From Bryobacteraceae bacterium CoA2 C42 (GTDB taxonomy: Bacteria > Acidobacteriota > Terriglobia > Bryobacterales > Bryobacteraceae), in contig JAINDL010000096.1 in assembly GCA_019931245.1 (NCBI GenBank), positions 1 through 64,000 of the forward strand: 64,000 nucleotides of DNA, written 5' to 3'. Made by a program: the position numbers and the translations under genes. Positions 1-64,000 of this stretch are shown piece after piece; positions within the stretch are counted from its first letter, which is position 1; each line of letters begins with the position of its first letter. The notes beneath the pieces were generated by a model, which worked only from the letters and a program-made list of their open reading frames with translations, searched no databases and had not been told where the DNA came from.

Positions 1-187
1 CTCTCTTGCAAGGGCTTTTGACACTCCGCTTGGCTCGGTCGGATCTCTCCTCCCGGCTGGAGTCTGCTACCGGGCGCTTCGGCGCTTACCCGGACAGCAC
101 TTGCACCTGTGAGAACTATGCGACTTTCAGGACGCACCATGCCGACGATTCTAACCAGCACATTCTGGATCGCAAATACCGTTTTCG

Positions 188-1006
188 CTATCCGGAAATC
201 AAGGAAAGCATGTTGCTCGACGCCGGCCGGTAGCCCACCTGCACCGAAATCTTCATCGCCGCCTCGCGAATCTGCGCGGCGGACGTCTCAATCGCCTGCC
301 TCGTCATCACCTGCGCCGGAGCGCTCATGCTCAACGCCGCCACGCTCACCCCAGAGGCATCAAAAATCGGCGCCGCGACGCAGCGCAGACCAATCACGCC
401 CTCCTCGTTATCGATCGCGTAGCCCCGCTGCCGGATTCCCTTAAGCTCCTCCTTGAGATCACTCAACGAACAGATCGTGTGCTTGGTAAATCTAGGCAGC
501 CTCTGCGCACCAATCCGGTTCACCAACTCCGTGGGTTGCCACGCCAAAATCGCCTTACCCAATCCCGTCGCGTGCAACGGCCGCCTCTCCCCCGTGTCCG
601 CGTACAGATAAAGCCGGCTCGGACTGCCCACCGTATGCAGATAAAGCACCCACTCCCCATGCAGCGCCCCCAGATGAATCAACCCGGCACTCGTCCGCGC
701 CGCTTCCTGCATCACCAGAAACGACGCCCGGTATACCGGCGAGTTGCGCAGATAACCCGCCCCCGCCCACAACGCCTTGCCCGCCAACCGGTAACGGCGG
801 CTCGCCCCATCCTGCTCCGCAAAACCCGCCTCTACCAGCGTGGCAACCAGACGGTGCACCGATGCGAGCGGCTGCTCAAGACGCGCCGCCAGTTCCGAAA
901 GTGGAAACTCGTATGGCTCCTGCGCTAATAGCTCCAGCGCCTGGAAACACTTGAGCGTCGACGACATGCTTTCCCGGCGCGCAGCTTTTTTGGTCGGAGA
1001 GGACAT
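188..1006 (-). CDS. IclR-family transcriptional regulator
   Basis: A 272-residue protein with an IclR layout: a winged helix-turn-helix at about residues 15-75 (SELAARLEQPLASVHRLVAT is the recognition part) and an effector-binding domain from about 80 to 260. The family binds short palindromes and senses small carboxylates or sugar acids. It is divergent from the TonB receptor/SDR/dehydratase operon that starts about 100 bp away, so it probably controls that operon; this is inferred from position. The first ATG gives a basic 13-residue extension, and an internal ATG at residue 14 (MSSTLKCF) is also possible. No clear ribosome binding site decides between them. Confidence 0.9.
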   Translation of the reverse strand: MSSPTKKAARRESMSSTLKCFQALELLAQEPYEFPLSELAARLEQPLASVHRLVATLVEAGFAEQDGASRRYRLAGKALWAGAGYLRNSPVYRASFLVMQEAARTSAGLIHLGALHGEWVLYLHTVGSPSRLYLYADTGERRPLHATGLGKAILAWQPTELVNRIGAQRLPRFTKHTICSLSDLKEELKGIRQRGYAIDNEEGVIGLRCVAAPIFDASGVSVAALSMSAPAQVMTRQAIETSAAQIREAAMKISVQVGYRPASSNMLSLISG

Positions 1007-1035
1007 CCGCAGAGGATATCACGTTTCCGCATTGC

Positions 1036-1048
1036 AGAATTTAATTCT
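1036..1048. promoter_or_regulatory. Candidate IclR-type operator (inverted repeat)
   Basis: The sequence AGAATT-T-AATTCT is a perfect inverted repeat with 6-bp arms and a 1-bp centre. It ends 1 bp before the -35 box of the rightward promoter and lies in the gap between the regulator and the operon. IclR proteins commonly bind short A/T-rich palindromes. Assignment as the operator of the adjacent regulator is inferred. Confidence 0.4.
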
Positions 1049-1049
1049 A

Positions 1050-1078
1050 TTGACACAAGCCGACTCCGCGGATAAACT
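1050..1078 (+). promoter_or_regulatory. Sigma70-type promoter for the TonB receptor operon
   Basis: TTGACA (1050-1055), a 17-bp spacer and TAAACT (1073-1078) form a near-consensus promoter reading towards the TonB receptor. Transcription would begin near 1085. That leaves only about 4 nt before the ATG at 1089 but about 25 nt before the ATG at 1110, which favours the second start. Confidence 0.6.
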
Positions 1079-1109
1079 CCTCAGGGAAATGCCAGAACTC
1101 ATTTCCACA

Positions 1110-4100
1110 ATGCAGAATCCGATCAGCCTCCGCGCTATCGTCTGCGGCATCCTGTTCACCTGCTCCGGAGTCGTGCTAGCCCAGGGAACGGGCTCCCTCA
1201 GCGGCTCCGTTCTCGACCCCGGCGGCGCCGCCGTCCCCGGAGCCCAGATCACCCTCCGCGACACTCGCAACAACTCCTCCCGCCAGATCACCACCAACGG
1301 CGAGGGACAGTACTCCCTCACTCCCCTGCGCGCCGGCCTCTACCAGTTGGAAATCGAAGCCAACGGTTTCCAGCGCTTCCTCCAAAAAGACATCCGCCTT
1401 CAGGTCGACGAACGCCTCCGCATCGACGCCACCCTCCAACTCGGCGCCGTCACCGAAACCGTTCAGGTCACCGGACAGGCCACCGCCGTCAACACCCAGG
1501 ACGCCGTCCTCCGCAACGTTGTCGACGCCAAACGCATGGTTGACCTCCCGCTTAACGGCCGCAACGCCCTCCAGCTTGCCGTACTCACCCCTGGCGTCCT
1601 CCCGATTCGCAGCGATGTCGGAGGTTCCTTTCAACCGGCCGACCAGGTCAGCGTCTCCGTCAGCGGTAGCCGCTCGAACGGCCTCAACTATGTCATGGAC
1701 GGCGGCGACAACATGGACACCTATCGCTCGGTTGCCAACTCCTTCCCCAATCCGGACCTCCTGCAGGAGTTCAGCGTCCAGACCAACAGCTATTCCGCCG
1801 AGTTCGGCGGACGCGCCGGCGGCGTTCTCAACGTCGTCACCCGGGCCGGTACGAACGACTACCACGGCTCCTTCTTCAACTTCCTGCGCAACTACCGCCT
1901 CAACGCACGCAACTTCTTTGCCCCCACTCACGATGGTCTGAAGCGGAACCAGTACGGCATGGCCTTCGGCGGACCCCTCCGCATCCCCAAACTCTACAAC
2001 GGCCGCAACAAGACGTTCTTCTTCGGTGGATTTCAGAAGACTCCCATTCGCTCCGCACCCGCGAACCTCATCACGCAGGTCCTCCGCACCGGCCAGCGCG
2101 CCGGCGACTACAGCAACGTCCTCGACGGCCGCGGCAATCTCATTATCATCCGCGACCCCGCCGCCGGAAACACCCCCTTTGCGGCCAACCGGATTCCCAC
2201 CAGCCGCCTCGATCCCGTCTTTCAACGCTTCCTCTCCCAGGGCGTCCCCACCACCGACGATCCCGCCGGACTCCTCCGCTACCAGCGCCCCAACTTCTCG
2301 AACAACGACGAATGGAGCCTCCGCGTCGATCAGGTCCTCAACGACCGCAACCGCCTCTACGGCCGCGTCTTCCGCGAGGACAACACCGTCCCCAATCTCG
2401 GCGTCCCCGGAAACATCATCAGCTTTACCAACTCCCTCGTCCAGAAAGCCACCAACGCCACCCTCAACTACACCCGCATCTTCACCCCCTCCCTCGTTGG
2501 CGAATTCGGCACCACCTTCAACCGCTCCTGGGGCATTCGCGGTGAGGCCGCCCCCTTCACCTGGTCCGATCTCGGCGCCCGCCTCACCCCCGCCGCCGGC
2601 AGCCGGGACTTCATCCTGAACAGCGTCCCGGGATACTTCGCCATCAACCTGTTCGGCGACACCACCCTTGTCCGCAATAACTTCCAGTACAAAGGCTCCC
2701 TCACATGGATCCGCGGACGACACACCATCAAATTCGGCCTCGATACCATCCGCCGCCAGTTCAATCTCCCCCACGTCAACACCAACGGCAACGGCGCCTA
2801 CGCCTTCGGTCAGACCACCGGCGACGGCGCCGCCGATGCCCTCCTCGGACTCCCCAGCAGCTTCTCCCAGTCCGATGGCTTCCGCGTCGAAGTGCGCCAG
2901 ACCGACTGGATCGGCTTCCTGCAGGACGACTATAAAATAAGCCGCCGCGTGACCCTCAACCTGGGCCTCCGCTATGAACCCTTCCGCCCGTGGGAGGACC
3001 AGTGGCTCCCCAGTATGCCTCAGGCCGCCTACTTCGTACCCGGCCAGAAATCAAGCGTCTTCACCGACGCCCCCACCGGCATGCTCTTCTTCGGCGACCC
3101 CGGCATCGCCCGGTCCCTCGCCCCCCGCCGCAATCTGCGCCTCTCCCCCCGCCTCGGACTCGCCATCGATCCCTTCGGCGACGGCAAAAGCAGTATCCGC
3201 CTCGGCTACGGCGTCTTCTACGACAATCTCCTGCCCACCGAGCAGGTCCAGCAACCCGCCAACCTGCCCATGTTCGCCACCGCCATCAACTTCCCCTTCC
3301 CGCGCTCCACCGCCGACCCCTACGCCGGCCGCGTCTCCCCGTTCCCCGGACCCTCCCCCAAACCGGCCAACTTCCCCATCCCGCGCCCGCTCAGCTGGCC
3401 CGCCATGGACCCGAACTTTAACAATCCCTACATCCAGCAATGGAACGTCACCGCCGAACGGCAGCTCTTCGGCGCCGCCAACATCCTGCGCGCCACCTAC
3501 CAGGGCTCGAAGGGAACCCGCCTCCCTCTCGTCTACCAGGAAAACACCGCCCGCTTCATTCCCGGCGCCTCCACCCGCGCCAACTTCAACGAACGCCGCC
3601 CCTACTGGCCAGACTTCGGCGGCATCCGCCTCATGAAGTCCATCGCCAACAGCACCTACCACGCCGCCATCTTCACCCTCGAACGCCGCTTCTCCCGCGA
3701 TTGGAGTCTCACCGGCTCCTACACTTGGTCCAAGAGCATCGATAACGCCATCAACTCCGCCAGCTCCAACTCCGGCGTCATCAACAACCCCTTCAATTGG
3801 AATAGCGATCGCGGCCGCGCCGACTCCGATCGCCCCCATGCGCTCGTCGTCTCCTATCTCTGGGACATGCCCAGGCTGAAAAGCTGGCACCCCGTCCTGC
3901 GCCATACCCTCGGCGGCTGGCAGAACAATGGCATCGTCAGCGCCTACTCCGGCGTTACCTTCTCCATCGCCGCCGGCATCGATCAATCCCTCACCGCCAA
4001 CGGCGCCGACCGCGCCGACTTCGCCGGCAACTGGCAGTTGGCCGCCAACCGCCCCAAGGGCGAACAGATCCTTCGCTGGTTCAATCCCGCCGCCTTCGTC

Positions 4101-4361
4101 CTCCCCCGGGAAGGCGCCTTCGGCAACAGCGGTCGCAACAACATGCGCGGCCCTGGCAGCCTCAACGTCGATTGGGGCCTCTTCAAACAGATCCCGATCG
4201 TCGAAGGACACACACTCCAATTCCGCACCGAATTCTTCAACCTGTTCAACCGGGCCAATCTCGGACTGCCCAACAGCAACCTCCAGTCCGCCCAGTTCGG
4301 ACGCATCACCTCCGCCGGCTCCCCGCGAGTCATCCAGTTCGCACTCAAGTACGTCTTCTAG
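1110..4361 (+). CDS. TonB-dependent receptor, Oar-like, with carboxypeptidase-regulatory domain
   Basis: An outer-membrane receptor of about 1083 residues. A signal peptide (MQNPISLRAIVCGILFTCSG, cleavage after LAQ) precedes a carboxypeptidase-regulatory-like beta-sandwich (about 25-110), a plug domain containing the acidobacterial hallmark LPLNGRN, and a long beta-barrel that ends in aromatic F (QFALKYVF), as expected for Bam-dependent insertion. The family imports large substrates, often glycan fragments, with TonB energy. An alternative start at 1089 would add seven residues; neither start has a strong Shine-Dalgarno, and the promoter position favours 1110. It is the first gene of a four-gene operon, with only 3 bp to the next. 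The substrate cannot be read from sequence; the neighbours suggest a sugar acid or oligosaccharide. Confidence 0.9.
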   Translation: MQNPISLRAIVCGILFTCSGVVLAQGTGSLSGSVLDPGGAAVPGAQITLRDTRNNSSRQITTNGEGQYSLTPLRAGLYQLEIEANGFQRFLQKDIRLQVDERLRIDATLQLGAVTETVQVTGQATAVNTQDAVLRNVVDAKRMVDLPLNGRNALQLAVLTPGVLPIRSDVGGSFQPADQVSVSVSGSRSNGLNYVMDGGDNMDTYRSVANSFPNPDLLQEFSVQTNSYSAEFGGRAGGVLNVVTRAGTNDYHGSFFNFLRNYRLNARNFFAPTHDGLKRNQYGMAFGGPLRIPKLYNGRNKTFFFGGFQKTPIRSAPANLITQVLRTGQRAGDYSNVLDGRGNLIIIRDPAAGNTPFAANRIPTSRLDPVFQRFLSQGVPTTDDPAGLLRYQRPNFSNNDEWSLRVDQVLNDRNRLYGRVFREDNTVPNLGVPGNIISFTNSLVQKATNATLNYTRIFTPSLVGEFGTTFNRSWGIRGEAAPFTWSDLGARLTPAAGSRDFILNSVPGYFAINLFGDTTLVRNNFQYKGSLTWIRGRHTIKFGLDTIRRQFNLPHVNTNGNGAYAFGQTTGDGAADALLGLPSSFSQSDGFRVEVRQTDWIGFLQDDYKISRRVTLNLGLRYEPFRPWEDQWLPSMPQAAYFVPGQKSSVFTDAPTGMLFFGDPGIARSLAPRRNLRLSPRLGLAIDPFGDGKSSIRLGYGVFYDNLLPTEQVQQPANLPMFATAINFPFPRSTADPYAGRVSPFPGPSPKPANFPIPRPLSWPAMDPNFNNPYIQQWNVTAERQLFGAANILRATYQGSKGTRLPLVYQENTARFIPGASTRANFNERRPYWPDFGGIRLMKSIANSTYHAAIFTLERRFSRDWSLTGSYTWSKSIDNAINSASSNSGVINNPFNWNSDRGRADSDRPHALVVSYLWDMPRLKSWHPVLRHTLGGWQNNGIVSAYSGVTFSIAAGIDQSLTANGADRADFAGNWQLAANRPKGEQILRWFNPAAFVLPREGAFGNSGRNNMRGPGSLNVDWGLFKQIPIVEGHTLQFRTEFFNLFNRANLGLPNSNLQSAQFGRITSAGSPRVIQFALKYVF

Positions 4362-4364
4362 AAA

Positions 4365-5090
4365 ATGTCCCAACGATTACTCGGCCAACGCGCCCTCGTC
4401 ACCGGTGGCTCCTCGGGCATCGGTCTCGCCATCGCGCAGGCGTTCCACCGCGAAGGAGCACACGTCACCGTCGGCGACCTCGCGGCGCCGCCCGGCGATC
4501 TTCCCTTCGTGGCTCTCGACGTCTCCCGCTGGCCCTCCGTGCAAAACACCATCCACGATTGCGGGCCCATCGACATTCTCGTCAACTGCGCCGGCATCAT
4601 GCACGTCGGCAAACTCCACGAAGTCGACCCGCAAGACTACGATCACGTCCAGTCCGTCAACGCCCGCGGCGTCTTTCTGTGCTGCCGCGCGGCCATCGAC
4701 GGTATGCTCGACGCCGGCCGCGGCAACATCATCAACCTCGCCTCGGTCGCCTCCCTCATTGCCGTCGAGCGCCGCTTGGCCTACTGTGTCAGCAAGGGTG
4801 CCGTCCTCGCCCTCACCCGCGCCATCGCCGTCGACTACGCCGCCCAGGGCATTCGGGCTAACGCCATTTGTCCCGGCACCGTCGATACTCCGATGATCCG
4901 GGGCTACGTGGACCACTACTTCGGCCACGATGTCCCCGGTACCATCGCCGCCCTCCACGCCCGCCAACCCGTCGGCCGCATGGGCCGCGCCGAAGAGATC
5001 GCCGGCCTCGCCGTCTATCTCGCCAGCCACGAAAGCGCCTTCCTGACCGGCGCGGCAATTCCCATCGATGGAGGATGGACCGCCAAATGA
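4365..5090 (+). CDS. Short-chain dehydrogenase/reductase (SDR)
   Basis: A 241-residue classical SDR. It shows the NAD(P)-binding TGGSSGIG motif at about residues 13-20, NCAG in place of NNAG, an active-site serine in NLASVAS, and YCVSK as the catalytic YxxxK. The C-terminus (GAAIPIDGGW) is typical of sugar- or polyol-oxidising members such as fucose or rhamnose dehydrogenases. It starts 3 bp after the receptor and overlaps the dehydratase gene by ATGA, so translation of the two is probably coupled. Likely it oxidises a sugar to the lactone or acid that the next enzyme dehydrates; the exact substrate is not determined. Confidence 0.85.
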   Translation: MSQRLLGQRALVTGGSSGIGLAIAQAFHREGAHVTVGDLAAPPGDLPFVALDVSRWPSVQNTIHDCGPIDILVNCAGIMHVGKLHEVDPQDYDHVQSVNARGVFLCCRAAIDGMLDAGRGNIINLASVASLIAVERRLAYCVSKGAVLALTRAIAVDYAAQGIRANAICPGTVDTPMIRGYVDHYFGHDVPGTIAALHARQPVGRMGRAEEIAGLAVYLASHESAFLTGAAIPIDGGWTAK

Positions 5091-6313
5091 AAATCACCCG
5101 CTTATCCTGGGCCGTCCTCGAAGCCAATTACGATTGGACCATCGTCCGCATCGACGCCGCCGGCGGCCTCTATGGCCTCGGCGAGGCCTATATGGGGCCC
5201 GGGCTCACCGCCATCCTCGACGAACTGCGCCCCCTCGTGCTCGGCGCCGACGCCGCCCAAATCGAACAGATCGTTCGCAAACTGCGCGGCTGCACCGTCC
5301 ATGCCTCCCCGGGGGTCTGCTTCCACGCCATCGCCGGAATCGAAGCCGCGCTCTGGGATCTCCTCGGCAAAGCTTGGCGCCAGCCCGTCTGGAAACTGCT
5401 CGGCGGACAGTTCCGTCACCGCGTCCGCGTCTACGCCGATTGCCACGCCGGCGACGCTCTCGACAGCATGAACGCCGTGCTCCAGTCGCGGACGCCCTCC
5501 TGGGCCGGCGGCGGAGATGTCGTCCCCGCCGCCGTCAGCCTCAAACACCACGGCTGGAATCCCGCCGAAACCGACTTCCCTCCCCCGGCCCGCTATCGCG
5601 CCCGCGCCCGGGAAATGGCCGACCGCGGCTTCACCGCCTTGAAGTTCGATGCCGACATCCCCCCCCCCCTGCCCACCGACAACTACAACCGGTCCCTGCG
5701 CCGCGAAGAGATCGATTTCGTCCTCGAACGCCTGCGCGCCGTTCGCGCCGAGATCGGTCCCGGCATCGACCTCGCCGTCGACTGCCATTGGAGCTACGCT
5801 ACCCCCGATGCCATTCAACTCGGCCGCGCCCTCGGCGAACTCGATCTGCTCTGGCTCGAAGATCCGGTCCCCCCGGAAAGTGTCCGCCAACTGCGCGCCG
5901 TCCAGACCAGCGTGCCCATGCCCGTCGCCACCGGCGAAAACCACTACCTGCTCACCGATTTCCTCCGCCTCATCGAAGAGGGCGGCGTCCGCCTCCTCGC
6001 CCCGGACATCCAGAAGATCGGCGCCCTCGATCTCAAAGCTCTCTCCCGCCTCGCCGACGCCATGGCCACCAGCCTCACCATCCACAACATCAGCGGCCCC
6101 ATCGGAACCGTCTTCTCCGCCCACGTCTGTTCCACCATTCCTAACTTTCTCGCCCTCGAATGGCACGGCGCCAGCGTCCCGTTTTTCGATCAACTCTGCG
6201 GCCCCTCGATCGACCGTGGCTTCATCTCCCTCACCGATGCGCCCGGCTTGGGAGTGACACTCGACCAGGACACGGCCAAGCGCTATGCCAAGCCCGGAGA
6301 GGAATTCTTCTAA
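5087..6313 (+). CDS. Enolase-superfamily sugar-acid dehydratase (mandelate racemase/galactonate dehydratase-like)
   Basis: A 408-residue protein with the mandelate racemase capping domain and TIM barrel. Catalytic positions are visible: K186-x-D188 (LKFDAD), metal ligands D232, E258 and E284, the D232-x-H234 pair (VDCHW), D307 and the base H333 (TIHN). The D-x-H arrangement at the end of the third strand is typical of galactonate and related acid-sugar dehydratases rather than of racemases. The expected reaction is removal of water from a sugar acid to give a 2-keto-3-deoxy acid. The start at 5087 overlaps the SDR stop (ATGA). Together with the SDR and receptor it suggests a non-phosphorylating sugar oxidation route. 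Confidence 0.85.
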   Translation: MKITRLSWAVLEANYDWTIVRIDAAGGLYGLGEAYMGPGLTAILDELRPLVLGADAAQIEQIVRKLRGCTVHASPGVCFHAIAGIEAALWDLLGKAWRQPVWKLLGGQFRHRVRVYADCHAGDALDSMNAVLQSRTPSWAGGGDVVPAAVSLKHHGWNPAETDFPPPARYRARAREMADRGFTALKFDADIPPPLPTDNYNRSLRREEIDFVLERLRAVRAEIGPGIDLAVDCHWSYATPDAIQLGRALGELDLLWLEDPVPPESVRQLRAVQTSVPMPVATGENHYLLTDFLRLIEEGGVRLLAPDIQKIGALDLKALSRLADAMATSLTIHNISGPIGTVFSAHVCSTIPNFLALEWHGASVPFFDQLCGPSIDRGFISLTDAPGLGVTLDQDTAKRYAKPGEEFF

Positions 6314-8053
6314 ATGATCATCACCGCCTTTTTCCTGCTCGCCGCCGCAGTGCACCAAGTGCAGCCCGGCCAGAACGCCCAGTCCATCGTCGACGCCGCC
6401 CAACCCGGAGACCACATCGTCTTTCGCCCCGGCGTTCACCTGCAGAAACTCGGCCGCCACCGGTCCATGGTCTACATCGACAAGCCTCTCGACATCGAAC
6501 TCGAAGCGGGTGCGATCCTTCGGCTGGCCGACCGGCAATCGGAACTCGAACCGGAACCCGAAATCACCACCGACCACGGCGCGCCCAAAACCATCGACGA
6601 CTTCGCTGTCGGCGGCACGTATGATCGCACACTCGGCGAGGTGATCTACACCATCCGCATCGACGGTGAAGGAACCTTTTCCTGGGGCAGTACCGCCTCG
6701 GCCCGGTACGCCGCCACCAACGCCGGCCTCGACGTCCAGCATCTCAAAGTCCCCATCACCGGAGACTGGCAGGAACTCAGCCACGGCGTGAAAGTCCGCT
6801 TCCCCAGCAAACGCGGCTACAGCATCGGCAGCCTTTGGTTCCTCTCCTTCGACGGGCCGGAGGCCTACGGCATCCGCATCGGCCATGGCACCCAAACCGA
6901 TTACATCGATGGCGTCCGCATCTTCGGCCGGGGGACGATCGACCTGAATAATCAAAACAATGCCCAGCCCAGCGGTCTTGTCAAGAACATCAATGCCTGT
7001 GTCCTGGTCCACGGGCGGGTCCGGAACGTCAGCGTCGATGGCATCACCATGACCAACACCATGCGTTCGGTCATGCTCTACGGCGAACACACCGGTAAGT
7101 TCCTGCAAGGCGGCGCCGTGGGTCCCGGCGAGAGCTTCGATGCCGAAAACATCTCCATCCAGCACACCCGCACCATCAACCCCGGCGGCAGCGGCTACCT
7201 CCTCGGTCACCCCTCCCATCGCGGTTGGCTGCGCAAGGTGCGCTGTAACTTCAACTACATGGAGACGGCCACCACCTCAATCGAACCCAACTTCCAACTC
7301 GACCAGTACGAAGTCATCGGCAACGTGATCAAAAGCGCCGGCCACGCCATTCACTGCTGGCGCCGGTCCACCAACGGAATCGTCGCCGATAATGTCCGCA
7401 TCGACGATTCCACCGGCAAAAAGGTCGTCATGACGGGTTCGCCCGGCGCCTGGCAGCCCTCTGAAAACATTCTCATCCGCGGCAACCGGAACCACTTGAG
7501 CGATCCCTTCGGACCCTGGGCCAACGTGGTTGGCGGCCAGGATAACCGCGCCACCGGCCCCTTCGCGGTCGTCACCGGCGGCCAGGCCAGCACGGCCGCG
7601 GCGCCCTACTCCCGGGCCCAGGGCCACCAGGCCCGCACCAAACGCCCCGGAGAAGATGCCCTCGCCGCCGGCGCCTTCCAGTCACCCGGCGATGCTCAGA
7701 CCAGTCTCCTTGTCGCCCGGGCTATCACCAAGGACAATACCACCGTCGAACTCCGCCCGGGCTCCGGAGAGATTACGCTGGAGCCGGACTCCACCATCGC
7801 CTTCCGGATTCTCGCCGTGGCCCACCCCGCAGCCGGCGCCGAACCAGCCGGCTTCGAACTCGTCGGTCTCGCCTCCCGCTCGAGCGCCGGCGTTACCGTG
7901 CAACTGCAGCGTAATACGCCCTTGGCCTCCTCCGCCGCCTCGCTCTCCGTCACCGGCGGAACGCACCTGCGGATCCAGGCCCAGGGCGTGCCTGGGGCAA
8001 CCCTCCGGTGGGTCGCCCGGATCGAACTGGCTGAAGCGGGCCTATTGCGCTGA
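6314..8053 (+). CDS. Secreted right-handed beta-helix protein (pectate-lyase/GH28-like fold)
   Basis: A 579-residue protein whose ATG follows the dehydratase stop without any gap. A short hydrophobic N-terminus (MIITAFFLLAAA) looks like an export signal. Repeated strand-turn segments with regular N, G and V positions between about residues 170 and 420 indicate a parallel beta-helix, as in pectate lyases, polygalacturonases and related polysaccharide-active enzymes. The C-terminal 130 residues look like a separate beta-rich domain. Active-site residues of a known family could not be assigned. Its operon position suggests it releases or binds the sugar handled by the upstream genes. Confidence 0.7.
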   Translation: MIITAFFLLAAAVHQVQPGQNAQSIVDAAQPGDHIVFRPGVHLQKLGRHRSMVYIDKPLDIELEAGAILRLADRQSELEPEPEITTDHGAPKTIDDFAVGGTYDRTLGEVIYTIRIDGEGTFSWGSTASARYAATNAGLDVQHLKVPITGDWQELSHGVKVRFPSKRGYSIGSLWFLSFDGPEAYGIRIGHGTQTDYIDGVRIFGRGTIDLNNQNNAQPSGLVKNINACVLVHGRVRNVSVDGITMTNTMRSVMLYGEHTGKFLQGGAVGPGESFDAENISIQHTRTINPGGSGYLLGHPSHRGWLRKVRCNFNYMETATTSIEPNFQLDQYEVIGNVIKSAGHAIHCWRRSTNGIVADNVRIDDSTGKKVVMTGSPGAWQPSENILIRGNRNHLSDPFGPWANVVGGQDNRATGPFAVVTGGQASTAAAPYSRAQGHQARTKRPGEDALAAGAFQSPGDAQTSLLVARAITKDNTTVELRPGSGEITLEPDSTIAFRILAVAHPAAGAEPAGFELVGLASRSSAGVTVQLQRNTPLASSAASLSVTGGTHLRIQAQGVPGATLRWVARIELAEAGLLR

Positions 8054-8081
8054 CCCCACGCGGGGAATCCCTGGTTTCCCC
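8054..8081 (+). terminator. Possible operon-end hairpin
   Basis: GGGGAA (8062-8067) can pair with TTCCCC (8076-8081), starting 8 bp after the beta-helix stop codon. There is no U-tract, so a Rho-independent terminator is uncertain. The remaining stretch to 8333 shows no gene that I can support. Confidence 0.3.
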
Positions 8082-8333
8082 ACCTGCTTCCCACCGGGAG
8101 CCGCCAGTGCCGGGTGGACTTGCGAAAATCCCGGCGGAACATCACCACGCAGGACCATCCGGTCCCTCTGATCTCCCCCCCCTTGCGCATACCACTCCAG
8201 CCGCAATCCTCCCCCGCGGACGCCTCAACTGCGGTTGCCCGGCTGCCCCCGCCCGGCCCGAAAGCTACACCGCCAAGCACCCTCGACGCCGGACGCCGCA
8301 CCCTCGTTCCTCCACACACGGACCACCGCGTCG

Positions 8334-9761
8334 CTACAGCATCGCCTCTACCGCCCGGCCCGCAACATCCGTAAGGCGGAAATCGCGGCCCTGATGCCGG
8401 AACGTCAACCGCTTGGGATCGAGACCAAGACAATGAAGCAGCGTGGCGTGCAGATCGTGTAACTCCACGCGGCCATCCACCACCCGCATCCCCAAATCGT
8501 CGGCCCGCCCCAAAGTCAGGCCCCCGCGGACGCCGCCTCCCGCCAGCAGCATCGGAAACGCATCCGGATGGTGGGCGCGGCCCGTGTCGGCTTCGCGGTC
8601 CGGGCGCAGCGTCTGCGCCAGCGGCGTACGGCCGAACTCCCCGCCCCAAACCACAATCGTGTCCTGCAGCAGACCTCGCTGCTTCAGATCCTGGGTCTAC
8701 GCCGCCGAAGGCTGATCGGTGGCGCGGCAGTTCCTCTGGTGGCCCGCCGTCAGGCTCGCATGATCGTCCCACGTCGCGTGTAAAACCAGCACGCAACGCA
8801 CGCCCAGCTCCACCATGCGACGGGCCAGCAGGCCGTTGGCCCCAAACGCCCGCGTCGGCTCCTGGTCCAGTCCGTAAAGCGCCCGTGTGGCCGCGGACTC
8901 CTGCCCGAGATCAAGCAGTTCGGGAGCCGCCGACTGCATCCGGAACGCCAGCTCATAGGACGCTATGCGGGAGTCGATCTCGGGCTCCCCGGTCTCCCCC
9001 CGGTGGATCTCGTTCCACGTGCGGATGCCGTCCAGCCGTGCGCGCTGCTCCCGCCGGCTGACGCCCGGCGGATTGCCCAGATACGGAATCGCTTCCCCGC
9101 TGCCGGCAAACGGCACCCCGCTGTAGAGTGATGGCAAAAAGCCGCTCGAAAACAGACCCGAACTGGAACTGCTGCCCCGGCCCGAGGTCAGCACCACAAA
9201 ACGCGGCAGGTTCTGGGATTCACTCCCCAAGCCGTACAACAACCACGAACCGAGCGCGGGCCGGCCCACCAGCGGACTGCCGCAGTGCAGCAGCAACTGC
9301 CCAGGATGATGGTTGAACTGGTCGCTGTACATCGACCGCACCATGCACCGATCATCCGCGTACGTCGCCAGATGCGGCAGCCAATCCGAGAACTCCATTC
9401 CCGACTGGCCGTACCAGGCAAACGGGCGGCGGCTGGCCCACACCTTCGCCGTCGGCTTGATAAAAGCAAAGCGCAGTCCAGCCCGCATCGACTCCGGCAG
9501 CGGCGACCCATCCAGGCGCTGCAGCGCCGGCTTGGGATCAAACAGATCCACCTGGCTCGGGCCGCCTTCCATGAAGAGAAAAATGATGCTCTTGGCGCGC
9601 GGAGCGAAATGCGGCTTCGCCGCCGGCGTATCGGCCCGGAGCAGCTGCGCCAGGGCAATCGTCCCAAGCCCGGCGGCGGAGTCGCCTCGGCGCTCACCAA
9701 AAGCTGACCACGTCGAAAACACCCATTGCCTCGTGGCACGGCACGGCAAGCGTTGGTTCAT
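8334..9761 (-). pseudogene. DUF1501 protein, disrupted (in-frame stop and N-terminal frame damage)
   Basis: The reading encodes a DUF1501 (sulfatase-fold, periplasmic) protein: FLFMEGGPSQVDLFDPKP, DQFNHHP, and [16 protein letters not shown] near the C-terminus. An in-frame TAG at 8697-8699 falls between QPSAA and [10 protein letters not shown]. The same frame continues on both sides, so a single base change (for example TTG to TAG) explains it. Near the N-terminus a twin-arginine-like RRGQLLVSA is in a neighbouring frame (9692-9715) while GLGTIALAQLL returns to the main frame, which points to two compensating indels. In this family the gene is normally intact next to a DUF1549/DUF1553 partner, which here is also broken. 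Sequencing error cannot be excluded. Confidence 0.8.
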
Positions 9762-9889
9762 CACCCCCCGCCGCAGGCTCAGAAGTCCTTTAATGGGTAT
9801 CGCGGGGGCGTTCTCATCCGCGCGGCGCGGCCGCGCGCCACGAGACCTCACTCGGCGCGGATATCGCGGAATCTGGCCCCGACGGGTGG

Positions 9890-11604
9890 TCAACTCTCCA
9901 GAAACTCCGCCGCCAGCCAGTCGAGCAGCTCCGGATGAGACGGCGGGTCGCCGCGCGTGCCAAAGTCCTCCGAGGTGGCCACCAGGCCGGCGCCGAACAA
10001 CTCCTGCCAAATCCGGTTTACGATGACCCGAGCCGTCAGCGGGTTATCGCGCGAAACCAGCCAGCGCGCCAGACCGAGACGGTTGGCCGGCCCGTTCCGC
10101 GCCGGCAGAATAGCCAGGGTATCGGGCTGGACTACCGCGCCCGGGGCGCGGTAGTCGCCCCGCAGATGCAGGTACGTCGGACGGGGCGGCGGCGGTTCGG
10201 CGATGGCGGAAATCTCGCTCAGCGCCGGGTTGGCCGCGTCGAGATCTTCGAGCTCCTGAAAACCGTCTCCCAAGCGGATGTCCCGGGCCGCCGCCAGCCC
10301 CGGGAGCGGCCCGGGATCCTTGAGAAACACCCGCAGCATCGCATGCGCTTCCTTGGGCGTGCGCCCCGCGGGATCCTTGCGCAGGATCTCGTGGTCATGG
10401 TCGACGTACACCCGCACGGAAGCGGCCACCTGCGTCCATTCGAGGCGCTCCGTCGGGTCCTGCACCGCGCGGCGAAGCTCGGCCTCCCATTGGGCCTGCA
10501 AGACATCCGCCCCAAATTTGCGCCGAATCTCCGCAATTCGCCGTTGATAGGCAGGCAGCCGCCGCAGATACGGGCCGAGTTCCCCCGGCGCCGGAGCCGG
10601 ATGGTTGACCTCCTCGGCGCTGTTGAAAAACGCGTAAAGCGAGGAGTAGTCGCGCTGCGAAATCGGATCGTACTTGTGGTCGTGGCAGCGGGCGCACAGA
10701 AACGTCAGGCCGAGCCACGTCGTGGCCACCGTTTCCGCCCGGTCGGAGACCTGTTCGGCGCGCAGCTGCTCGACGTCGATCCCCCCTCGCGGCTCGTCAG
10801 CTTATTGCGGTGAAATCCGGTAGCCGTCTGCTGCGCCACCGTGGCTCCGGGCAGCAGGTCGCCGGCGACCTGCGCGATGGGGAACTGATCGAAGGGCATG
10901 TTCCGGTTGAGCGCCTCGATCACCCAGTCGCGATACCGCCACGCGTGCGGCCGGATGCTGTCCTGCTCATAACCATCGCTGTCCGCGTAGCGGGCGAGAT
11001 CCAGCCAGTGCCGCGCCCACTTCTCGCCAAAGTGAGGAGAGTCGAGCAGACGGGCCGGCAGCTCCTCGAGACGCTCACCCGGCGCCGGAGGCAATCCCGT
11101 CAGGTCGAGCGACAGGCGCCGGATCAACGTCGTGTCGGGCGCCGCGGATGCGGGCGCCAATCCCTCTTTCTCGAGCCGCGCAAGGATGAAGGCGTCAATC
11201 GGGTTGCGTACCCAGGCGGCGTCCCGCACCGCGGGTGCCGGCGGCCTGGTGATACGCCGGAAGGCCCAATGGGGCTGGCCGGCTTGGGTGGTGACCTCGG
11301 CCCAGGGCAGTCCCGCGTCCACCCACCGGCGCACCAGCGACACCTTACACAAAGTGAACCGCGGGCCCACAGGAGGCATGAAGCGCCCGTTGACGCCCCT
11401 CGTCAGCACCGCCACGAGCCGTTGCGCCTTGGCCCGAACCGCCTCGGGCCGGTCGAGGCGGAGTGCTCCCATCTGCTGCTTCTCGCCATGGCACACGCCG
11501 CACCGGGACCGCAGCAGCGTGAGCGTGTCACGGCCAAGATCCTCCCCCTGCCCGAGAGATGCCGCAAGCAGCCACGGGGCGAAGGACCTCCACAGAGACA
11601 GCAC
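9890..11604 (-). pseudogene. DUF1549/DUF1553 (planctomycete cytochrome-type) protein, frameshifted and truncated
   Basis: Transcription order is a haem-type CxxCH motif (CGVCHGEK) in a PSCyt1 segment, a DUF1549 domain ([17 protein letters not shown]), CARCHDHKYDPI, and the first part of DUF1553 (ARVIVNRIWQELFGAGLVAT). The frame breaks at a run of six C at 10781-10786. Restoring a seventh base gives [17 protein letters not shown] and joins the two halves exactly. The protein then ends at DWLAAEFLES, where relatives continue for roughly 200 residues, so the C-terminus has also been lost. Intact homologues are exported proteins of unknown function, usually paired with DUF1501 as here. A GTG start at 11604 is used. 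Confidence 0.8.
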
Positions 11605-11768
11605 CTTCTCAGTCTAGAAAACATAGTTGAGTGAAAACTGACGCTTCCGCGACGGCCGGCATCGTAGCGGATGAGGGAGCCCCAATGCCCAAGACCCACA
11701 CACCAGCCCTGCAACCGATGGGCCTGCGCTAACCCCTCCTGTGGGAACGATGCCGGCCGCGCCCAGAC

Positions 11769-14018
11769 TCACTGCCGATGCATGAACCGGATGGCAAACG
11801 GAGTTCGGCTTCCGGTTGTTTGTAACTCGCTCTGCCAACCACCAAACGGACTGGCCGTCGCGTGGAACGTACTCTCCTTTGCCAGCGCCCACTGTCGCGG
11901 AAGGTATCCGAACAACACCAGGCGCACGCCGGGCTTCGTCACCACCTCGCCCTTCAGTTCGGAGGTGCCGTGGTCAAACCAGACGTTCTCGACGATGTAC
12001 CCACCCGTGATGTGATGCGACACCGAGAGCAGGCTTGGCGTCTCCCCTACCGGTCGCGCGTGGATCACAAGAACGTCCTGGGCCGGCACCTCCGCCACAA
12101 ACGTCGACTGAAACCGGCCCAGCCACCGGTACTGCCACCACTCCAGCGCCAGAAACGGCTGCCCCGGCTCGATCCCGAGCATCTCCGGGCGAATCTCGAA
12201 CTGTCGCCCTGTGTTGCTGAGGTTGAACACGGCCAAAACCGTGATCCAGCCGAAGCCGCCCTGGAGCCGGAGCGACCAGAGTGCCGGATATCCCTCCGGC
12301 GAGGGATTTTCAAAAAGGTCCAGCGGCCGCGCCGCCTCCGGGTACGGTGGCAGCAGCCGTCGAACCATCTCCAGCCGCTCGGCGTCCACGAAGCGCAGAT
12401 CTTCGCTGAGCATCAGGTGGCCGCCGCTCAGTGCCACCACCGTCGCCCGCACGCGCACCTCAGAAAGCGAAGCGCCCCTACCGATCTGGATCGAGTCCGC
12501 ATCGTTAACCCAGAACTTCCGGTTCTTGTACCACAGCGCGGCAACGGTTCCCATGCCATACCGGAAGCTCTCCAGCTCCGCCGGCCATTGGCCGGCATTC
12601 CCGATGTCAGAGGCAATACGCACCGAATCGTTGTAGCCGAGTTGAAGATTCGTCGGCCCCGAGCATGGCGCCAGCTCCCCATCCTCGCCGGCTCCCTCGC
12701 GAAACGACCTCCAACTGCTCGCATACAGCTCACCGGCACCCAATCGGCGCTCCTGGCTCGCACTGGTCTGCAACGAAAAGAAGTCGAGCTTCCAGTAGCG
12801 CACGCCCCAGCCTTTCATCTCCGCCAAAGTCTCCCGCCAGATTTCCCGCACCTCTTCCCGGCCCCCGTCCATCACCGAGACTGGCCATGTCAGCGGCTGT
12901 CCGGGTAGATCGCCCCACACCGATACCTGCTTCCGGCGGGGCTGTCCGTCCGCGCCGCGGGCGCGAAACGGCTCGAGAGCGGTGTAATTCGCCGCGTTGT
13001 CGGTCAGGCAGAACGGGGTATACCACAGCCCTAAATCAATACCTTCTTTCGCCAGTTGCCCGGCCAGCCACTTCATGCCGTGCGGAAAGCGCTTCTTATC
13101 CGCCTTCCAGTAGCCCCAGTTGGCGTCCTCCTGCCAGCCGTGATCGCACAGCATCAGGTTCCGCGTCCGTTGCGGGTAGCCCCCAAACAAATCCGCGATG
13201 ATTCTTGCGTTGGCCAGGACCATCTCCTCCGTGATCGCTGTGCGGTAACCGTACCAGGTCATCATGCCGGTAATCGGCGGTGCGTTGAACACCCGCCCCT
13301 GATGTTCCCTCACCGCCGACCCGAATTGTTCGAGCAGAGCGTAAGGATCCATTCCGTCCGCCACCATCAGCGGATCCAGCCATTGACCGCCTCCCGGCGG
13401 AACACTCCATCCGAACTCCTGCCACGCCTCGACGGCCACCACATCGGAAGCCGTTGCGTTTACGCCGACGTCCACAAAATTTCGGCCGAAGCGCTGCCGC
13501 AGAAAACCGGTAAGCAGGCTTTGCCCGCTCGCCGCATCCCACAACACCGTTTGCAGGTTGCTTCGATGCGCGCGCAGCGCTTCCCCCTGCTCCCGCGGCA
13601 TCTCCACCGGTTGAAGCCGGCTGTCTGGCGCCAACGCATCCAGCCGCTTCACGCCGGCCCACCCCGAAACGCCCGAATCCAAAAATACGCGCCAGCGCCT
13701 TCCTCCCTGGCCCGTTGGCACAACAGGCACCATTCCGGCCCGGTCGATCACCTGCGCCCGACTACCCGTGTTCCTGACCATCATCCGGTACACCCTGCCC
13801 AAGGGCTGATTGGACTCTTGCAGGCTCACCTCCAGATGCTGTTCCCGCAGCGCCTCCACGCCGCTGAACCGCCGGCCGTTGATCTCCACAAAAAAGCCGG
13901 CCCCCCTGGTTGCATCCTGTCCGAAGGAGGGAGAGCCTCCCAGAAAGAGGGAGGCCGCGGCGGCGCCGGCACGTCCAAGAAACTCCCGCCGTAGCGCCTT
14001 GATTACTTCATCTCGCAT
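11769..14018 (-). CDS. Alpha-galactosidase-like glycoside hydrolase (GH36/GH27 clan)
   Basis: A 749-residue protein with a twin-arginine signal (RREFLGRAGAAAAS, residues 10-23), an N-terminal beta-sandwich of about 220 residues, a TIM barrel and a C-terminal beta domain. The barrel carries YWKLDFF with the probable nucleophile D412 and the region GYNDSVRIASDIG with the probable acid/base D471. CDHGWQEDANWG and LGLWYTPF are further melibiase-type motifs. It should hydrolyse alpha-galactosides or a related alpha-glycoside in the periplasm. It appears intact although the genes on both sides are broken. Confidence 0.8.
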   Translation of the reverse strand: MRDEVIKALRREFLGRAGAAAASLFLGGSPSFGQDATRGAGFFVEINGRRFSGVEALREQHLEVSLQESNQPLGRVYRMMVRNTGSRAQVIDRAGMVPVVPTGQGGRRWRVFLDSGVSGWAGVKRLDALAPDSRLQPVEMPREQGEALRAHRSNLQTVLWDAASGQSLLTGFLRQRFGRNFVDVGVNATASDVVAVEAWQEFGWSVPPGGGQWLDPLMVADGMDPYALLEQFGSAVREHQGRVFNAPPITGMMTWYGYRTAITEEMVLANARIIADLFGGYPQRTRNLMLCDHGWQEDANWGYWKADKKRFPHGMKWLAGQLAKEGIDLGLWYTPFCLTDNAANYTALEPFRARGADGQPRRKQVSVWGDLPGQPLTWPVSVMDGGREEVREIWRETLAEMKGWGVRYWKLDFFSLQTSASQERRLGAGELYASSWRSFREGAGEDGELAPCSGPTNLQLGYNDSVRIASDIGNAGQWPAELESFRYGMGTVAALWYKNRKFWVNDADSIQIGRGASLSEVRVRATVVALSGGHLMLSEDLRFVDAERLEMVRRLLPPYPEAARPLDLFENPSPEGYPALWSLRLQGGFGWITVLAVFNLSNTGRQFEIRPEMLGIEPGQPFLALEWWQYRWLGRFQSTFVAEVPAQDVLVIHARPVGETPSLLSVSHHITGGYIVENVWFDHGTSELKGEVVTKPGVRLVLFGYLPRQWALAKESTFHATASPFGGWQSELQTTGSRTPFAIRFMHRQ

Positions 14019-14036
14019 CGCATGGTCCGAACTACC

Positions 14037-14189
14037 TCAAATGAAGCCTCTGCCGCTGCGCGGGTCAGCGTCCCAGCTGTCTGCGGAGGAACTCCATTCC
14101 CCCTCTTTCGTGCCGTTAGGATACCACTGGCCATCCGCGTATTCGTCGATCACCCACTCCTCCACGCCGACCCCATGCCGAGGCGACAT
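14037..14189 (-). CDS. Small hypothetical protein upstream of the alpha-galactosidase-like gene
   Basis: A 50-residue reading frame starts with ATG at 14189, preceded by AAAGGG, and ends 18 bp before the hydrolase start on the same strand. The product is acidic and rich in W, D, E and G (for example EEWVIDEYADGQWYPN). I do not recognise it. The position suggests co-transcription with the hydrolase. It might also be the remnant of a larger gene. Confidence 0.3.
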   Translation of the reverse strand: MSPRHGVGVEEWVIDEYADGQWYPNGTKEGEWSSSADSWDADPRSGRGFI

Positions 14190-14486
14190 CCCTTTCGTCC
14201 TTTCTGCTTGGTTGGCCGCACTGGCCAGATCAAGTTCCGGAATCTCCCACTTCTAGACAATCCCACTTCCAGCGTAAATGGATCGGTGCAGGAAGCCTCA
14301 ATCCAGGACATCTCCCAGATCCATTCGTACGCTACGCTGAACGCAGAAACTTGGGGGATTGCCGCACCAGACCAGGATCACTGGGTATTCTGCGTAATTT
14401 TCTTTTATCGTAACCGGTCACGCCTGCTTTCGAAAGTCCGGCTTTCCTGCCGTCCTTCCGCATGCAGCCCCTCGGATTGCAACAAC
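14190..14486. other. Intergenic stretch without recognised gene
   Basis: About 300 bp between two divergently read loci. It is less GC-rich than its surroundings and holds the presumed promoters of the alpha-galactosidase-like gene (leftward) and of the esterase remnant (rightward). No convincing -35/-10 pair or coding frame was found. Confidence 0.5.
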
Positions 14487-16506
14487 GTGAAGCGAACCCC
14501 AATACTCTATCTCCTGGCCGGCTCCCTCGTTCTCTCCGCGGCCGATTGGCGCGAAGAGCAGCGCCAGCAGATTATCAACTACCTCGAAGACCAGACTCAC
14601 CAGGCCCGCGCGCAACGCCGGCCCGCCTCCCCCCAGGCCATCGCCAAACTGCCCGGACTCTCTAGCCACGGTCGCGAGCAGGCTACCCTCTCGGGCGATC
14701 AACTGCCGGTGCAATTCCCAGATGGCCTGACCGCCCGCGCCCGCCTCTACAGAGCCGCCCAACCCTCCCGCCTCGCCATTGTTATCCCCCCGCCGCCGTC
14801 GATCCGGAAGCGCTCGCCCGCTCCGGCGTTACCGTCGCCGTCCTCGATACCGTACCGCGCAACGCCGAGCATCCGCTCTGCCGCAAACTCAAAGACATCG
14901 ATGCGCGCCGGCTTCTCCACCGCCAGGCCCGATTCGTCGGCCAAACTCTGCCCGGCCTCGAAGCCGCTCAGACCGCCGCCGCCCCGCTACCGCTCGACCT
15001 CTACGGCGGTTGGACCGCCCTGCTGACCGCCGCCACCCACCCCCTCTTCCACGCCGTCCGGATCGTTCGCGACTCCGGGGCCGAATCCTCCGCCGAACCC
15101 TTCGACCGCATGCTCTACGGCCAGGAACTCAGCTTCGGCGCCGCCGACCTGACACGCCTCGCCCAAGCTACCATCCTCGAGGTCCAGCCGAACCTGCTGC
15201 CCCCCTCCTCCCCCGGTCCCGCGTTCGACGATTTACCCGCCTACCTACAAACCCGGATCGCCGCCGCTGCCCGCGTCCGCCGCCAGTTCTGGCGCCTCGA
15301 CGACTCCCCCCGCCAGGACAATGCCCTCCGGCACGGGTTGGAACGGCTCATGGGCATCCCCCCAACGCCCGCCGGCAAAGCGGCCCCCACCCTGAAACCC
15401 ATCGGCCTGACGCCCCACTTCAAAGCGTGGGAAGTTCGCCTGCCCGTCACCGGCGGGATGGAGGCCGTGGGCCATCTGCGCATCCCGCGCCACGACCGGC
15501 TTCTCCCGGCCGTCGTTTCACAGCATGGACTCGACGGCCAACCCAAAGATATCAGCGGCGTCGGCGAGGCCCCCAACGCCGTCTATCACCACTTCGGCGG
15601 CAAACTAGCCGAACGCGGCTACGTCGTCTGCGCCCCCTACCTAACCGTCCGCAAACCGCAACTCACCCTCGTCAACCCAATCGTCCGCCGCGCCGCCGCC
15701 GTCGGCATGCTGCGTACCAGCGTCGAACTCATGAAACTGCGCCGCATCGTCGACTTCCTCGCCTCGCGGCCGTTGTCGTCTCTGGTCACTTCAATGACTG
15801 GACGGCAAAGGTCACCAATGAGGAACTCCCCCTCAGCTACCTGTTCCATCCCGACGAGGATTTCTACAACTGGAACGTCCTGAATCGCTTCACCCACCTC
15901 GAGTTGATCGCCGCCATGTATCCCCGCCCCGTCATGGTGGAGTTCGCCGACCGCGACGGCACAACCACGCCCGCTTGGCATGAGCGCGCCTGCGCCGAAG
16001 TCGTCCCGTTGGCCCGAACCTGGCAAATGGAGCAAAAATGGGTCCGCGACTCCTTCTCCGGCCTCCATGAAATCGGCGGCATGCGGACCTTCGAGTTTCT
16101 CGATCAATGGCTGAGGCCACAGTGGGGTTCGGCGCGTTTGCCCGATTCCGACGCGGTGATCGAACATCCCCTCGGCCCCCAACCGCTGCGCGACACCTTT
16201 CGCCTCGGGACCACCCAACCTCTCTTCGCGGGACTCCGATTACGCCTTTCCCGGGGCGCCGCCGCCTCGGCCGTGGTGGTCCGCTACGGCTCCCGGCCCG
16301 GCGCCCGCGAACTCGGAGAGGTTCGCCTGAAACCGGCTGCTCTCTCTCCCCGGGCCGGCTGGTGCAATGCGCGCATCGCCCCGCAAACCCTCGTCCCCGG
16401 ACGCCGCTACCATGTCGAAGTCCGCGTTACCCAAGCCGATGCCGTCATCTATGGCCTGCGGGCCCTCGGCGGCGCCCCCCGCCTCGACGCCTTTCCCTTC
16501 GCATAG
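14487..16506 (+). pseudogene. Acetylxylan-esterase/dienelactone-hydrolase-like protein, broken
   Basis: A GTG start gives a signal-like N-terminus (VKRTPILYLLAGSLVLSAAD). The frame breaks at a run of six C (14787-14792). Adding one base continues as AAVDPEALARSGVTVAVLD. A second break lies at 15759-15772, where VDFLASRP jumps to RLAAVVVSGHFNDW in another frame. Homologues have some 25 residues here, including the G-x-S-x-G nucleophile elbow, so the catalytic serine is missing. Downstream, the acid/histidine region is present (EFADRDGTT, SGLHEIGG). The remains therefore cannot encode an active alpha/beta hydrolase even if the frameshifts are artefacts. Confidence 0.8.
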
Positions 16507-16627
16507 AAACTCTTGGCGAAACCACCTGCGCGGCCTCTCGTTCAACGCCCATGATCAAGTTGATGATCAAGTTGATGGCGCGAAGCACGCCCCGGGGCGC
16601 GAGCAATCGGCGTGCTAACCGGCAGGC

Positions 16628-16651
16628 GGGAGCCCGGAGCTTCGGGCTCCC
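16628..16651. terminator. Hairpin between convergent genes
   Basis: GGGAGCCCG (16628-16636) pairs with CGGGCTCCC (16643-16651) around a 6-nt loop, followed on the plus strand by CAAGGTTTT. It lies between the converging esterase remnant and glmS and may end transcription from both sides. A second short inverted repeat built on CCGGC follows at 16666-16686. Confidence 0.45.
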
Positions 16652-16696
16652 CAAGGTTTTCCGTCCCGGCAAGCCGGCTTCTGCCGGTAAGTTCCC

Positions 16697-18550
<1,854 letters not shown>

Positions 18551-18582
18551 AGAGGTACCTCCGCCTCGAATTTCTATCTGCT

Positions 18583-18650
18583 ATCGGGATAGAGGGGAGC
18601 CTCCCGGTTCCCCCGCTCCCACACCACCAGACCTGCGGGTCCGCATCCGG
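18583..18650 (-). ncRNA. Group II intron domains V and VI (3' end of intron)
   Basis: On the minus strand, 18650-18627 reads as a hairpin of the domain V type (CCGGATGCGG, then ACC, then a partner CCGCAGGTCTGG). The next 30 bases form a second stem with GGGGGAACCGGGAGGCTCCC, and the segment ends in ATCCCGAT, the usual 3' end of bacterial group II introns of this kind. The assignment rests on remembered intron consensus patterns plus the adjacent maturase remains. Confidence 0.6.
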
Positions 18651-18671
18651 CGGTCCGGCGGGTTATGCCGC

Positions 18672-19820
18672 TCAACGAGCAGTGAATCTCGGAATGCCCA
18701 GCGAGTCGAAGTCAGCATTCCGTGGTGCCTTGTGCAGGCAGCCCGGTCCGCCACCCACCACGGGCCTTGCGCGCTACCCGCCGTTTGTGTCGCCAGGTCT
18801 TTGCCCAAGCCCCGCTTGCGAACTTCCGCAAATCCCCCGATTTCCCGCTTCCACCGCCTCGAGAGCGCAGACCGCAGCCGGCGCCTGCTCCACGCCTCAA
18901 CGCGCTCAAGCCTCGAGGGCGCCTCCCTTGTCCCGCAATTGCCAAGCCATCCCCGCAATTACGGCGTCAGCTCTTCCGCCATCCGTTCGATGCTCACACC
19001 CCGGAACCGACACGTCAGTTCCCGGATCCACCCCTCGAACCGCGCAACCGCCTGCGGCGCGGTCCGCCCCTTCGGCTGCCTTCCGTTCGGGAAACGAAAA
19101 ACCGGAAACTTCCGCTCCCATGGCCGCGCTACCGCACTCTTCTGCTGGTTTCCCGGGAGCTTGCGTCTCCTAATCAGGCACCGCCAGTTGCGAAAGTGGA
19201 TACCGCCGTCGTCGGCTCGCCACCCAAACCGCAATCCGCGCCGCTCCAACTCCTGGCCCAGTTCGTTGTGCACAACGTTCGATCACAATGGCGACTCCGA
19301 TCGCCGAACCTCTCGCCGACCAGAGCCTTGAATCTGTCGTGATTAACCCGTGTCCAAGAGCTTCTCCCAATCCATCGCCACCGCCTGACGCACTTCGCCC
19401 TCGGCGCCCCCTCCAGACCCGGAAAAAGCTGTGTTCGGAAGAATTGTTCTCGGATTACTCCCCAATGCTCACCCCGGTATCCCGGCAGCGCCTGGACGCT
19501 CCTCCCATCCGCTCCCCGTCTCCCCTCGTTGGCCTTGTTTCAATGCCGGCTTGCAGTTTTCCCGCTCGCAGATCTCTTCGATCGACTGTTCCGCGATGGC
19601 CGGGCTTTCCACGGTGCGCTCCGCCGCAAGTGTTGCGATCTCTTCTCCGAGGCCGCTCGTACCTTCACGCCTAGTCTCTTCCTTGCAGGCCAACGGTTGC
19701 TGGTGATTCTCCCCCGTTGCGCTCCTGCGCCGGTTCGCCCCCCCCCCGGCCTCTCCACGCATACTACGCCCTCGGCTGACTTCTGCCGACCGATCACCTC
19801 CATCCTCAGTCGTGATTCCA
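18672..19820 (-). pseudogene. Group II intron reverse transcriptase/maturase remnant
   Basis: Reading through several frames on the minus strand gives fragments in correct family order: IEEICERENCKPALK, then a piece equivalent to ADG..VQALPGY..EHW.VIREQ, then AVAMDWEKLLDT and VNHD (start of the RT palm), then VHNELGQELERRGLRF with RADD in place of the catalytic YADD, then a maturase domain X part (RGVSIERMAEELTP, LRSALSRRWKRE, GLGKDLATQTAG) and the C-terminal end FDSLGIPRFTAR with its stop at 18672. The palm region between VNHD and ADD, including the QGGPLSPL-type segment, is missing. It is inactive. Confidence 0.8.
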
Positions 19821-20110
19821 CTACAAACGGCAGATCTCCCGAGGTTAGGACAACCAGCTTCCGCACACAATCGCCGGATTGATAGCCAGTACCTTTGGTG
19901 GATAGAGACTTCGCCTTCGCGGTCGTGGGCACGTTCGTCCGGCGCTAAATGCCCCTCATCCAGCCCTTGGACATCGGCTCGTGTGCTTGCTCCGCGCTGC
20001 TTCGAGAACCCGCCTCACGACGGAGCCCCTACCCTTCGCGCTCACTTCCCCTCCATCAGGTTGCGAAAAGGACGTACACCTTCGAGTTGCCGAAATGCCC
20101 GGCTCACCGC

Positions 20111-20139
20111 AAAAAGCGGCCGTCCCCATGGGCGGCCGC
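20111..20139 (-). terminator. Rho-independent terminator of the PEP-CTERM gene
   Basis: On the minus strand GCGGCCG pairs with CGGCCGC around a 10-nt loop that can itself fold, followed by TTTTT. It lies about 25 bp after the stop codon of the PEP-CTERM gene. It is also the apparent target of the group II intron. Confidence 0.75.
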
Positions 20140-20164
20140 CGCGTCAAGAAGGGAACCCGGTCAG

Positions 20165-20839
20165 CTAGCGGCGCACCCAGGTGCGCCAACCAGTCAGCAG
20201 GCCCAGCCCTCCCAGCAACAGGAGAATGGTCGAGGGTTCGGGAACCGTGGCGGTTACCGTCACGTTGTCAATCCCCCAATTCTCATCTGTGAGATCCTGC
20301 AGGTTCAGCCCGGAGAATCGCAGGGTGAGATCCGACGAAACCGGCGTGACCGGCAGCATGAGCCGGTAGGTGGTATCGCCTTCTGTGATGAACCCTAACG
20401 TATTGACGGCAAACGCTCCGGTCCGCGGCGGGTTCGCCACTGGCGAACCCGGATTCCACGGATCCGGAAACGATTGCTCGAAGCCCGGCAAGTTCGTATT
20501 GCTGAACGTGGTTTGGAGCAGGATGGGACCACCCACTACCTCGACCGTGAAGAGATCCGGGCCGAAGGCGGAGGAGTTTCCATCCCAACTCCGATTGATA
20601 TAAAGATCCAGTTGGAAGGTGAGCGAATCGCCCGGCGTCAGGCCGCCGAGCGTAAAGGTGGTCGAATGATCCCGATCGAACAGTCCCCAAAACCGCGTGG
20701 AACCGTTTGGCGCCAGAACAATCGATCCGGCGGACCATCCACTCTCATCAGCCGACTCGAAGTCGTTCTGATAGAGCGGAAGCGCATGGGCGGGCAAGCC
20801 CAGTAGCCCCGCAAGGGACAAAAGGATACGCAGATACAT
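20165..20839 (-). CDS. PEP-CTERM sorting-domain protein
   Basis: About 224 residues. A signal peptide (MYLRILLSLAGLLGLPAHA) is followed by a beta-rich domain resembling lectin or carbohydrate-binding sandwiches, and the C-terminus carries the sorting signal VPEPSTILLLLGGLGLL with basic residues (TWVRR) at the end. Such proteins are recognised by an exosortase and sent to the cell surface, usually in organisms making exopolysaccharide. The ATG at 20839 is preferred over one 33 bp upstream because AGAGG lies at a proper distance and the signal peptide then begins cleanly. No exosortase gene is in the window. Confidence 0.85.
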   Translation of the reverse strand: MYLRILLSLAGLLGLPAHALPLYQNDFESADESGWSAGSIVLAPNGSTRFWGLFDRDHSTTFTLGGLTPGDSLTFQLDLYINRSWDGNSSAFGPDLFTVEVVGGPILLQTTFSNTNLPGFEQSFPDPWNPGSPVANPPRTGAFAVNTLGFITEGDTTYRLMLPVTPVSSDLTLRFSGLNLQDLTDENWGIDNVTVTATVPEPSTILLLLGGLGLLTGWRTWVRR

Positions 20840-20979
20840 AAGCAACCTCTGCTTTGGCTGCGCCACAATCATCCGCTAAGCATTGAAAACAAGAGAAAAA
20901 CGCACTAGCGGAAGAACAAATCGGCGCGTTTCTTCTAGATGTATACGCAACTCAAGCGGTCAATTTACACGCAGGACAA

Positions 20980-21007
20980 TTGACAGATGCGCGGATACAC
21001 CTATAGT
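20980..21007 (+). promoter_or_regulatory. Sigma70-type promoter with long leader for the beta-helix/malectin gene
   Basis: TTGACA (20980-20985), a 16-bp spacer and TATAGT (21002-21007) form a strong promoter. Transcription from about 21014 gives a leader near 95 nt before the ATG at 21110. The leader contains a small hairpin, TCCGG-TTTCAAT-CCGGA. The intergenic region 20840-21109 is AT-rich and otherwise empty. Confidence 0.6.
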
Positions 21008-21109
21008 GTTACCTAATATGCTATCCGGTTTCAATCCGGAATGCAAGGAAAATCGACTACAGTTGTTCAACAATTTTCCAAGTCAGGCAATTTGAAATCA
21101 GGTACTTTC

Positions 21110-23980
21110 ATGCAATCTTTCCCTTTTCCTCACCTCCTTTCGGTTCTTTTTCTTTCCCCGTCACGCAACGCTCTCCCTCGCTTCGTCCTCAGCTTCCTGG
21201 CCTGCCTGCTATCCGCCCTCGCCGCCGACTTCTACGTCGCGCCGAACGGATCGCCCTCCGGCACAGGCCAACTGCAGAACCCGTGGAACCTGCAGACCGC
21301 GCTCAACCACCCCGCCATCGTCCGGCCGGGCGACACCATCTGGGTCCGGGGCGGAACCTACCCCGGCAAGTACCGCAGCGCGCTGCGCGGCGGGGTAAAT
21401 CAGCCGATCGTCGTCCGCCAGTACCCCGGCGAACGCGCCATCCTCGATGCCAACACCAACACCTCCACCCCCGCCGTGCTGACGGCCGACGGCGCCTGGA
21501 CCTGGTTCTGGGGACTCGAGGTGACCAACAGCAATCCCGTCCGGCGCCTCGGCAGCAGCCGCCCCACCGGCATTGACATCTTCGGGCCCAACATCAAGAT
21601 CATCAACATGGTAGTCCACGATAACGGCAGCGGCTTCGGCTTGTGGAACGGCGCCGATGACTCTGAGATCTACGGCACCCTGATCTACTATAACGGCTGG
21701 GAGGGCGGCGACCGCGGCCATGGCCACAGCATCTACTCGCAGAACCGCCTCGGATGGAAACGGATTACCGACAACATCTACTTCAAGTCGTACAGCCATG
21801 GCATCCACATCTACGGATCGGAGAACGCTTTTCTCGATAACTTCCTGATCGAGGGCAACACCGGCTTTGACAACGGCGTGCTCTCCCCATCGTCGGGCGC
21901 GAAAACGCAGTTTCTGATCGGCGGCGGGGTGGTGGCGAAAAACCTGATCCTACGCGACAACGCTACCTTCTTTTCCGGTAACGACGGCCGTAACCACCTT
22001 GGTTACGGGTCCGGGTGCGCCAACCTGCTCGCCGAGCGGAACTTCTTCGTTGCCCCAACGGCCATGCAGCTTAGCTGCACCGGCGTCACCTTCAACGGGA
22101 ATCTCTTTTACGGCGGGTTGAGCGGCATGACCGCCGCGCAGTTTCCCAACAACACCTACACCACCGTGCGGCCCCAGGGCGTACAGGTGCTGGTCCGCCC
22201 CAACCGGTACGAAACCGGCCGCGGCCACGTCACCGTCTACAACTGGGACAACCTGAGCAGCGTGAGCGTTAACCTCTCGACGGTGCTCGCAAGCGGCACC
22301 GCCTATGAGATCCGCGACGCGCAGAACTTCTTCGGCGCACCCGTGGTCAGCGGGGTCTACAACGGCGGAGCGATCACCCTCCCGATGACCGGCACGGCGA
22401 TTTCGCCGCTCACCGGCGTCGCCGAGGTCGCCCTGCTCCACACCCCGGTCCGCTTCGGCAGCTTCATCGTCCTGCCGGTGGCGGGCGGGGCGCCTCCGCC
22501 ACCCGCGCCCGTCAATCTGGCCCCGGCGGTCACCACCGGCCCGGCCCAGACCATCACCCTGCCCGCCACGGCCACCGTCACGGGATCGGCTACCGACGAC
22601 GGCCGGCCGAACGGGCAGCTCACTTACTCGTGGTCCGTCAGCAGCGGCCCGGGGCCGGTCTCGTTCCAGAACGCGGCCACCCCCACGACCACGGCGACGT
22701 TTTCGAGCGCGGGCACCTACCAACTGCGCCTGCTCGTCTCCGATGGACAACTCGCCGCGTCGGCCACCACGCAGGTTACGGTGAACGCCGCACCCGCGCC
22801 ACCGCCCGCTCCCGGCGGCGTCCTCCGCGTCAATGCCGGCGCCGGCCGGCTGACCGACCCGGCCGGCAACGCCTGGGAGGCCGACCGCAACTTCTCCGGC
22901 GGCGCTACGTACGCAGTCACCCGGCCCGTCGGCGGACCCGCCGGCCTGAACCCCTACCAGAGCGTTCGCTATGGCAACTTCACGTACCGCTTTCCGGTGG
23001 CCAACGGTAACTACCGGGTGCTGCTCCGTTTCGCCGAGATCTACCATGAGCGCGCCGGCGCCCGCCTGTTCTCGGTCACGATCAACGGCCAGCCCAAGCT
23101 CACCTCGTTCGATGTCTTCGCCGCCGGCGGCGCCTACACCCCCGTCGACCGGCCGTTCGACATCGCCGTCACGGGCGGAGAGATCGCGCTTGGGTTCGTT
23201 TCGCAAATTGACTATGCCCTCGTCAACGCCATCGAGATTCAGCCGCTCACGACCACCCCGCCGCCGCCGGCCGTCGCCGTGGCGTTGACGCCCGCGACGG
23301 CCACCGTCGCCGCGGGCGGCACGCTGCAGTACAACGCTCAGGTCAGCAACGCGGCCAACTCCGCCGTCACCTGGTCGCTGTCGCCCGCGGTGGGCAACAT
23401 CACCACCGGCGGACTCTACCAGGCCCCGGCCGTCACCACCTCGACGGTGGTCACCGTCCGCGCTACCAGCGTGGCGGACCCGGCAAAGAGCGCGACAGCT
23501 CAACTCACCCTGACGCCGCCTCCCGTTACGCCACCAAGCCCCACGACGTTTACTCCCATTCGGATGAACGCTGGCGGTGCGCGGTACGTAGACACGGCCG
23601 GTATTCCGTGGCTGGCCGAAAGCAGCGTATCGGGAGGCGCCGTGTTTGAGACAACCGCCGCCATCGCCAATACCACCGACCCCGGTCTTTACCGCACCGT
23701 CCGCTACGGCGCCTTCCGCTACACGGTTCCGGTAGCAAACGGGGCCCGCACGGTCCGCCTGCGGTTTGCCGAAATCTACTTCAACCAAACCGGCCGGCGC
23801 GTCTTCAGCGTCCGGATCAACGGAACGCAGGTGCTCACCGGCTTCGACATTACCGCCGCCGGCGGAGCGTTCGCGGCCGTCGACCGCGAGTTCCCGGTGG
23901 AGGTGACCAACGGCGCGGTGGTGATCGAGTTCCTTCCGGTGGTCGAAAACCCCAGCGTCGCCGCGATTGAAATCCGCTAA
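21110..23980 (+). CDS. Secreted beta-helix protein with PKD-like, malectin and Ig-like domains
   Basis: About 956 residues. After an N-terminal export signal (ending LLSALAA) comes a right-handed beta-helix of some 430 residues beginning DFYVAPNGSPSGTG. It is followed by a PKD/cadherin-like domain, a malectin domain (FTYRFPVANGNYRVLLRFAE), a bacterial Ig-like domain (VALTPATATVAAGGTLQYNA) and a second malectin domain (FRYTVPVANGARTVRLRFAE). Malectins bind glucose-rich glycans, so a surface or secreted glycan-binding or degrading role is likely. The beta-helix is paralogous, end to end, with the gene at 26364-27749. The ATG at 21110 is chosen because the long leader begins at the promoter at 20980. 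Confidence 0.8.
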   Translation: MQSFPFPHLLSVLFLSPSRNALPRFVLSFLACLLSALAADFYVAPNGSPSGTGQLQNPWNLQTALNHPAIVRPGDTIWVRGGTYPGKYRSALRGGVNQPIVVRQYPGERAILDANTNTSTPAVLTADGAWTWFWGLEVTNSNPVRRLGSSRPTGIDIFGPNIKIINMVVHDNGSGFGLWNGADDSEIYGTLIYYNGWEGGDRGHGHSIYSQNRLGWKRITDNIYFKSYSHGIHIYGSENAFLDNFLIEGNTGFDNGVLSPSSGAKTQFLIGGGVVAKNLILRDNATFFSGNDGRNHLGYGSGCANLLAERNFFVAPTAMQLSCTGVTFNGNLFYGGLSGMTAAQFPNNTYTTVRPQGVQVLVRPNRYETGRGHVTVYNWDNLSSVSVNLSTVLASGTAYEIRDAQNFFGAPVVSGVYNGGAITLPMTGTAISPLTGVAEVALLHTPVRFGSFIVLPVAGGAPPPPAPVNLAPAVTTGPAQTITLPATATVTGSATDDGRPNGQLTYSWSVSSGPGPVSFQNAATPTTTATFSSAGTYQLRLLVSDGQLAASATTQVTVNAAPAPPPAPGGVLRVNAGAGRLTDPAGNAWEADRNFSGGATYAVTRPVGGPAGLNPYQSVRYGNFTYRFPVANGNYRVLLRFAEIYHERAGARLFSVTINGQPKLTSFDVFAAGGAYTPVDRPFDIAVTGGEIALGFVSQIDYALVNAIEIQPLTTTPPPPAVAVALTPATATVAAGGTLQYNAQVSNAANSAVTWSLSPAVGNITTGGLYQAPAVTTSTVVTVRATSVADPAKSATAQLTLTPPPVTPPSPTTFTPIRMNAGGARYVDTAGIPWLAESSVSGGAVFETTAAIANTTDPGLYRTVRYGAFRYTVPVANGARTVRLRFAEIYFNQTGRRVFSVRINGTQVLTGFDITAAGGAFAAVDREFPVEVTNGAVVIEFLPVVENPSVAAIEIR

Positions 23981-24004
23981 CCACACCCGTTAACCCAACC
24001 CTTG

Positions 24005-24021
24005 CCCGGCCTCAGGCCGGG
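24005..24021. terminator. Bidirectional terminator hairpin
   Basis: CCCGGCC (24005-24011) and GGCCGGG (24015-24021) form a 7-bp stem with a TCA loop between two converging genes. The loop is the stop codon of the leftward gene, so the hairpin overlaps its last codons. On the plus strand it is followed by GAGTTT. Confidence 0.5.
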
Positions 24022-26333
24022 TGAGTTTCCCGCACCACGTACAGAGTAACCGGCGGCGCCGGAGCCGCCGCCCTCTGCCGCGGGCGGAATAGATACGCCG
24101 CCAAATAGAACAAGCCCGCCGCCACCGCCAGCGACCGGAGCCCGGTGGCCATCGAGAGCGATTCCGCCAGCCCGCCAAGCAACGCTCCGATGAGATTCGA
24201 ACCCAGGGCCGAGCCCTGAAAACCGGCCGCCGAAAAGCTGCGGAGGAAGATCATACCGGCAAACAGGACGGGCAGGCACAGCACCACCCCGCCAGCCAGG
24301 GCGCGCTGCCAGAAGGAGGGAAACAGGAGCGCTTCAACGGGCGTGCCATAGGCGACGGCAATGCTCGCCCAGAGACAAAGATAGAGCCAGAGGACCGGCA
24401 GCCGCGGGTAGCGGGCGGCCAGCGTGTTGCCGAGCATGATCAGCAGCAGCAACGCCGAAATGACCACCGAGTTCACCATCCACGTGGTGCCGAACAGGAG
24501 CGCCATCCTGCTGACGATCTGGGCTTCGAGCAGCAGGAACGCCGCGCCGAGGAAGAAGAAGTGCCAGTGACTGCCGGGTGCCGGCGCCGGGCCCGCGGCG
24601 AGGCCGAACGGACCGGTGGCGCGGACGGCGAGGATAGAGACAAGAGCGATCACCAGCGAAATCAGGCCGACGCTTACCGGCAGCCCGGGCTTCTCCTGAT
24701 AGAAGTACGGCCAGTCGTCGGTGGTAACCGGCGCGGGGGTGATGGGCATGCGGCTGTGGGCATCAACGTACGCGCGCACCCGCGGGTTAGCCAGGGCGCG
24801 CTCCAGCGTGGCCGGCGAACCGGACAGGAAGAAGCTGCCTTCGGTGGTGTAGGAAGGCTCGGCTTCGAGCTGCACCGGGGCTTGGCCAAACACCTGCGTC
24901 AGCGATGCCCGCAGACGCCCGGCGATCCACGGCCGGTCGACCCAGAACTTCATGACGAGCACGCCGTCGGGCTTGAGCAGCTTCCGGGCGGCGGCCAGCG
25001 CCTCGACCGTGTAGACGTAGTTATCGATGCGGATGTTCGAGAAGTGCGAAGAGGAGGTGTGCGAGTCGAGCAGGGAGAACAGGATCAGGTCGAACTGTTC
25101 CTGGCTGTTTTGCACATAGGCGCGGGCATCGGCGAGCACGGTCTGCACCTGCGGAGAGTCGTAGGGCCGCTCCGGATGCAGCCGCCGGCCCTCGCGAAGA
25201 ATCAGCGGATCGATTTCGACGGCGACCACGCGGCCGGCGCCGTTGCGGATGGCCGCCGCGACGTCGTTGCCGGAGCCCGCGCCGAGCACGAGCACCGATG
25301 GGGGCGCGGGGACGAACTGGTAGGGAATGTTATAGGCATTCCATTCGATCGGCACCCCGCGCAGCAGGTGCGGATGCGCGGCGAGGAAGGGCGCCGACAG
25401 GTTGATCATGACCTGATACCAGCTGTCGTTGGTGCTGACGTTGTGACCGATGAGGGTGCCGTCGGTATCGCGCCACTCCGCAATCGACAGTTTCTGATAG
25501 GGCGACCAGAGAACCGTGCGGCCGGCCGGGGTGATGGCCGCTAAAGCGGCGCACAGCGCAAAGACCAGCGCGGCGCCCGCCGCCAGCCGTCGCACCGGCC
25601 AAAGGAGCCCGGCCAGCATCAACCCACCGAGCAGAAACCAAACCGGCGGGGGCTGCGAGTACAGACACAGCAAGGTGTAGACCAGCACTCCCGCCAGACT
25701 CGCGGCCACATTGACCGTGTAGGCCGTAACGCCGTTGCGCGCCCGTTCGAGGTACCAAGCCACCAGCTGGCCGATCGGCACGAACAGCAGCGCGATCAGC
25801 GCGAAGATCGGCACGACCACGACCATCGCTCCCACCAGCCCCTTGATCGACTGCGGCGTGAACGACATCGTCGGGACGCTCCAGAGGTGCACGCTCGAGA
25901 AGGCGCCCAGGTAGTCGGGCAGTTCGCTGACCAGCTGCCGCAGAGGCGGAAACGGCGTCTTGATCAGGAACGCGAGCCAGGCCAGGGGCAGCAGCATCGC
26001 ACCGAGACGGATGGGGCGGTGCGACAGATGCGAACCCAGTCCGAAGCCGAGGAAGCAGGCGATGAGAACGAAGTTTTTGAAGTAGGCAAAGATGCGGATC
26101 TCGGAGGAGACCCAGCGGATCAGCAGCAGTTCGACAAACAGCCCGAACAGGCTGGCCAGGATTAGCGCGAAGTAGGAGAAGCCGCCCAGTTGCTGGGGCC
26201 GGAACTCGGCGAGCAGCAGACGGCCCGCCAGACCGGGGGCCGGCGTGGCGCCGGGGCGGTAGCTGCGAAACAGGACGATAGCCAGCAGCGATCCGCTGAG
26301 CACGATGAAGAGAAACGTCGGGAGAAGAGTCAT
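24012..26333 (-). CDS. Multi-pass membrane protein with spermidine-synthase-like methyltransferase domain
   Basis: A 773-residue protein with about six or seven N-terminal membrane segments (up to about residue 270), a cytoplasmic Rossmann domain, and about six more membrane segments at the C-terminus. The Rossmann domain has VLVLGAGSGNDVAA (glycine loop at 351-357), an acidic ribose-binding E373 (VEID) and LILFSLLDSH, as in spermidine synthases and SAM methyltransferases. Such fused membrane proteins are common in Acidobacteria and have no established function; polyamine synthesis should not be assumed. It is the last gene of the long leftward gene train. Confidence 0.75.
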   Translation of the reverse strand: MTLLPTFLFIVLSGSLLAIVLFRSYRPGATPAPGLAGRLLLAEFRPQQLGGFSYFALILASLFGLFVELLLIRWVSSEIRIFAYFKNFVLIACFLGFGLGSHLSHRPIRLGAMLLPLAWLAFLIKTPFPPLRQLVSELPDYLGAFSSVHLWSVPTMSFTPQSIKGLVGAMVVVVPIFALIALLFVPIGQLVAWYLERARNGVTAYTVNVAASLAGVLVYTLLCLYSQPPPVWFLLGGLMLAGLLWPVRRLAAGAALVFALCAALAAITPAGRTVLWSPYQKLSIAEWRDTDGTLIGHNVSTNDSWYQVMINLSAPFLAAHPHLLRGVPIEWNAYNIPYQFVPAPPSVLVLGAGSGNDVAAAIRNGAGRVVAVEIDPLILREGRRLHPERPYDSPQVQTVLADARAYVQNSQEQFDLILFSLLDSHTSSSHFSNIRIDNYVYTVEALAAARKLLKPDGVLVMKFWVDRPWIAGRLRASLTQVFGQAPVQLEAEPSYTTEGSFFLSGSPATLERALANPRVRAYVDAHSRMPITPAPVTTDDWPYFYQEKPGLPVSVGLISLVIALVSILAVRATGPFGLAAGPAPAPGSHWHFFFLGAAFLLLEAQIVSRMALLFGTTWMVNSVVISALLLLIMLGNTLAARYPRLPVLWLYLCLWASIAVAYGTPVEALLFPSFWQRALAGGVVLCLPVLFAGMIFLRSFSAAGFQGSALGSNLIGALLGGLAESLSMATGLRSLAVAAGLFYLAAYLFRPRQRAAAPAPPVTLYVVRETHPA

Positions 26334-26363
26334 GGCAGTGCCGGATTCCTTCGAAAGATCTGA

Positions 26364-27749
26364 TTAGGGGATAGCGGGAAGGCGGCCGGAGCCGTTCTCC
26401 CCGCCGCGGCGGCGCACCGGCGAAGCGTAGGGCAACAGCAGAAAGGCGCCGAACTCGGACGGGGTATGCCGGGCCTGCGCGCCCGGCTCGCCCACGGGCG
26501 TAGCGATGGTGGTGAGGTTGAGCGGCAGGCTTACCGGCCGCCCGTCGAACACGCCGCCGGCCACGGGCGGCCCGAGCGGGTTCTGCAGGTCCCGGATCGC
26601 AAAGACCTGGCCGGGCCGCAGGAAGGGGGACAGATCGACGGGCACCCGGTCGCGAAGGTCCCAGTTGAATACGGCGAGGTGGGCGCGGCCGGGTTCGTAC
26701 TCATTCGGACGAACAAAGACGCGGGTACCGGTGGGGCGGGTGCGGACGTACGTGTTCCGCGCGAGTTGGGCCTCGGGCAGCCCAAAGATGTAGGGGTGGA
26801 AGAAGTTGTCCTCGATGACGACGTTGCGGCATTCGATGGCGACCAGCCCGCCGTTGGCGAAGTAGTTCCGCCGGACGGCCATGCCGTCGCAGCCGGCCCG
26901 GTAGCCGATGTTGTTCTGGCCCACGAGCGGGGAGGGCGAGAAGTAGGTGTAATTGTCGGCCAGCAGGTTGTCCCGGGCCACGGTACCGCCGCCGAGAAGA
27001 ATGTTGCGGGTGATGCCGGTGCGCGAGAGGGCTCCGTTGTCGAAAGCGATATTGCCTTCGACGCGGAACTGGTTCAGAGACGCCTCCTCCGAGCCGTAGA
27101 TATGGATGCCGTGGCTGAAGGAGTTGAAGAAGACCGAGTCGGTGATCCGCTTGACGCCCTGCTCGTTCTGCGCGTAGACGGCGTGGCCGTGGCCGCGGTC
27201 CGGCCCGTCCCAGCCGTTGTTGTAGACGATGACGCCGTAGAGCTGCGAGTCGACCGAGTTCGACCAGAAGCCGATGCCGCTGCCGTGGTCATGTACGAGG
27301 CAGTTGATGAGACGGACGCCGGTGCCGAAGATGTCGACGCCGGTGGGCCGGCCGGTGGCCGGCGTGGGGTAGGTTCGCCGGGGATGAGAGTTGAGGATCT
27401 CGAGGCCCCAGATCCAGGCGTAGGCGCCGCGGATGGTGAAAACGGCGGGGAGCAGGCTATCGCTTTCGCCATCGATCACGGCGCGTGCCGCCGGCGCGGC
27501 GCGCACGACGATGGGCCGGGCGGCGGTGCCCCGCAAGAGGCTCGTGAAGGAACCGCGATAGGTCCCCTCGCCCACCCAGATGGTGTCGCCCGGCAACACG
27601 GCCGCGGGCTGGGCGAGAGCGGTCGAGAGGTCCCACGGCGAGGCCACCGAACCGTTGCCGCCGGGCGATCCGAAGGGGCTAACAAAGAACTCCGCCGCGC
27701 CGGCCAACCCGGCGGCGGAGAGTAGACACAGGATCAGAGACAGTCGCAT
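26364..27749 (-). CDS. Secreted right-handed beta-helix protein
   Basis: A 461-residue protein with a signal peptide (MRLSLILCLLSAAGLAGA) and a parallel beta-helix starting AEFFVSPFGSPGGNGS. It matches the beta-helix part of the gene at 21110 almost block for block, for instance PTGVDIFG, DRGHGHAVYAQN and SHGIHIYGSE. It has no malectin or Ig-like domains. The ATG at 27749 lies 6 bp after the stop of the upstream glycosyltransferase, so the two are co-transcribed. The function is likely polysaccharide cleavage, epimerisation or binding at the cell surface, but no catalytic residues can be named. Confidence 0.75.
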   Translation of the reverse strand: MRLSLILCLLSAAGLAGAAEFFVSPFGSPGGNGSVASPWDLSTALAQPAAVLPGDTIWVGEGTYRGSFTSLLRGTAARPIVVRAAPAARAVIDGESDSLLPAVFTIRGAYAWIWGLEILNSHPRRTYPTPATGRPTGVDIFGTGVRLINCLVHDHGSGIGFWSNSVDSQLYGVIVYNNGWDGPDRGHGHAVYAQNEQGVKRITDSVFFNSFSHGIHIYGSEEASLNQFRVEGNIAFDNGALSRTGITRNILLGGGTVARDNLLADNYTYFSPSPLVGQNNIGYRAGCDGMAVRRNYFANGGLVAIECRNVVIEDNFFHPYIFGLPEAQLARNTYVRTRPTGTRVFVRPNEYEPGRAHLAVFNWDLRDRVPVDLSPFLRPGQVFAIRDLQNPLGPPVAGGVFDGRPVSLPLNLTTIATPVGEPGAQARHTPSEFGAFLLLPYASPVRRRGGENGSGRLPAIP

Positions 27750-27755
27750 AAGCAC

Positions 27756-29435
27756 TCACTCGCCGCCAGGACGGGGGCAGTTGACGGGTTGGGCCGCGCC
27801 GACGAGGGCCACGCCGCGGGCGTCGTCGTAGCCGGCCGTTACCCAGCGGCGGCGACCCAGGGAGCAGACCACGTCCCGGCGCCGCGCGGGGCCGGGGTCG
27901 GCCATGAGGAAGAGCGGGGCGCGGCGCCAGTCGGGCGGATTGGGATTGAGGTCGAAGGCGCGAAAATGAACGCTGTTCCGGAGGAACACGACGGCGTCAT
28001 CAAGAGGAAGTTCGCGCACGGCGCGCAGGACTTGCCGGGAGGGGGCGTGCGCGTCGAGCAGGCGACGGCCGTACACCGGGAACAGCACCATCTGCAGCAG
28101 CAGACACGCCCCGAGCGCCAGACGAGCGGCCTGGGGCCGACCGGCCCAGAACTCGGTCCATCCGAGGGCGCCGAGCAGCGCCATCAGGAAGAACGTTTCA
28201 AAGTAGTAGCGCTCGCCGACCAGCGAGAACGAGGAGCGGGACTGGGCAAGGTAAGCAACCACGAGCGAAGCGGCCAGCGCGGCCAGCAGCAGGATCACCT
28301 TCGAGCGCCGCCGGTTGCGCCAGACGGCGAAGCCCGCCAGGGGAGGGAGAAAAGGGAAGCCGGCCAGCACGGTCTCGCCCAGGGCGTGGGCGGTGAGCGT
28401 GGTCAGGTTCCGCCAAAGGCTCGCCGGGGAGAGGGATACTTCGGCGATCTCGCGCGTTCCCGTGTAGAGGGCATAGGCATGAGGCCAGTAGGCACCCGTC
28501 ACCAGCTTGTTGAACCAGAGCAGGACGAACAAAGCGAGGACGGCCGCGGCGGCGCCCGCCCCCGCCAGCAGCAGCGCTTTACGCCAGCGAAAACGCAGCA
28601 ACCACAGCGCGCCCAGCCCCAGCAGCGAACCGGTCCAGGCGGCGACGTAGGGACGCACGAGTGCCAGCAGAAACAGCGCCAGCAGCATGCCGCCCAGAGC
28701 GCGGGCCGGATGGCGTCCCCGCCAGGCCAGCAGCAGGCAGTAGAGCGCCAGGGCCAGGAGCAGGCACGCGGGAGCGTGCGAGAGGTAGTCCACGCAGCTC
28801 AACGTGAAGAAGGGCGAGGCGGCCAGCAGCAGCACGGCATGCTCCGCCACCACGATGCCAAACAGCAGCAGGCCAATACGCCAGGTGAGCCACAGGATCA
28901 TGAGCCCGGCCAGCGGATTCAGCAGCCGCTCTCCGTGCACGAGCGTTGCCGGCGCGAGCAGGGCCGGCCAACCCGGCGGATACTTTCCGAACCATCGCCC
29001 CTCGTGCATCAGATGATGCTGGAAGTGGAACAAGCGCGGCGGCGCTACCTCAGCCGGCGACTCCGCCGTCAGGCGGCCGGCCGCGAAGAGCCGGGCCTGA
29101 AACAGGTAGGCGCTCTCGTCACCGGAGTAGATGGCATCGCCGAGGTGGGCCGCCAGCGGCATGGCCACGGCGCACAGCAACAGGATAGCGGCGTATCGCA
29201 GTTCGCGGCCAAACGGCTCACCGACGGCTACCCCGGCGGCCCGGCGAAACCGCAGCGCCGCCGGCAGCAGCAGTCCGTACTGGACGACCAGCAGCGCCGC
29301 CTTAGCATAACGGTCCCAGGCCAGCCAGCCGAGCGCCACGGCGGCGCCCAAGCCAACCGAAGCCAGCAGGCCCGCGAGCCAAAGCCCGGGGACGGCCACG
29401 GAGGCGACACGCGGAGGAGCCGGAGTAGAGATCAT
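27756..29435 (-). CDS. Membrane glycosyltransferase, GT39/ArnT-like
   Basis: A 559-residue protein with about eleven predicted membrane segments. The first loop has GDESAYLFQARLFAAGRLT, the acidic D-E pair expected of the GT-C catalytic loop. KYPPGWPALLAP follows, typical of PMT/ArnT-like enzymes that use polyprenyl-phosphate sugars at the outer face of the inner membrane. It probably adds a sugar to lipid, protein or polysaccharide in the periplasm. The ATG at 29435 is chosen; the longer open frame upstream overlaps the next gene and lacks family similarity. Confidence 0.75.
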   Translation of the reverse strand: MISTPAPPRVASVAVPGLWLAGLLASVGLGAAVALGWLAWDRYAKAALLVVQYGLLLPAALRFRRAAGVAVGEPFGRELRYAAILLLCAVAMPLAAHLGDAIYSGDESAYLFQARLFAAGRLTAESPAEVAPPRLFHFQHHLMHEGRWFGKYPPGWPALLAPATLVHGERLLNPLAGLMILWLTWRIGLLLFGIVVAEHAVLLLAASPFFTLSCVDYLSHAPACLLLALALYCLLLAWRGRHPARALGGMLLALFLLALVRPYVAAWTGSLLGLGALWLLRFRWRKALLLAGAGAAAAVLALFVLLWFNKLVTGAYWPHAYALYTGTREIAEVSLSPASLWRNLTTLTAHALGETVLAGFPFLPPLAGFAVWRNRRRSKVILLLAALAASLVVAYLAQSRSSFSLVGERYYFETFFLMALLGALGWTEFWAGRPQAARLALGACLLLQMVLFPVYGRRLLDAHAPSRQVLRAVRELPLDDAVVFLRNSVHFRAFDLNPNPPDWRRAPLFLMADPGPARRRDVVCSLGRRRWVTAGYDDARGVALVGAAQPVNCPRPGGE

Positions 29436-29455
29436 CGGGTAGTCATCCAGCCGCG

Positions 29456-30445
29456 TTAGTGGCGCTGCGTGTAGCCGGTTTCGAACAGCCCCTGCCAGGT
29501 GCCGATACCGTAGGCGAGGTGAATCGAGGCGGCAACGGGCAGAAACAGCAGACACGCCGCGCCGTATTGCGGCACCTTGGCGACCATTGCGACGAGGCCG
29601 GCGGCCACATACGCCGCCACGCCCAGCAGCGCGGGCAGCCGCAGCGCGGGAACGAAGATGGCGCCCAGCAGCCCGAGCAGCAGAAAGGCCGTCCAGGCCG
29701 CGGGCGCCAACTGCCGCCAACTGCCGATCTGTCCGTTCCGGCGAAACACGTTGAGCTTGTAGCGGCCATAGCGCCAGTACTGCTCCAGCGCCTTGGTCCA
29801 GGTGGGTCGCGCGTTGTAGTCGAGTTGAATGGCGGGATCGAAGTAGAGCGTTTCGCCGCGGGAGACGAGGCGCAGGTTGAACTCATCATCCTGATTCGTC
29901 AGGAAGCTCTCATCAAACAGGCCATGCCGGGCAAAGACCTCGCGCCGGTAGCAGCCGAAGACGACGGTGTCGACCGGGCCGGGCGGCCCGCCCACCCGGA
30001 AGCGCACGTTGCCCACGCCGAACGGAGAACTGAGGGCGGCGGCAATCGCGTTGCCGATGAAGGTGTGGCTGACCGTGCGGAGGAGTCCGCCCGCGGCGGC
30101 CGCCTCCGGGTGGGCCGCCAGGACGGCGAGGTTGGCCTGCACCCAGTTGGGCGCGGGTACGGAGTGGGCCCCGAAGATCGCGATGAATTGGCCGCGGGCC
30201 GCGCGGATACCCGCGTTGAACGCCATGGGGGTGCGGCGCGCGGGGTTATGCAGCAGACGGACGCGGCTGTCTTCAGTGGTGGCGATCCGTTCGACGAGCG
30301 CGGCCGAGCCGTCTTCGGAATCGCCGTCCACCACCAGCAGTTCGATCTCGCGGACGCTGCCCCGGAGGAAGCCGCGCAGGCAGTTTTCGATATAGCTCGC
30401 CTCGTTGCGGCAGGCAATCACGATGGAAACAATCGGAGAGGACAT
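29456..30445 (-). CDS. Glycosyltransferase family 2, ExoA-like
   Basis: A 329-residue GT-A enzyme. SIVIACRNEASYIENCLRGF opens the nucleotide-binding fold, VVDGDSEDGS carries the DxD-like site, and NQDDEFNLRL is the acceptor/base motif. Three hydrophobic segments at the C-terminus tether it to the inner membrane, as in the succinoglycan transferase ExoA. It should add a sugar to a lipid-linked intermediate. The ATG at 30445 has a strong GGAGG seven bases upstream; the longer reading from 30499 is not needed. Confidence 0.85.
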   Translation of the reverse strand: MSSPIVSIVIACRNEASYIENCLRGFLRGSVREIELLVVDGDSEDGSAALVERIATTEDSRVRLLHNPARRTPMAFNAGIRAARGQFIAIFGAHSVPAPNWVQANLAVLAAHPEAAAAGGLLRTVSHTFIGNAIAAALSSPFGVGNVRFRVGGPPGPVDTVVFGCYRREVFARHGLFDESFLTNQDDEFNLRLVSRGETLYFDPAIQLDYNARPTWTKALEQYWRYGRYKLNVFRRNGQIGSWRQLAPAAWTAFLLLGLLGAIFVPALRLPALLGVAAYVAAGLVAMVAKVPQYGAACLLFLPVAASIHLAYGIGTWQGLFETGYTQRH

Positions 30446-30456
30446 GAACACCTCCA

Positions 30457-31860
30457 CTAGCGGGATAAGGGCGGCAGCGAGGCTTCGGCCACGCGGCAAA
30501 GCACCGCGCGGAACTTTCCGCTGGGTTCGCGGGGCACCTGCGCCACCGGTTCGAGTTGCACCTGAACGGGCCCGATCAGGCGATGAATCCGGTCGATGAT
30601 CGTCTGCCGCGCCAGGCGGTCGAACCCGTTCGCGGCGACGTACTGAATGCGCACGAGATCGAGCGACTCCTGCACGATCTGCGCTTCGGCCACCGGCAAG
30701 CCGTAGAAGACGGGGTTCAGCCAGAAGACCCGGCGGCCGTCCCGGGCAACGAGCGAATCGTTGGTGCGCCCTTCAATGGCTTCGAGACGCGGCAGGGTGC
30801 GTCCGCAGGCACAGGGTTCCGAAGCGGCGCTGAGGCGCCCCCGGTCGCCGACGGCGTAGCGGATCAGCGGCATGTCCGGATTCAGCAGGCCGGTGCAAAC
30901 AAGGTCACCGGTGGCGCCGGGCGGGGCCGGCTCGCCTTCGGTGAGAACCTCGAGGATGCCGGCGTCGGGCCACAGGTGCATGGCGCCGTGCTCGCACTCC
31001 GATGCGGCCGCCACCGCTTCGGCCATGCCGTACGTGGCGCGGACAGGGCACCGGAAGGCCTCGCCGATGGCGTCGCGCTGCTGCGGAAACAGCGGCTCGG
31101 CGTTGGTGACCACCACGCGGAGCGGCAAGCGGATGCCCCGCGCCAAAATATAGCGGGCGAGGAGGTGCAGCGCGGCGCTGTAGCCAACCAGGTACTCGAT
31201 ACGGTGGCGGCGCAGGGCGTGGACGTAGTCGGGAATGAACTCTTCCTTGAGATGAAAGGTGGAGAGGTAGAGCTGTCCGAGAGCGGCGTTCCAGACCCAG
31301 TAGGGCGGCCGGCGCTGCGCGAGCGGGGTGACGGTCTGGCCGCCCAGAATCCCCCAGCGGGAGAAGCGCGAGACGCCGTACCAGGCTCGCGTCCGCGCTT
31401 CGAACAGACCGTACCAGCCGCGCACGGCCCCGCGCCGCTGCCAGATGGTCAACGGGGTGCCGGTGGTGCCGCTGGTGCGGTCGGCGAACATCCGCGAGCG
31501 GTCGCAATCGTCGGCCACCAGCGCCGGGCCAGCCTCGCGCACGGCCTGCTTGGACAAGACCGGCCAGTTGGCCAGCACCTCGCAGGAAGCCTTGTCGCCC
31601 CGCAGACGCCGGGCGCGCCACTGTTGGCGATAGAAGGGCACCTGCGTGGCGGCGCGGTGCAGTTGACGGGCCAGTTGCTCGTCCTGCCAGATCCGCCACT
31701 GTTCGGGCGTCCAGTGCTCCCGGGCCAAGGCTTCGGCCACCAGGCGCGGCGTCTCCGGACCGTAGCGCCAGGAGCGCAGATAGTAGCCCCGCAGCGTGGC
31801 CGGCACCGTCCGCAGCGCGGGCGGCAGTTTGGCGTAGATCTCGTGAAAGATGGGATTCAT
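30457..31860 (-). CDS. CapK/phenylacetate-CoA-ligase-like adenylate-forming protein
   Basis: A 467-residue protein related to PaaK and to capsule protein CapK. The AMP/phosphate loop RTSGTTGTPL is at about 128-137 and YGMAEAVAA is the adenylate-site motif; VCTGLLNPDMPLIRYAVGDRG is shortened here to its core NPDMPLIRYAVGD. The family activates carboxylic acids with ATP. In capsule loci such proteins are thought to activate an acid that decorates the glycan, but no substrate is established. It starts with an ATGA overlap with the glycosyltransferase upstream. It could work with the acyl cassette at 49.5-53.2 kb. Confidence 0.75.
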   Translation of the reverse strand: MNPIFHEIYAKLPPALRTVPATLRGYYLRSWRYGPETPRLVAEALAREHWTPEQWRIWQDEQLARQLHRAATQVPFYRQQWRARRLRGDKASCEVLANWPVLSKQAVREAGPALVADDCDRSRMFADRTSGTTGTPLTIWQRRGAVRGWYGLFEARTRAWYGVSRFSRWGILGGQTVTPLAQRRPPYWVWNAALGQLYLSTFHLKEEFIPDYVHALRRHRIEYLVGYSAALHLLARYILARGIRLPLRVVVTNAEPLFPQQRDAIGEAFRCPVRATYGMAEAVAAASECEHGAMHLWPDAGILEVLTEGEPAPPGATGDLVCTGLLNPDMPLIRYAVGDRGRLSAASEPCACGRTLPRLEAIEGRTNDSLVARDGRRVFWLNPVFYGLPVAEAQIVQESLDLVRIQYVAANGFDRLARQTIIDRIHRLIGPVQVQLEPVAQVPREPSGKFRAVLCRVAEASLPPLSR

Positions 31861-32912
31861 AGGGATGGTCTCCGCCGCAGACCGTGCAAAAGCTGCTGCC
31901 ATTGCGGCAGCACACGGGACCAGCCGCAGGCGGCAGCGAGGTCGCGGCCGGCGGCCGACAGGCCAGCCGCCAGCGCCGGGTTGCGCAGCAGCGCCCGAAT
32001 GGCCGCCGCCATCGCGCCGGCGTTATCCGGCGCCGTGAGCAGCCCCGTGCGCCCCGGCGTGAGCAGATAGGGAATGCCGCCAACGTTCGTGCTCACCACC
32101 GGCAAACCGCACGCCATGGCTTCGAGCACGCTGACCGGGGTGTTGTCGATCCGCGCCGTATTGAGAAAGATGTCGCCGCGTTGGAGCTGCGCGGGAACCT
32201 GGGCCTTGGCTACCCCGCCCGGCAGGTGCAGTCGATGCGCCACGCCCAGCCGGGCGGCCAGTTGCCGCGTCGCCGCGAAGCTGCCATCGCCCTTGTCCCG
32301 GCCGATCATCGTCAACTCGACGCCGGGGAACTCGGCCGCCAGCAGCGCCAGGACGCGCGGCGCGAGCGTGGGGTTGTAGATCTCATGAAACGCCCGCAGC
32401 CAGACCAGCCGCGGCGACACGCGCGGCCGGAAAAGATAGGGATAGGCCGCCAGGTCGATGGCGTTCGGGATCATGACGATATCGCCGCGGTAGGGGAGCA
32501 TCTGCTCCCGCAGGTAGCCCGAGGGGGCAGTGACCGACGCCGCCGCCCCCAGCAGACGGCGCACGCGCCGGGGCCACCGCCGCGCAAAGGCCGGCAGGTT
32601 GCCCCCGTGCAGCGTCAGCACAAAGGGCTTGCCCGCCCGCGCCAGCACCTCGCACACAGCCTCTGCCCAGAGAAACGCCGAGCCGCTGTAGAGATCGACG
32701 GCGGCCACGCCATACCCGTCCCGCTGGCGCCATGCGGTGGCGACCATCTCGCACAGCCGGAGCGGCCGGGAGATCCGCGCCGAGGTGCGCCGCACCTGCC
32801 ATCCCTCCGCGGCCAGATGATCGGCGAGGTCCTCGCACACGCATCGCGCGCCCCCGGGCGCCGACAGAAAATTGCCGACGAGCAGCACGGAACCCGCGTT
32901 CCGATCGGCCAT
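31857..32912 (-). CDS. Glycosyltransferase family 4 (GT-B)
   Basis: A 351-residue protein beginning LLVGNFLSAPGGARCVCEDL, the glycine-rich acceptor-side loop of GT4 enzymes. The C-terminal Rossmann domain has LPGGVAKAQVPAQL and the donor-binding EX7E-type segment NTPVSVLEAMACGLPVVSTN. It should transfer an NDP-activated sugar to the growing chain in the cytoplasm. Its ATG shares one base with the stop of the deacetylase upstream (TGATG), and its stop overlaps the next gene by ATGA. Confidence 0.85.
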   Translation of the reverse strand: MADRNAGSVLLVGNFLSAPGGARCVCEDLADHLAAEGWQVRRTSARISRPLRLCEMVATAWRQRDGYGVAAVDLYSGSAFLWAEAVCEVLARAGKPFVLTLHGGNLPAFARRWPRRVRRLLGAAASVTAPSGYLREQMLPYRGDIVMIPNAIDLAAYPYLFRPRVSPRLVWLRAFHEIYNPTLAPRVLALLAAEFPGVELTMIGRDKGDGSFAATRQLAARLGVAHRLHLPGGVAKAQVPAQLQRGDIFLNTARIDNTPVSVLEAMACGLPVVSTNVGGIPYLLTPGRTGLLTAPDNAGAMAAAIRALLRNPALAAGLSAAGRDLAAACGWSRVLPQWQQLLHGLRRRPSL

Positions 32913-33772
32913 CACACCTCCGCCCCGCCACGGTGCAGTTCGCGCGGCAGCATCACAGTGAGTTCTCCTTGTTCCACCATCTCCCGCACCTCTGCCAACA
33001 AGTCCGCCAGACTGGCAAACGACTGCGGGCCCGCGGTCGATAGCGAGTGCGGGTGCCCGTACACCACGGCGTATCCCCCATCGCGCGCGCATCGGCGCAC
33101 CATGTGGCGCGCCGGTTCCGCGAAGCCGCAGCCGGCGTTCAGGCGCAGGCACGAGACGCCTTCGACCTGCTTCAGTTTGCCTGGCGCATCACAGGGCCGC
33201 CGCAGGAGCCGTTCGAGCAAACGCTGCGGCAGCGGGCGGTAAGCCGCCCGGCAGAAGTGATACCCGGTGGCGCGCAAGGCGCGGCACAACTGCGGAAAGT
33301 CGAGGTGACCCGGGCCGGCCTCGGCCCGTTCCGACCGGCTGAAGGAGAGCGCGGCGGGGTAATGAAAGGGTTGATTGTAGGGCGGCACAAAGCTCTCCAC
33401 CGGCGCGGCAATGCAGTCTTCGAGCAGTTCCCGGCCGCGCCGCAGATTGTCCCGCAGCCGGCCCGGCGACAAGCCCGGCAGCCAGTCGTGATGCAGCGAG
33501 TGGCACCCGACTTCATGGCCCGCCTCGTGCATGACGCGAATCTGCCCGGGGTCGTGATAGGGGCGCGAACCAGCCTTGGCCGCCGCGGCCACCACCGCAA
33601 AGCAGCAGTGGATCTGATAGCGCTCCAGCATAACGAGCAGCCGCTCGGTGTTGGTGAACTCCTCCGGCCCCCAATCCTTGGGCCCCCCTCCGCTGCGGGA
33701 GCGGTCAGCGCCCCACTGCGTGTCATAGTCCCAGAACAGCAGGAGACGGCCGGGGTGGGGCCGCCCGCTCAT
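32912..33772 (-). CDS. Polysaccharide deacetylase (NodB-type)
   Basis: A 286-residue NodB-fold enzyme without signal peptide. The metal and catalytic positions are visible: D15-Y-D17 (FWDYD), and H91/H95 in HSLHHDW. VPPYNQPFHYP matches motif 3. Lack of a signal suggests it acts on a cytoplasmic or lipid-linked sugar. It starts with an ATGA overlap with the methyltransferase upstream. Confidence 0.8.
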   Translation of the reverse strand: MSGRPHPGRLLLFWDYDTQWGADRSRSGGGPKDWGPEEFTNTERLLVMLERYQIHCCFAVVAAAAKAGSRPYHDPGQIRVMHEAGHEVGCHSLHHDWLPGLSPGRLRDNLRRGRELLEDCIAAPVESFVPPYNQPFHYPAALSFSRSERAEAGPGHLDFPQLCRALRATGYHFCRAAYRPLPQRLLERLLRRPCDAPGKLKQVEGVSCLRLNAGCGFAEPARHMVRRCARDGGYAVVYGHPHSLSTAGPQSFASLADLLAEVREMVEQGELTVMLPRELHRGGAEV

Positions 33773-34614
33773 GCCCCGCTCCGGCGCGCCACCAGGAGCC
33801 AGGCCGACGATGGCTCATCAACCCGCGGCCCGAGCAGACCCACCGACCCGAACGCCCGCACCGCCGGATAGGCCAGCGCGCGCAGCAGCGGGCTGCCGTC
33901 GGTGGCAATCGCGAGCTGTTTGGCCATGGTCGCCGTGCGGCCGATGACGGGAAACAGACCGTAAGCCCCCGGCAGGGCGGTCTCCAGACCATGTCCCCGG
34001 CACAGTTCCAGCAGTTGGAGCCGCGCGAATCCCCAATCGTTGGTGAGCGGCGGCAGCCAGTCCATCGTGGGGATAGCTTCCGGCTCCCGCGGACCGTAGA
34101 GCAAGAGCGTGCCGCCGGGCGCCAGCCAATCGGCAAAGCGGCTGAACAGCTGCTGGCTCTTTCCGGCCCGAGCCAGGTAGTGGGCCGAAGCGATCGACAG
34201 GAGCACATCGACGCGCTCGGGCGGCGCGTAGTCGAGGAAATCGGCCACTTCAAAGTTCACGTTGTCAAAGCCCAGGCGGCGGGCGCGAACCAGCGCTTCG
34301 GCAACGGAGTGCTGATCCTGATCGATGCCGGTTACCTTCCATTGGGGGCGGCGCGCCGCCAGTTCGAAGGCCCACCGGCCCGTTCCGCATCCGGCGTCCA
34401 GCAGACGCAAGCCGCGCCGCGGAAGTCCGCCCAGCAGCGGCCGCAGCAGCGTCCACTTCTGCCGGGTATGAATATCGAAGAAGCCAAACGAAGCCTGCAG
34501 CCACCCCGGCGGGCCGGGGTGCAGGGCGGCCTCCGTCTGCCCGAGGACCCGGGGCAGGTCGGTGTGGCTCGCGGCATCCAGCCGAAAGGGAACCGCCTTG
34601 AGTTTGGAGATCAT
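33769..34614 (-). CDS. Class I SAM-dependent methyltransferase
   Basis: A 281-residue protein with the SAM-binding motif LRLLDAGCGTGRWAFELA, the acidic ribose contact GIDQD and the post-II segment VDVLLSIASAHYL. It probably methylates a sugar hydroxyl or a carboxyl group of the polysaccharide or a lipid-linked precursor. Start and stop both overlap neighbours by ATGA. A longer upstream reading exists but would run into the O-antigen ligase gene. Confidence 0.8.
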   Translation of the reverse strand: MISKLKAVPFRLDAASHTDLPRVLGQTEAALHPGPPGWLQASFGFFDIHTRQKWTLLRPLLGGLPRRGLRLLDAGCGTGRWAFELAARRPQWKVTGIDQDQHSVAEALVRARRLGFDNVNFEVADFLDYAPPERVDVLLSIASAHYLARAGKSQQLFSRFADWLAPGGTLLLYGPREPEAIPTMDWLPPLTNDWGFARLQLLELCRGHGLETALPGAYGLFPVIGRTATMAKQLAIATDGSPLLRALAYPAVRAFGSVGLLGPRVDEPSSAWLLVARRSGA

Positions 34615-35996
34615 GCCGCCTCCTTGAGAAAGAACCTGCGGCCCGGCGTCCGGGCCTTCCACTGCAGGGCGCCCAAACCCAACAGCAGCGCGGGAGCCAC
34701 CAGCCGCATCCCGTTCACTGCCATGTAGACCAGACTCCACGTCACCATCACCGCCACGAACGCCCGGCGCCCGCCCGCTTCCGCCGTCCGCAGCATCCGC
34801 AGCCCCATGGCGAGCAGCAGCCCCATCGCCACCAGGCCAAACAGGCCATGGTCCGATAACAGCCGGCTGAACTCGGTATGCGCAATGCTGCTCGAATGAG
34901 TCCGCGCCGCACGCTCGGACTTGGCCACCCCGGGCCCGCTGCCGCCCACCGGATTCTCGAGCCAAATGGCCAAGTCCGCAAGCACCAGATCATCGCGGTG
35001 GCTGAGATTCCGGCTCTCAAACCGCCGACTCAGCGCCCCGCCCGTGAACGAATCGAGCGCCGGCGAAACCACCCCGGCCACCAGGCCGTAGCCGGCCGCC
35101 GCGCACAGTACCACCCGCAGCACCACCTGCGGGTCCCGCCGCAGGAACAACACCCCCACCAGCCCCGCCAGCAGCGTCAACATCAGCCCGCTGCGCGAAA
35201 ACGTCATGGCGCTCTGCACCCCACACAGCACCACCAGCGACACCAGAAACAGCCGCCCGCCCAGCGCCAGTTCCGGCACCAGGGCCAGAAACAGGACGCT
35301 GAACAGCACGCCCAGCCCGAGGCTCGATGCCACCTGATTGGGCCCGAAGCCGCCGCTGCTGGCAAAGTTGGAGTTCGTGCCGAAGACAATCGGACCCGAC
35401 AGGTAGGTGGCCGTCACCGTGATCGTCACCACGCTCACGAGCGGCGCCACATAGGCCAGCAGCACCTGCGCGCACTCCGGCCGCGAAAGCCGGCAGTTGG
35501 CGAAAAACCAGACGCTCACGGCCAGCGCCAGCGGCCCGGAGAGGTTGAAGCTGATCTGCCGGCGGGCCTCTTCGGCCTCGAGCGACAGCAGCGTCAGTAG
35601 ACACGAAGGCAGCAGCACGACGAAATAAGCCAGCGGCAGCGGCGGCACCCGCCACGCCGGGCTCCGCGCGATCGTGGCGGCAAAGATCAGGACCAGCGCA
35701 TACTTGCCGAACTCCCAGAACAGGCTCGCGCCCGTCATCCGCCACAACACCTCGGCGCCGGCGATGTAGGCCGCCGCCTGGGCGGCGCGGTCCACCCGCC
35801 CGCTTACGGCGGAGTATAGTCCAAACAGCAGCGCCGCGAGCCCGTGCAGGACGCCGGCTGCCGGCTGCGTCTGCAGCAGCAGCGCCAAGGGAACGTGCAG
35901 CCCGCAGGCGGCGATCCAAAAGCGCAGGCTGAGCGCCTGGCCTTCCTCGGTGCCCGCCAGTTCCGGAACCTGAATCCAAACAGGGCCTGTGCTCAT
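34611..35996 (-). CDS. O-antigen ligase/polymerase (Wzy/WaaL-like) membrane protein
   Basis: A 461-residue protein with about eleven membrane segments. A large loop near residues 320-370 contains NPVGGSGPGVAKSER and THSSSIAHTEFSRLLSDHGL, the H-N/G pattern typical of the Wzy_C ligase domain. SGGFGPNQVASSLGLG is another family hallmark. It joins or ligates polysaccharide repeat units at the periplasmic face. Its presence next to an ABC-type exporter is unusual because Wzy polymerisation normally goes with a Wzx flippase, so a ligase role is also plausible. Confidence 0.8.
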   Translation of the reverse strand: MSTGPVWIQVPELAGTEEGQALSLRFWIAACGLHVPLALLLQTQPAAGVLHGLAALLFGLYSAVSGRVDRAAQAAAYIAGAEVLWRMTGASLFWEFGKYALVLIFAATIARSPAWRVPPLPLAYFVVLLPSCLLTLLSLEAEEARRQISFNLSGPLALAVSVWFFANCRLSRPECAQVLLAYVAPLVSVVTITVTATYLSGPIVFGTNSNFASSGGFGPNQVASSLGLGVLFSVLFLALVPELALGGRLFLVSLVVLCGVQSAMTFSRSGLMLTLLAGLVGVLFLRRDPQVVLRVVLCAAAGYGLVAGVVSPALDSFTGGALSRRFESRNLSHRDDLVLADLAIWLENPVGGSGPGVAKSERAARTHSSSIAHTEFSRLLSDHGLFGLVAMGLLLAMGLRMLRTAEAGGRRAFVAVMVTWSLVYMAVNGMRLVAPALLLGLGALQWKARTPGRRFFLKEAA

Positions 35997-37090
35997 TTCA
36001 ACGCCATCCCGTAAAGGTTGCCCAGCGCACGCGGCAGACTCGCGCAGGAGTACTGCCGCACCGCCCGGTCGCGCCCCCGTCCTCCCATCCGCCGCCGCAA
36101 ACCCTCATCCTGAACCAGCGCTTCGAGCGCGACGGCCAGGCCCACCTCATCGTCCGGCGACGCCAGCAGGCCCGTAACGCCGTGGTCCACCAGTTCCGCG
36201 ACCCCGCCCGTCCGCGTTCCCACCACGGGCAAACCGCTCGCCATCGCCTCCAAAACCACATTGGGGCTGCCCTCGGAGTCTGACGTCAGCAGAAGCAGAT
36301 CGGCGCCCCGATAGAGCTCCGCCATATCGGCCTGCGCACCCGCAAAGCAAACCGTACTCCGCAGGCCGCACTCCTCGCTCTGCTGCTCGAGCACCGCCCG
36401 CAATGGCCCATCGCCCGCCACCGTGACGCGGATCCTGCCGCGCACCGCCGGCGGAAGTGCCGCTACCACGCGCAGCAGCCGGTCGAAGCGCTTCTCCGCA
36501 CTCAAGCGCCCCACGGCCAGGAGACGGATAAGCCCGGCATGGTCCACGGCCCGGTCTACGGGCGAGAACTGATGGGTATCAACTACGTTCGGCAGGTGGA
36601 ACAGGCGGTTCGGGCGCACCCCGAAAGCAATCGCGCTTTCGAGTGCGGCGCGGGAGTTGACCGCAATCGAACGCAGGTGCCGCAGGCTCCACAGCCGCAA
36701 CGTGGCGAAGCGTCCGGATACGGTCTGCCGCGTGTCCGAACGGATGGCGCCCACTTCGCGCACCCCCGCCGCGCGGGACGCCGCGGCGACATAGACGTTG
36801 GTGAAGCAGTGGCAGCTCTGCAGAATCTGCGGCCGCAGGCGGCCGAGTTCCGCGATCACGCGCCGCAGGCGCAGCAGCGGCAAAGCGGATTCCCCCACCC
36901 AGATCACCGGAATGCCCAGTTCCAGAATCGGGTCCTCCCAATGCTCGCCCCGCGTCAGCGACAGCACCGTGAGCTGCGTCCCCTGCGGCCGCAGTGCCGT
37001 CAGCATATGGATCAGCTGTCGCTCCGCGCCGCCCTGCCCCAGCGTGCCCGCCAGGAACGCCACGCGCAGACCATCGAGATTAGCGGGCAT
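35993..37090 (-). CDS. Glycosyltransferase family 4 (GT-B)
   Basis: A 365-residue GT4 protein. The N-terminal VAFLAGTLGQGGAERQLIHM has the characteristic GGAER acceptor loop. The C-terminal half has LLAVGRLSAEKRFDRLL and GSPNVVLEAMASGLPVVGTR with the donor-binding glutamates. It should extend the lipid-linked glycan in the cytoplasm. The ATG at 37090 overlaps the preceding gene by 11 bp. Confidence 0.87.
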   Translation of the reverse strand: MPANLDGLRVAFLAGTLGQGGAERQLIHMLTALRPQGTQLTVLSLTRGEHWEDPILELGIPVIWVGESALPLLRLRRVIAELGRLRPQILQSCHCFTNVYVAAASRAAGVREVGAIRSDTRQTVSGRFATLRLWSLRHLRSIAVNSRAALESAIAFGVRPNRLFHLPNVVDTHQFSPVDRAVDHAGLIRLLAVGRLSAEKRFDRLLRVVAALPPAVRGRIRVTVAGDGPLRAVLEQQSEECGLRSTVCFAGAQADMAELYRGADLLLLTSDSEGSPNVVLEAMASGLPVVGTRTGGVAELVDHGVTGLLASPDDEVGLAVALEALVQDEGLRRRMGGRGRDRAVRQYSCASLPRALGNLYGMALK

Positions 37091-38243
37091 TGTACGACCC
37101 TCCCCACGCCGCCCCGAGCAGTTCGCCCACCGAGTCCTGCCACGCTTCGAGCGAGTAGCGCGCCGTCGCCCGGGTGGCCGCCGCCGCCATCCGCGCGTAG
37201 ACGGCTTCTTCGGCAACGCACCGCGCAATCGCCGCGGCGAGCGGCGCGGGTGAGGGATCCGGCAGGACGATGCCCGACACGCCGTCAGCTACCAGCAGCG
37301 GCAGCACCGAGACCGGGGTCGTGATCACCGGCAGCCCGCACGCCAGCGCCTCGACGACGGCCTTCGGGAAGCCTTCGGTGGCCGTGGGATAGCAGAACAG
37401 GGTCGCCTGCCGCAGCAGCGGCAGCACCGCGCTCTGCGGTACCTGCCCGTGAAAGCGCACGCGGTCGGCCACCCCTAGCTCCCTTGCCGTCTGCCGCAGG
37501 AGGGGCAGCGACGATCCGTCGCCGATGATGTCGAGGCTGACCGCGGGAAAGCGCGGGATCAACAGAGGCAAGGCTTGAATCACCAGTTCCGTGCGTTTGT
37601 AGGGCTCCTGGCGGCACGCGTTGATAAGACGGAGAGGAGCACTGCGGGGCGGCCCCGTGGGAGCGCAGCGCTGTAGATCCGACCGCCAGAGCGAAGTGGA
37701 GAAGATCCAGCGGACATCGGGATAGCCGGGCGATGGCGCTCGGCTATCCCCACCCGTGGCCAGCATTACGTTCCGGCCGCCCGCGGCCCGCTCCATCAGC
37801 CATCGCGTCAGGGCTTGAAAGGGAGACTTCATATCGTGCCAATCGCCGCAGTAGCGCGCCAGCAGGGGCTTCCGGCGCGCGAGACCCATCAGCAGGCCCA
37901 CCAACCCGATGTCCCCGGGGATCAGGGCATAGATGGCATCGGCCTCCCCCGCCTCCCGCCACAGCGTCGCGGCGTTCCGGCCAAGCCACTCCAGCATGCC
38001 CCACTTCCGGCGCCATCCTTTTCCCGCCGGCTCCGTCAACGGGACCACATTCAATCCCCGGCCCTGCACCGGAGTGCCTTGCTTGCCGGGAGGCCTCGCG
38101 CTCACCGGCACCGCCACGCGGGTGCCCGCGAACAGCCCGGCCACGGCCTCGATCTGGGCCGGGAATCCGCCATCGGTGCTGTAGCCGGACGGCGAGTCCG
38201 CCGCGGCCCAGCATAGCTTGTGCGTGATCACGAGAAGTTGCAT
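37080..38243 (-). CDS. Glycosyltransferase family 4 (GT-B)
   Basis: A 387-residue GT4 protein starting MQLLVITHKLCWAAADSPSG, with a glycine/serine-rich acceptor region. ACRQEPYKRTELVIQALPLL and TEGFPKAVVEALACGLPVIT carry the donor-site Lys/Arg and glutamate pattern. It lies in a run of three consecutive GT4 genes that overlap by 11 to 16 bp, so they probably add successive sugars of one repeat unit. Confidence 0.85.
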   Translation of the reverse strand: MQLLVITHKLCWAAADSPSGYSTDGGFPAQIEAVAGLFAGTRVAVPVSARPPGKQGTPVQGRGLNVVPLTEPAGKGWRRKWGMLEWLGRNAATLWREAGEADAIYALIPGDIGLVGLLMGLARRKPLLARYCGDWHDMKSPFQALTRWLMERAAGGRNVMLATGGDSRAPSPGYPDVRWIFSTSLWRSDLQRCAPTGPPRSAPLRLINACRQEPYKRTELVIQALPLLIPRFPAVSLDIIGDGSSLPLLRQTARELGVADRVRFHGQVPQSAVLPLLRQATLFCYPTATEGFPKAVVEALACGLPVITTPVSVLPLLVADGVSGIVLPDPSPAPLAAAIARCVAEEAVYARMAAAATRATARYSLEAWQDSVGELLGAAWGGSYNAR

Positions 38244-39487
38244 GCGCGCTCCGTATCGCGGCTTGGGTGGGCCGACACCCACTGGCTCAGTTCGCGGCTC
38301 AGGGCGCCGTAGGTGGCCTCGAAGCCATATCGCGCCGCCACCAGCGCCCGCGCCCGCTCGCTCTGTTGCGCGGCAAACGGGCGATCCGTCAACAGACGCA
38401 GCGCATGCAGCGCCAGCGCCGTATCATCGTCCCCCAACAGAATGCCCTGCTCGTGCGCCATCTCCATGCCATCTACCGCGTCCGGATTCGCCACCACCGG
38501 CACGCCCACCGCCATCACTTCGACGAGGCGGCTGCGGAACCCGTACGTCCCCTTCCACGGACACAGCACCAGCTGCATCGACCCCAGCAGCGGCTGGACC
38601 TCGTCGACAAACCCCGTCACCCGGATGCGCGCATCCGTTTCAAGCGCCCGCAGCGCCGCCGGGGGTTGGCTGCCCACCAGCCATAGTTCGGCGTGCGGCA
38701 GACGGCGCCACACCATCGGCATAATCTGCCGCGCGCACCGCAGCGCGCTCGCCGTGTTGTGCGCACTGCCAAAGCCACCGTAGCAGCAGATCCGCAAGCC
38801 TTCCGGACGCCAGCGATAGCACCACCGGTTCACCACGTCCACCCCCATCGGCGTGTAGAAATGGCGCACCCGCGGCGCCGCGCGCCGCATCGCCAGGTGC
38901 TCCTCCCGGTTGATCGCAATCAACCCGTCGAACTGCCGCCACGCCTCCTCCTCCGCCTCGCGGTACAGCGCCACCGCGCGCCGCTTCCACCACGCCGGGA
39001 TCCACCGCCGCCGGTCCAGGTCGGCCCGGTAGGCCTGCCAGAGCACGTTGTGGGTATCGAGCACGACGGGAATCCCCCGGTCGCGAAAATACTGCATCGA
39101 AGCGGCCGCATGCCAGTACTCGAGCAGGACACAATCGAACTCGCGCTCCCCCAGCAACTCCTCCCAACGCCCGGCCGGGAAGGCCACGCGCTCGAGGAAA
39201 TAGTTGGAGGCGCGCAGTCCGGTCCAGATGCAGTAAAAGGCCGTCGCCAATCTCCGCCACCACCCGGACAGTCCCGCCGCGCCTTCCGCGTAGGAGGCCA
39301 CAATCGCCTCATCGCACCACGCCGCCAAGGCCTCCCGCGTCGGCCGGACCTCGTCCGGCGCCACCGTCGTCAGGAAGGTTACGTGGAACGCTTCCCGTAA
39401 GCCCTGCAGCGTCAACCCCACGCGCTGCCGCTGGCCGGCCGAGGCCGGGTAAGGCAGCACATGCGAAACCACCAGGATCCGCCGCAT
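38228..39487 (-). CDS. Glycosyltransferase family 4 (GT-B)
   Basis: A 419-residue GT-B protein, first in transcription of the three GT4 genes. It starts MRRILVVSHVLPYPASAGQR, then has NVLWQAYRADLDRRR in the acceptor domain. CYGGFGSAHNTASALR and KGTYGFRSRLVEVMAVGVPV give the donor domain, with SRLVE replacing the usual S-x-x-E segment. It begins 1 bp after the methyltransferase stop. Confidence 0.83.
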   Translation of the reverse strand: MRRILVVSHVLPYPASAGQRQRVGLTLQGLREAFHVTFLTTVAPDEVRPTREALAAWCDEAIVASYAEGAAGLSGWWRRLATAFYCIWTGLRASNYFLERVAFPAGRWEELLGEREFDCVLLEYWHAAASMQYFRDRGIPVVLDTHNVLWQAYRADLDRRRWIPAWWKRRAVALYREAEEEAWRQFDGLIAINREEHLAMRRAAPRVRHFYTPMGVDVVNRWCYRWRPEGLRICCYGGFGSAHNTASALRCARQIMPMVWRRLPHAELWLVGSQPPAALRALETDARIRVTGFVDEVQPLLGSMQLVLCPWKGTYGFRSRLVEVMAVGVPVVANPDAVDGMEMAHEQGILLGDDDTALALHALRLLTDRPFAAQQSERARALVAARYGFEATYGALSRELSQWVSAHPSRDTERACNFS

Positions 39488-39488
39488 A

Positions 39489-40298
39489 CTACGCCGCCGC
39501 CGTATCCGCGCTACTGCCAGGCAACGCCTTCGCCGGCGGCCAGGGCTTCTGCGCACGCACGAGCACCATGATGCCCGCGGCGGCGGCATTGGTCCGGTCC
39601 TCCTCGCGGAGCCCTTGATAGAGCCGCAGCTTGCCGATCGAACCCAGGCTCCCGCCGCTCACAATCCGCCGCGTAAACTCCTCCCGTGCCAGCGCCCCGC
39701 CAAAGATCGGGCGGCACTCCGTCACCACAAACCCCGCCCGCTGCAGCCGCTCCCGAATCGAATCGGCCGTGAAGTACTCCGTCACGCTGTGGTCCTTTCG
39801 GTGCCGGGCAATCACCGCCGGATCCGTGATGGTTCCGAGCGAATCCACCGTGAAATGCAGGTCCCCGCCCGGCTTGACGATGCGGAGCAACTCCGCCAGC
39901 ACCGCATCCAGATTGGGAATGTGCTCGAGCACGCAAAAGCTGAAGACGTGGTCAAAGCAGTCGGCCGGCAGTCCAGCCATCTCGAGCGGACTGCAATGAT
40001 AGTGCAGCCGCGAACGCACCGGGCTGTAGCGCCGATACTCCCACGCCTGCGCAATCGCCGTGGGGCTGACATCCACCCCCACCACCCGGCTGCACGCGTA
40101 CGCCAGCAGCTGCGCCTGCAGCCCCTGCCCGCAGCCAAGGTCCAGCACCACGTCCTCCCGGCCCACCCCCGCAGGGTCGACCAGTTCCCGGTACTCATAC
40201 ACCTTGAACGCGTTCCCGACGCTCCAGCGGTTCGGATACAGCCCCAGCAACGTGAAGAGCTTCCGATAAGTGTTCCTGATCCGTGTCTTGATCGTCAT
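39489..40298 (-). CDS. Class I SAM-dependent methyltransferase
   Basis: A 269-residue protein with SAM motif VLDLGCGQGLQAQLLA, GVDVSPTAI and the motif FSFCVLEHIPNLD, as in UbiE/glycan methyltransferases. Two in-frame ATGs are present; the one at 40298 is preferred because GAGG lies seven bases upstream and it overlaps the preceding stop by ATGA. It probably methylates a sugar or the chain end; in ABC-exported O-antigens terminal methylation can stop chain growth, which would fit the Wzt carbohydrate-binding domain encoded nearby. Confidence 0.82.
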   Translation of the reverse strand: MTIKTRIRNTYRKLFTLLGLYPNRWSVGNAFKVYEYRELVDPAGVGREDVVLDLGCGQGLQAQLLAYACSRVVGVDVSPTAIAQAWEYRRYSPVRSRLHYHCSPLEMAGLPADCFDHVFSFCVLEHIPNLDAVLAELLRIVKPGGDLHFTVDSLGTITDPAVIARHRKDHSVTEYFTADSIRERLQRAGFVVTECRPIFGGALAREEFTRRIVSGGSLGSIGKLRLYQGLREEDRTNAAAAGIMVLVRAQKPWPPAKALPGSSADTAAA

Positions 40299-41770
40299 GC
40301 CCATACCTCGCTTTCGGGAGAGCGCCCGGCCGCCGACAGCAGCGCCCGCGCCACGCGGACGCTGCTCCTGCCATCGAGCAACTCCCCGAACATCTTCTTG
40401 ATCAACGCCTTCCGTTCCTCGCGTTTGTGTCCCGGCTCAAGCAGCGCCCGGCGCAGGCAGCCCGCCATCTCCTCCTGCGTACTCACCACGGTCACCGCGC
40501 CGCTCTCGACGACTTCCCGGTAGTGATCGAACTGGTAGTAGGCGGCAAAAGAGACCGGAGAGATATCAGCGCCCGGCGGGTTATAGCCCACGTTCAAGAC
40601 CGGCTTATCGAACATACACAGCTCAAGCGATACCGTTGAGGAGACGTTGATCCCGGCCGCGCAGTGCCGCAGCGTATTGGTGTACAACTCGACATCATCC
40701 GGCTTCGGAGTCAGCCACACCTGCTCCCAGTTGACGGGTGAAAACACAATGTCGCGACGGCGCGAGCGCAACTCGTCAAAACGCGTCGTCCGGTCCTTGG
40801 GATACACCCGCACAAGCAGTTGCGGACGACCCAGGTCAGGCTGCGCGGCCAGCAGATCCGCGATTCCCTCTACCACGCGCATCTCCTCCGGCATGTAGTT
40901 CGGCATACCGGTCGTGTAGAGGAAAATAGGGCGCGTGGGATCCAGGCCCACGCGCCGGCAGAACTCCTCCCGGCTCCAGTGATACTGGGGGTCGAAATGA
41001 AAGTCGAACTGCGGCGTGCCCGTCACAAACACCCGCGCGGGAGGAATGCGCGGATAGAGTGCAAGCAGTTGCGCCCGCATATCTTCACTCCAGACCAGGA
41101 AGAAGTCATAAGGCAGGAAAATGCGTCCCTGCGACGTCAGATTGTCCCAGGAAAAGATGAAAGTTGCCGTCGGAATCCCCAACCACTGCGCCGCCTGCAC
41201 GGCCTGAATGGCCACGCGGCAATGGACGTGCGATCCGTTGAATACCAGCGCCGGCCGGCGCTGCCGGAACAGCTCCAGATAGTAGTCCGACGTGCGCAGC
41301 ACACGGCTGCCTGTGCGCTCCACCGCCGACAGCACATCGAGCCCCCGCCGGCTGGCAAACGGCAGGCACAGCGCCTTCGACAACAGCCGTTTGGCCTTCA
41401 TCCCCACCGTCGTCGCCTCATAATCCCGCAGCCGCCAGCGGTCCTGCGCCGCCTCCGACCACAGCCACCGGCCGTGTGCCATCTCGACGATCCCGCGCAG
41501 CGCCCGGACCCCCCAGCGCTCCGGGATCTCGATCAACTCCATCACCGAGTCATAGCGGTTGACCATCATCTGCCGCAGCGTCTCGTCCGGCATCACGCTG
41601 AGGACGTCCACCTCCATCTGCCCACGCAGCCGGTCCAGCGCCCCCGCGTACACAAAGTTCCGAATCGCCTCGCCCCGCGGCAGAATCGCCTCCATCCGCG
41701 GCAGCGACGGGCTCGGCCGGTTCCGCCGCGCGGCATCCGACGGCGAAGGTTGCATCTCAGTTGTTGACAT
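40295..41770 (-). CDS. GT-B-fold protein, CDP-glycerol glycerophosphotransferase/surface carbohydrate type
   Basis: A 491-residue protein with two Rossmann-like halves. GIPTATFIFSWDNLTSQGR and VFVTGTPQFDFH lie in the middle, and SSTVSLELCMFDKPVLNVGY near residue 400 resembles the donor-binding segment of CDP-glycerol transferases and UDP-GlcNAc 2-epimerase-fold proteins. I cannot assign the donor. It is probably another transferase of the locus and may add a glycerol- or ribitol-phosphate or a nonulosonic acid. Confidence 0.6.
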   Translation of the reverse strand: MSTTEMQPSPSDAARRNRPSPSLPRMEAILPRGEAIRNFVYAGALDRLRGQMEVDVLSVMPDETLRQMMVNRYDSVMELIEIPERWGVRALRGIVEMAHGRWLWSEAAQDRWRLRDYEATTVGMKAKRLLSKALCLPFASRRGLDVLSAVERTGSRVLRTSDYYLELFRQRRPALVFNGSHVHCRVAIQAVQAAQWLGIPTATFIFSWDNLTSQGRIFLPYDFFLVWSEDMRAQLLALYPRIPPARVFVTGTPQFDFHFDPQYHWSREEFCRRVGLDPTRPIFLYTTGMPNYMPEEMRVVEGIADLLAAQPDLGRPQLLVRVYPKDRTTRFDELRSRRRDIVFSPVNWEQVWLTPKPDDVELYTNTLRHCAAGINVSSTVSLELCMFDKPVLNVGYNPPGADISPVSFAAYYQFDHYREVVESGAVTVVSTQEEMAGCLRRALLEPGHKREERKALIKKMFGELLDGRSSVRVARALLSAAGRSPESEVWA

Positions 41771-41790
41771 AGATTTGGTTCCGGATTCGA

Positions 41791-43065
41791 TCAACGGCTC
41801 GCCACGGGGCTCTCCACCGCGGGCGCGGCCTCAGTGGTCTTCGCCTCGAGCGACCACTCGGTCGACGGGGTCAGCAAAGCGCCCCAACCGCTGCTCTCGC
41901 CCGCAAAATCAAGGTGCAGTACCTCGGAGACATACCGGGACTGGGCCAGGTTCCCGCGCAGCAGAATCTTGAAATACACGCCGTACATCCCCGGCTCGAG
42001 CCACAGCGCCGGCAGCCTCACCCTCAGCGAGTAAGCGCCGTGCCACTCCGCATCCGGTCCGAAGTCGCCGCTCTCCCGCCGCAGATGGAACACGTTCCGC
42101 TGGTGCATGTCCTCCATCTGGCACAGCAGCGTAAAGCCGCACACGGGCTGCGCCAGATGCAGCACCGTCTCCACCTCGAAGCTCTCCTTCTGGTCCACCG
42201 TCCGGCTCTCCCGGTCACCCGGACGGACCGGACCAAACCCGAATCCGGACCGGGGCGCGCTCTCTTCCCGCGTCGCCGTCGAGGCCGCCGTCAAGTTGTA
42301 GTAGGTCTCAATCGCACTGCCGATTTCACCCTGATGCACCAGTCGTCCGCCGTCCAGCACAATCCCCCGGGTGCACAGCGAACGCACCGCCCCCATGTTG
42401 TGACTCACGAACAAAATGGTGCGTCCCTGTTGCGCCACCTCGCCCATCTTGCCGAGACACTTTTTCTGAAACGCCAGGTCGCCCACCGCGAGCACCTCAT
42501 CAATCAACAGCGTCTCCGGCTCCAGATGCGCCGCCACGGCAAAGGCCAACCGCAGATACATACCGCTCGAGTAAAACTTCACCGGCGTGTCAATGAAACG
42601 GTCTACCTCGGAAAAGGCGACAATCGCATCAAACTGCCGCCGGATTTCGGCCTGCTTCATGCCGAGAATCGCCCCGTTCAGAAAGATGTTCTCCCGCCCG
42701 GTCAGCTCATTGTGAAAGCCGGTTCCCACCTCGAGCAGCGAGCCGATCCGTCCCCGAATCTCCGCATATCCGCTCGTCGGCTCCGTGATTCGCGACAGCA
42801 CCTTCAGCAGCGTGCTCTTCCCTGCCCCGTTGCGGCCGATCACCCCCACCACCTCGCCCGCCTTTACCTCAAAATCGAGCTCGCGCAGCGCCCACAGCGT
42901 GGCGTCGGCAGACTCGGCCCGCGCCCGCCCCATCTCGCGCAGCCGGCGCCACGGCGCGGTCAGTCCGCTGACGATACTGTCCCGCAGCGTCTGGTAGCGC
43001 TGCTGCGGCGCGCCAATCTGATAGCGCTTCGAAAGATTCCGAATCCGGATTGCTGTCTCGCTCAT
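41791..43065 (-). CDS. wzt: Polysaccharide ABC transporter ATPase with C-terminal carbohydrate-binding domain
   Basis: A 424-residue protein. The ATPase part has Walker A GRNGAGKST (77-85), the family-typical signature YSSGMYLRLAFA in place of LSGGQ, and Walker B LLIDEVLAVGD. A beta-sandwich from about residue 260 onwards is the Wzt C-terminal domain, which in O9a/O8-type systems binds the finished chain terminus. With the permease at 54296-55135 it should export lipid-linked polysaccharide across the inner membrane. It is 11 kb away from its permease, which is unusual. The start overlaps the asparagine-synthase-type gene by ATGA. Confidence 0.9.
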   Translation of the reverse strand: MSETAIRIRNLSKRYQIGAPQQRYQTLRDSIVSGLTAPWRRLREMGRARAESADATLWALRELDFEVKAGEVVGVIGRNGAGKSTLLKVLSRITEPTSGYAEIRGRIGSLLEVGTGFHNELTGRENIFLNGAILGMKQAEIRRQFDAIVAFSEVDRFIDTPVKFYSSGMYLRLAFAVAAHLEPETLLIDEVLAVGDLAFQKKCLGKMGEVAQQGRTILFVSHNMGAVRSLCTRGIVLDGGRLVHQGEIGSAIETYYNLTAASTATREESAPRSGFGFGPVRPGDRESRTVDQKESFEVETVLHLAQPVCGFTLLCQMEDMHQRNVFHLRRESGDFGPDAEWHGAYSLRVRLPALWLEPGMYGVYFKILLRGNLAQSRYVSEVLHLDFAGESSGWGALLTPSTEWSLEAKTTEAAPAVESPVASR

Positions 43066-44822
43066 ACCGTCCTTGCCACCCTGTTCTGTATCGCCAGCCC
43101 CAAATTGATCCACTGCCAGATGTAGAAGCTGTTGTCCGGCTCGCCCCGCTGAAACTCCCGCCACGCCTGCGCCACCGCCCTGGCGTCCAACCACTCCCCC
43201 CGGTACTCCTCCACCGCCATCTCGATGCAGTCCCGCGCCCAGCGCCGCAGCGGTCCGGCTAGCCACTCCCGCTGCGGCGTCTGCACGGGCCGCTTCGGCG
43301 CCTCGACGATACCGCGCGGCGCCACCCGCCCCGCTATCTGACGCAGCATCCACTTGCCCGTTCCCCCGCGCACCTTCCGGTCCCCGGGCTGCCGCAGCGC
43401 CAGTTCAAACAAACGGTGGTCGAGAAACGGTTCGCGCAGTTCGGTTGAATACCGCATCGAAATCCGGTCGTTGAAGCGCAGCGCCCGCGGCAGCTTCGCA
43501 TAGCAGGCGTCCAGATATTGCCGGTTGCGCAACGCATCGGCAAACGCCGTCCGCGGCGCCAGTGGCTCGGCCAGCGCGCGAAACTCCGGCAGCAGACACT
43601 CCGGTCGCGTCGCCCGCGTCCGCGTCCCCTGCAGCATCGCCTCCCGCCCCGCGCCTGCCCCCGACTCGTTCGCCAACCCGGCGTAGTAGTCGTAGCCCGC
43701 CCACTGCTCATCCATCCCCTGCCCGTCCAGCAGCACCACCACCCCCCGCGCTCGCGCCTGTTGAAACAGCCCCGCGTAAGCCAGCGTCGGCAGCCCGCCA
43801 AACGGCCCGTCCGCGCTCGACTGCACCGCCGCGGCCAACTCCGGCACCTCCCGCGGCTGCAACCGGCTCACCACCCAACGGTGCCGCGTTTGCCCCAGCA
43901 TCTGCTCCACCCACGGCGTCTCGTCGTAACGGGCATCTCCCGTCACGTAGGTGAACGCCGTCACCTCGCTCCCCTCTCCGTGTTCCATCCCGTCCACCAG
44001 GCCAAGCAGCAGCGACGAATCGAGCCCCCCGCTGATATTGATCCCCACCGGCACATCGGAACGGAACCGCAGCGCCACCGACTCCCGCAGCAGCGCCGAG
44101 TACTCCTCTTCGACGACCTCCCCGCTCCGCCCGTCGAACTCCGGCCCCACGTGCTCGGCCAGATCGTACCAGCGCCGCACCCGCAGCCGCCCAGCCTGCC
44201 ACGTCATCAAATGACCCGGCGGCAGCGCCGTCACGCCCCGCGAAAACGTCTCCGCCGAATGGTCATGCAGCCCGTAGGTCAGATACGTACTCCACGCCCG
44301 CGCGTTCGCCTCCTCCTCCACCCCGGCCGCGTACAGCGCCCGCATCTCACTGGCCGCCAGCAGCGTTCCGTTCGGCCGCTGGTGGTAGTAAAGCGGCTTC
44401 ACGCCAAACCGGTCGCGCGCCGCAAACAGCCGCTGCTCCCGCTCATCCCACAACAGAAACGCGAACATCCCGATCAACCGGTCCAGGCACCCCTCGCCCC
44501 ACCGCTCCCACGCCGCCAGCACCACCTCCGTATCCGTCTGCGAACGGAAACCGTAACCGGCCAACTCCCCCGTCAACTCCCGGTAGTTGTAGACTTCGCC
44601 ATTGAAGACAATCCACAACGTGCCCGCCGCGTTCGACATCGGCTGCCGCCCCGCCTCGGACAGATCGAGAATGCTCAGCCGGTTATGCCCCAACCCCGCC
44701 GCGCCCCGCGGCGACACGTAAACCCCGCGCGTGTCCGGCCCCCGGTGCTCCTGGCTCAGCACCATCGCCACCAACTCCGTACCCGCCCAACCCTCTCCGA
44801 AAACTCCGGCGATTCCGCACAT
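43062..44822 (-). CDS. asnB: Asparagine synthase (glutamine-hydrolysing)-type amidotransferase
   Basis: A 586-residue protein with N-terminal glutaminase domain (MCGIAGVFGEG, catalytic C2, FNGEVYNYREL) and a synthetase domain with the PP-loop ISGGLDSSLLLG. YSTELREPFLDHRLFE is a conserved C-terminal motif. In polysaccharide loci such proteins often amidate the carboxyl group of a sugar acid (uronic or nonulosonic) rather than make asparagine. The start at 44822 has AAGGAG eight bases upstream. Confidence 0.85.
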   Translation of the reverse strand: MCGIAGVFGEGWAGTELVAMVLSQEHRGPDTRGVYVSPRGAAGLGHNRLSILDLSEAGRQPMSNAAGTLWIVFNGEVYNYRELTGELAGYGFRSQTDTEVVLAAWERWGEGCLDRLIGMFAFLLWDEREQRLFAARDRFGVKPLYYHQRPNGTLLAASEMRALYAAGVEEEANARAWSTYLTYGLHDHSAETFSRGVTALPPGHLMTWQAGRLRVRRWYDLAEHVGPEFDGRSGEVVEEEYSALLRESVALRFRSDVPVGINISGGLDSSLLLGLVDGMEHGEGSEVTAFTYVTGDARYDETPWVEQMLGQTRHRWVVSRLQPREVPELAAAVQSSADGPFGGLPTLAYAGLFQQARARGVVVLLDGQGMDEQWAGYDYYAGLANESGAGAGREAMLQGTRTRATRPECLLPEFRALAEPLAPRTAFADALRNRQYLDACYAKLPRALRFNDRISMRYSTELREPFLDHRLFELALRQPGDRKVRGGTGKWMLRQIAGRVAPRGIVEAPKRPVQTPQREWLAGPLRRWARDCIEMAVEEYRGEWLDARAVAQAWREFQRGEPDNSFYIWQWINLGLAIQNRVARTV

Positions 44823-44832
44823 CCCTCTCTCC

Positions 44833-45789
44833 TTATTGCCCGCCGCCCTGTCCCGCAATCCAGCGCGCCACCTTGCCCGCCAGAAACTCCTCGGTCCGCT
44901 CCATTGAGCTTCCGGTACACCCGCCGATATGCGGCGTCAGCAGCAGATTCCCATGCCCCCGCGCGTACCGCAGCAAGGGATGATCCCCCCCCACCGCATG
45001 CTCGTCCGCCAGCACGTCCAGCGCCGCTCCGCCCAGATGGCCGCTTCGCAGCGCCTCCAACAGCGCCTCTTCACGAATCACTTCACCCCGCGCCGTATTC
45101 ACCAGCCGCGCCCCCGGTCGCATCGCCGCCAACTCCGCCGCGCCCAGCAATCCCCTGGTCTCCGCCGTTAGATTCACGTGTACGCTCACCACTTCCGCCC
45201 GCCCCAGCAACTCCGCCATCCCCACCAACCGCACGTTCGGCGGCGCCGCCGCCCGCTCGACATACGGGTCGCACGCCAGCACCTCAGCCTCGAAAGCCGC
45301 CAGATAACGCGCCACCTGCTGCCCCAGCCGCCCCAAACCCACCAGGCCCACCGTGCTGCCATACAGCTCCCGGCCACGGAACCGGTCGCGGTCCCACCCG
45401 CCCCGCGGGGCCTGCGCCAGCGCCCCCGGCAGATCCCGCAGCAGCGCCAGCATTAAACCAATCGTCAACTCCGCCGTCGCCCGCACCGTCCGCAAGAACT
45501 CCGTCTCCCCCCGCAGGCTCAGGACGGCAATGCCGCGCCGCGCCGCCTCCTCCCCGTCAATGTGCGTCAGCCCCGTCGTCGGCGTCGCCACCGCCCGCAG
45601 CGACCGCCCGGCGTCCAGAATCTCCCGGTCAATCCGGTGCCGCAGCCGCACCCACAGCACCTCGTGCCCAGGCGCCAGCGCCACCAGCCCCGCGCGGTCC
45701 GCGTCGGCCCACGTCACCTCGCCCGCCCCCGCCAGAATCCCCGCCGCCGTAGCGGAGAACTCAGAAGACTCGGCCACCAGAATGCGCAT
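44833..45789 (-). CDS. D-isomer-specific 2-hydroxyacid dehydrogenase
   Basis: A 318-residue protein with the NAD-binding GLVGLGRLGQQVARYL loop, the catalytic arginine in NTARGEV, and the histidine in LLTPHIGGC. It belongs to the SerA/GyaR-like family that reduces or oxidises 2-hydroxy acids such as glycerate or 3-phosphoglycerate. It overlaps neuA by 29 bp, so it is part of the sugar-acid module. A link with the FkbH/ACP cassette, which in other systems uses a glycerate-derived group, is possible but not shown. Confidence 0.8.
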   Translation of the reverse strand: MRILVAESSEFSATAAGILAGAGEVTWADADRAGLVALAPGHEVLWVRLRHRIDREILDAGRSLRAVATPTTGLTHIDGEEAARRGIAVLSLRGETEFLRTVRATAELTIGLMLALLRDLPGALAQAPRGGWDRDRFRGRELYGSTVGLVGLGRLGQQVARYLAAFEAEVLACDPYVERAAAPPNVRLVGMAELLGRAEVVSVHVNLTAETRGLLGAAELAAMRPGARLVNTARGEVIREEALLEALRSGHLGGAALDVLADEHAVGGDHPLLRYARGHGNLLLTPHIGGCTGSSMERTEEFLAGKVARWIAGQGGGQ

Positions 45790-46489
45790 GCTCTTCCGCC
45801 TCGGCCAGCAGAAACTCCGCCAGCCGCAGATCAAACAGATCATCCACGTTGCACGACCGCTCCGGCGGCATCAGCCACGCCTGGCACCGTGCCCCCTTGA
45901 GCGAATGCTGCTCCATCAGGACGTCATGGCGCGTCAGGTAAATCGATCCGTCGCGCAGATACAGCTGCCGCAACTGCTGCCTCGGCTGCCCCTCAAACGC
46001 CTCGCCGAACGGCGGATCCTCCACCCATCCCTCACCATCGATGCTTTTCATCCGCGCCGGATGCCGCTCCCCCACCGCGCTGAACGAGATCACCGAGTCG
46101 GCCTTCGTCCGCTCGAGCAGCCCGATTGCCCCGTCAATGTCGGTGTCCCGCCGCAGCGGGTTGGTCGGCTGCAGCACCAGAATCGCATCGTAATGCTCCC
46201 CCTGCTCCTCGAGAAACCGCACCATGTGCTGCACCACCGGAATCGTCGGCGTTTCATCCCGCGCCAGCTCCGCCGGCCGCAGCACCGGCACCGCCAGCCC
46301 CAGCGCCTCGCCCATCCGCGCTATCTCCGGGTCATCGGTCGACAACACCACCCGCGCCAACCGCCGCGCCCGCAGCGCCGACTCCGCCGTGTACGCGAGC
46401 AGCGGCCGCCCGCCCACCGGCGCCAGATTCTTCCGCGGAATCCCCTTCGACCCGCCCCGCGCCGTCACTATCCCCAACACCGAAAGCAT
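45761..46489 (-). CDS. neuA: CMP-nonulosonate (acylneuraminate) cytidylyltransferase
   Basis: A 242-residue protein. GIVTARGGSKGIPRKNLAPV is the invariant CTP-binding loop, and LVLQPTNPLRRDTDID and LYLRDGSIYLTRHDVL are family motifs. It activates a nonulosonic acid with CTP in the cytoplasm to make the CMP-sugar donor. Together with neuB and neuC it defines a nonulosonic acid pathway. Whether the sugar is sialic, legionaminic or another isomer cannot be read from this gene. Confidence 0.92.
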   Translation of the reverse strand: MLSVLGIVTARGGSKGIPRKNLAPVGGRPLLAYTAESALRARRLARVVLSTDDPEIARMGEALGLAVPVLRPAELARDETPTIPVVQHMVRFLEEQGEHYDAILVLQPTNPLRRDTDIDGAIGLLERTKADSVISFSAVGERHPARMKSIDGEGWVEDPPFGEAFEGQPRQQLRQLYLRDGSIYLTRHDVLMEQHSLKGARCQAWLMPPERSCNVDDLFDLRLAEFLLAEAEEHAHSGGRVF

Positions 46490-46503
46490 CGCCTCGCCTC
46501 CCG

Positions 46504-47349
46504 CTACACAATCGACCCGGCTTTGGCCCGGAACCGCGCCTGCAGCGGAATGCTCCGGATGTAGCCGTACAGCAGCACTTCCCGCGCCGCCAGCCGCAAA
46601 GCCGCCCGCGGCGCGCTGATCAGCAGCGCCTTGAGCAGCTTCGGCAGCGTCGGACGCGGCAGCGGCCACGTCTCGCCCGTACTGCGGAATATTGCCCGCC
46701 GCTCCCGCGTCATGATCTGAATCGCCTCTACCATCCCCCGGCGCCGCATGTGCAGGTACATCGCCTCGGAGCTCACCACCACGTAGCCCCGCTTCATCAC
46801 TTCGCGCGCCCACAGCTTGTCCTCTACCGCCTCGAGCGTCTCATCAAACGGCACCTCCTCCCACAATCTGCGCCGAATCGCGCAGCCGCTTGCAATCGGG
46901 CCGTTCTCGACGATCGTGTACAGATCGAGCGGCCAGCGCAGCACCTTCTGCTCCGTCCAACTCTCCACGTCCCGCGTCTTGGACACCGTCGTGCACCGCA
47001 CTGCCGCCACCTGCGGATTGGTAAACTCCCGCAGCGCCGTCCGGAAGAACTCCCGGCCCAGCACCAGACTGTGCGAGCTGATGAAGAAGACAATCTCGCC
47101 CGAACACTCGCGCAGGCCCAGGTTCAGCGCCCGGCCGTAGGTGAAGTCCCCCCGGGCAATCGAAACCACCCGCGCCCCGCGCTGCTCGGCCATCTCGCGG
47201 CTCCCGTCGGTGGATTCATTGTCCACCACCACCACCTCCCGCGGCTGCACCGACTGCAGCGCGAAGGCGTCGAACACCTTACCCAGATACTCCGCCGCGT
47301 TCCGCGCGCGGATCACCACCGAAAACGTTGGCACACTCTGCGTATCCAC
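46504..47349 (-). CDS. Glycosyltransferase family 2
   Basis: A 281-residue GT-A enzyme. FSVVIRARNAAEYLGKVFDA and VVVVDNESTDGS form the nucleotide-sugar site, and AVEDKLWAREVMKRG matches the ED motif near the active site. I prefer a GTG start at 47349, 10 bp after the neuC stop and preceded by GGGGAGG; an ATG at 47373 inside the end of neuC is the alternative. Being between neuC and neuA, it could transfer the nonulosonic acid or the preceding sugar. Confidence 0.82.
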   Translation of the reverse strand: MDTQSVPTFSVVIRARNAAEYLGKVFDAFALQSVQPREVVVVDNESTDGSREMAEQRGARVVSIARGDFTYGRALNLGLRECSGEIVFFISSHSLVLGREFFRTALREFTNPQVAAVRCTTVSKTRDVESWTEQKVLRWPLDLYTIVENGPIASGCAIRRRLWEEVPFDETLEAVEDKLWAREVMKRGYVVVSSEAMYLHMRRRGMVEAIQIMTRERRAIFRSTGETWPLPRPTLPKLLKALLISAPRAALRLAAREVLLYGYIRSIPLQARFRAKAGSIV

Positions 47350-47359
47350 AACTCCTCCC

Positions 47360-48571
47360 CTATCGACTCGCATAACCACCGCGCACCGCCATCCCGCCCG
47401 CCTTCGGCAAGTCGTAGATGTAGTGCAGCCGCTTCTGCACAAACGGCGTCAGGTTCACGAGCGCCGCGGCAATCCGCCGCGCCACCCGCCCATCGCCATA
47501 CAACTCGCTCGGCGCATACCGGCCATGCGCCAGCTGACGGCTGATCGTCTCCGCCACCTCGTCCGCCGCCGGCGCCGCCCGCACGACGTGCTCGTCCGTC
47601 TCCCGGCCCTCCTGCCGCTCTCCCACCAGCACCACCGGCGTGCCGAAGTAGCCCGCATCCCGCACAAAACTGCTCGAGTTCCCCACCGCGCACGCCGCTC
47701 GCCCCAGCACGGCCAGGTACTCCTCCGGCATCAGATTCGTAATCGTCCGCAGCCACACCGGCGCGTTCTGATCCCGAAACACCCGGATCGACTTGCTGAT
47801 CTGCTCACTGCCCGCGTCAATGTTCGGCCACAGCAGCACCGCCGGCATCGCAATCCTCCCGAGCGCCTCCAGCAGTTCGCTCATCTGCCGCATCTCGCCC
47901 CCGTAGCGCGTCGTCGTCGGATGAAAAATCACCAGCAAAAATGGCTTCTCCGTATCAATCCAGGCGCCGCTGCCGGCCGCGTTGACGATATCGGCCCGCA
48001 GCGAACGGTCCATCTCCCGCGCCAGGTCGCTGCCCGGACACCCCACCCCCAGAATGCTCTCCGGCCGCTCTCCCATCCGCACCAGATACTCGGCCGCCCG
48101 GGCCGTGCTCGGAAAATGAAACTGCGACAGCTTGCTGATCGCATGCCGCGCGCTCTCATCAATCGAACCCGACACCTCGCCGCCCTGGATATGAAACAGG
48201 CAGAGGTTCATGTACGCCGCCGCAATCGCCGCCGCCAGCGCCTCGTAACGGTCCCCGATCAGCAGGACGACATCCGGCTGCAGCCGCTGAAATTCGCTCG
48301 CGAACTCCACAACGCCAAACCCCACCGACTTCGCCATCGTCGACAGCTTCGACCCTTCAAGTTCAATGTGAATCTCCCCATCCACGGGAAAGCCATCCTG
48401 CCGGACGTTCTGCACCGGATAGCCGAACCGCTCGAGAACCATGGTTCCCGCCGCCACCACCACCATCTCCAGCTCCGGCCGCTCCGCCATCGCCGTCATC
48501 ACCGGCTTCATCCGCCCGTAGTTGGCCCGGTCCACCAGCACCACGCAAACCCTTCTTCGTTTCATCGCCAT
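47360..48571 (-). CDS. neuC: UDP-N-acetylglucosamine 2-epimerase (hydrolysing)
   Basis: A 403-residue protein of the hydrolysing 2-epimerase family. DRANYGRMKPVM, GDRYEALAAAIAA, HIQGGEVSGSIDESARHAIS and GNSSSFVRDA are characteristic. It releases ManNAc, or the corresponding 4-amino-6-deoxy form, from UDP-sugar for condensation by NeuB. The start has GGAGGAGG seven bases upstream. Specificity for UDP-GlcNAc (sialic acid) against the bacillosamine derivative (legionaminic acid) is undecided; the presence of a dehydratase and aminotransferase in the locus leaves both open. Confidence 0.9.
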   Translation of the reverse strand: MAMKRRRVCVVLVDRANYGRMKPVMTAMAERPELEMVVVAAGTMVLERFGYPVQNVRQDGFPVDGEIHIELEGSKLSTMAKSVGFGVVEFASEFQRLQPDVVLLIGDRYEALAAAIAAAYMNLCLFHIQGGEVSGSIDESARHAISKLSQFHFPSTARAAEYLVRMGERPESILGVGCPGSDLAREMDRSLRADIVNAAGSGAWIDTEKPFLLVIFHPTTTRYGGEMRQMSELLEALGRIAMPAVLLWPNIDAGSEQISKSIRVFRDQNAPVWLRTITNLMPEEYLAVLGRAACAVGNSSSFVRDAGYFGTPVVLVGERQEGRETDEHVVRAAPAADEVAETISRQLAHGRYAPSELYGDGRVARRIAAALVNLTPFVQKRLHYIYDLPKAGGMAVRGGYASR

Positions 48572-48587
48572 CGCGCCGCCTCCTCCT

Positions 48588-49499
48588 TCAAGCCGCCTGC
48601 CTGCAATCGACGCGCTGCAGCGCGTAACAATCCGCCCCCACCCCGTTCCGCCCCGCCTCCGTGCTGAAGGCGCAGCAGAAATCGAGCTGCCGCAGCCGCT
48701 CCACCGCCGCCCCGGTAAACGAGTCCCGCTTCCCGTACGGATAGCTGAACGGCGTCTGCGGCTGCGGCAGCATCCGCAAATCGAGAATCCGCCGGCACTC
48801 CGCCAGGTCCCGCTCCATCTCCGCCGCCGGCATCGCCGCCAGCGCCTCGTGCCGGTGCGTATGTCCCCCCAGCACCATCCCGCCCATCTGCATCCGCCGC
48901 GCCTCCTCCCAGCTCACGTACAACTCCCGGGCAAACGCCGCCTCCGCGCCAAACTCCTCGGCGAACAGCTCCGCCACCACCGGCTCCCGCGCCGCCGCCG
49001 GCAACCGAAAATTGAACCGGTACTTGAACGCCGCCGCCTCCGGCGTATCCCACGGATAGGTCCGGGCCGCCGCCTCCCCGTCCACGGCCGGCAGCGCCAC
49101 GCCCATCCGCCCCGCCCGTTCGACAAACCGCCGCTGCCACTCGGCCAGCCCCAACTGCGCCGTCAAAAAGTGGTTCTTATGCACCGTCGCCACCACCTGC
49201 TCCTCCATGCAGCCCGTCACCAGGAAGAACAGCCCCTGAATCCCCCGGTCCACCAGCACCGGCGTCACCTCCCGGTAGTGGTCCTTCACCCCATCATCAA
49301 ACGTCAACAAACACAGCGGCCGCCGCCCCCGGTACTCGCCCCGCAGCAGCGCTAGCGCCGATTCGAGCGTCGCCATCTCATAACGGCTCCGCAACGCGTC
49401 CACCTGACGGCAGAACAGATCCGCTTCCAGGCTCTTCAGCGCGGGAAACGGGTTCCGCCCCGCCCCTCGCACATAGTGGTACATCACAACCAACAGCAT
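48588..49499 (-). CDS. Polysaccharide deacetylase (NodB-type) with long insert
   Basis: A 303-residue protein. CLLTFDDG (D68, D69) and GGHTHRHEAL (H213, H217) are the metal and catalytic motifs, and FSYPYGKRD is motif 3. The spacing between the first two motifs is about 140 residues, much longer than usual, so a substrate-specific insert is present. No signal peptide is seen. The ATG at 49499 with AGGAG seven bases upstream is preferred to 49517. Confidence 0.82.
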   Translation of the reverse strand: MLLVVMYHYVRGAGRNPFPALKSLEADLFCRQVDALRSRYEMATLESALALLRGEYRGRRPLCLLTFDDGVKDHYREVTPVLVDRGIQGLFFLVTGCMEEQVVATVHKNHFLTAQLGLAEWQRRFVERAGRMGVALPAVDGEAAARTYPWDTPEAAAFKYRFNFRLPAAAREPVVAELFAEEFGAEAAFARELYVSWEEARRMQMGGMVLGGHTHRHEALAAMPAAEMERDLAECRRILDLRMLPQPQTPFSYPYGKRDSFTGAAVERLRQLDFCCAFSTEAGRNGVGADCYALQRVDCRQAA

Positions 49500-49530
49500 C
49501 GGCTCACTCCTATCCATTCCCACGCCATCC

Positions 49531-50676
49531 CTAATTCGGCCGGTCCTGATCCGAATCCGCCTTCGTCCAGTACCAGGGGCACTCTGGCCCCGCCACGCAC
49601 GCCGGCCGCGCAAACTGCACCAGCATCGCGCTCATAATGCCGCCCCGCTTCCCGTCGAGCGGCTGAAACCGCGTCGGCGCCCACTCCCCGTCCTCCACCG
49701 CCGCCGCTGGCGTCATCCCCCCCTCCGCCAGCAACCGCCCCGTCCGCCCGTGGTAGCCGTAGTAATCAGCCCCCAGCGCCCCGGCCTCCCGCGCCTGGTG
49801 AAGAAACGCCGCCAGTAACTCCCGCCCGTTGTCCTCCGACGCCGGCAGAAACTCCACCAGCCGCGCCATCCGGTCCACCGGCATCCGCCCCTCCACCGTC
49901 TCCCGGTAGATCGTCTCGAGTCGCCAAACGGCCAACCCCGTCCGTTCGCCTGCCGCCACCGTCACCACCCGGTAAGCAAACAGCGGATGGTCGAGGTACC
50001 GCCACCGCAGAAACTCCGCGTCCCGGGCCGCGCCCAGCGTCTCGGCGGCCATGGCCGGCCAGTTCCGCTCGTCCCACTCGGCCGGATCGAACTGCGTCCG
50101 CGCCTCCGCCCGCGCCTCCGGCATCACCCGCGGCTCCAAAGCCGCCGCCAGCGCCGCCGCCCGCTCCGGCTCCCAGTCCGGATGCGCCAGCCCCACCAGC
50201 TGGGCCATCCGCCCGGCCGCCCCCGGAAACACCACCATCTGCCGCGGAATGTCCGCGAGCACCTCGCCCCGCAGCACCCGGTAAATCGCCGCCGTCGCCG
50301 GGTTGATGCCAAAGGCCACCGTAATGTCGTAGGGCTGCTCCTGCCGTCCCGCGCTCGCCCGGAACATACTTAGCAGCTGCAGCGCCGTGGACCCCCGGCG
50401 GTGGTCCGGACGCACAACGTAGTTAGTAATCCAAACGCCCTGCTTACGCTCGCCAAATAAGTTAAACGCAAAGGGAACGCCGCCCAGAATGCCCACCAGT
50501 TCTCCGTCGCTCTCCGCCACGGCCATCGTGCTCCCGCCCCTCGCCGCCCGCCCGAACGACCAACGGTACAGGTCCTCGCGCCGGCAATAGATATGGTTCG
50601 CCGCCCAGTAATCGTTGAGAAACCGGCTCACCTCCGGATACTCCGCCAGGCCCGCGTAACGAAACGCAATACTCAT
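49531..50676 (-). CDS. GNAT-family acyltransferase
   Basis: A 381-residue protein whose first 150 residues form a GNAT domain; NYVVRPDHRRGSTALQLLSM contains the acyl-CoA/acyl-ACP pyrophosphate loop. The rest looks like a second, divergent half. It follows the ACP gene by 3 bp, so it may move an acyl group from the ACP to an amino sugar of the glycan. ATG at 50676 is chosen; a GTG three bases earlier is equally open. Confidence 0.65.
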   Translation of the reverse strand: MSIAFRYAGLAEYPEVSRFLNDYWAANHIYCRREDLYRWSFGRAARGGSTMAVAESDGELVGILGGVPFAFNLFGERKQGVWITNYVVRPDHRRGSTALQLLSMFRASAGRQEQPYDITVAFGINPATAAIYRVLRGEVLADIPRQMVVFPGAAGRMAQLVGLAHPDWEPERAAALAAALEPRVMPEARAEARTQFDPAEWDERNWPAMAAETLGAARDAEFLRWRYLDHPLFAYRVVTVAAGERTGLAVWRLETIYRETVEGRMPVDRMARLVEFLPASEDNGRELLAAFLHQAREAGALGADYYGYHGRTGRLLAEGGMTPAAAVEDGEWAPTRFQPLDGKRGGIMSAMLVQFARPACVAGPECPWYWTKADSDQDRPN

Positions 50677-50679
50677 CAC

Positions 50680-50964
50680 TCAACCCTCCCCTAACTTACC
50701 CGCCACCATCCGCGCAATCCGCGCCATCGAGAGTAACTCCTCCATCTCCTCGGGCGAGAACTGAATGCCCCACTCCTGCTCAAGCGCCAGCACCAGATTC
50801 AGGTGATTCAACGAATCCCAGCTGCCGATCGAGTCCGGCGAACTCTCCTCCGTCAACCCATCAACCGGCACCGCGAACAGATCGGCCGCGATCTGCCGCA
50901 CCCGATCCATCACCGCCAGCAGCCCGTCCTGGTCCACCTCTTCAACAGGCGATCGATTTCCCAT
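50680..50964 (-). CDS. Acyl carrier protein
   Basis: A 94-residue carrier protein with the phosphopantetheine serine S51 in GSWDSLNHLNLVLALEQE and the acidic four-helix pattern of ACPs. It is too diverged and too embedded in the locus to be the fatty-acid ACP. It overlaps the FkbH gene by 23 bp, which suggests that FkbH loads it. A phosphopantetheinyl transferase must come from elsewhere. Confidence 0.88.
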   Translation of the reverse strand: MGNRSPVEEVDQDGLLAVMDRVRQIAADLFAVPVDGLTEESSPDSIGSWDSLNHLNLVLALEQEWGIQFSPEEMEELLSMARIARMVAGKLGEG

Positions 50965-52819
50965 ACTCCCCCTCCCCTCCGAGCGTTGCCCGCATCCAGC
51001 GCGGGCAGACAAGCGAACTGTTCGCCACCTCCAGACGCCACCGCGCCCCCGCTTCGCCCGTCTCCACCAGCGCAAACTCGTGCGCGGCGTAAAACTCCCG
51101 CGCCGGCCCGTTCTTGGCCGTCGGCACAAACCAGCCCTCAATCCACTGCAACCCCAAATGCCGCCCGTAGCGCAGCAGCAGCGCCATCATCGCCGTCTCC
51201 ACGGTCCGCCCGATCACTCGGCAGCTCATCAGCATCGTCTCGATCACGCCTACCCCCGACGCGTGCCGGAACACAATCACCCCCACAATCCCGTTATCCC
51301 CGTAGCGGTCCCGTACCGCCACCTGAAACACGGTCGTCCCCCGCCGCCGCGCCAGTTCATGGATCTCGGCCTCGCTGTAGCGCCGCCCCGTCAGGTTGAA
51401 CTGATTGGTCTTCTGCGTCAACTGCGCCACCCGCTGCTCGTGCGCCGGCTCGACCCGCGTCATCACCACTTCCTGCGCGAGCGATTCATAAAACTCCTCC
51501 ACCGTCCCAAACTGCCGCTGTGCCGTGGCCCGCTCCTTCTGCGCCCGGTACAGTTCGCCCCGCACCCGGTCCTCCTCGCTCACCGCCAGCCGTTCAAACA
51601 CCGGATGCCGCCGCACCGCCGCCGCGTATCCCACCGGCTCCGGCGGCAGTTCAATCACCGTGACCTCGGGCAGCTCCCGCCGCACCCGCTCGCACTCCAC
51701 CGGACTGTCGTCCACCAGCGCCAGCGCCTCCAGCCCCACGTTCAACTCCCTGGCAATCTCCCGCAGATTCGTCGCCTTGTCCTTCCAGTTGATCCGCTTC
51801 GCCGCAAACGCCCCGCTCCGCAGCAACATGCCCGGATGACTGTCGATCGCCCCCACCGCCTCCGCCTCGTCATTCTTGCTGCATACCGCCAGCAGCAGCC
51901 CCCGCCGCGAGAAGTCCACCAAGGTCTGCTGCAGCGCCCGGTAATGCGCCCCCGGATGTTCCAAACCCACTTGAATCCCGTCCGGTCCGTCCTCGCCCAG
52001 CACCCCGCCCCACAGCGTATTGTCGAGGTCCGTCACCACCACCTTCACCCCCCGCCCCGCCAACGGCACCAGATAGCGCAGCCACTCGCTCGCCAGCACC
52101 GGCTGACAGTCGGCCCGCATCGGCAGCCGCACCAGCAGCCACTTCCGCTCATCGTGCCAGTGCACCCGCCCCTGGCTCGCCACCAGCCGGTCATACCCCA
52201 ACACATAGACCCCCGGCCACCGGCCCGCCAGACGCCGCAGCCCCTGATTGATCTCCTGCACCGCCGCCGCCTGCCCCTCTGGAGACTGCCCGTCCAGCAC
52301 CCCCCAACTCGGGTGCACCGGCTCTTCGAGCGAATGCAGAATCAGGTCCGCCCGGCTGAAGCTCCGAAACCGCTCCACCAGCATCGTGTAGTGCTCCACG
52401 ACCTCCGCCACCACCGCCGCCAACCCCGCCCCCGGCGCCCCATCCTCCCACAGGCGCGGCGCGATATCCCGCGTCTGCACCGCCACAATCACCGTGTCCG
52501 GCCGGAACCGGTACAACTCGCTCTCCCCTGCCAGAACCTCCTGCATCGTCGCTCCCAGCGGCCCCACCCCCACCGTCAGTTCCAGCCCCGCCAGCACCCC
52601 GCCCGCCCGCAGCAGCGGCACCAGCGGCTCCACAGTGAACGACCGCAAAAAGTACACCCGCCACGGCCGGCCCGGCAACGCCTCTCGCCAGCGGCCCGCG
52701 CATTCCATCACGTAGTTCGCCGACGCCACCGTTGGCTGCGCCCGCCACATCGCCTCCACGGCCGACCGCGCCTCCCCGTATCGGCCCGCCGCCAAGGCCG
52801 CCTCAATCGACTCTCGCAT
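50942..52819 (-). CDS. FkbH-like HAD-superfamily acyl-loading enzyme
   Basis: A 625-residue protein with an N-terminal SGNH/AT-like region, a HAD phosphatase domain and a C-terminal GNAT-like domain. HAD residues are D264-x-D266 in VVTDLDNTLWGG, CSKND (313-317) and DDSPVE (370-375). In polyketide systems FkbH takes D-1,3-bisphosphoglycerate, removes phosphate and loads glyceryl onto an ACP. The ACP follows directly, and the MaoC gene upstream overlaps by 17 bp. A glyceryl-ACP product is thus likely by analogy; its use in a glycan locus is inferred. Confidence 0.82.
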   Translation of the reverse strand: MRESIEAALAAGRYGEARSAVEAMWRAQPTVASANYVMECAGRWREALPGRPWRVYFLRSFTVEPLVPLLRAGGVLAGLELTVGVGPLGATMQEVLAGESELYRFRPDTVIVAVQTRDIAPRLWEDGAPGAGLAAVVAEVVEHYTMLVERFRSFSRADLILHSLEEPVHPSWGVLDGQSPEGQAAAVQEINQGLRRLAGRWPGVYVLGYDRLVASQGRVHWHDERKWLLVRLPMRADCQPVLASEWLRYLVPLAGRGVKVVVTDLDNTLWGGVLGEDGPDGIQVGLEHPGAHYRALQQTLVDFSRRGLLLAVCSKNDEAEAVGAIDSHPGMLLRSGAFAAKRINWKDKATNLREIARELNVGLEALALVDDSPVECERVRRELPEVTVIELPPEPVGYAAAVRRHPVFERLAVSEEDRVRGELYRAQKERATAQRQFGTVEEFYESLAQEVVMTRVEPAHEQRVAQLTQKTNQFNLTGRRYSEAEIHELARRRGTTVFQVAVRDRYGDNGIVGVIVFRHASGVGVIETMLMSCRVIGRTVETAMMALLLRYGRHLGLQWIEGWFVPTAKNGPAREFYAAHEFALVETGEAGARWRLEVANSSLVCPRWMRATLGGEGEYGKSIAC

Positions 52820-53240
52820 CCCCGCCCTCCCCGGCCAGTTTCACCGTCCCCCGGCCCTCCATCACCGTCGCCCCGTCCTGATTCGTCGCCCGCACCTCCA
52901 CCACCACGCTCCCCGTCCCCTCCGACTTATGCGCAATCCATAGCCGCAAATGCACCGTATCGCCCACAAACACCGGCGCCCGCCACTGAAATCGCTGCTC
53001 GGCCCACAACGCCCCCGGCCCTGGCAGCCGCATCCCGATCAGCGTCGAAACGTAACTGCCAAGCAGCAGCCCGTGCGCCACGCGCCGCCCAAACTCCGTC
53101 GCCCGGGCGAATCCCTCGTCCACGTGCAGCGGGTTGAAGTCCCCGCTCACTTCGGCGAACGCATCCACCTCGGCCGCACCGATCACCTTCGTCAGCACCG
53201 CCTCCTGCCCCACCATCAGACCCGCGAAACGCCCGTTCAT
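52803..53240 (-). CDS. MaoC-like dehydratase/hydratase
   Basis: A 145-residue hot-dog fold protein with the hydratase 2 motif AFAEVSGDFNPLHVDEGFA; D34, N36 and H39 are the expected catalytic positions. It is similar in size to PhaJ-type enoyl hydratases that act on CoA or ACP thioesters. It sits between neuB (ATGA overlap) and fkbH, so it probably processes the ACP-bound acyl group. MaoC-like proteins are not usual in capsule loci. Confidence 0.8.
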   Translation of the reverse strand: MNGRFAGLMVGQEAVLTKVIGAAEVDAFAEVSGDFNPLHVDEGFARATEFGRRVAHGLLLGSYVSTLIGMRLPGPGALWAEQRFQWRAPVFVGDTVHLRLWIAHKSEGTGSVVVEVRATNQDGATVMEGRGTVKLAGEGGDARVD

Positions 53241-54283
53241 GCTCGCCCCTGCAACTCCCGCTGCACCGGCGCGGCGAAATCCTCCTCGACCAAAAACTGA
53301 CCCCGGCTTACCGCCCGCGCCAGCCGCTGCCCCACCACACGCCCCAACAATTCCGCCGGCAGCCCCGTCCCCGGCTTCCGCAAACCCAGATGCCAGTCGT
53401 TCAACACCGTTCCCGCCGGCAGGTCCGCCTCCGCCACAATGCTCTTCGTAAACAGCCGCCGCAAATCCCGCAGCTCCCGGCTCATCAGGTCCTTGTCCAC
53501 CGGGTTCGCCATCGCTGTCTCAAGAAACCGCACACCGTCCACCAACTGCCGCAGCTCCTCCGTCGTCAACGAACTCGCCACGTCCGGGCCAAAACACTCC
53601 CGGCTAAAAGTCACGTGCACCTCCACCACCTCCGCCCCCAGCGCCACCGCCGCCAGCGAGGGATAAATCGTCCCGGAATGGTCTGATAACCCCACCGCGC
53701 ACCCGTACCGCCGCCGGAACTCCCCAAGCACATTCACCCCCACCTTCGCCGCCGGACACGGATACACCGACGTGCACTGCAGCAGCACATACGGCAGCCG
53801 CTCCCGCTCCAATCGCTCCACGGCCCCGTCGATCTCCGGCCACGAACTCATCCCCGTCGAAACATAAACCGGCAGCCCCGTCTCCGCCATCAGCGGAAAC
53901 AACTGCGGATTGCCGATCTCGCCCGAAGCCACCTTCCAGGCGTCCACGCCCACGCGCCGCAGCATCTCGACGGCGCGCTTGGAAAACGGCGAGCTCAAAA
54001 ACCGCAGCCCCTTGCTCACCGCGTGGTCCCGCAGCTCCTTCCACTGCGTCTCGCTGAACTCCATCCGCTGCCAGTAGTCGTAGCGCGTGGCGTCCTGCCG
54101 GCTGAAGCGCACCCGCCACGTCTCGTAGCTCGAACTTTCGGCGTCGGCATAGTGCGTCTGAAACTTGATGGCATCCGCGCCCGCCCGCGCGGCCGCGTCA
54201 ATATAGGCGTGCCCCGTGCCCAGGCTGCCATCGTGCGCCTGCGCCACCTCCGCCATCAGCAAACATGCTGCGTTACCCTGCAT
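53237..54283 (-). CDS. neuB: Nonulosonic acid (N-acetylneuraminate-type) synthase
   Basis: A 348-residue protein with the NeuB barrel (LMAEVAQAHDGSLG, ADAIKFQTHYAD, WKVASGEIGN, GLSDHSG) and a C-terminal SAF/antifreeze-like domain (ADLPAGTVLNDWHLGLRKPG). It condenses phosphoenolpyruvate with an N-acylmannosamine-type sugar. The start has GGAGGG four bases upstream. NeuB, PseI and LegI share this architecture; the type cannot be fixed by eye. Confidence 0.9.
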   Translation of the reverse strand: MQGNAACLLMAEVAQAHDGSLGTGHAYIDAAARAGADAIKFQTHYADAESSSYETWRVRFSRQDATRYDYWQRMEFSETQWKELRDHAVSKGLRFLSSPFSKRAVEMLRRVGVDAWKVASGEIGNPQLFPLMAETGLPVYVSTGMSSWPEIDGAVERLERERLPYVLLQCTSVYPCPAAKVGVNVLGEFRRRYGCAVGLSDHSGTIYPSLAAVALGAEVVEVHVTFSRECFGPDVASSLTTEELRQLVDGVRFLETAMANPVDKDLMSRELRDLRRLFTKSIVAEADLPAGTVLNDWHLGLRKPGTGLPAELLGRVVGQRLARAVSRGQFLVEEDFAAPVQRELQGRA

Positions 54284-54295
54284 CTTCCCTCCGCC

Positions 54296-55135
54296 TCACA
54301 CCACATCCGCGAAACTCTTTTCCATCCGCCGGAACACAAATGCCCCGCTCGCCAGCAGCAGCAGCGCCACTGTCGCCGAAACCCCCAGCATCGGCCCCGG
54401 CGCCGTATCGGTCCCCAGCAGCGCCCACCGGAACCCCTCCACCACCCCCACCATCGGATTCAGCGCATACACCGGCCGCCAAACCTCCGGCAGCAGACTG
54501 CTCGGGTACGCAATTGGCGTCAAAAACATCCAGAACTGCGTCACAAAAGGCACCACATACTTCACGTCCCGGAACTTCACGTTCAACGCCGAAAGCCACA
54601 AACCCACCCCCAGCGCCGTCACCAGCGCCAGCAGCAGCAGCAGCGGCAGCCACACAATCTGCCAGCCCGGCCGCACGCCGTAATAGAACATCATCAGCAG
54701 CAGCACCCCGAACGCCAGCGCGAAATCCACCACCCCGCCCGCCACCGTGCCCACCGGAATCGCCAGCCGCGGAAAGTACACCTTCCGGATCAGATTCGCA
54801 CTCCCCACCAGGCTGTCCGACGCCTGGCTCAAACCCTGGGCAAAGAACGTCCACGGCACCAGCGCCGCGTAGGCAAACACCGGATACGGCAGCCCGTCGG
54901 ACTGCATCTTGGCCAGCCGGCCAAAGAACAGGCTGAACACCAGCATGGTGAAAAACGGCTGGATGATCGCCCACGCCGCCCCCAGCGCCGTCTGCTTGTA
55001 GCGCACTTTAATGTCGCGCCAGATCAGAAAATACAGCAGCTCCCGGTAGGCGTACAGCTCTTTCAGCTGCAGCGAAACCCAGCCCTGGCTGGGCGCAATC
55101 CGCAATACCGGCAATGATGAAATCGCTTCGCTCAA
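54296..55135 (-). CDS. wzm: Polysaccharide ABC transporter permease
   Basis: A 279-residue ABC-2-type permease with six membrane segments (first at about 35-55). YFLIWRDIKVRYKQTALGA and PFFTMLVFSLFFGRLAKM are typical of Wzm/TagG proteins. It pairs with the Wzt ATPase for export of the lipid-linked glycan. The start is TTG at 55135, supported by a strong AAGGAG seven bases upstream; no ATG is suitably placed. Confidence 0.9.
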   Translation of the reverse strand: MSEAISSLPVLRIAPSQGWVSLQLKELYAYRELLYFLIWRDIKVRYKQTALGAAWAIIQPFFTMLVFSLFFGRLAKMQSDGLPYPVFAYAALVPWTFFAQGLSQASDSLVGSANLIRKVYFPRLAIPVGTVAGGVVDFALAFGVLLLMMFYYGVRPGWQIVWLPLLLLLALVTALGVGLWLSALNVKFRDVKYVVPFVTQFWMFLTPIAYPSSLLPEVWRPVYALNPMVGVVEGFRWALLGTDTAPGPMLGVSATVALLLLASGAFVFRRMEKSFADVV

Positions 55136-55142
55136 CGCTGTT

Positions 55143-55148
55143 CTCCTT
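55143..55148 (-). promoter_or_regulatory. Shine-Dalgarno that decides a TTG start
   Basis: AAGGAG, seven bases before the TTG of the permease gene. Its first bases are part of the TAA stop of the dehydratase gene, so ribosomes ending there can restart directly. Confidence 0.7.
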
Positions 55149-57066
55149 ACGCCGGGTGCCCATGCCGCGCCTCGGCCAAAATCTCGCTATACCGCCCCGA
55201 AGGCTGATACTCCGGCACCAGATCCTTCAACAAACCCAGCAGCTGCGCCTCGTCCCGCCGCGCAATCGCCCCCCGCACCTGCTCCATCCACTCCCGCAGC
55301 CGCCCCCGCGCCAGCCGCTGCCCCCGGTAGATCTTGATCTTGTTGTGGTGCGTCGGCTGAAAATCTTCGCCCGCCGCCGTCAGCTCTTCATAGAGCTTCT
55401 CGCCCGGCCGCAGCCCCGTGAACCGGATCTCAATATCCACGCCCGGCGTCTTACCCGACAGCCGCGCCATGTTCCGCGCCAGATCGACTATCTTCACCGG
55501 CTCCCCCATGTCGAGCACGAAGATCTCGCCCCCCTTGCCCATGGCCGACGCCTGCAGCACCAACTGCACCGCCTCGGGAATCGTCATGAAGTAGCGCTGC
55601 ATCTCCGGATGCGTCACCGTAATCGGCCCCCCGGCCGCAATCTGCTTTCGAAACAGCGGAATGACGCTCCCGTTGCTCCCCAGCACGTTGCCAAATCGTA
55701 CCGCCACATACTCCGTCCGACCCTCCTGCGTCGCCCGCGCGGTCACCAGCAGTTCGGCCGCCCGCTTGGTCAAACCCATGATGTTGGTCGGGTTGACGGC
55801 CTTATCGGTCGATATCATCAGAAACCGCGCGACCCCGTGCCGCGCCGCGGCCTCCACTAAGTTGTAAGTGCCGATCACGTTATTCCGCACGGCCTCAAAC
55901 AGATGGCACTCCATCATCGGAACGTGCTTGTACGCCGCCGCGTGAACCATCACCTCCACCCCGTGCTCCCGCACCAGCTCATCCAGCCGCTGCGCGTCGC
56001 AGATGTCCGCCACCGCCGGCGCCACCCGCTCCCCCGGCAAGCGCTCGAGCAGCTCGAGATGAATCCGGAACAGATCGCTCTCGGCCTGGTCCAGCAGAAC
56101 CAGCCGCCGAGGCCCGTACCCCGCCACCTGCCGGCAGATCTCCGACCCAATCGATCCCCCCGCCCCCGTCACCAGGACACACCGCCCCTCTACCTGCTCC
56201 CGGATCATCGCCTCGTCCAGTTCCACCGGCTCCCGCCCCAGCAGATCCACCACCGCCACTTCTCGCACCCGGCTCATCAGCACCCGGCCCGTCAGCAACT
56301 CCCCCACCCCGGGCATCGTCTGGACCGCCACCCCCGCCGCCCGGCAGTTCGCCACCGCCTCCCGCATCTGCTCCGCCCTCGCCGAAGGCATCGCAATCAG
56401 AATCTCCGCCACCGGCCGGTGCGACCGCCGCGCCAGGTCCACCAACAGCGCCGCCTCCCGCCCCGTACCCAGCACCGTCGCCCCCGCCAGCGTCGCACCC
56501 TGCTTGGCCGGCGAATCATCGAGCAGCCCCACCACCTGATACCCCAGCGATGGATTCGACCGAATCTCCTTGGCAATCGCCAAACCCGCCTGCCCCGCCC
56601 CGTAAATCAACACCCCCTTCGCCGGACCCCGCGCCTGCCACTCCCGCGCCAAACCCTCCCGGTACAGCCGCACCGAAAACCGCAGCCCCGCCGTCGCCAG
56701 AAAACACAACAGAAAATCGATCCCCAGAATCGACCGCGGGAACCCCGCCCCCAGCCCCCATACCGCCACTCCCGCCAGCGCCGCCGACGCCAGCACGTTC
56801 GTCCCCAGCAGCCGCCGCAAATCCACCAGCCCCGCGTACTGCCATCCCCCCCGGTCATGCCGCCGCAGCACAAACACCGGCAGCTTCACCACCACCGCCA
56901 GCCACACCGCCATCGACAACACCGGCGCTGCCTCCCGCGGCAGCGAATACTCAAAACGCAGCAGGAACGCCAGCACCATGGCAACCACAATCAGCAACCC
57001 GTGCAAACCCGCCAGCAATAGCCGCCGGTGCACCCGTACCAACCGCATCATTCCGCTCTTTTTCAT
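55147..57066 (-). CDS. Membrane-bound nucleotide-sugar 4,6-dehydratase (WbpM/CapD/PglF type)
   Basis: A 639-residue protein with four N-terminal membrane helices, a first Rossmann-like domain (GAGQAGLAIAKEI) and a C-terminal SDR domain. VLVTGAGGSIGSEICRQV binds NAD, and STDKAVNPTNIMGLTKRAAE is the modified catalytic triad region of this family, with Met in the usual Tyr place. It converts UDP-GlcNAc to the 4-keto-6-deoxy sugar. The aminotransferase directly upstream should take the product. Confidence 0.9.
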   Translation of the reverse strand: MKKSGMMRLVRVHRRLLLAGLHGLLIVVAMVLAFLLRFEYSLPREAAPVLSMAVWLAVVVKLPVFVLRRHDRGGWQYAGLVDLRRLLGTNVLASAALAGVAVWGLGAGFPRSILGIDFLLCFLATAGLRFSVRLYREGLAREWQARGPAKGVLIYGAGQAGLAIAKEIRSNPSLGYQVVGLLDDSPAKQGATLAGATVLGTGREAALLVDLARRSHRPVAEILIAMPSARAEQMREAVANCRAAGVAVQTMPGVGELLTGRVLMSRVREVAVVDLLGREPVELDEAMIREQVEGRCVLVTGAGGSIGSEICRQVAGYGPRRLVLLDQAESDLFRIHLELLERLPGERVAPAVADICDAQRLDELVREHGVEVMVHAAAYKHVPMMECHLFEAVRNNVIGTYNLVEAAARHGVARFLMISTDKAVNPTNIMGLTKRAAELLVTARATQEGRTEYVAVRFGNVLGSNGSVIPLFRKQIAAGGPITVTHPEMQRYFMTIPEAVQLVLQASAMGKGGEIFVLDMGEPVKIVDLARNMARLSGKTPGVDIEIRFTGLRPGEKLYEELTAAGEDFQPTHHNKIKIYRGQRLARGRLREWMEQVRGAIARRDEAQLLGLLKDLVPEYQPSGRYSEILAEARHGHPA

Positions 57067-57099
57067 GGTTCGCCCCCTGCCCGTCCATCGCCCGGCCGC

Positions 57100-58266
57100 T
57101 TAACGCCGCCACCGCTCCACAATCTCCCCCACCGCACCCGCCACCCGGTCCACCTGCCCCTCCGTCATCGCCGGATACAGCGGCAGCGAAAACATCCGCT
57201 CGTACAACGACACCGCCCGCGGACAGGGATACGCCGCCCCCAGCCCCTCATACACCGGATGCAGCGGCACCGGTATGAAATGCACGCTGATGCCGATTCG
57301 CCGCTCCCGCAACTCGTTCAGAAACGCATCCCGCCCAATCGCGAGCCGCTCCGGCCGCAGCCGCAGAATATACAGGTGCCACGCGTGCCGCCCCTCCACC
57401 GCCTCCGGTGGACACTCCACCTCCGGCATCCCCGCAAACGCCCGCTGATATCGCTCCGCCAGCTCTCGCCGCCGCTCCGTAAACCGCTCGATCTTTTTCA
57501 ACTGCTCCACCCCGATCGCCGCCTGCAGGTCGCTCAGGTTGTACTTGAATCCCGCCTCCAGCACCTGGTAAAACCACGTCCCCTTCTCCCCGTATCGGTT
57601 CCAGGCGTCCCGGTTCAGCCCGTGCAGCGCCAGCGCCTTCATCCGCGCCAACAGCTCCGGCCGGTTCGTCGTCACCATCCCACCCTCGCCCGTCGTCAGA
57701 TTCTTCGTCGCGTAAAAACTGTAGGCCACCGCATCGCTCGCCGAAGCCCCATCAGCCCCCAGGTGCCGCCCCCGGTAGTAGGTGCCCACCGCGTGCGCCG
57801 CGTCCTCCAACACCCGCAGCCCATGCCGCCCCGCCAGATCCCACAACTCCTCCATCCGGCAAGGCAACCCCGCCAGATGCACCGGCAGCAGCACCTTCGT
57901 CCGCGGCGTAATCCGCGCCGCCACCGAAGCCGGGTCGATGTTTCCCGTCTCGTCCACGTCCGCCAGCACCGGACTCGCCCCCGTGTGCACAATCGCGTGC
58001 ACCGTCGAACAGAACGTCAACGGCGTCGTAATCACCTCATCCCCCGGCCCCACCCCCAGCGCCGCCAGCGCCAGGTGCAGCGCCGCCGTGCACGAGTTCA
58101 GCGCCAGCGCATGCCGAGCCCCCGTGTAGGCCTCGAAGTCCCGTTCGAACGCCGCCGTCCGCGCCCCCGTCGTCAGCCATCCGGAGCGCATCGTTTCCAC
58201 TACGGCGCCTATCTCCTCCTCTCCAATCTCCGGCAGATTGAAGGGCAAATACGAAGCTTCTAACAT
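57100..58266 (-). CDS. DegT/DnrJ/EryC1-family sugar aminotransferase
   Basis: A 388-residue PLP enzyme. The internal aldimine lysine is K188 in SFYATKNLTTGEGGM, and D155 in LEDAAHAVG binds the pyridine ring. PEIGEEEIGAVVETMRSGW is the usual N-terminus. It most likely aminates C4 of the 4-keto-6-deoxy sugar made by the neighbouring dehydratase, giving a UDP-4-amino-4,6-dideoxy sugar. Start at 58266 has GGGAG five bases upstream. Confidence 0.88.
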   Translation of the reverse strand: MLEASYLPFNLPEIGEEEIGAVVETMRSGWLTTGARTAAFERDFEAYTGARHALALNSCTAALHLALAALGVGPGDEVITTPLTFCSTVHAIVHTGASPVLADVDETGNIDPASVAARITPRTKVLLPVHLAGLPCRMEELWDLAGRHGLRVLEDAAHAVGTYYRGRHLGADGASASDAVAYSFYATKNLTTGEGGMVTTNRPELLARMKALALHGLNRDAWNRYGEKGTWFYQVLEAGFKYNLSDLQAAIGVEQLKKIERFTERRRELAERYQRAFAGMPEVECPPEAVEGRHAWHLYILRLRPERLAIGRDAFLNELRERRIGISVHFIPVPLHPVYEGLGAAYPCPRAVSLYERMFSLPLYPAMTEGQVDRVAGAVGEIVERWRR

Positions 58267-58276
58267 AGTCACTCCC

Positions 58277-58903
58277 CTATGCGGCCAGCCGCCGCAGCAC
58301 CGTCTCCGGTGTAAACCCCGCCGGCCGCAAACTGTAACCCACCGTCATGGCCAACAAACGCCAGTCCCGCGCCCAGCAAGACAGCTCGAAATACCGCAGA
58401 TTCAGCCGCAGCTTCTCCGGCAGAATCTCCTCCCGGTAGAACCGCTCCGGCTCCGCGGACCCGGCCAGCAGCTGCTCCTCGTTCCGGTAAACCAGCGTCG
58501 CCAGATCCGTAATCCCCGGCCGCACGCTCAACACCCGCTGCCACACCGGATCACCCGGATCCACATACCGCCGCACCTCCGGCCGCGGACCCACCAGGCT
58601 CATATCCCCCCGCACCACGTTCCATAACTGCGGCAGCTCATCCAACTTGTACGCCCGCAGCCACCGTCCCAACCGCGTCACCCGCCCGTCCCCCGCCGCC
58701 GTAATCGCCGGGCCGCCGGGATCCACCCGCATCGACCGGAACTTCAACAGCACAAACGACCGTCCGCACCGCCCCACCCGCACCTGCCGGAACAGCACCG
58801 GCCCCCCGTCCCCCCAGCGCACCAGCCCCGCAATCACCACCAGCACCGGCGCCAACGCCACCAGCCCCGCCAGACAAACCACCCGGTCCACCAGGTTCCG
58901 CAT
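58277..58903 (-). CDS. Undecaprenyl-phosphate sugar phosphotransferase (initiating enzyme)
   Basis: A 208-residue monotopic phosphoglycosyl transferase of the PglC/WcaJ-C type. One N-terminal reentrant/membrane helix is followed by LLKFRSMRVD, KLDELPQLWNVVRGDMSLVG and GPRPEV, the family hallmarks. It transfers sugar phosphate to undecaprenyl phosphate and starts each repeat unit. Its place next to the dehydratase and aminotransferase suggests an amino-6-deoxy sugar as the first residue, as in PglC systems. Confidence 0.9.
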   Translation of the reverse strand: MRNLVDRVVCLAGLVALAPVLVVIAGLVRWGDGGPVLFRQVRVGRCGRSFVLLKFRSMRVDPGGPAITAAGDGRVTRLGRWLRAYKLDELPQLWNVVRGDMSLVGPRPEVRRYVDPGDPVWQRVLSVRPGITDLATLVYRNEEQLLAGSAEPERFYREEILPEKLRLNLRYFELSCWARDWRLLAMTVGYSLRPAGFTPETVLRRLAA

Positions 58904-58907
58904 GGCC

Positions 58908-61172
58908 CTACTCCCCCTCCTCGCCTGGCCCGTAACCATAGTGGTACGCCCCGTAGCGCGACTTGTTCTTGACATCCCAGGCGTTCAAAATCGTCCCCAG
59001 CACCGGAATCCCGTCATCGCGCAGCCGCCGGCTGATCTGCAGCGCCTCGTCCCGCAACGTCTGCGACGCCCGGATCACCAGAATCACCCCGTCCGCCAGC
59101 CGCCCCAGCACCCGCGCGTCCGACACATACTGCATCGGCGGCGTGTCGATGATGACCATGTCAAACTCCTCCCGAAACCGTTCGAGCAACTCCGCCGACC
59201 GCTTCGAATACAACAAACTCGAGATACTCACCGTCCCCGGCCCGCTCGGCAGCAGATACAGCCCCGGTACCGCCGTCGGCTTCGCCAGCGCCTCGATCGG
59301 CGCCTCCCGCAGCGATCCCTGCTCCCGCAGCAAATCACTCAACCCCCACGTGTTCGCCGCCCCAAACGTCTTGTGCAGCTGCGGCTTCCGCATGTCGGCG
59401 TCAATCAACAGCACCCGCTGGTTGATCTCCGCCAGTGAGATTCCCAGGTGCGCCACCGTCGTGCTCTTCCCCTCCCCCCGGTTCACACTCGTGATCAGAA
59501 CCACCCGCGGCGCCGCCTGCCCCTTCCCAAACAAAATCGACGCCAGCGCCCCCCGGAACGACTCCGCAATCGCCCACGACCGGTCCTGCAGCACCGCCAC
59601 CGGACTCTCCACCACCCCGCTCCCGTCCGTCTCCCCCAAAACCTTCCCGAGCGAGGTCGCCGTCCGGCTCCACGCCGGAATCCGCTTCATGTCCGGAATC
59701 ACCCCCAACTCCGGCAGCTTCAGCAGATACGACGCCTCTCCCGGCGCCTTCAAGCTGTGGTTGACGTTCTCCGCCCCCAACACCAGTCCCACCGCTACCA
59801 GCAGACTCAGCGATAAACCCAGCGCCAGGTTCCCCCACCAGTTCGGCCGGTGCGGCGCCATCGGAATCTCCGCCGGATCCACCACCCGCACATTCGTCGT
59901 CTGAATCGCCGCCGCCAATCCCGCCGTCTTCACCCGCGTCAACAAATCGTCGTACAGCCGCCGGTTGCTCTCCGCCTCCCGCTTCAGAACCTCGTACGTC
60001 CCCATCTGCTTGGAGTGGTCCCGCGCCTGCTCCCCCTGCGCCACCACCCCCGCTCGCAGCAGCTCCTCGCGCCGCTTGGCCCCCGCAAAGTCGTTCTTCA
60101 GCCGCGCGATAATCGTCTCCCGCTCCCGCCGCAGCGTCGCCTCCATCTCCCGGATCTGCGCCTCTACCCGCATCACCCGGTAATGCTCCGGCGTGAACAT
60201 CGACTTCAACTCCGCCCGCTCCCGCCCCAGCTCCGCCAGCTTCACCTGATAACCGCTCAGCCGCCCGTTATCCAGAATCTGCGGCACCGCCTCCGCCAGA
60301 CTCGTCTCGGCAATCGCGTACGCCGACTGCTTGGCCACACGGTCCACCTCCGCCCGCGCCAGCTCATCCTGCAGCTGCCGCAGCTTGGCCTCCTCCACGC
60401 TCTGTTTATCGTCGCTGAACAGCATCCCCGAACTCATCCGGTAACGCTGCACCGCCCCCTCGGACTGCTCCAGCTTCGTCCGCAAATCCTCCAACTGACG
60501 CGTCAGCCACTTCGTCGTCACCTCCGCCGCCTCCCACCGCGTCTGCAGCAGCGTCTGCGTATACTCCCCCGTCAACAGCTGCAGATAATGCGCCGCCAGC
60601 TCCGGCCGCTCCGCCTCCGCCACCAGCTCAATCATCCGCGACCGCTCCACCGGTATCACCCGCAGCTCCACCTCCTCCGATGGCCCCCGCCGCCAACCCG
60701 GAATCCGGAACGCCTCCCGCACCGATGCCAGCTGGTCCCGGCTCTCCCTCGGCGGCGCCGGCTGCCGCGCCACCCGCTGCCGCATCTGCTTCCGCAGGCT
60801 CTGGCTCTGCAGAATCCGCACCTGCGTCTGCAAATACGTCTCGTGCCCGCTTCCGCCGCTCTCCCCGCTCTCCTTGCCCAAACTCGCCACCTCCGGCGCC
60901 GGATTCACCTCAATCGTCGTCCGCGCCTGGTAGGTCGGCGTCTGCCCGACCGTCGCCAGCACCGTCAACACGACACCCACCGCCACCACCGTCAGAATCA
61001 AACCCTTCCGCCCCACCACCACCCACCACAAATCCATCAGCGCGCCCTGCTCCGGCCCCGCCTCCGCCGACCCGGTCTCCACCGGCTCGAGACGATACGT
61101 CCGCACCGCCGGCGTGCCCCGGCTCAACTCCACCCCCGTTGCCTTGCTCGTCGCCATCGCCTTGTCTCCCAT
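58908..61172 (-). CDS. Chain-length determinant/tyrosine autokinase (Wzc-like)
   Basis: A 754-residue BY-kinase. Two membrane helices flank a long coiled-coil periplasmic part (about 85-470). The C-terminal kinase has Walker A GEGKS (566-570), Walker A' LLIDADMRKP and Walker B MVIIDTPP. The tail has four tyrosines (740, 743, 745 and 747) that can be phosphorylated. Wzc controls polymer length and export with Wza. An ATG at 61157 with better ribosome-binding spacing is an alternative start. Confidence 0.92.
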   Translation of the reverse strand: MGDKAMATSKATGVELSRGTPAVRTYRLEPVETGSAEAGPEQGALMDLWWVVVGRKGLILTVVAVGVVLTVLATVGQTPTYQARTTIEVNPAPEVASLGKESGESGGSGHETYLQTQVRILQSQSLRKQMRQRVARQPAPPRESRDQLASVREAFRIPGWRRGPSEEVELRVIPVERSRMIELVAEAERPELAAHYLQLLTGEYTQTLLQTRWEAAEVTTKWLTRQLEDLRTKLEQSEGAVQRYRMSSGMLFSDDKQSVEEAKLRQLQDELARAEVDRVAKQSAYAIAETSLAEAVPQILDNGRLSGYQVKLAELGRERAELKSMFTPEHYRVMRVEAQIREMEATLRRERETIIARLKNDFAGAKRREELLRAGVVAQGEQARDHSKQMGTYEVLKREAESNRRLYDDLLTRVKTAGLAAAIQTTNVRVVDPAEIPMAPHRPNWWGNLALGLSLSLLVAVGLVLGAENVNHSLKAPGEASYLLKLPELGVIPDMKRIPAWSRTATSLGKVLGETDGSGVVESPVAVLQDRSWAIAESFRGALASILFGKGQAAPRVVLITSVNRGEGKSTTVAHLGISLAEINQRVLLIDADMRKPQLHKTFGAANTWGLSDLLREQGSLREAPIEALAKPTAVPGLYLLPSGPGTVSISSLLYSKRSAELLERFREEFDMVIIDTPPMQYVSDARVLGRLADGVILVIRASQTLRDEALQISRRLRDDGIPVLGTILNAWDVKNKSRYGAYHYGYGPGEEGE

Positions 61173-61186
61173 TGCCCGCCCCGTAA

Positions 61187-62143
61187 CTAGAACCGGCCCA
61201 ATAACAACATCCCCGTCGACACCGCCGGAATCGACACCGTCTGCAGATAGGAAAGAAACGTGTTCGCCGGCACAATCACCACGTCCCCCGGCATCAGCTC
61301 CAGATCCTTCGCCTTGCCCCGCATCACCTTCCGCAAATCCACAAACGCTGCCGACGTCTGCACCCCGTCTTCATTCACGTGCACAATCATCGTCCGCCCC
61401 GGCGACGCCGACCGCGTCAATCCCCCCGCCAGCGCCACCAGCTTCACCAGCGACATCGTCGGCGCCTGCACCAACTCCACCGACCCCGGCCGGTTCACCT
61501 CCCCCGACAAATGCACCATCCGCACCTGCTTCACCACCGACACCGCCACCACATCCTCCGGGTAAACCTCCAACTCCGCCTCCGCCCCCCGCCCGCTCAT
61601 GACGTCTTTCAAATCCACCACCAGCTCCATCGACGACCGCCCCCCCTCCCCCAACTTCCGCCGCGCCTGCGGATGACCAATCGCCCCCGCCTCCTCGGCC
61701 CGCGTCAACGTCACCGTCGGCCCAGCCTCCTTCGGCCCCCCGGCCAGCACAATCGCGTCAAACAACGTCGTGTGCCGCTTCAACTGATACACCCCCGGCT
61801 TGTCCACCGCCCCCACCACCGACACCGGATGACTCCGGAACTCCTGCACATACACCGTCACCTGCGGGTTATGCTGATAACGCCGCAGCCGCTCCGCCAG
61901 CAACTGCTCACACTCCCCCACCGTCAACCCGGCCACCTTCACCCGCCCCACCAGCGGCAGATTCAACTCCCCGCTCGACGCCACCCGCCACTCCCGGCTC
62001 AACTCCTCGCCGTTCAGCACCTGCACCATCAACGTATCATCGGCCGCAATTGTCACCTCCCGGCCGCCCTGCCCCCAGCCCACCACCGGCCACCATCCCG
62101 CCGCCAGCAGCCATCCCAACATCCAACTCTTTGTTCTGCGCAT
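61187..62143 (-). CDS. Polysaccharide export protein (Wza-like, SLBB domains)
   Basis: A 318-residue outer-membrane/periplasmic exporter with a signal peptide (MRRTKSWMLGWLLAAGWWPV), a polysaccharide-export domain (EVTIAADDTLMVQVLNGEEL) and two SLBB domains (VSVVGAVDKPGVYQL, VHLSGEVNRPGSVEL). A conserved lipoprotein cysteine is absent, so it is not acylated as Wza is. The C-terminal end MLLLGRF is short and may be the only membrane-contacting part. Confidence 0.9.
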   Translation of the reverse strand: MRRTKSWMLGWLLAAGWWPVVGWGQGGREVTIAADDTLMVQVLNGEELSREWRVASSGELNLPLVGRVKVAGLTVGECEQLLAERLRRYQHNPQVTVYVQEFRSHPVSVVGAVDKPGVYQLKRHTTLFDAIVLAGGPKEAGPTVTLTRAEEAGAIGHPQARRKLGEGGRSSMELVVDLKDVMSGRGAEAELEVYPEDVVAVSVVKQVRMVHLSGEVNRPGSVELVQAPTMSLVKLVALAGGLTRSASPGRTMIVHVNEDGVQTSAAFVDLRKVMRGKAKDLELMPGDVVIVPANTFLSYLQTVSIPAVSTGMLLLGRF

Positions 62144-62162
62144 TCCCTCGCTCCTGTCTCCA

Positions 62163-64000
62163 CTACCGCACCGCCACGCTCAACCGGTTCGAACTCCCCC
62201 GGCCATTCCCCGCCGTCACCGCCACGCTCTGCAACGCGCTCGCCGCCCCGCTCTGCACCATCACCGTCACCGCCGCCGTAAACTGGCTCCCAAACGTCCG
62301 CGCCGCCGCGCTCTGGTACCACGCCCCAAACGCCGGCTCCACGTTCACGCTCAACTCCGTCGTCTCCAGGCGCGCCCCCGGCGCCGCCGTAAACTGCAGC
62401 CCCAACTGCGTCACGCTTCGCAGCGGCGACAGCCCCGTGATCAACAGTTCAATCGAACTCCCGCTCCGCGCGCCCACCACCACGCTCCGCAGCACCGGCG
62501 CTCCCCCCGCCACCACCACCGCCTTCGCCGGCGCCGGCGTCGGCGTCACGTTCACCGTCACCACCTGCCAACCCACGCTCAACGTAATCGTCCCCGCCAC
62601 CGAACCCGTCTGCAGCGGCATCGTCCGCACCCCCTCGCCAAACAACGCCTCCACCGTCCCCGCCGGCACCCGGAACTCCACCGTCCGCCCCCCCGTCGCA
62701 AACTGGATGCTTGGGTCGTCGCCAAACGAATCCGGCACAAACGCCAACGTCAGCCGGCCCGTCAAATCCACCTCGTACGGCCGCTCCAGCGTCAAGCCCA
62801 CCGCCGGCTGCTCCAACGGCCCCACCGCTCCCCCCAGCCCCGTAAACAAAACGCCCGGCGCCAACCCCGGCATTGTCCCCACCCCCAACAGCGGCAGCAC
62901 CCGGTCATCCAACTGCACCGCTCCACTCACCGCACCCACCGCCTCCGGCGCAAACCGCAGCACAAACTCCCGGCTAGCCCCCACCGCCAGCACCAGCGGC
63001 ATCGCCGGCAATCCCCGCAGCTGAAAACCCCGCCCACTCACGCTCATCCCCACAATCTGCGCCGCCGCGTTGCCCCCGTTCGTCACCACCAGGCCAACCT
63101 CGCCGCTCCCCCCCACCATCACGTTCGGAAAAATTACCGCCCCCCCCTCCGCCACCGGCGTCAACACCTCACCAATCCGCACCGCATACTGCAGCCGCGC
63201 CGCCAAACTCACCGCCTCCAACCCAAACTCCGCCTGCTCCACCACCAACCGCCCCGCCAACCGCCCGCTCTCCCGCGCCGTAAACACCAACTGCCAGCGC
63301 AGCGTCCCCCCCGGCGCCACCACCGCCGGCAGCGCCGGCAGGTTCACCAGCCGGAACGCCGCATTCGTCGTCGCAATCGTCCCCACCCGCCCGCTCGCGC
63401 TCCCCTCGTTCCGCGCCTCGATCGTCACCGTCACCGTCCCCCCCGCCGCCGTATCCGGCAGTTGCAGCGTCCCCCCGGGCAGCAGCCGCATCGCTGTCCC
63501 GCCCTCTACCGTCGCCGTGTAGGTAAACGCCGCCGTCACGCCCCGCCCCGCCAGCGCCACCTCCAGCCGCCTCCCATCCCCGTACTCCAAGCGCAGCAAC
63601 CCCGTCGCCCCCTCCCCGCCCGCCGGCTCAAACACAATCCCGAAACGCAGCTCCCGCTCCGGCGCCACCGTCGCCGGCAACAGCGGCAACCCCGTCAACC
63701 GGAACCGCTCCCCCTGCACCGCTACGCTCCGCACCACCCCCGCCGCCGTCCCCCGGTTCCCCACCACCACCATCGCCGCCGCCGTCCCCCCCGCCGCCGT
63801 ATCCGGAAATCCCATCCGGCTCCCGTTCTCAAGCAGCAGTTGGTTCCCGCCCGCCGTCAGAAAGTAACTCGCCACCATCTCCGCGCCCACCCCCGTCCCG
63901 CGCAGAAAGAAGTTGTAAGTTACCACCACCGTCCCCGCCGCGTTCTCCACCGTCACCGCCAGCAGCTCGGTCCACATCCCCTGCAACGCCGGCGCAAACC
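62163..64000 (-). CDS. Choice-of-anchor D (HYDIN-like Ig repeat) protein, N-terminus outside the window
   Basis: At least 610 residues, open to the window edge, so the start is missing. It is a beta-rich protein built of Ig-like repeats of about 95-100 residues. Each has a F-P-D-T/N-V-A-G-G type turn (FPDTAAGGTAAAMVVV, LPDTAAGGTVTVTIEA, FPNVMVGGSGEVGLVV) and a hydrophobic end such as LRFGIVFEPAGG, typical of choice-of-anchor D. It is likely extracellular or periplasmic; its place at the head of the polysaccharide locus may be coincidental. Confidence 0.75.
   Translation of the reverse strand, partial: FAPALQGMWTELLAVTVENAAGTVVVTYNFFLRGTGVGAEMVASYFLTAGGNQLLLENGSRMGFPDTAAGGTAAAMVVVGNRGTAAGVVRSVAVQGERFRLTGLPLLPATVAPERELRFGIVFEPAGGEGATGLLRLEYGDGRRLEVALAGRGVTAAFTYTATVEGGTAMRLLPGGTLQLPDTAAGGTVTVTIEARNEGSASGRVGTIATTNAAFRLVNLPALPAVVAPGGTLRWQLVFTARESGRLAGRLVVEQAEFGLEAVSLAARLQYAVRIGEVLTPVAEGGAVIFPNVMVGGSGEVGLVVTNGGNAAAQIVGMSVSGRGFQLRGLPAMPLVLAVGASREFVLRFAPEAVGAVSGAVQLDDRVLPLLGVGTMPGLAPGVLFTGLGGAVGPLEQPAVGLTLERPYEVDLTGRLTLAFVPDSFGDDPSIQFATGGRTVEFRVPAGTVEALFGEGVRTMPLQTGSVAGTITLSVGWQVVTVNVTPTPAPAKAVVVAGGAPVLRSVVVGARSGSSIELLITGLSPLRSVTQLGLQFTAAPGARLETTELSVNVEPAFGAWYQSAAARTFGSQFTAAVTVMVQSGAASALQSVAVTAGNGRGSSNRLSVAVR

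What the first reader, a model, noticed from the sequence alone, without database searches (positions are those of the whole stretch)
49531..54283. ACP-based acyl cassette (MaoC, FkbH, ACP, GNAT) inside a nonulosonic acid locus
neuB, maoC, fkbH, acp and a GNAT gene are joined by overlaps of 4, 17 and 23 bp and a 3-bp gap, followed by a deacetylase and neuC. FkbH and a dedicated ACP in polyketide pathways load a glyceryl group from 1,3-bisphosphoglycerate. Here the same set seems to feed a glycan: a glyceryl or dehydrated acyl group made on the ACP and moved by the GNAT onto an amino sugar, after a deacetylase frees the amine. N-acyl variants of sialic-type acids are known, but I do not know of an FkbH/ACP/MaoC set described for this.
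Basis: partly seen in the sequence, partly recalled or inferred. Interest (0 to 1): 0.7.

Follow-up and report, generated by a model that had tools for sequence, protein, structure and literature searches.

The report
Glycerate-type acyl cassette for a sialic-like sugar
A conserved set of genes in soil Acidobacteria appears to take a small acid from sugar breakdown, hold it on a carrier protein and attach it to a sialic-acid-like surface sugar, offering candidate enzymes for a decoration whose genes have been missing.

Summary
Of 14 loci with this GNAT (window plus 13 GTDB contigs), ACP, MaoC and deacetylase are in 14, fkbH in 12, orthologous neuB and neuC in 12. In 11 of 14, MaoC is fused to an SDR domain whose catalytic Tyr is lost in all 11; in the window's clade the SDR is gone. 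Similar functions recur in Proteobacteria as two adjacent fusions, acyltransferase-FkbH and MaoC-SDR-ACP (5 plasmid records), 2 of them in nonulosonic acid loci. This ties FkbH, MaoC, ACP and an N-acyltransferase into one module. Most likely it makes a glycerate-derived acyl-ACP and places it as an amide on a nonulosonic acid or its precursor. N-glyceroyl nonulosonic acids are already known (Campylobacter; Tannerella, where the gene 'remains elusive'), and C. jejuni has an fkbH-domain gene in its locus, so the product class is not new. I found no description of this gene set in the open-licence papers searched. 'Acryloyl' is chemically unlikely: dehydrating glyceryl gives pyruvoyl. Acyl identity and acceptor are unproven, and two loci lack the cassette fkbH.

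The parts
53237..54283 (-). neuB, nonulosonic acid synthase (348 aa, NeuB + SAF domains)
   Evidence: PF03102 221.5 bits; TIGR03569 283.7, below its 399.65 cut-off; PDB best SiaC, then PseI
52803..53240 (-). maoC, PhaJ-like hydratase/dehydratase, 145 aa, without the SDR domain found in most relatives
   Evidence: PF01575; PDB best (R)-specific enoyl-CoA hydratase 1iq6, E 1.6e-27; Asp/His dyad in 14 of 14
50942..52819 (-). fkbH, HAD-IIIC plus GNAT-like C-terminal region, 625 aa
   Evidence: TIGR01686 286.1 bits over cut-off; DLDNTLW and SCR motifs; model matches 3slr, TMt 0.84
50680..50964 (-). acp, stand-alone acyl carrier protein, 94 aa, WDSL serine
   Evidence: PF00550 24.7 bits; WDS in 14 of 14 loci
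49531..50676 (-). GNAT-family N-acyltransferase, 381 aa, with an invariant C-terminus DSDQDRPN
   Evidence: PF13527 and PF00583; alignment of 14; AlphaFold2 pLDDT 85.7, PDB best N-myristoyltransferases and tandem-GNAT proteins
48588..49511 (-). NodB-type deacetylase (start not refined)
   Evidence: PF01522 64.5 bits; TFDD motif in 14 of 14, GGH[TS] motif matched in 12 of 14, not in L064 and L065; present after the GNAT in 14 of 14
47360..48571 (-). neuC, UDP-sugar hydrolysing 2-epimerase
   Evidence: TIGR03568 338.4 bits over cut-off
45761..46510 (-). neuA/pseF-like CMP-nonulosonate cytidylyltransferase (start not refined)
   Evidence: PF02348 68.4; TIGR03584 131.4, below its cut-off 205.7
44833..45789 (-). 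D-2-hydroxyacid dehydrogenase, travels with neuA
   Evidence: PF02826 177.1; in 12 of 12 loci with the orthologous neu genes
43062..44840 (-). asnB-type amidotransferase (start not refined)
   Evidence: TIGR01536 367.8 over cut-off
57100..58272 (-). DegT-family sugar aminotransferase
   Evidence: PDB best ArnB; PseC 371.6, below 423.5
55147..57066 (-). CapD-type nucleotide-sugar 4,6-dehydratase
   Evidence: best NCBIfam PseB 188.0, below its cut-off

Best explanation
A dedicated acyl-transfer module for a nonulosonic acid. FkbH takes a glycerate unit (in studied homologues from 1,3-bisphosphoglycerate) and loads it on the 4'-phosphopantetheine of the small ACP. MaoC, a PhaJ-type hydratase/dehydratase, may then act on the ACP-bound acyl group (glyceryl to pyruvoyl by loss of water, or as an editing step). 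The tandem-GNAT acyltransferase moves the group from ACP to an amine of the nonulosonic acid or of its UDP- or free-sugar precursor, giving an N-glyceroyl (or N-pyruvoyl/N-lactoyl) amide. The neighbouring deacetylase probably frees that amine first. Shown: gene content, order, conservation, catalytic motifs, fusion evidence. Inferred: acyl identity, acceptor, order of steps.
For: Tight operon. Conserved neuB-maoC-fkbH-acp-GNAT-deac-neuC in relatives. Motifs of MaoC and ACP kept in 14 of 14, FkbH motifs in 12 of the 12 that have it. Of the 30 FkbH loci returned for the order (window and its cassette relatives included), 21 have an ACP on the same strand in the short fetch, 19 of them directly downstream. 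Independent fusions: acyltransferase(Antibiotic_NAT)-FkbH next to MaoC-SDR-ACP in 5 plasmid records; in Maritalea and Sinorhizobium sp. RAC02 they lie in a locus with neuB and a DUF4910-type protein. FkbH proteins are proposed to load glyceryl on ACP in polyketide pathways. Published N-glyceroyl nonulosonic acids: 5-(2,3-di-O-methylglyceroyl) Pse in C. jejuni, whose strain 12664 has cj1302 (fkbH domain) as a pseudogene and lacks that sugar; Pse5Am7Gra in Tannerella, with no candidate gene for Gra.
Against: In 2 of 14 loci (L059, L063) the fkbH slot is empty while MaoC-SDR, ACP, GNAT and deacetylase stay; those genomes hold only distant FkbH paralogues (192-198 bits against 835-1114 for cassette FkbH). 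C. jejuni strain 12661 also lacks the dimethylglyceroyl sugar, yet outside maf and DUF2920 genes the gene it uniquely lacks is cj1301, not cj1302, so that correlation is weak. L065 keeps the cassette with a divergent, displaced neu set and L064 has no neuB in the slot, so the acceptor need not be this nonulosonic acid. FkbH-ACP also occurs with O-acyltransferases (MBOAT) and in polyketide contexts. Six of six plasmid neuB loci opened from the neuB side had no fkbH, MaoC, ACP, GNAT or deacetylase relative within 9 kb. In the Maritalea and Erwinia fusions Pfam did not report the ACP part, which rests on my own HMM and the WDS motif, and the Erwinia MaoC match is below its cut-off. No chemistry was measured.
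Confidence: 0.6

Rival explanations
1. The module acylates another amino sugar of the same polysaccharide (for example the 4-amino sugar made by CapD and DegT) and is only a neighbour of the nonulosonic acid genes.
For: L065 and L064 keep maoC-SDR-fkbH-acp-GNAT-deac without the orthologous neuB beside it; FkbH-ACP pairs occur in other loci without a neuB relative.
Against: neuB and neuC flank the cassette in 12 of 14 loci; two proteobacterial examples of the fused set also sit in nonulosonic acid loci.
Confidence: 0.2
2. The acyl group is (R)-3-hydroxybutyryl: the PhaJ-like MaoC makes it from crotonyl thioester, and FkbH is accessory or serves another ACP.
For: MaoC is closest in the PDB to an (R)-specific enoyl-CoA hydratase; two loci keep MaoC-SDR, ACP and GNAT without fkbH; N-hydroxybutyryl nonulosonic acids are known.
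Against: fkbH is in 12 of 14 loci, directly before the ACP; none of the cassette genes is a ketosynthase; the SDR lacks its catalytic Tyr in 11 of 11, so it should not make 3-hydroxyacyl groups by the usual route; proteobacterial fusions join FkbH to the acyltransferase.
Confidence: 0.13
3. The FkbH-ACP-MaoC genes serve a small secondary metabolite or lipid and are in the polysaccharide operon by accident.
For: FkbH-ACP occurs in polyketide and tetronate clusters.
Against: No ketosynthase or other polyketide gene among the operon proteins scanned; overlapping genes and conserved neighbours across several genera.
Confidence: 0.05

Closest known systems
Campylobacter jejuni di-O-methylglyceroyl pseudaminic acid pathway (cj1302 fkbH-domain gene, Cj1295)
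   Same: fkbH-domain gene in a nonulosonic acid locus, N-glyceroyl product, proposed removal of acetyl before acylation (PMC7099621 and PMC3068675, passages)
   Different: The window has a NodB-type deacetylase where C. jejuni has an aminopeptidase-like protein; MaoC and a GNAT of another kind are present; no methyltransferase inside the cassette. C. jejuni sequences were not compared here.
Tannerella forsythia Pse5Am7Gra
   Same: N-glyceroyl nonulosonic acid, with an asnB-type gene in the cluster (PMC6120980 and PMC6388019, passages)
   Different: No gene for glyceroyl identified there; the genome was not available to me
Maritalea and Sinorhizobium sp. RAC02 NAT-FkbH / MaoC-SDR-ACP / DUF4910-type loci
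   Same: Same four functions in a locus with neuB
   Different: Functions fused; acyltransferase part is Antibiotic_NAT (Pfam, tested in Maritalea); the Maritalea SDR has YxxxK; only about 28-37% identical to the window's FkbH and MaoC
Glycerate-utilisation and methoxymalonyl operons of tetronate and FK520-type polyketides
   Same: FkbH plus stand-alone ACP proposed to make glyceryl-ACP (PMC7489565, passages)
   Different: There glyceryl-ACP goes to polyketide assembly; no neuB, GNAT or deacetylase in the passages read
Aeromonas flagellin glycosylation islands, group IIIC; group II and enterobacterial islands with acp and fabG
   Same: In an A. [quoted passage not shown] ACP and 3-oxoacyl-ACP reductase genes in other islands (PMC7874193 and PMC4875605, passages)
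   Different: No FkbH reported in the passages read

Membership tests
FkbH (TIGR01686) | score over curated cut-off | tested here: met
   286.1 against 146.65 bits
FkbH (TIGR01686) | HAD motif DxDNTLW and a conserved Cys (SCR) in the C-terminal region; the role of this Cys is my inference | tested here: met
   D264-W270 and C533 invariant in 18 aligned proteins
FkbH (TIGR01686) | loads glyceryl from 1,3-bisphosphoglycerate on ACP | not testable with these tools
   needs an in vitro assay
MaoC / (R)-specific enoyl hydratase | fold family and Asp...His dyad (dyad role recalled) | tested here: met
   PF01575 74.4 bits; 1iq6 E 1.6e-27; dyad 14 of 14
MaoC / (R)-specific enoyl hydratase | any NCBIfam model cut-off | tested here: not met
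   best 116.1 against 282
Acyl carrier protein | Pfam cut-off and phosphopantetheine serine | tested here: met
   24.7 against 20.8; WDS in 14 of 14; NCBIfam cut-offs not reached
Classical SDR ketoreductase (fused domain in 11 relatives) | catalytic Ser, Tyr and Lys (YxxxK) | tested here: not met
   Tyr replaced in 11 of 11: F 7, A 2, L 1, V 1; Ser kept in 9 and Lys in 10 of 11
NeuC hydrolysing epimerase | TIGR03568 cut-off | tested here: met
   338.4 against 235.9
NeuB N-acetylneuraminate synthase (TIGR03569) | equivalog cut-off | tested here: not met
   283.7 against 399.65; PF03102 is met
C. jejuni-type glyceroyl nonulosonic acid pathway | fkbH-domain gene plus amide hydrolase in a nonulosonic acid locus | tested here: inconclusive
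   fkbH present; the hydrolase candidate is a Polysacc_deac_1 protein, not aminopeptidase-like; no C. jejuni sequence compared

The most novel reading that the evidence does not exclude
A carbon route from glycolysis straight to a surface glycan: FkbH makes glyceryl-ACP, MaoC dehydrates it on the carrier to pyruvoyl-ACP, and a tandem-GNAT acyltransferase places an N-pyruvoyl (in the window's clade, which has lost the SDR) or, in relatives whose SDR keeps YxxxK such as Maritalea, an N-lactoyl group on a nonulosonic acid. The general set (FkbH, ACP, MaoC(-SDR), N-acyltransferase, amide hydrolase) would be the missing machinery for C3-acyl nonulosonic acids.
Probability: 0.22. Interest if true: 0.8.

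Novelty: new variant of a known kind. Interest (0 to 1): 0.6.

Why it matters
N-glyceroyl nonulosonic acids are reported in C. jejuni and Tannerella forsythia, but the Tannerella authors wrote in 2018 that a candidate gene for glyceroyl 'remains elusive'. This cassette names a testable enzyme set, and a related set recurs in Proteobacteria with another acyltransferase and another putative amide hydrolase. It also extends FkbH/ACP chemistry from polyketides to glycans and gives a genomic signature for C3-acylated sialic-like sugars.

Tried and rejected
Rejected: that the order is chance (conserved in relatives). Thought unlikely: that the GNAT is a plain LegH/PseH acetyltransferase, since phmmer found no significant PDB relative (best E 0.29) and the model resembles N-myristoyltransferase and tandem-GNAT folds. 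Rejected: that the fused SDR is an ordinary ketoreductase.

Considered but not settled: that the GNAT acylates the 4-amine made by DegT, as in legionaminic acid synthesis (pathway recalled), so that the acyl ends on N7; the deacetylase present in 14 of 14 argues instead for freeing an existing amide. The scaffold (neuraminic or legionaminic type) is not decided; NeuC over its cut-off makes a pseudaminic type less likely (inference).

Led nowhere: the phage collection gave 2 unannotated FkbH records; FkbH with O-antigen, MaoC with pseudaminic, and MaoC with O-antigen/ACP/N-acyl/aminosugar returned no papers; a literature search for lactyl-making FkbH modules gave a listing in which no paper held the word lactyl, and none was opened for that question. 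Tannerella and Campylobacter genomes were not reached: I saw no tool route to them by name. The GTDB contig scan used only two peptide patterns, so the clade limit may be too narrow. In a 396-genome phylum sample only the window matched the GNAT model strongly; the other 33 matching genomes had weak partial hits (best E 1.3e-10).
Full report
Observation. The cassette lies on the minus strand. neuB 54283-53237 overlaps maoC by 4 bp, maoC overlaps fkbH by 17 bp, fkbH overlaps acp by 23 bp, and acp is 3 bp before the GNAT ATG. A deacetylase and neuC follow. Upstream are degT, capD and an ABC permease; downstream are a glycosyltransferase, a neuA-like gene, a D-2-hydroxyacid dehydrogenase, an asnB-type amidotransferase and an ABC ATPase. 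The family names hold at NCBIfam cut-offs for FkbH, NeuC and asnB, and at Pfam cut-offs for NeuB, MaoC, ACP, GNAT and the deacetylase. NeuB does not reach the NCBIfam equivalog cut-off.

Synteny. A FkbH search over 150 genomes of the order matched 87; by score most of these are other FkbH proteins. Twenty stretches were fetched: the best FkbH loci of 18 other genomes, a second FkbH locus of one of them, and a paralogue in the window's own genome. Seven of the 20 held maoC-fkbH-acp-GNAT-deacetylase, six of these with neuB and neuC; the seventh, L041, is on a 9.6-kb contig and has no neuB in the slot. Over window plus 13: GNAT 14 by construction, ACP 14, MaoC 14, deacetylase 14, fkbH 12, orthologous neuB before maoC 12, neuC after the deacetylase 12, D-2-hydroxyacid dehydrogenase 12, asnB 10. 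Exceptions: L059 and L063 lack fkbH (confirmed with an HMM); L065 has a divergent neu set (32-34%) downstream of the cassette; L064 (same contig as L041) has no neuB. L057 is a near-identical relative of the window (97-99%; ACP 84%).

The lost SDR. In 11 of 14 loci MaoC is the N-terminal half of a MaoC-SDR fusion in one frame (Pfam on three of them). The SDR catalytic Tyr is replaced in all 11 (F 7, A 2, L 1, V 1); Ser is kept in 9, Lys in 10 of 11, and the MaoC Asp/His dyad in 14 of 14. In the window, L054 and L057 the SDR is absent, consistent with one loss in that clade after decay of the domain (inference; no tree was built). So the step that matters here is probably MaoC, not a reduction.

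Independent fusions. On plasmids, an acyltransferase-FkbH fusion lies next to a MaoC-SDR-ACP fusion in 5 records: Maritalea, Sinorhizobium sp. RAC02, two Erwinia rhapontici and Rahnella. These are the only records in which either query matched over at least 80% at E 1e-20. Pfam was run on two of the five: in Maritalea and one Erwinia it finds Antibiotic_NAT in the first protein and MaoC plus adh_short in the second, the Erwinia MaoC below its cut-off. The ACP part was found with my HMM (Maritalea E 4.5e-10, Erwinia 3.8e-4, RAC02 9.2e-8), not by Pfam. The second Erwinia copy is in several pieces. In Maritalea the pair is followed by a DUF4910/DUF2172 protein and neuB. In RAC02 a relative of that protein (63%) follows the pair, and neuB and a neuA-like gene lie within about 6 kb upstream. 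The inspected Erwinia locus is not a nonulosonic acid locus; Rahnella and the second Erwinia were not inspected. The Maritalea, Niveispirillum and Erwinia SDRs have YxxxK. So a distant group also ties FkbH, MaoC, ACP and an N-acyltransferase together.

FkbH alone is not specific. Of ten FkbH plasmid loci opened, two are polyketide-like, two pair ACP-FkbH with MBOAT, one is an exosortase polysaccharide locus, one has methyltransferase and VOC neighbours, one has a WcbI-type acyltransferase and a MaoC-SDR protein, and three are the fusion loci. Of six plasmid neuB loci opened from the neuB side, none has a relative of FkbH, MaoC, ACP, GNAT or the deacetylase within 9 kb.

Structures. The GNAT model (pLDDT 85.7) best matches N-myristoyltransferases and tandem-GNAT acetyltransferases at TM about 0.5. 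That fits an N-acyltransferase but does not name the donor. The FkbH model (pLDDT 87.6) matches BF1531 over its N-terminal and HAD parts, and other hits are GNAT proteins.

Literature (passages only). FkbH with 1,3-bisphosphoglycerate giving glyceryl-ACP is the proposal in tetronate and methoxymalonyl pathways (PMC7489565); an FkbH-containing module in oocydin was thought non-functional (PMC4552970). C. jejuni carries 5-(2,3-di-O-methylglyceroyl) pseudaminic acid, and Cj1295 was proposed to remove the C5 acetyl first (PMC3068675). An fkbH-domain gene, cj1302, lies in that locus; strain 12664 has it as a pseudogene and lacks the dimethylglyceroyl sugar, but strain 12661 also lacks the sugar and uniquely lacks cj1301 instead (PMC7099621). 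Tannerella has Pse5Am7Gra and the gene for Gra 'remains elusive' (PMC6120980; PMC6388019). Aeromonas group IIIC islands include a strain with a GNAT, an acyl dehydratase and a de-N-acetylase around neuC (PMC7874193); acp and fabG genes occur in other flagellin islands. My searches for this set: FkbH with nonulosonic gave one paper, the C. jejuni one above; FkbH with O-antigen, MaoC with pseudaminic, and MaoC with O-antigen, ACP and N-acyl gave none; FkbH with polysaccharide, glycosyltransferase and ACP gave one on pathway reconstruction, seen only in the listing. Only open-licence papers were searched.

Mechanism and limits. Best reading: glycerate-derived acyl-ACP, possibly dehydrated by MaoC to pyruvoyl, moved by the GNAT to an amine freed by the deacetylase. 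Shown: anatomy, conservation, motifs, fusions. Inferred: acyl group, acceptor, order. The two loci without fkbH are the strongest point against FkbH as the only loader; their genomes hold only distant FkbH paralogues.

Noticed in passing
window 44833-45789 and 43062-44840: A D-2-hydroxyacid dehydrogenase overlaps neuA and is found in 12 of 12 loci with the orthologous neu genes but was not detected in L065; an asnB-type amidotransferase was found in 10 of 14. The Tannerella authors suggest an asnB gene for acetamidino groups.
   Followed up: partly
L040, L048, L051: Other FkbH loci in the order combine FkbH, ACP, a VOC-type protein and a weak deacetylase relative without a neuB hit; L040 also has a protein with a GNAT match below the Pfam cut-off (VOC tested by Pfam in L040 and L048 only).
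   Followed up: partly
L038:9048-12214, L045:2053-5253, L046:7607-10837: fkbH-acp followed by a 355-409 aa protein with no Pfam match that may be a further acyltransferase.
   Followed up: partly
window 49531-49557: The GNAT C-terminus DSDQDRPN is invariant in all 14 aligned sequences although low in model confidence, suggesting a conserved tail with a role.
   Followed up: no
L114:8152-12056: Erwinia plasmid pERA53 carries the acyltransferase-FkbH and MaoC-SDR-ACP fusions in a locus with a nucleotidyltransferase-aminotransferase fusion and a CDP-alcohol phosphatidyltransferase, so the module may also serve another product.
   Followed up: partly
L053:6658-8607: A second FkbH paralogue in the same genome (C150) sits before a 1011-aa protein, as in a relative (L052); no ACP was found there.
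   Followed up: no
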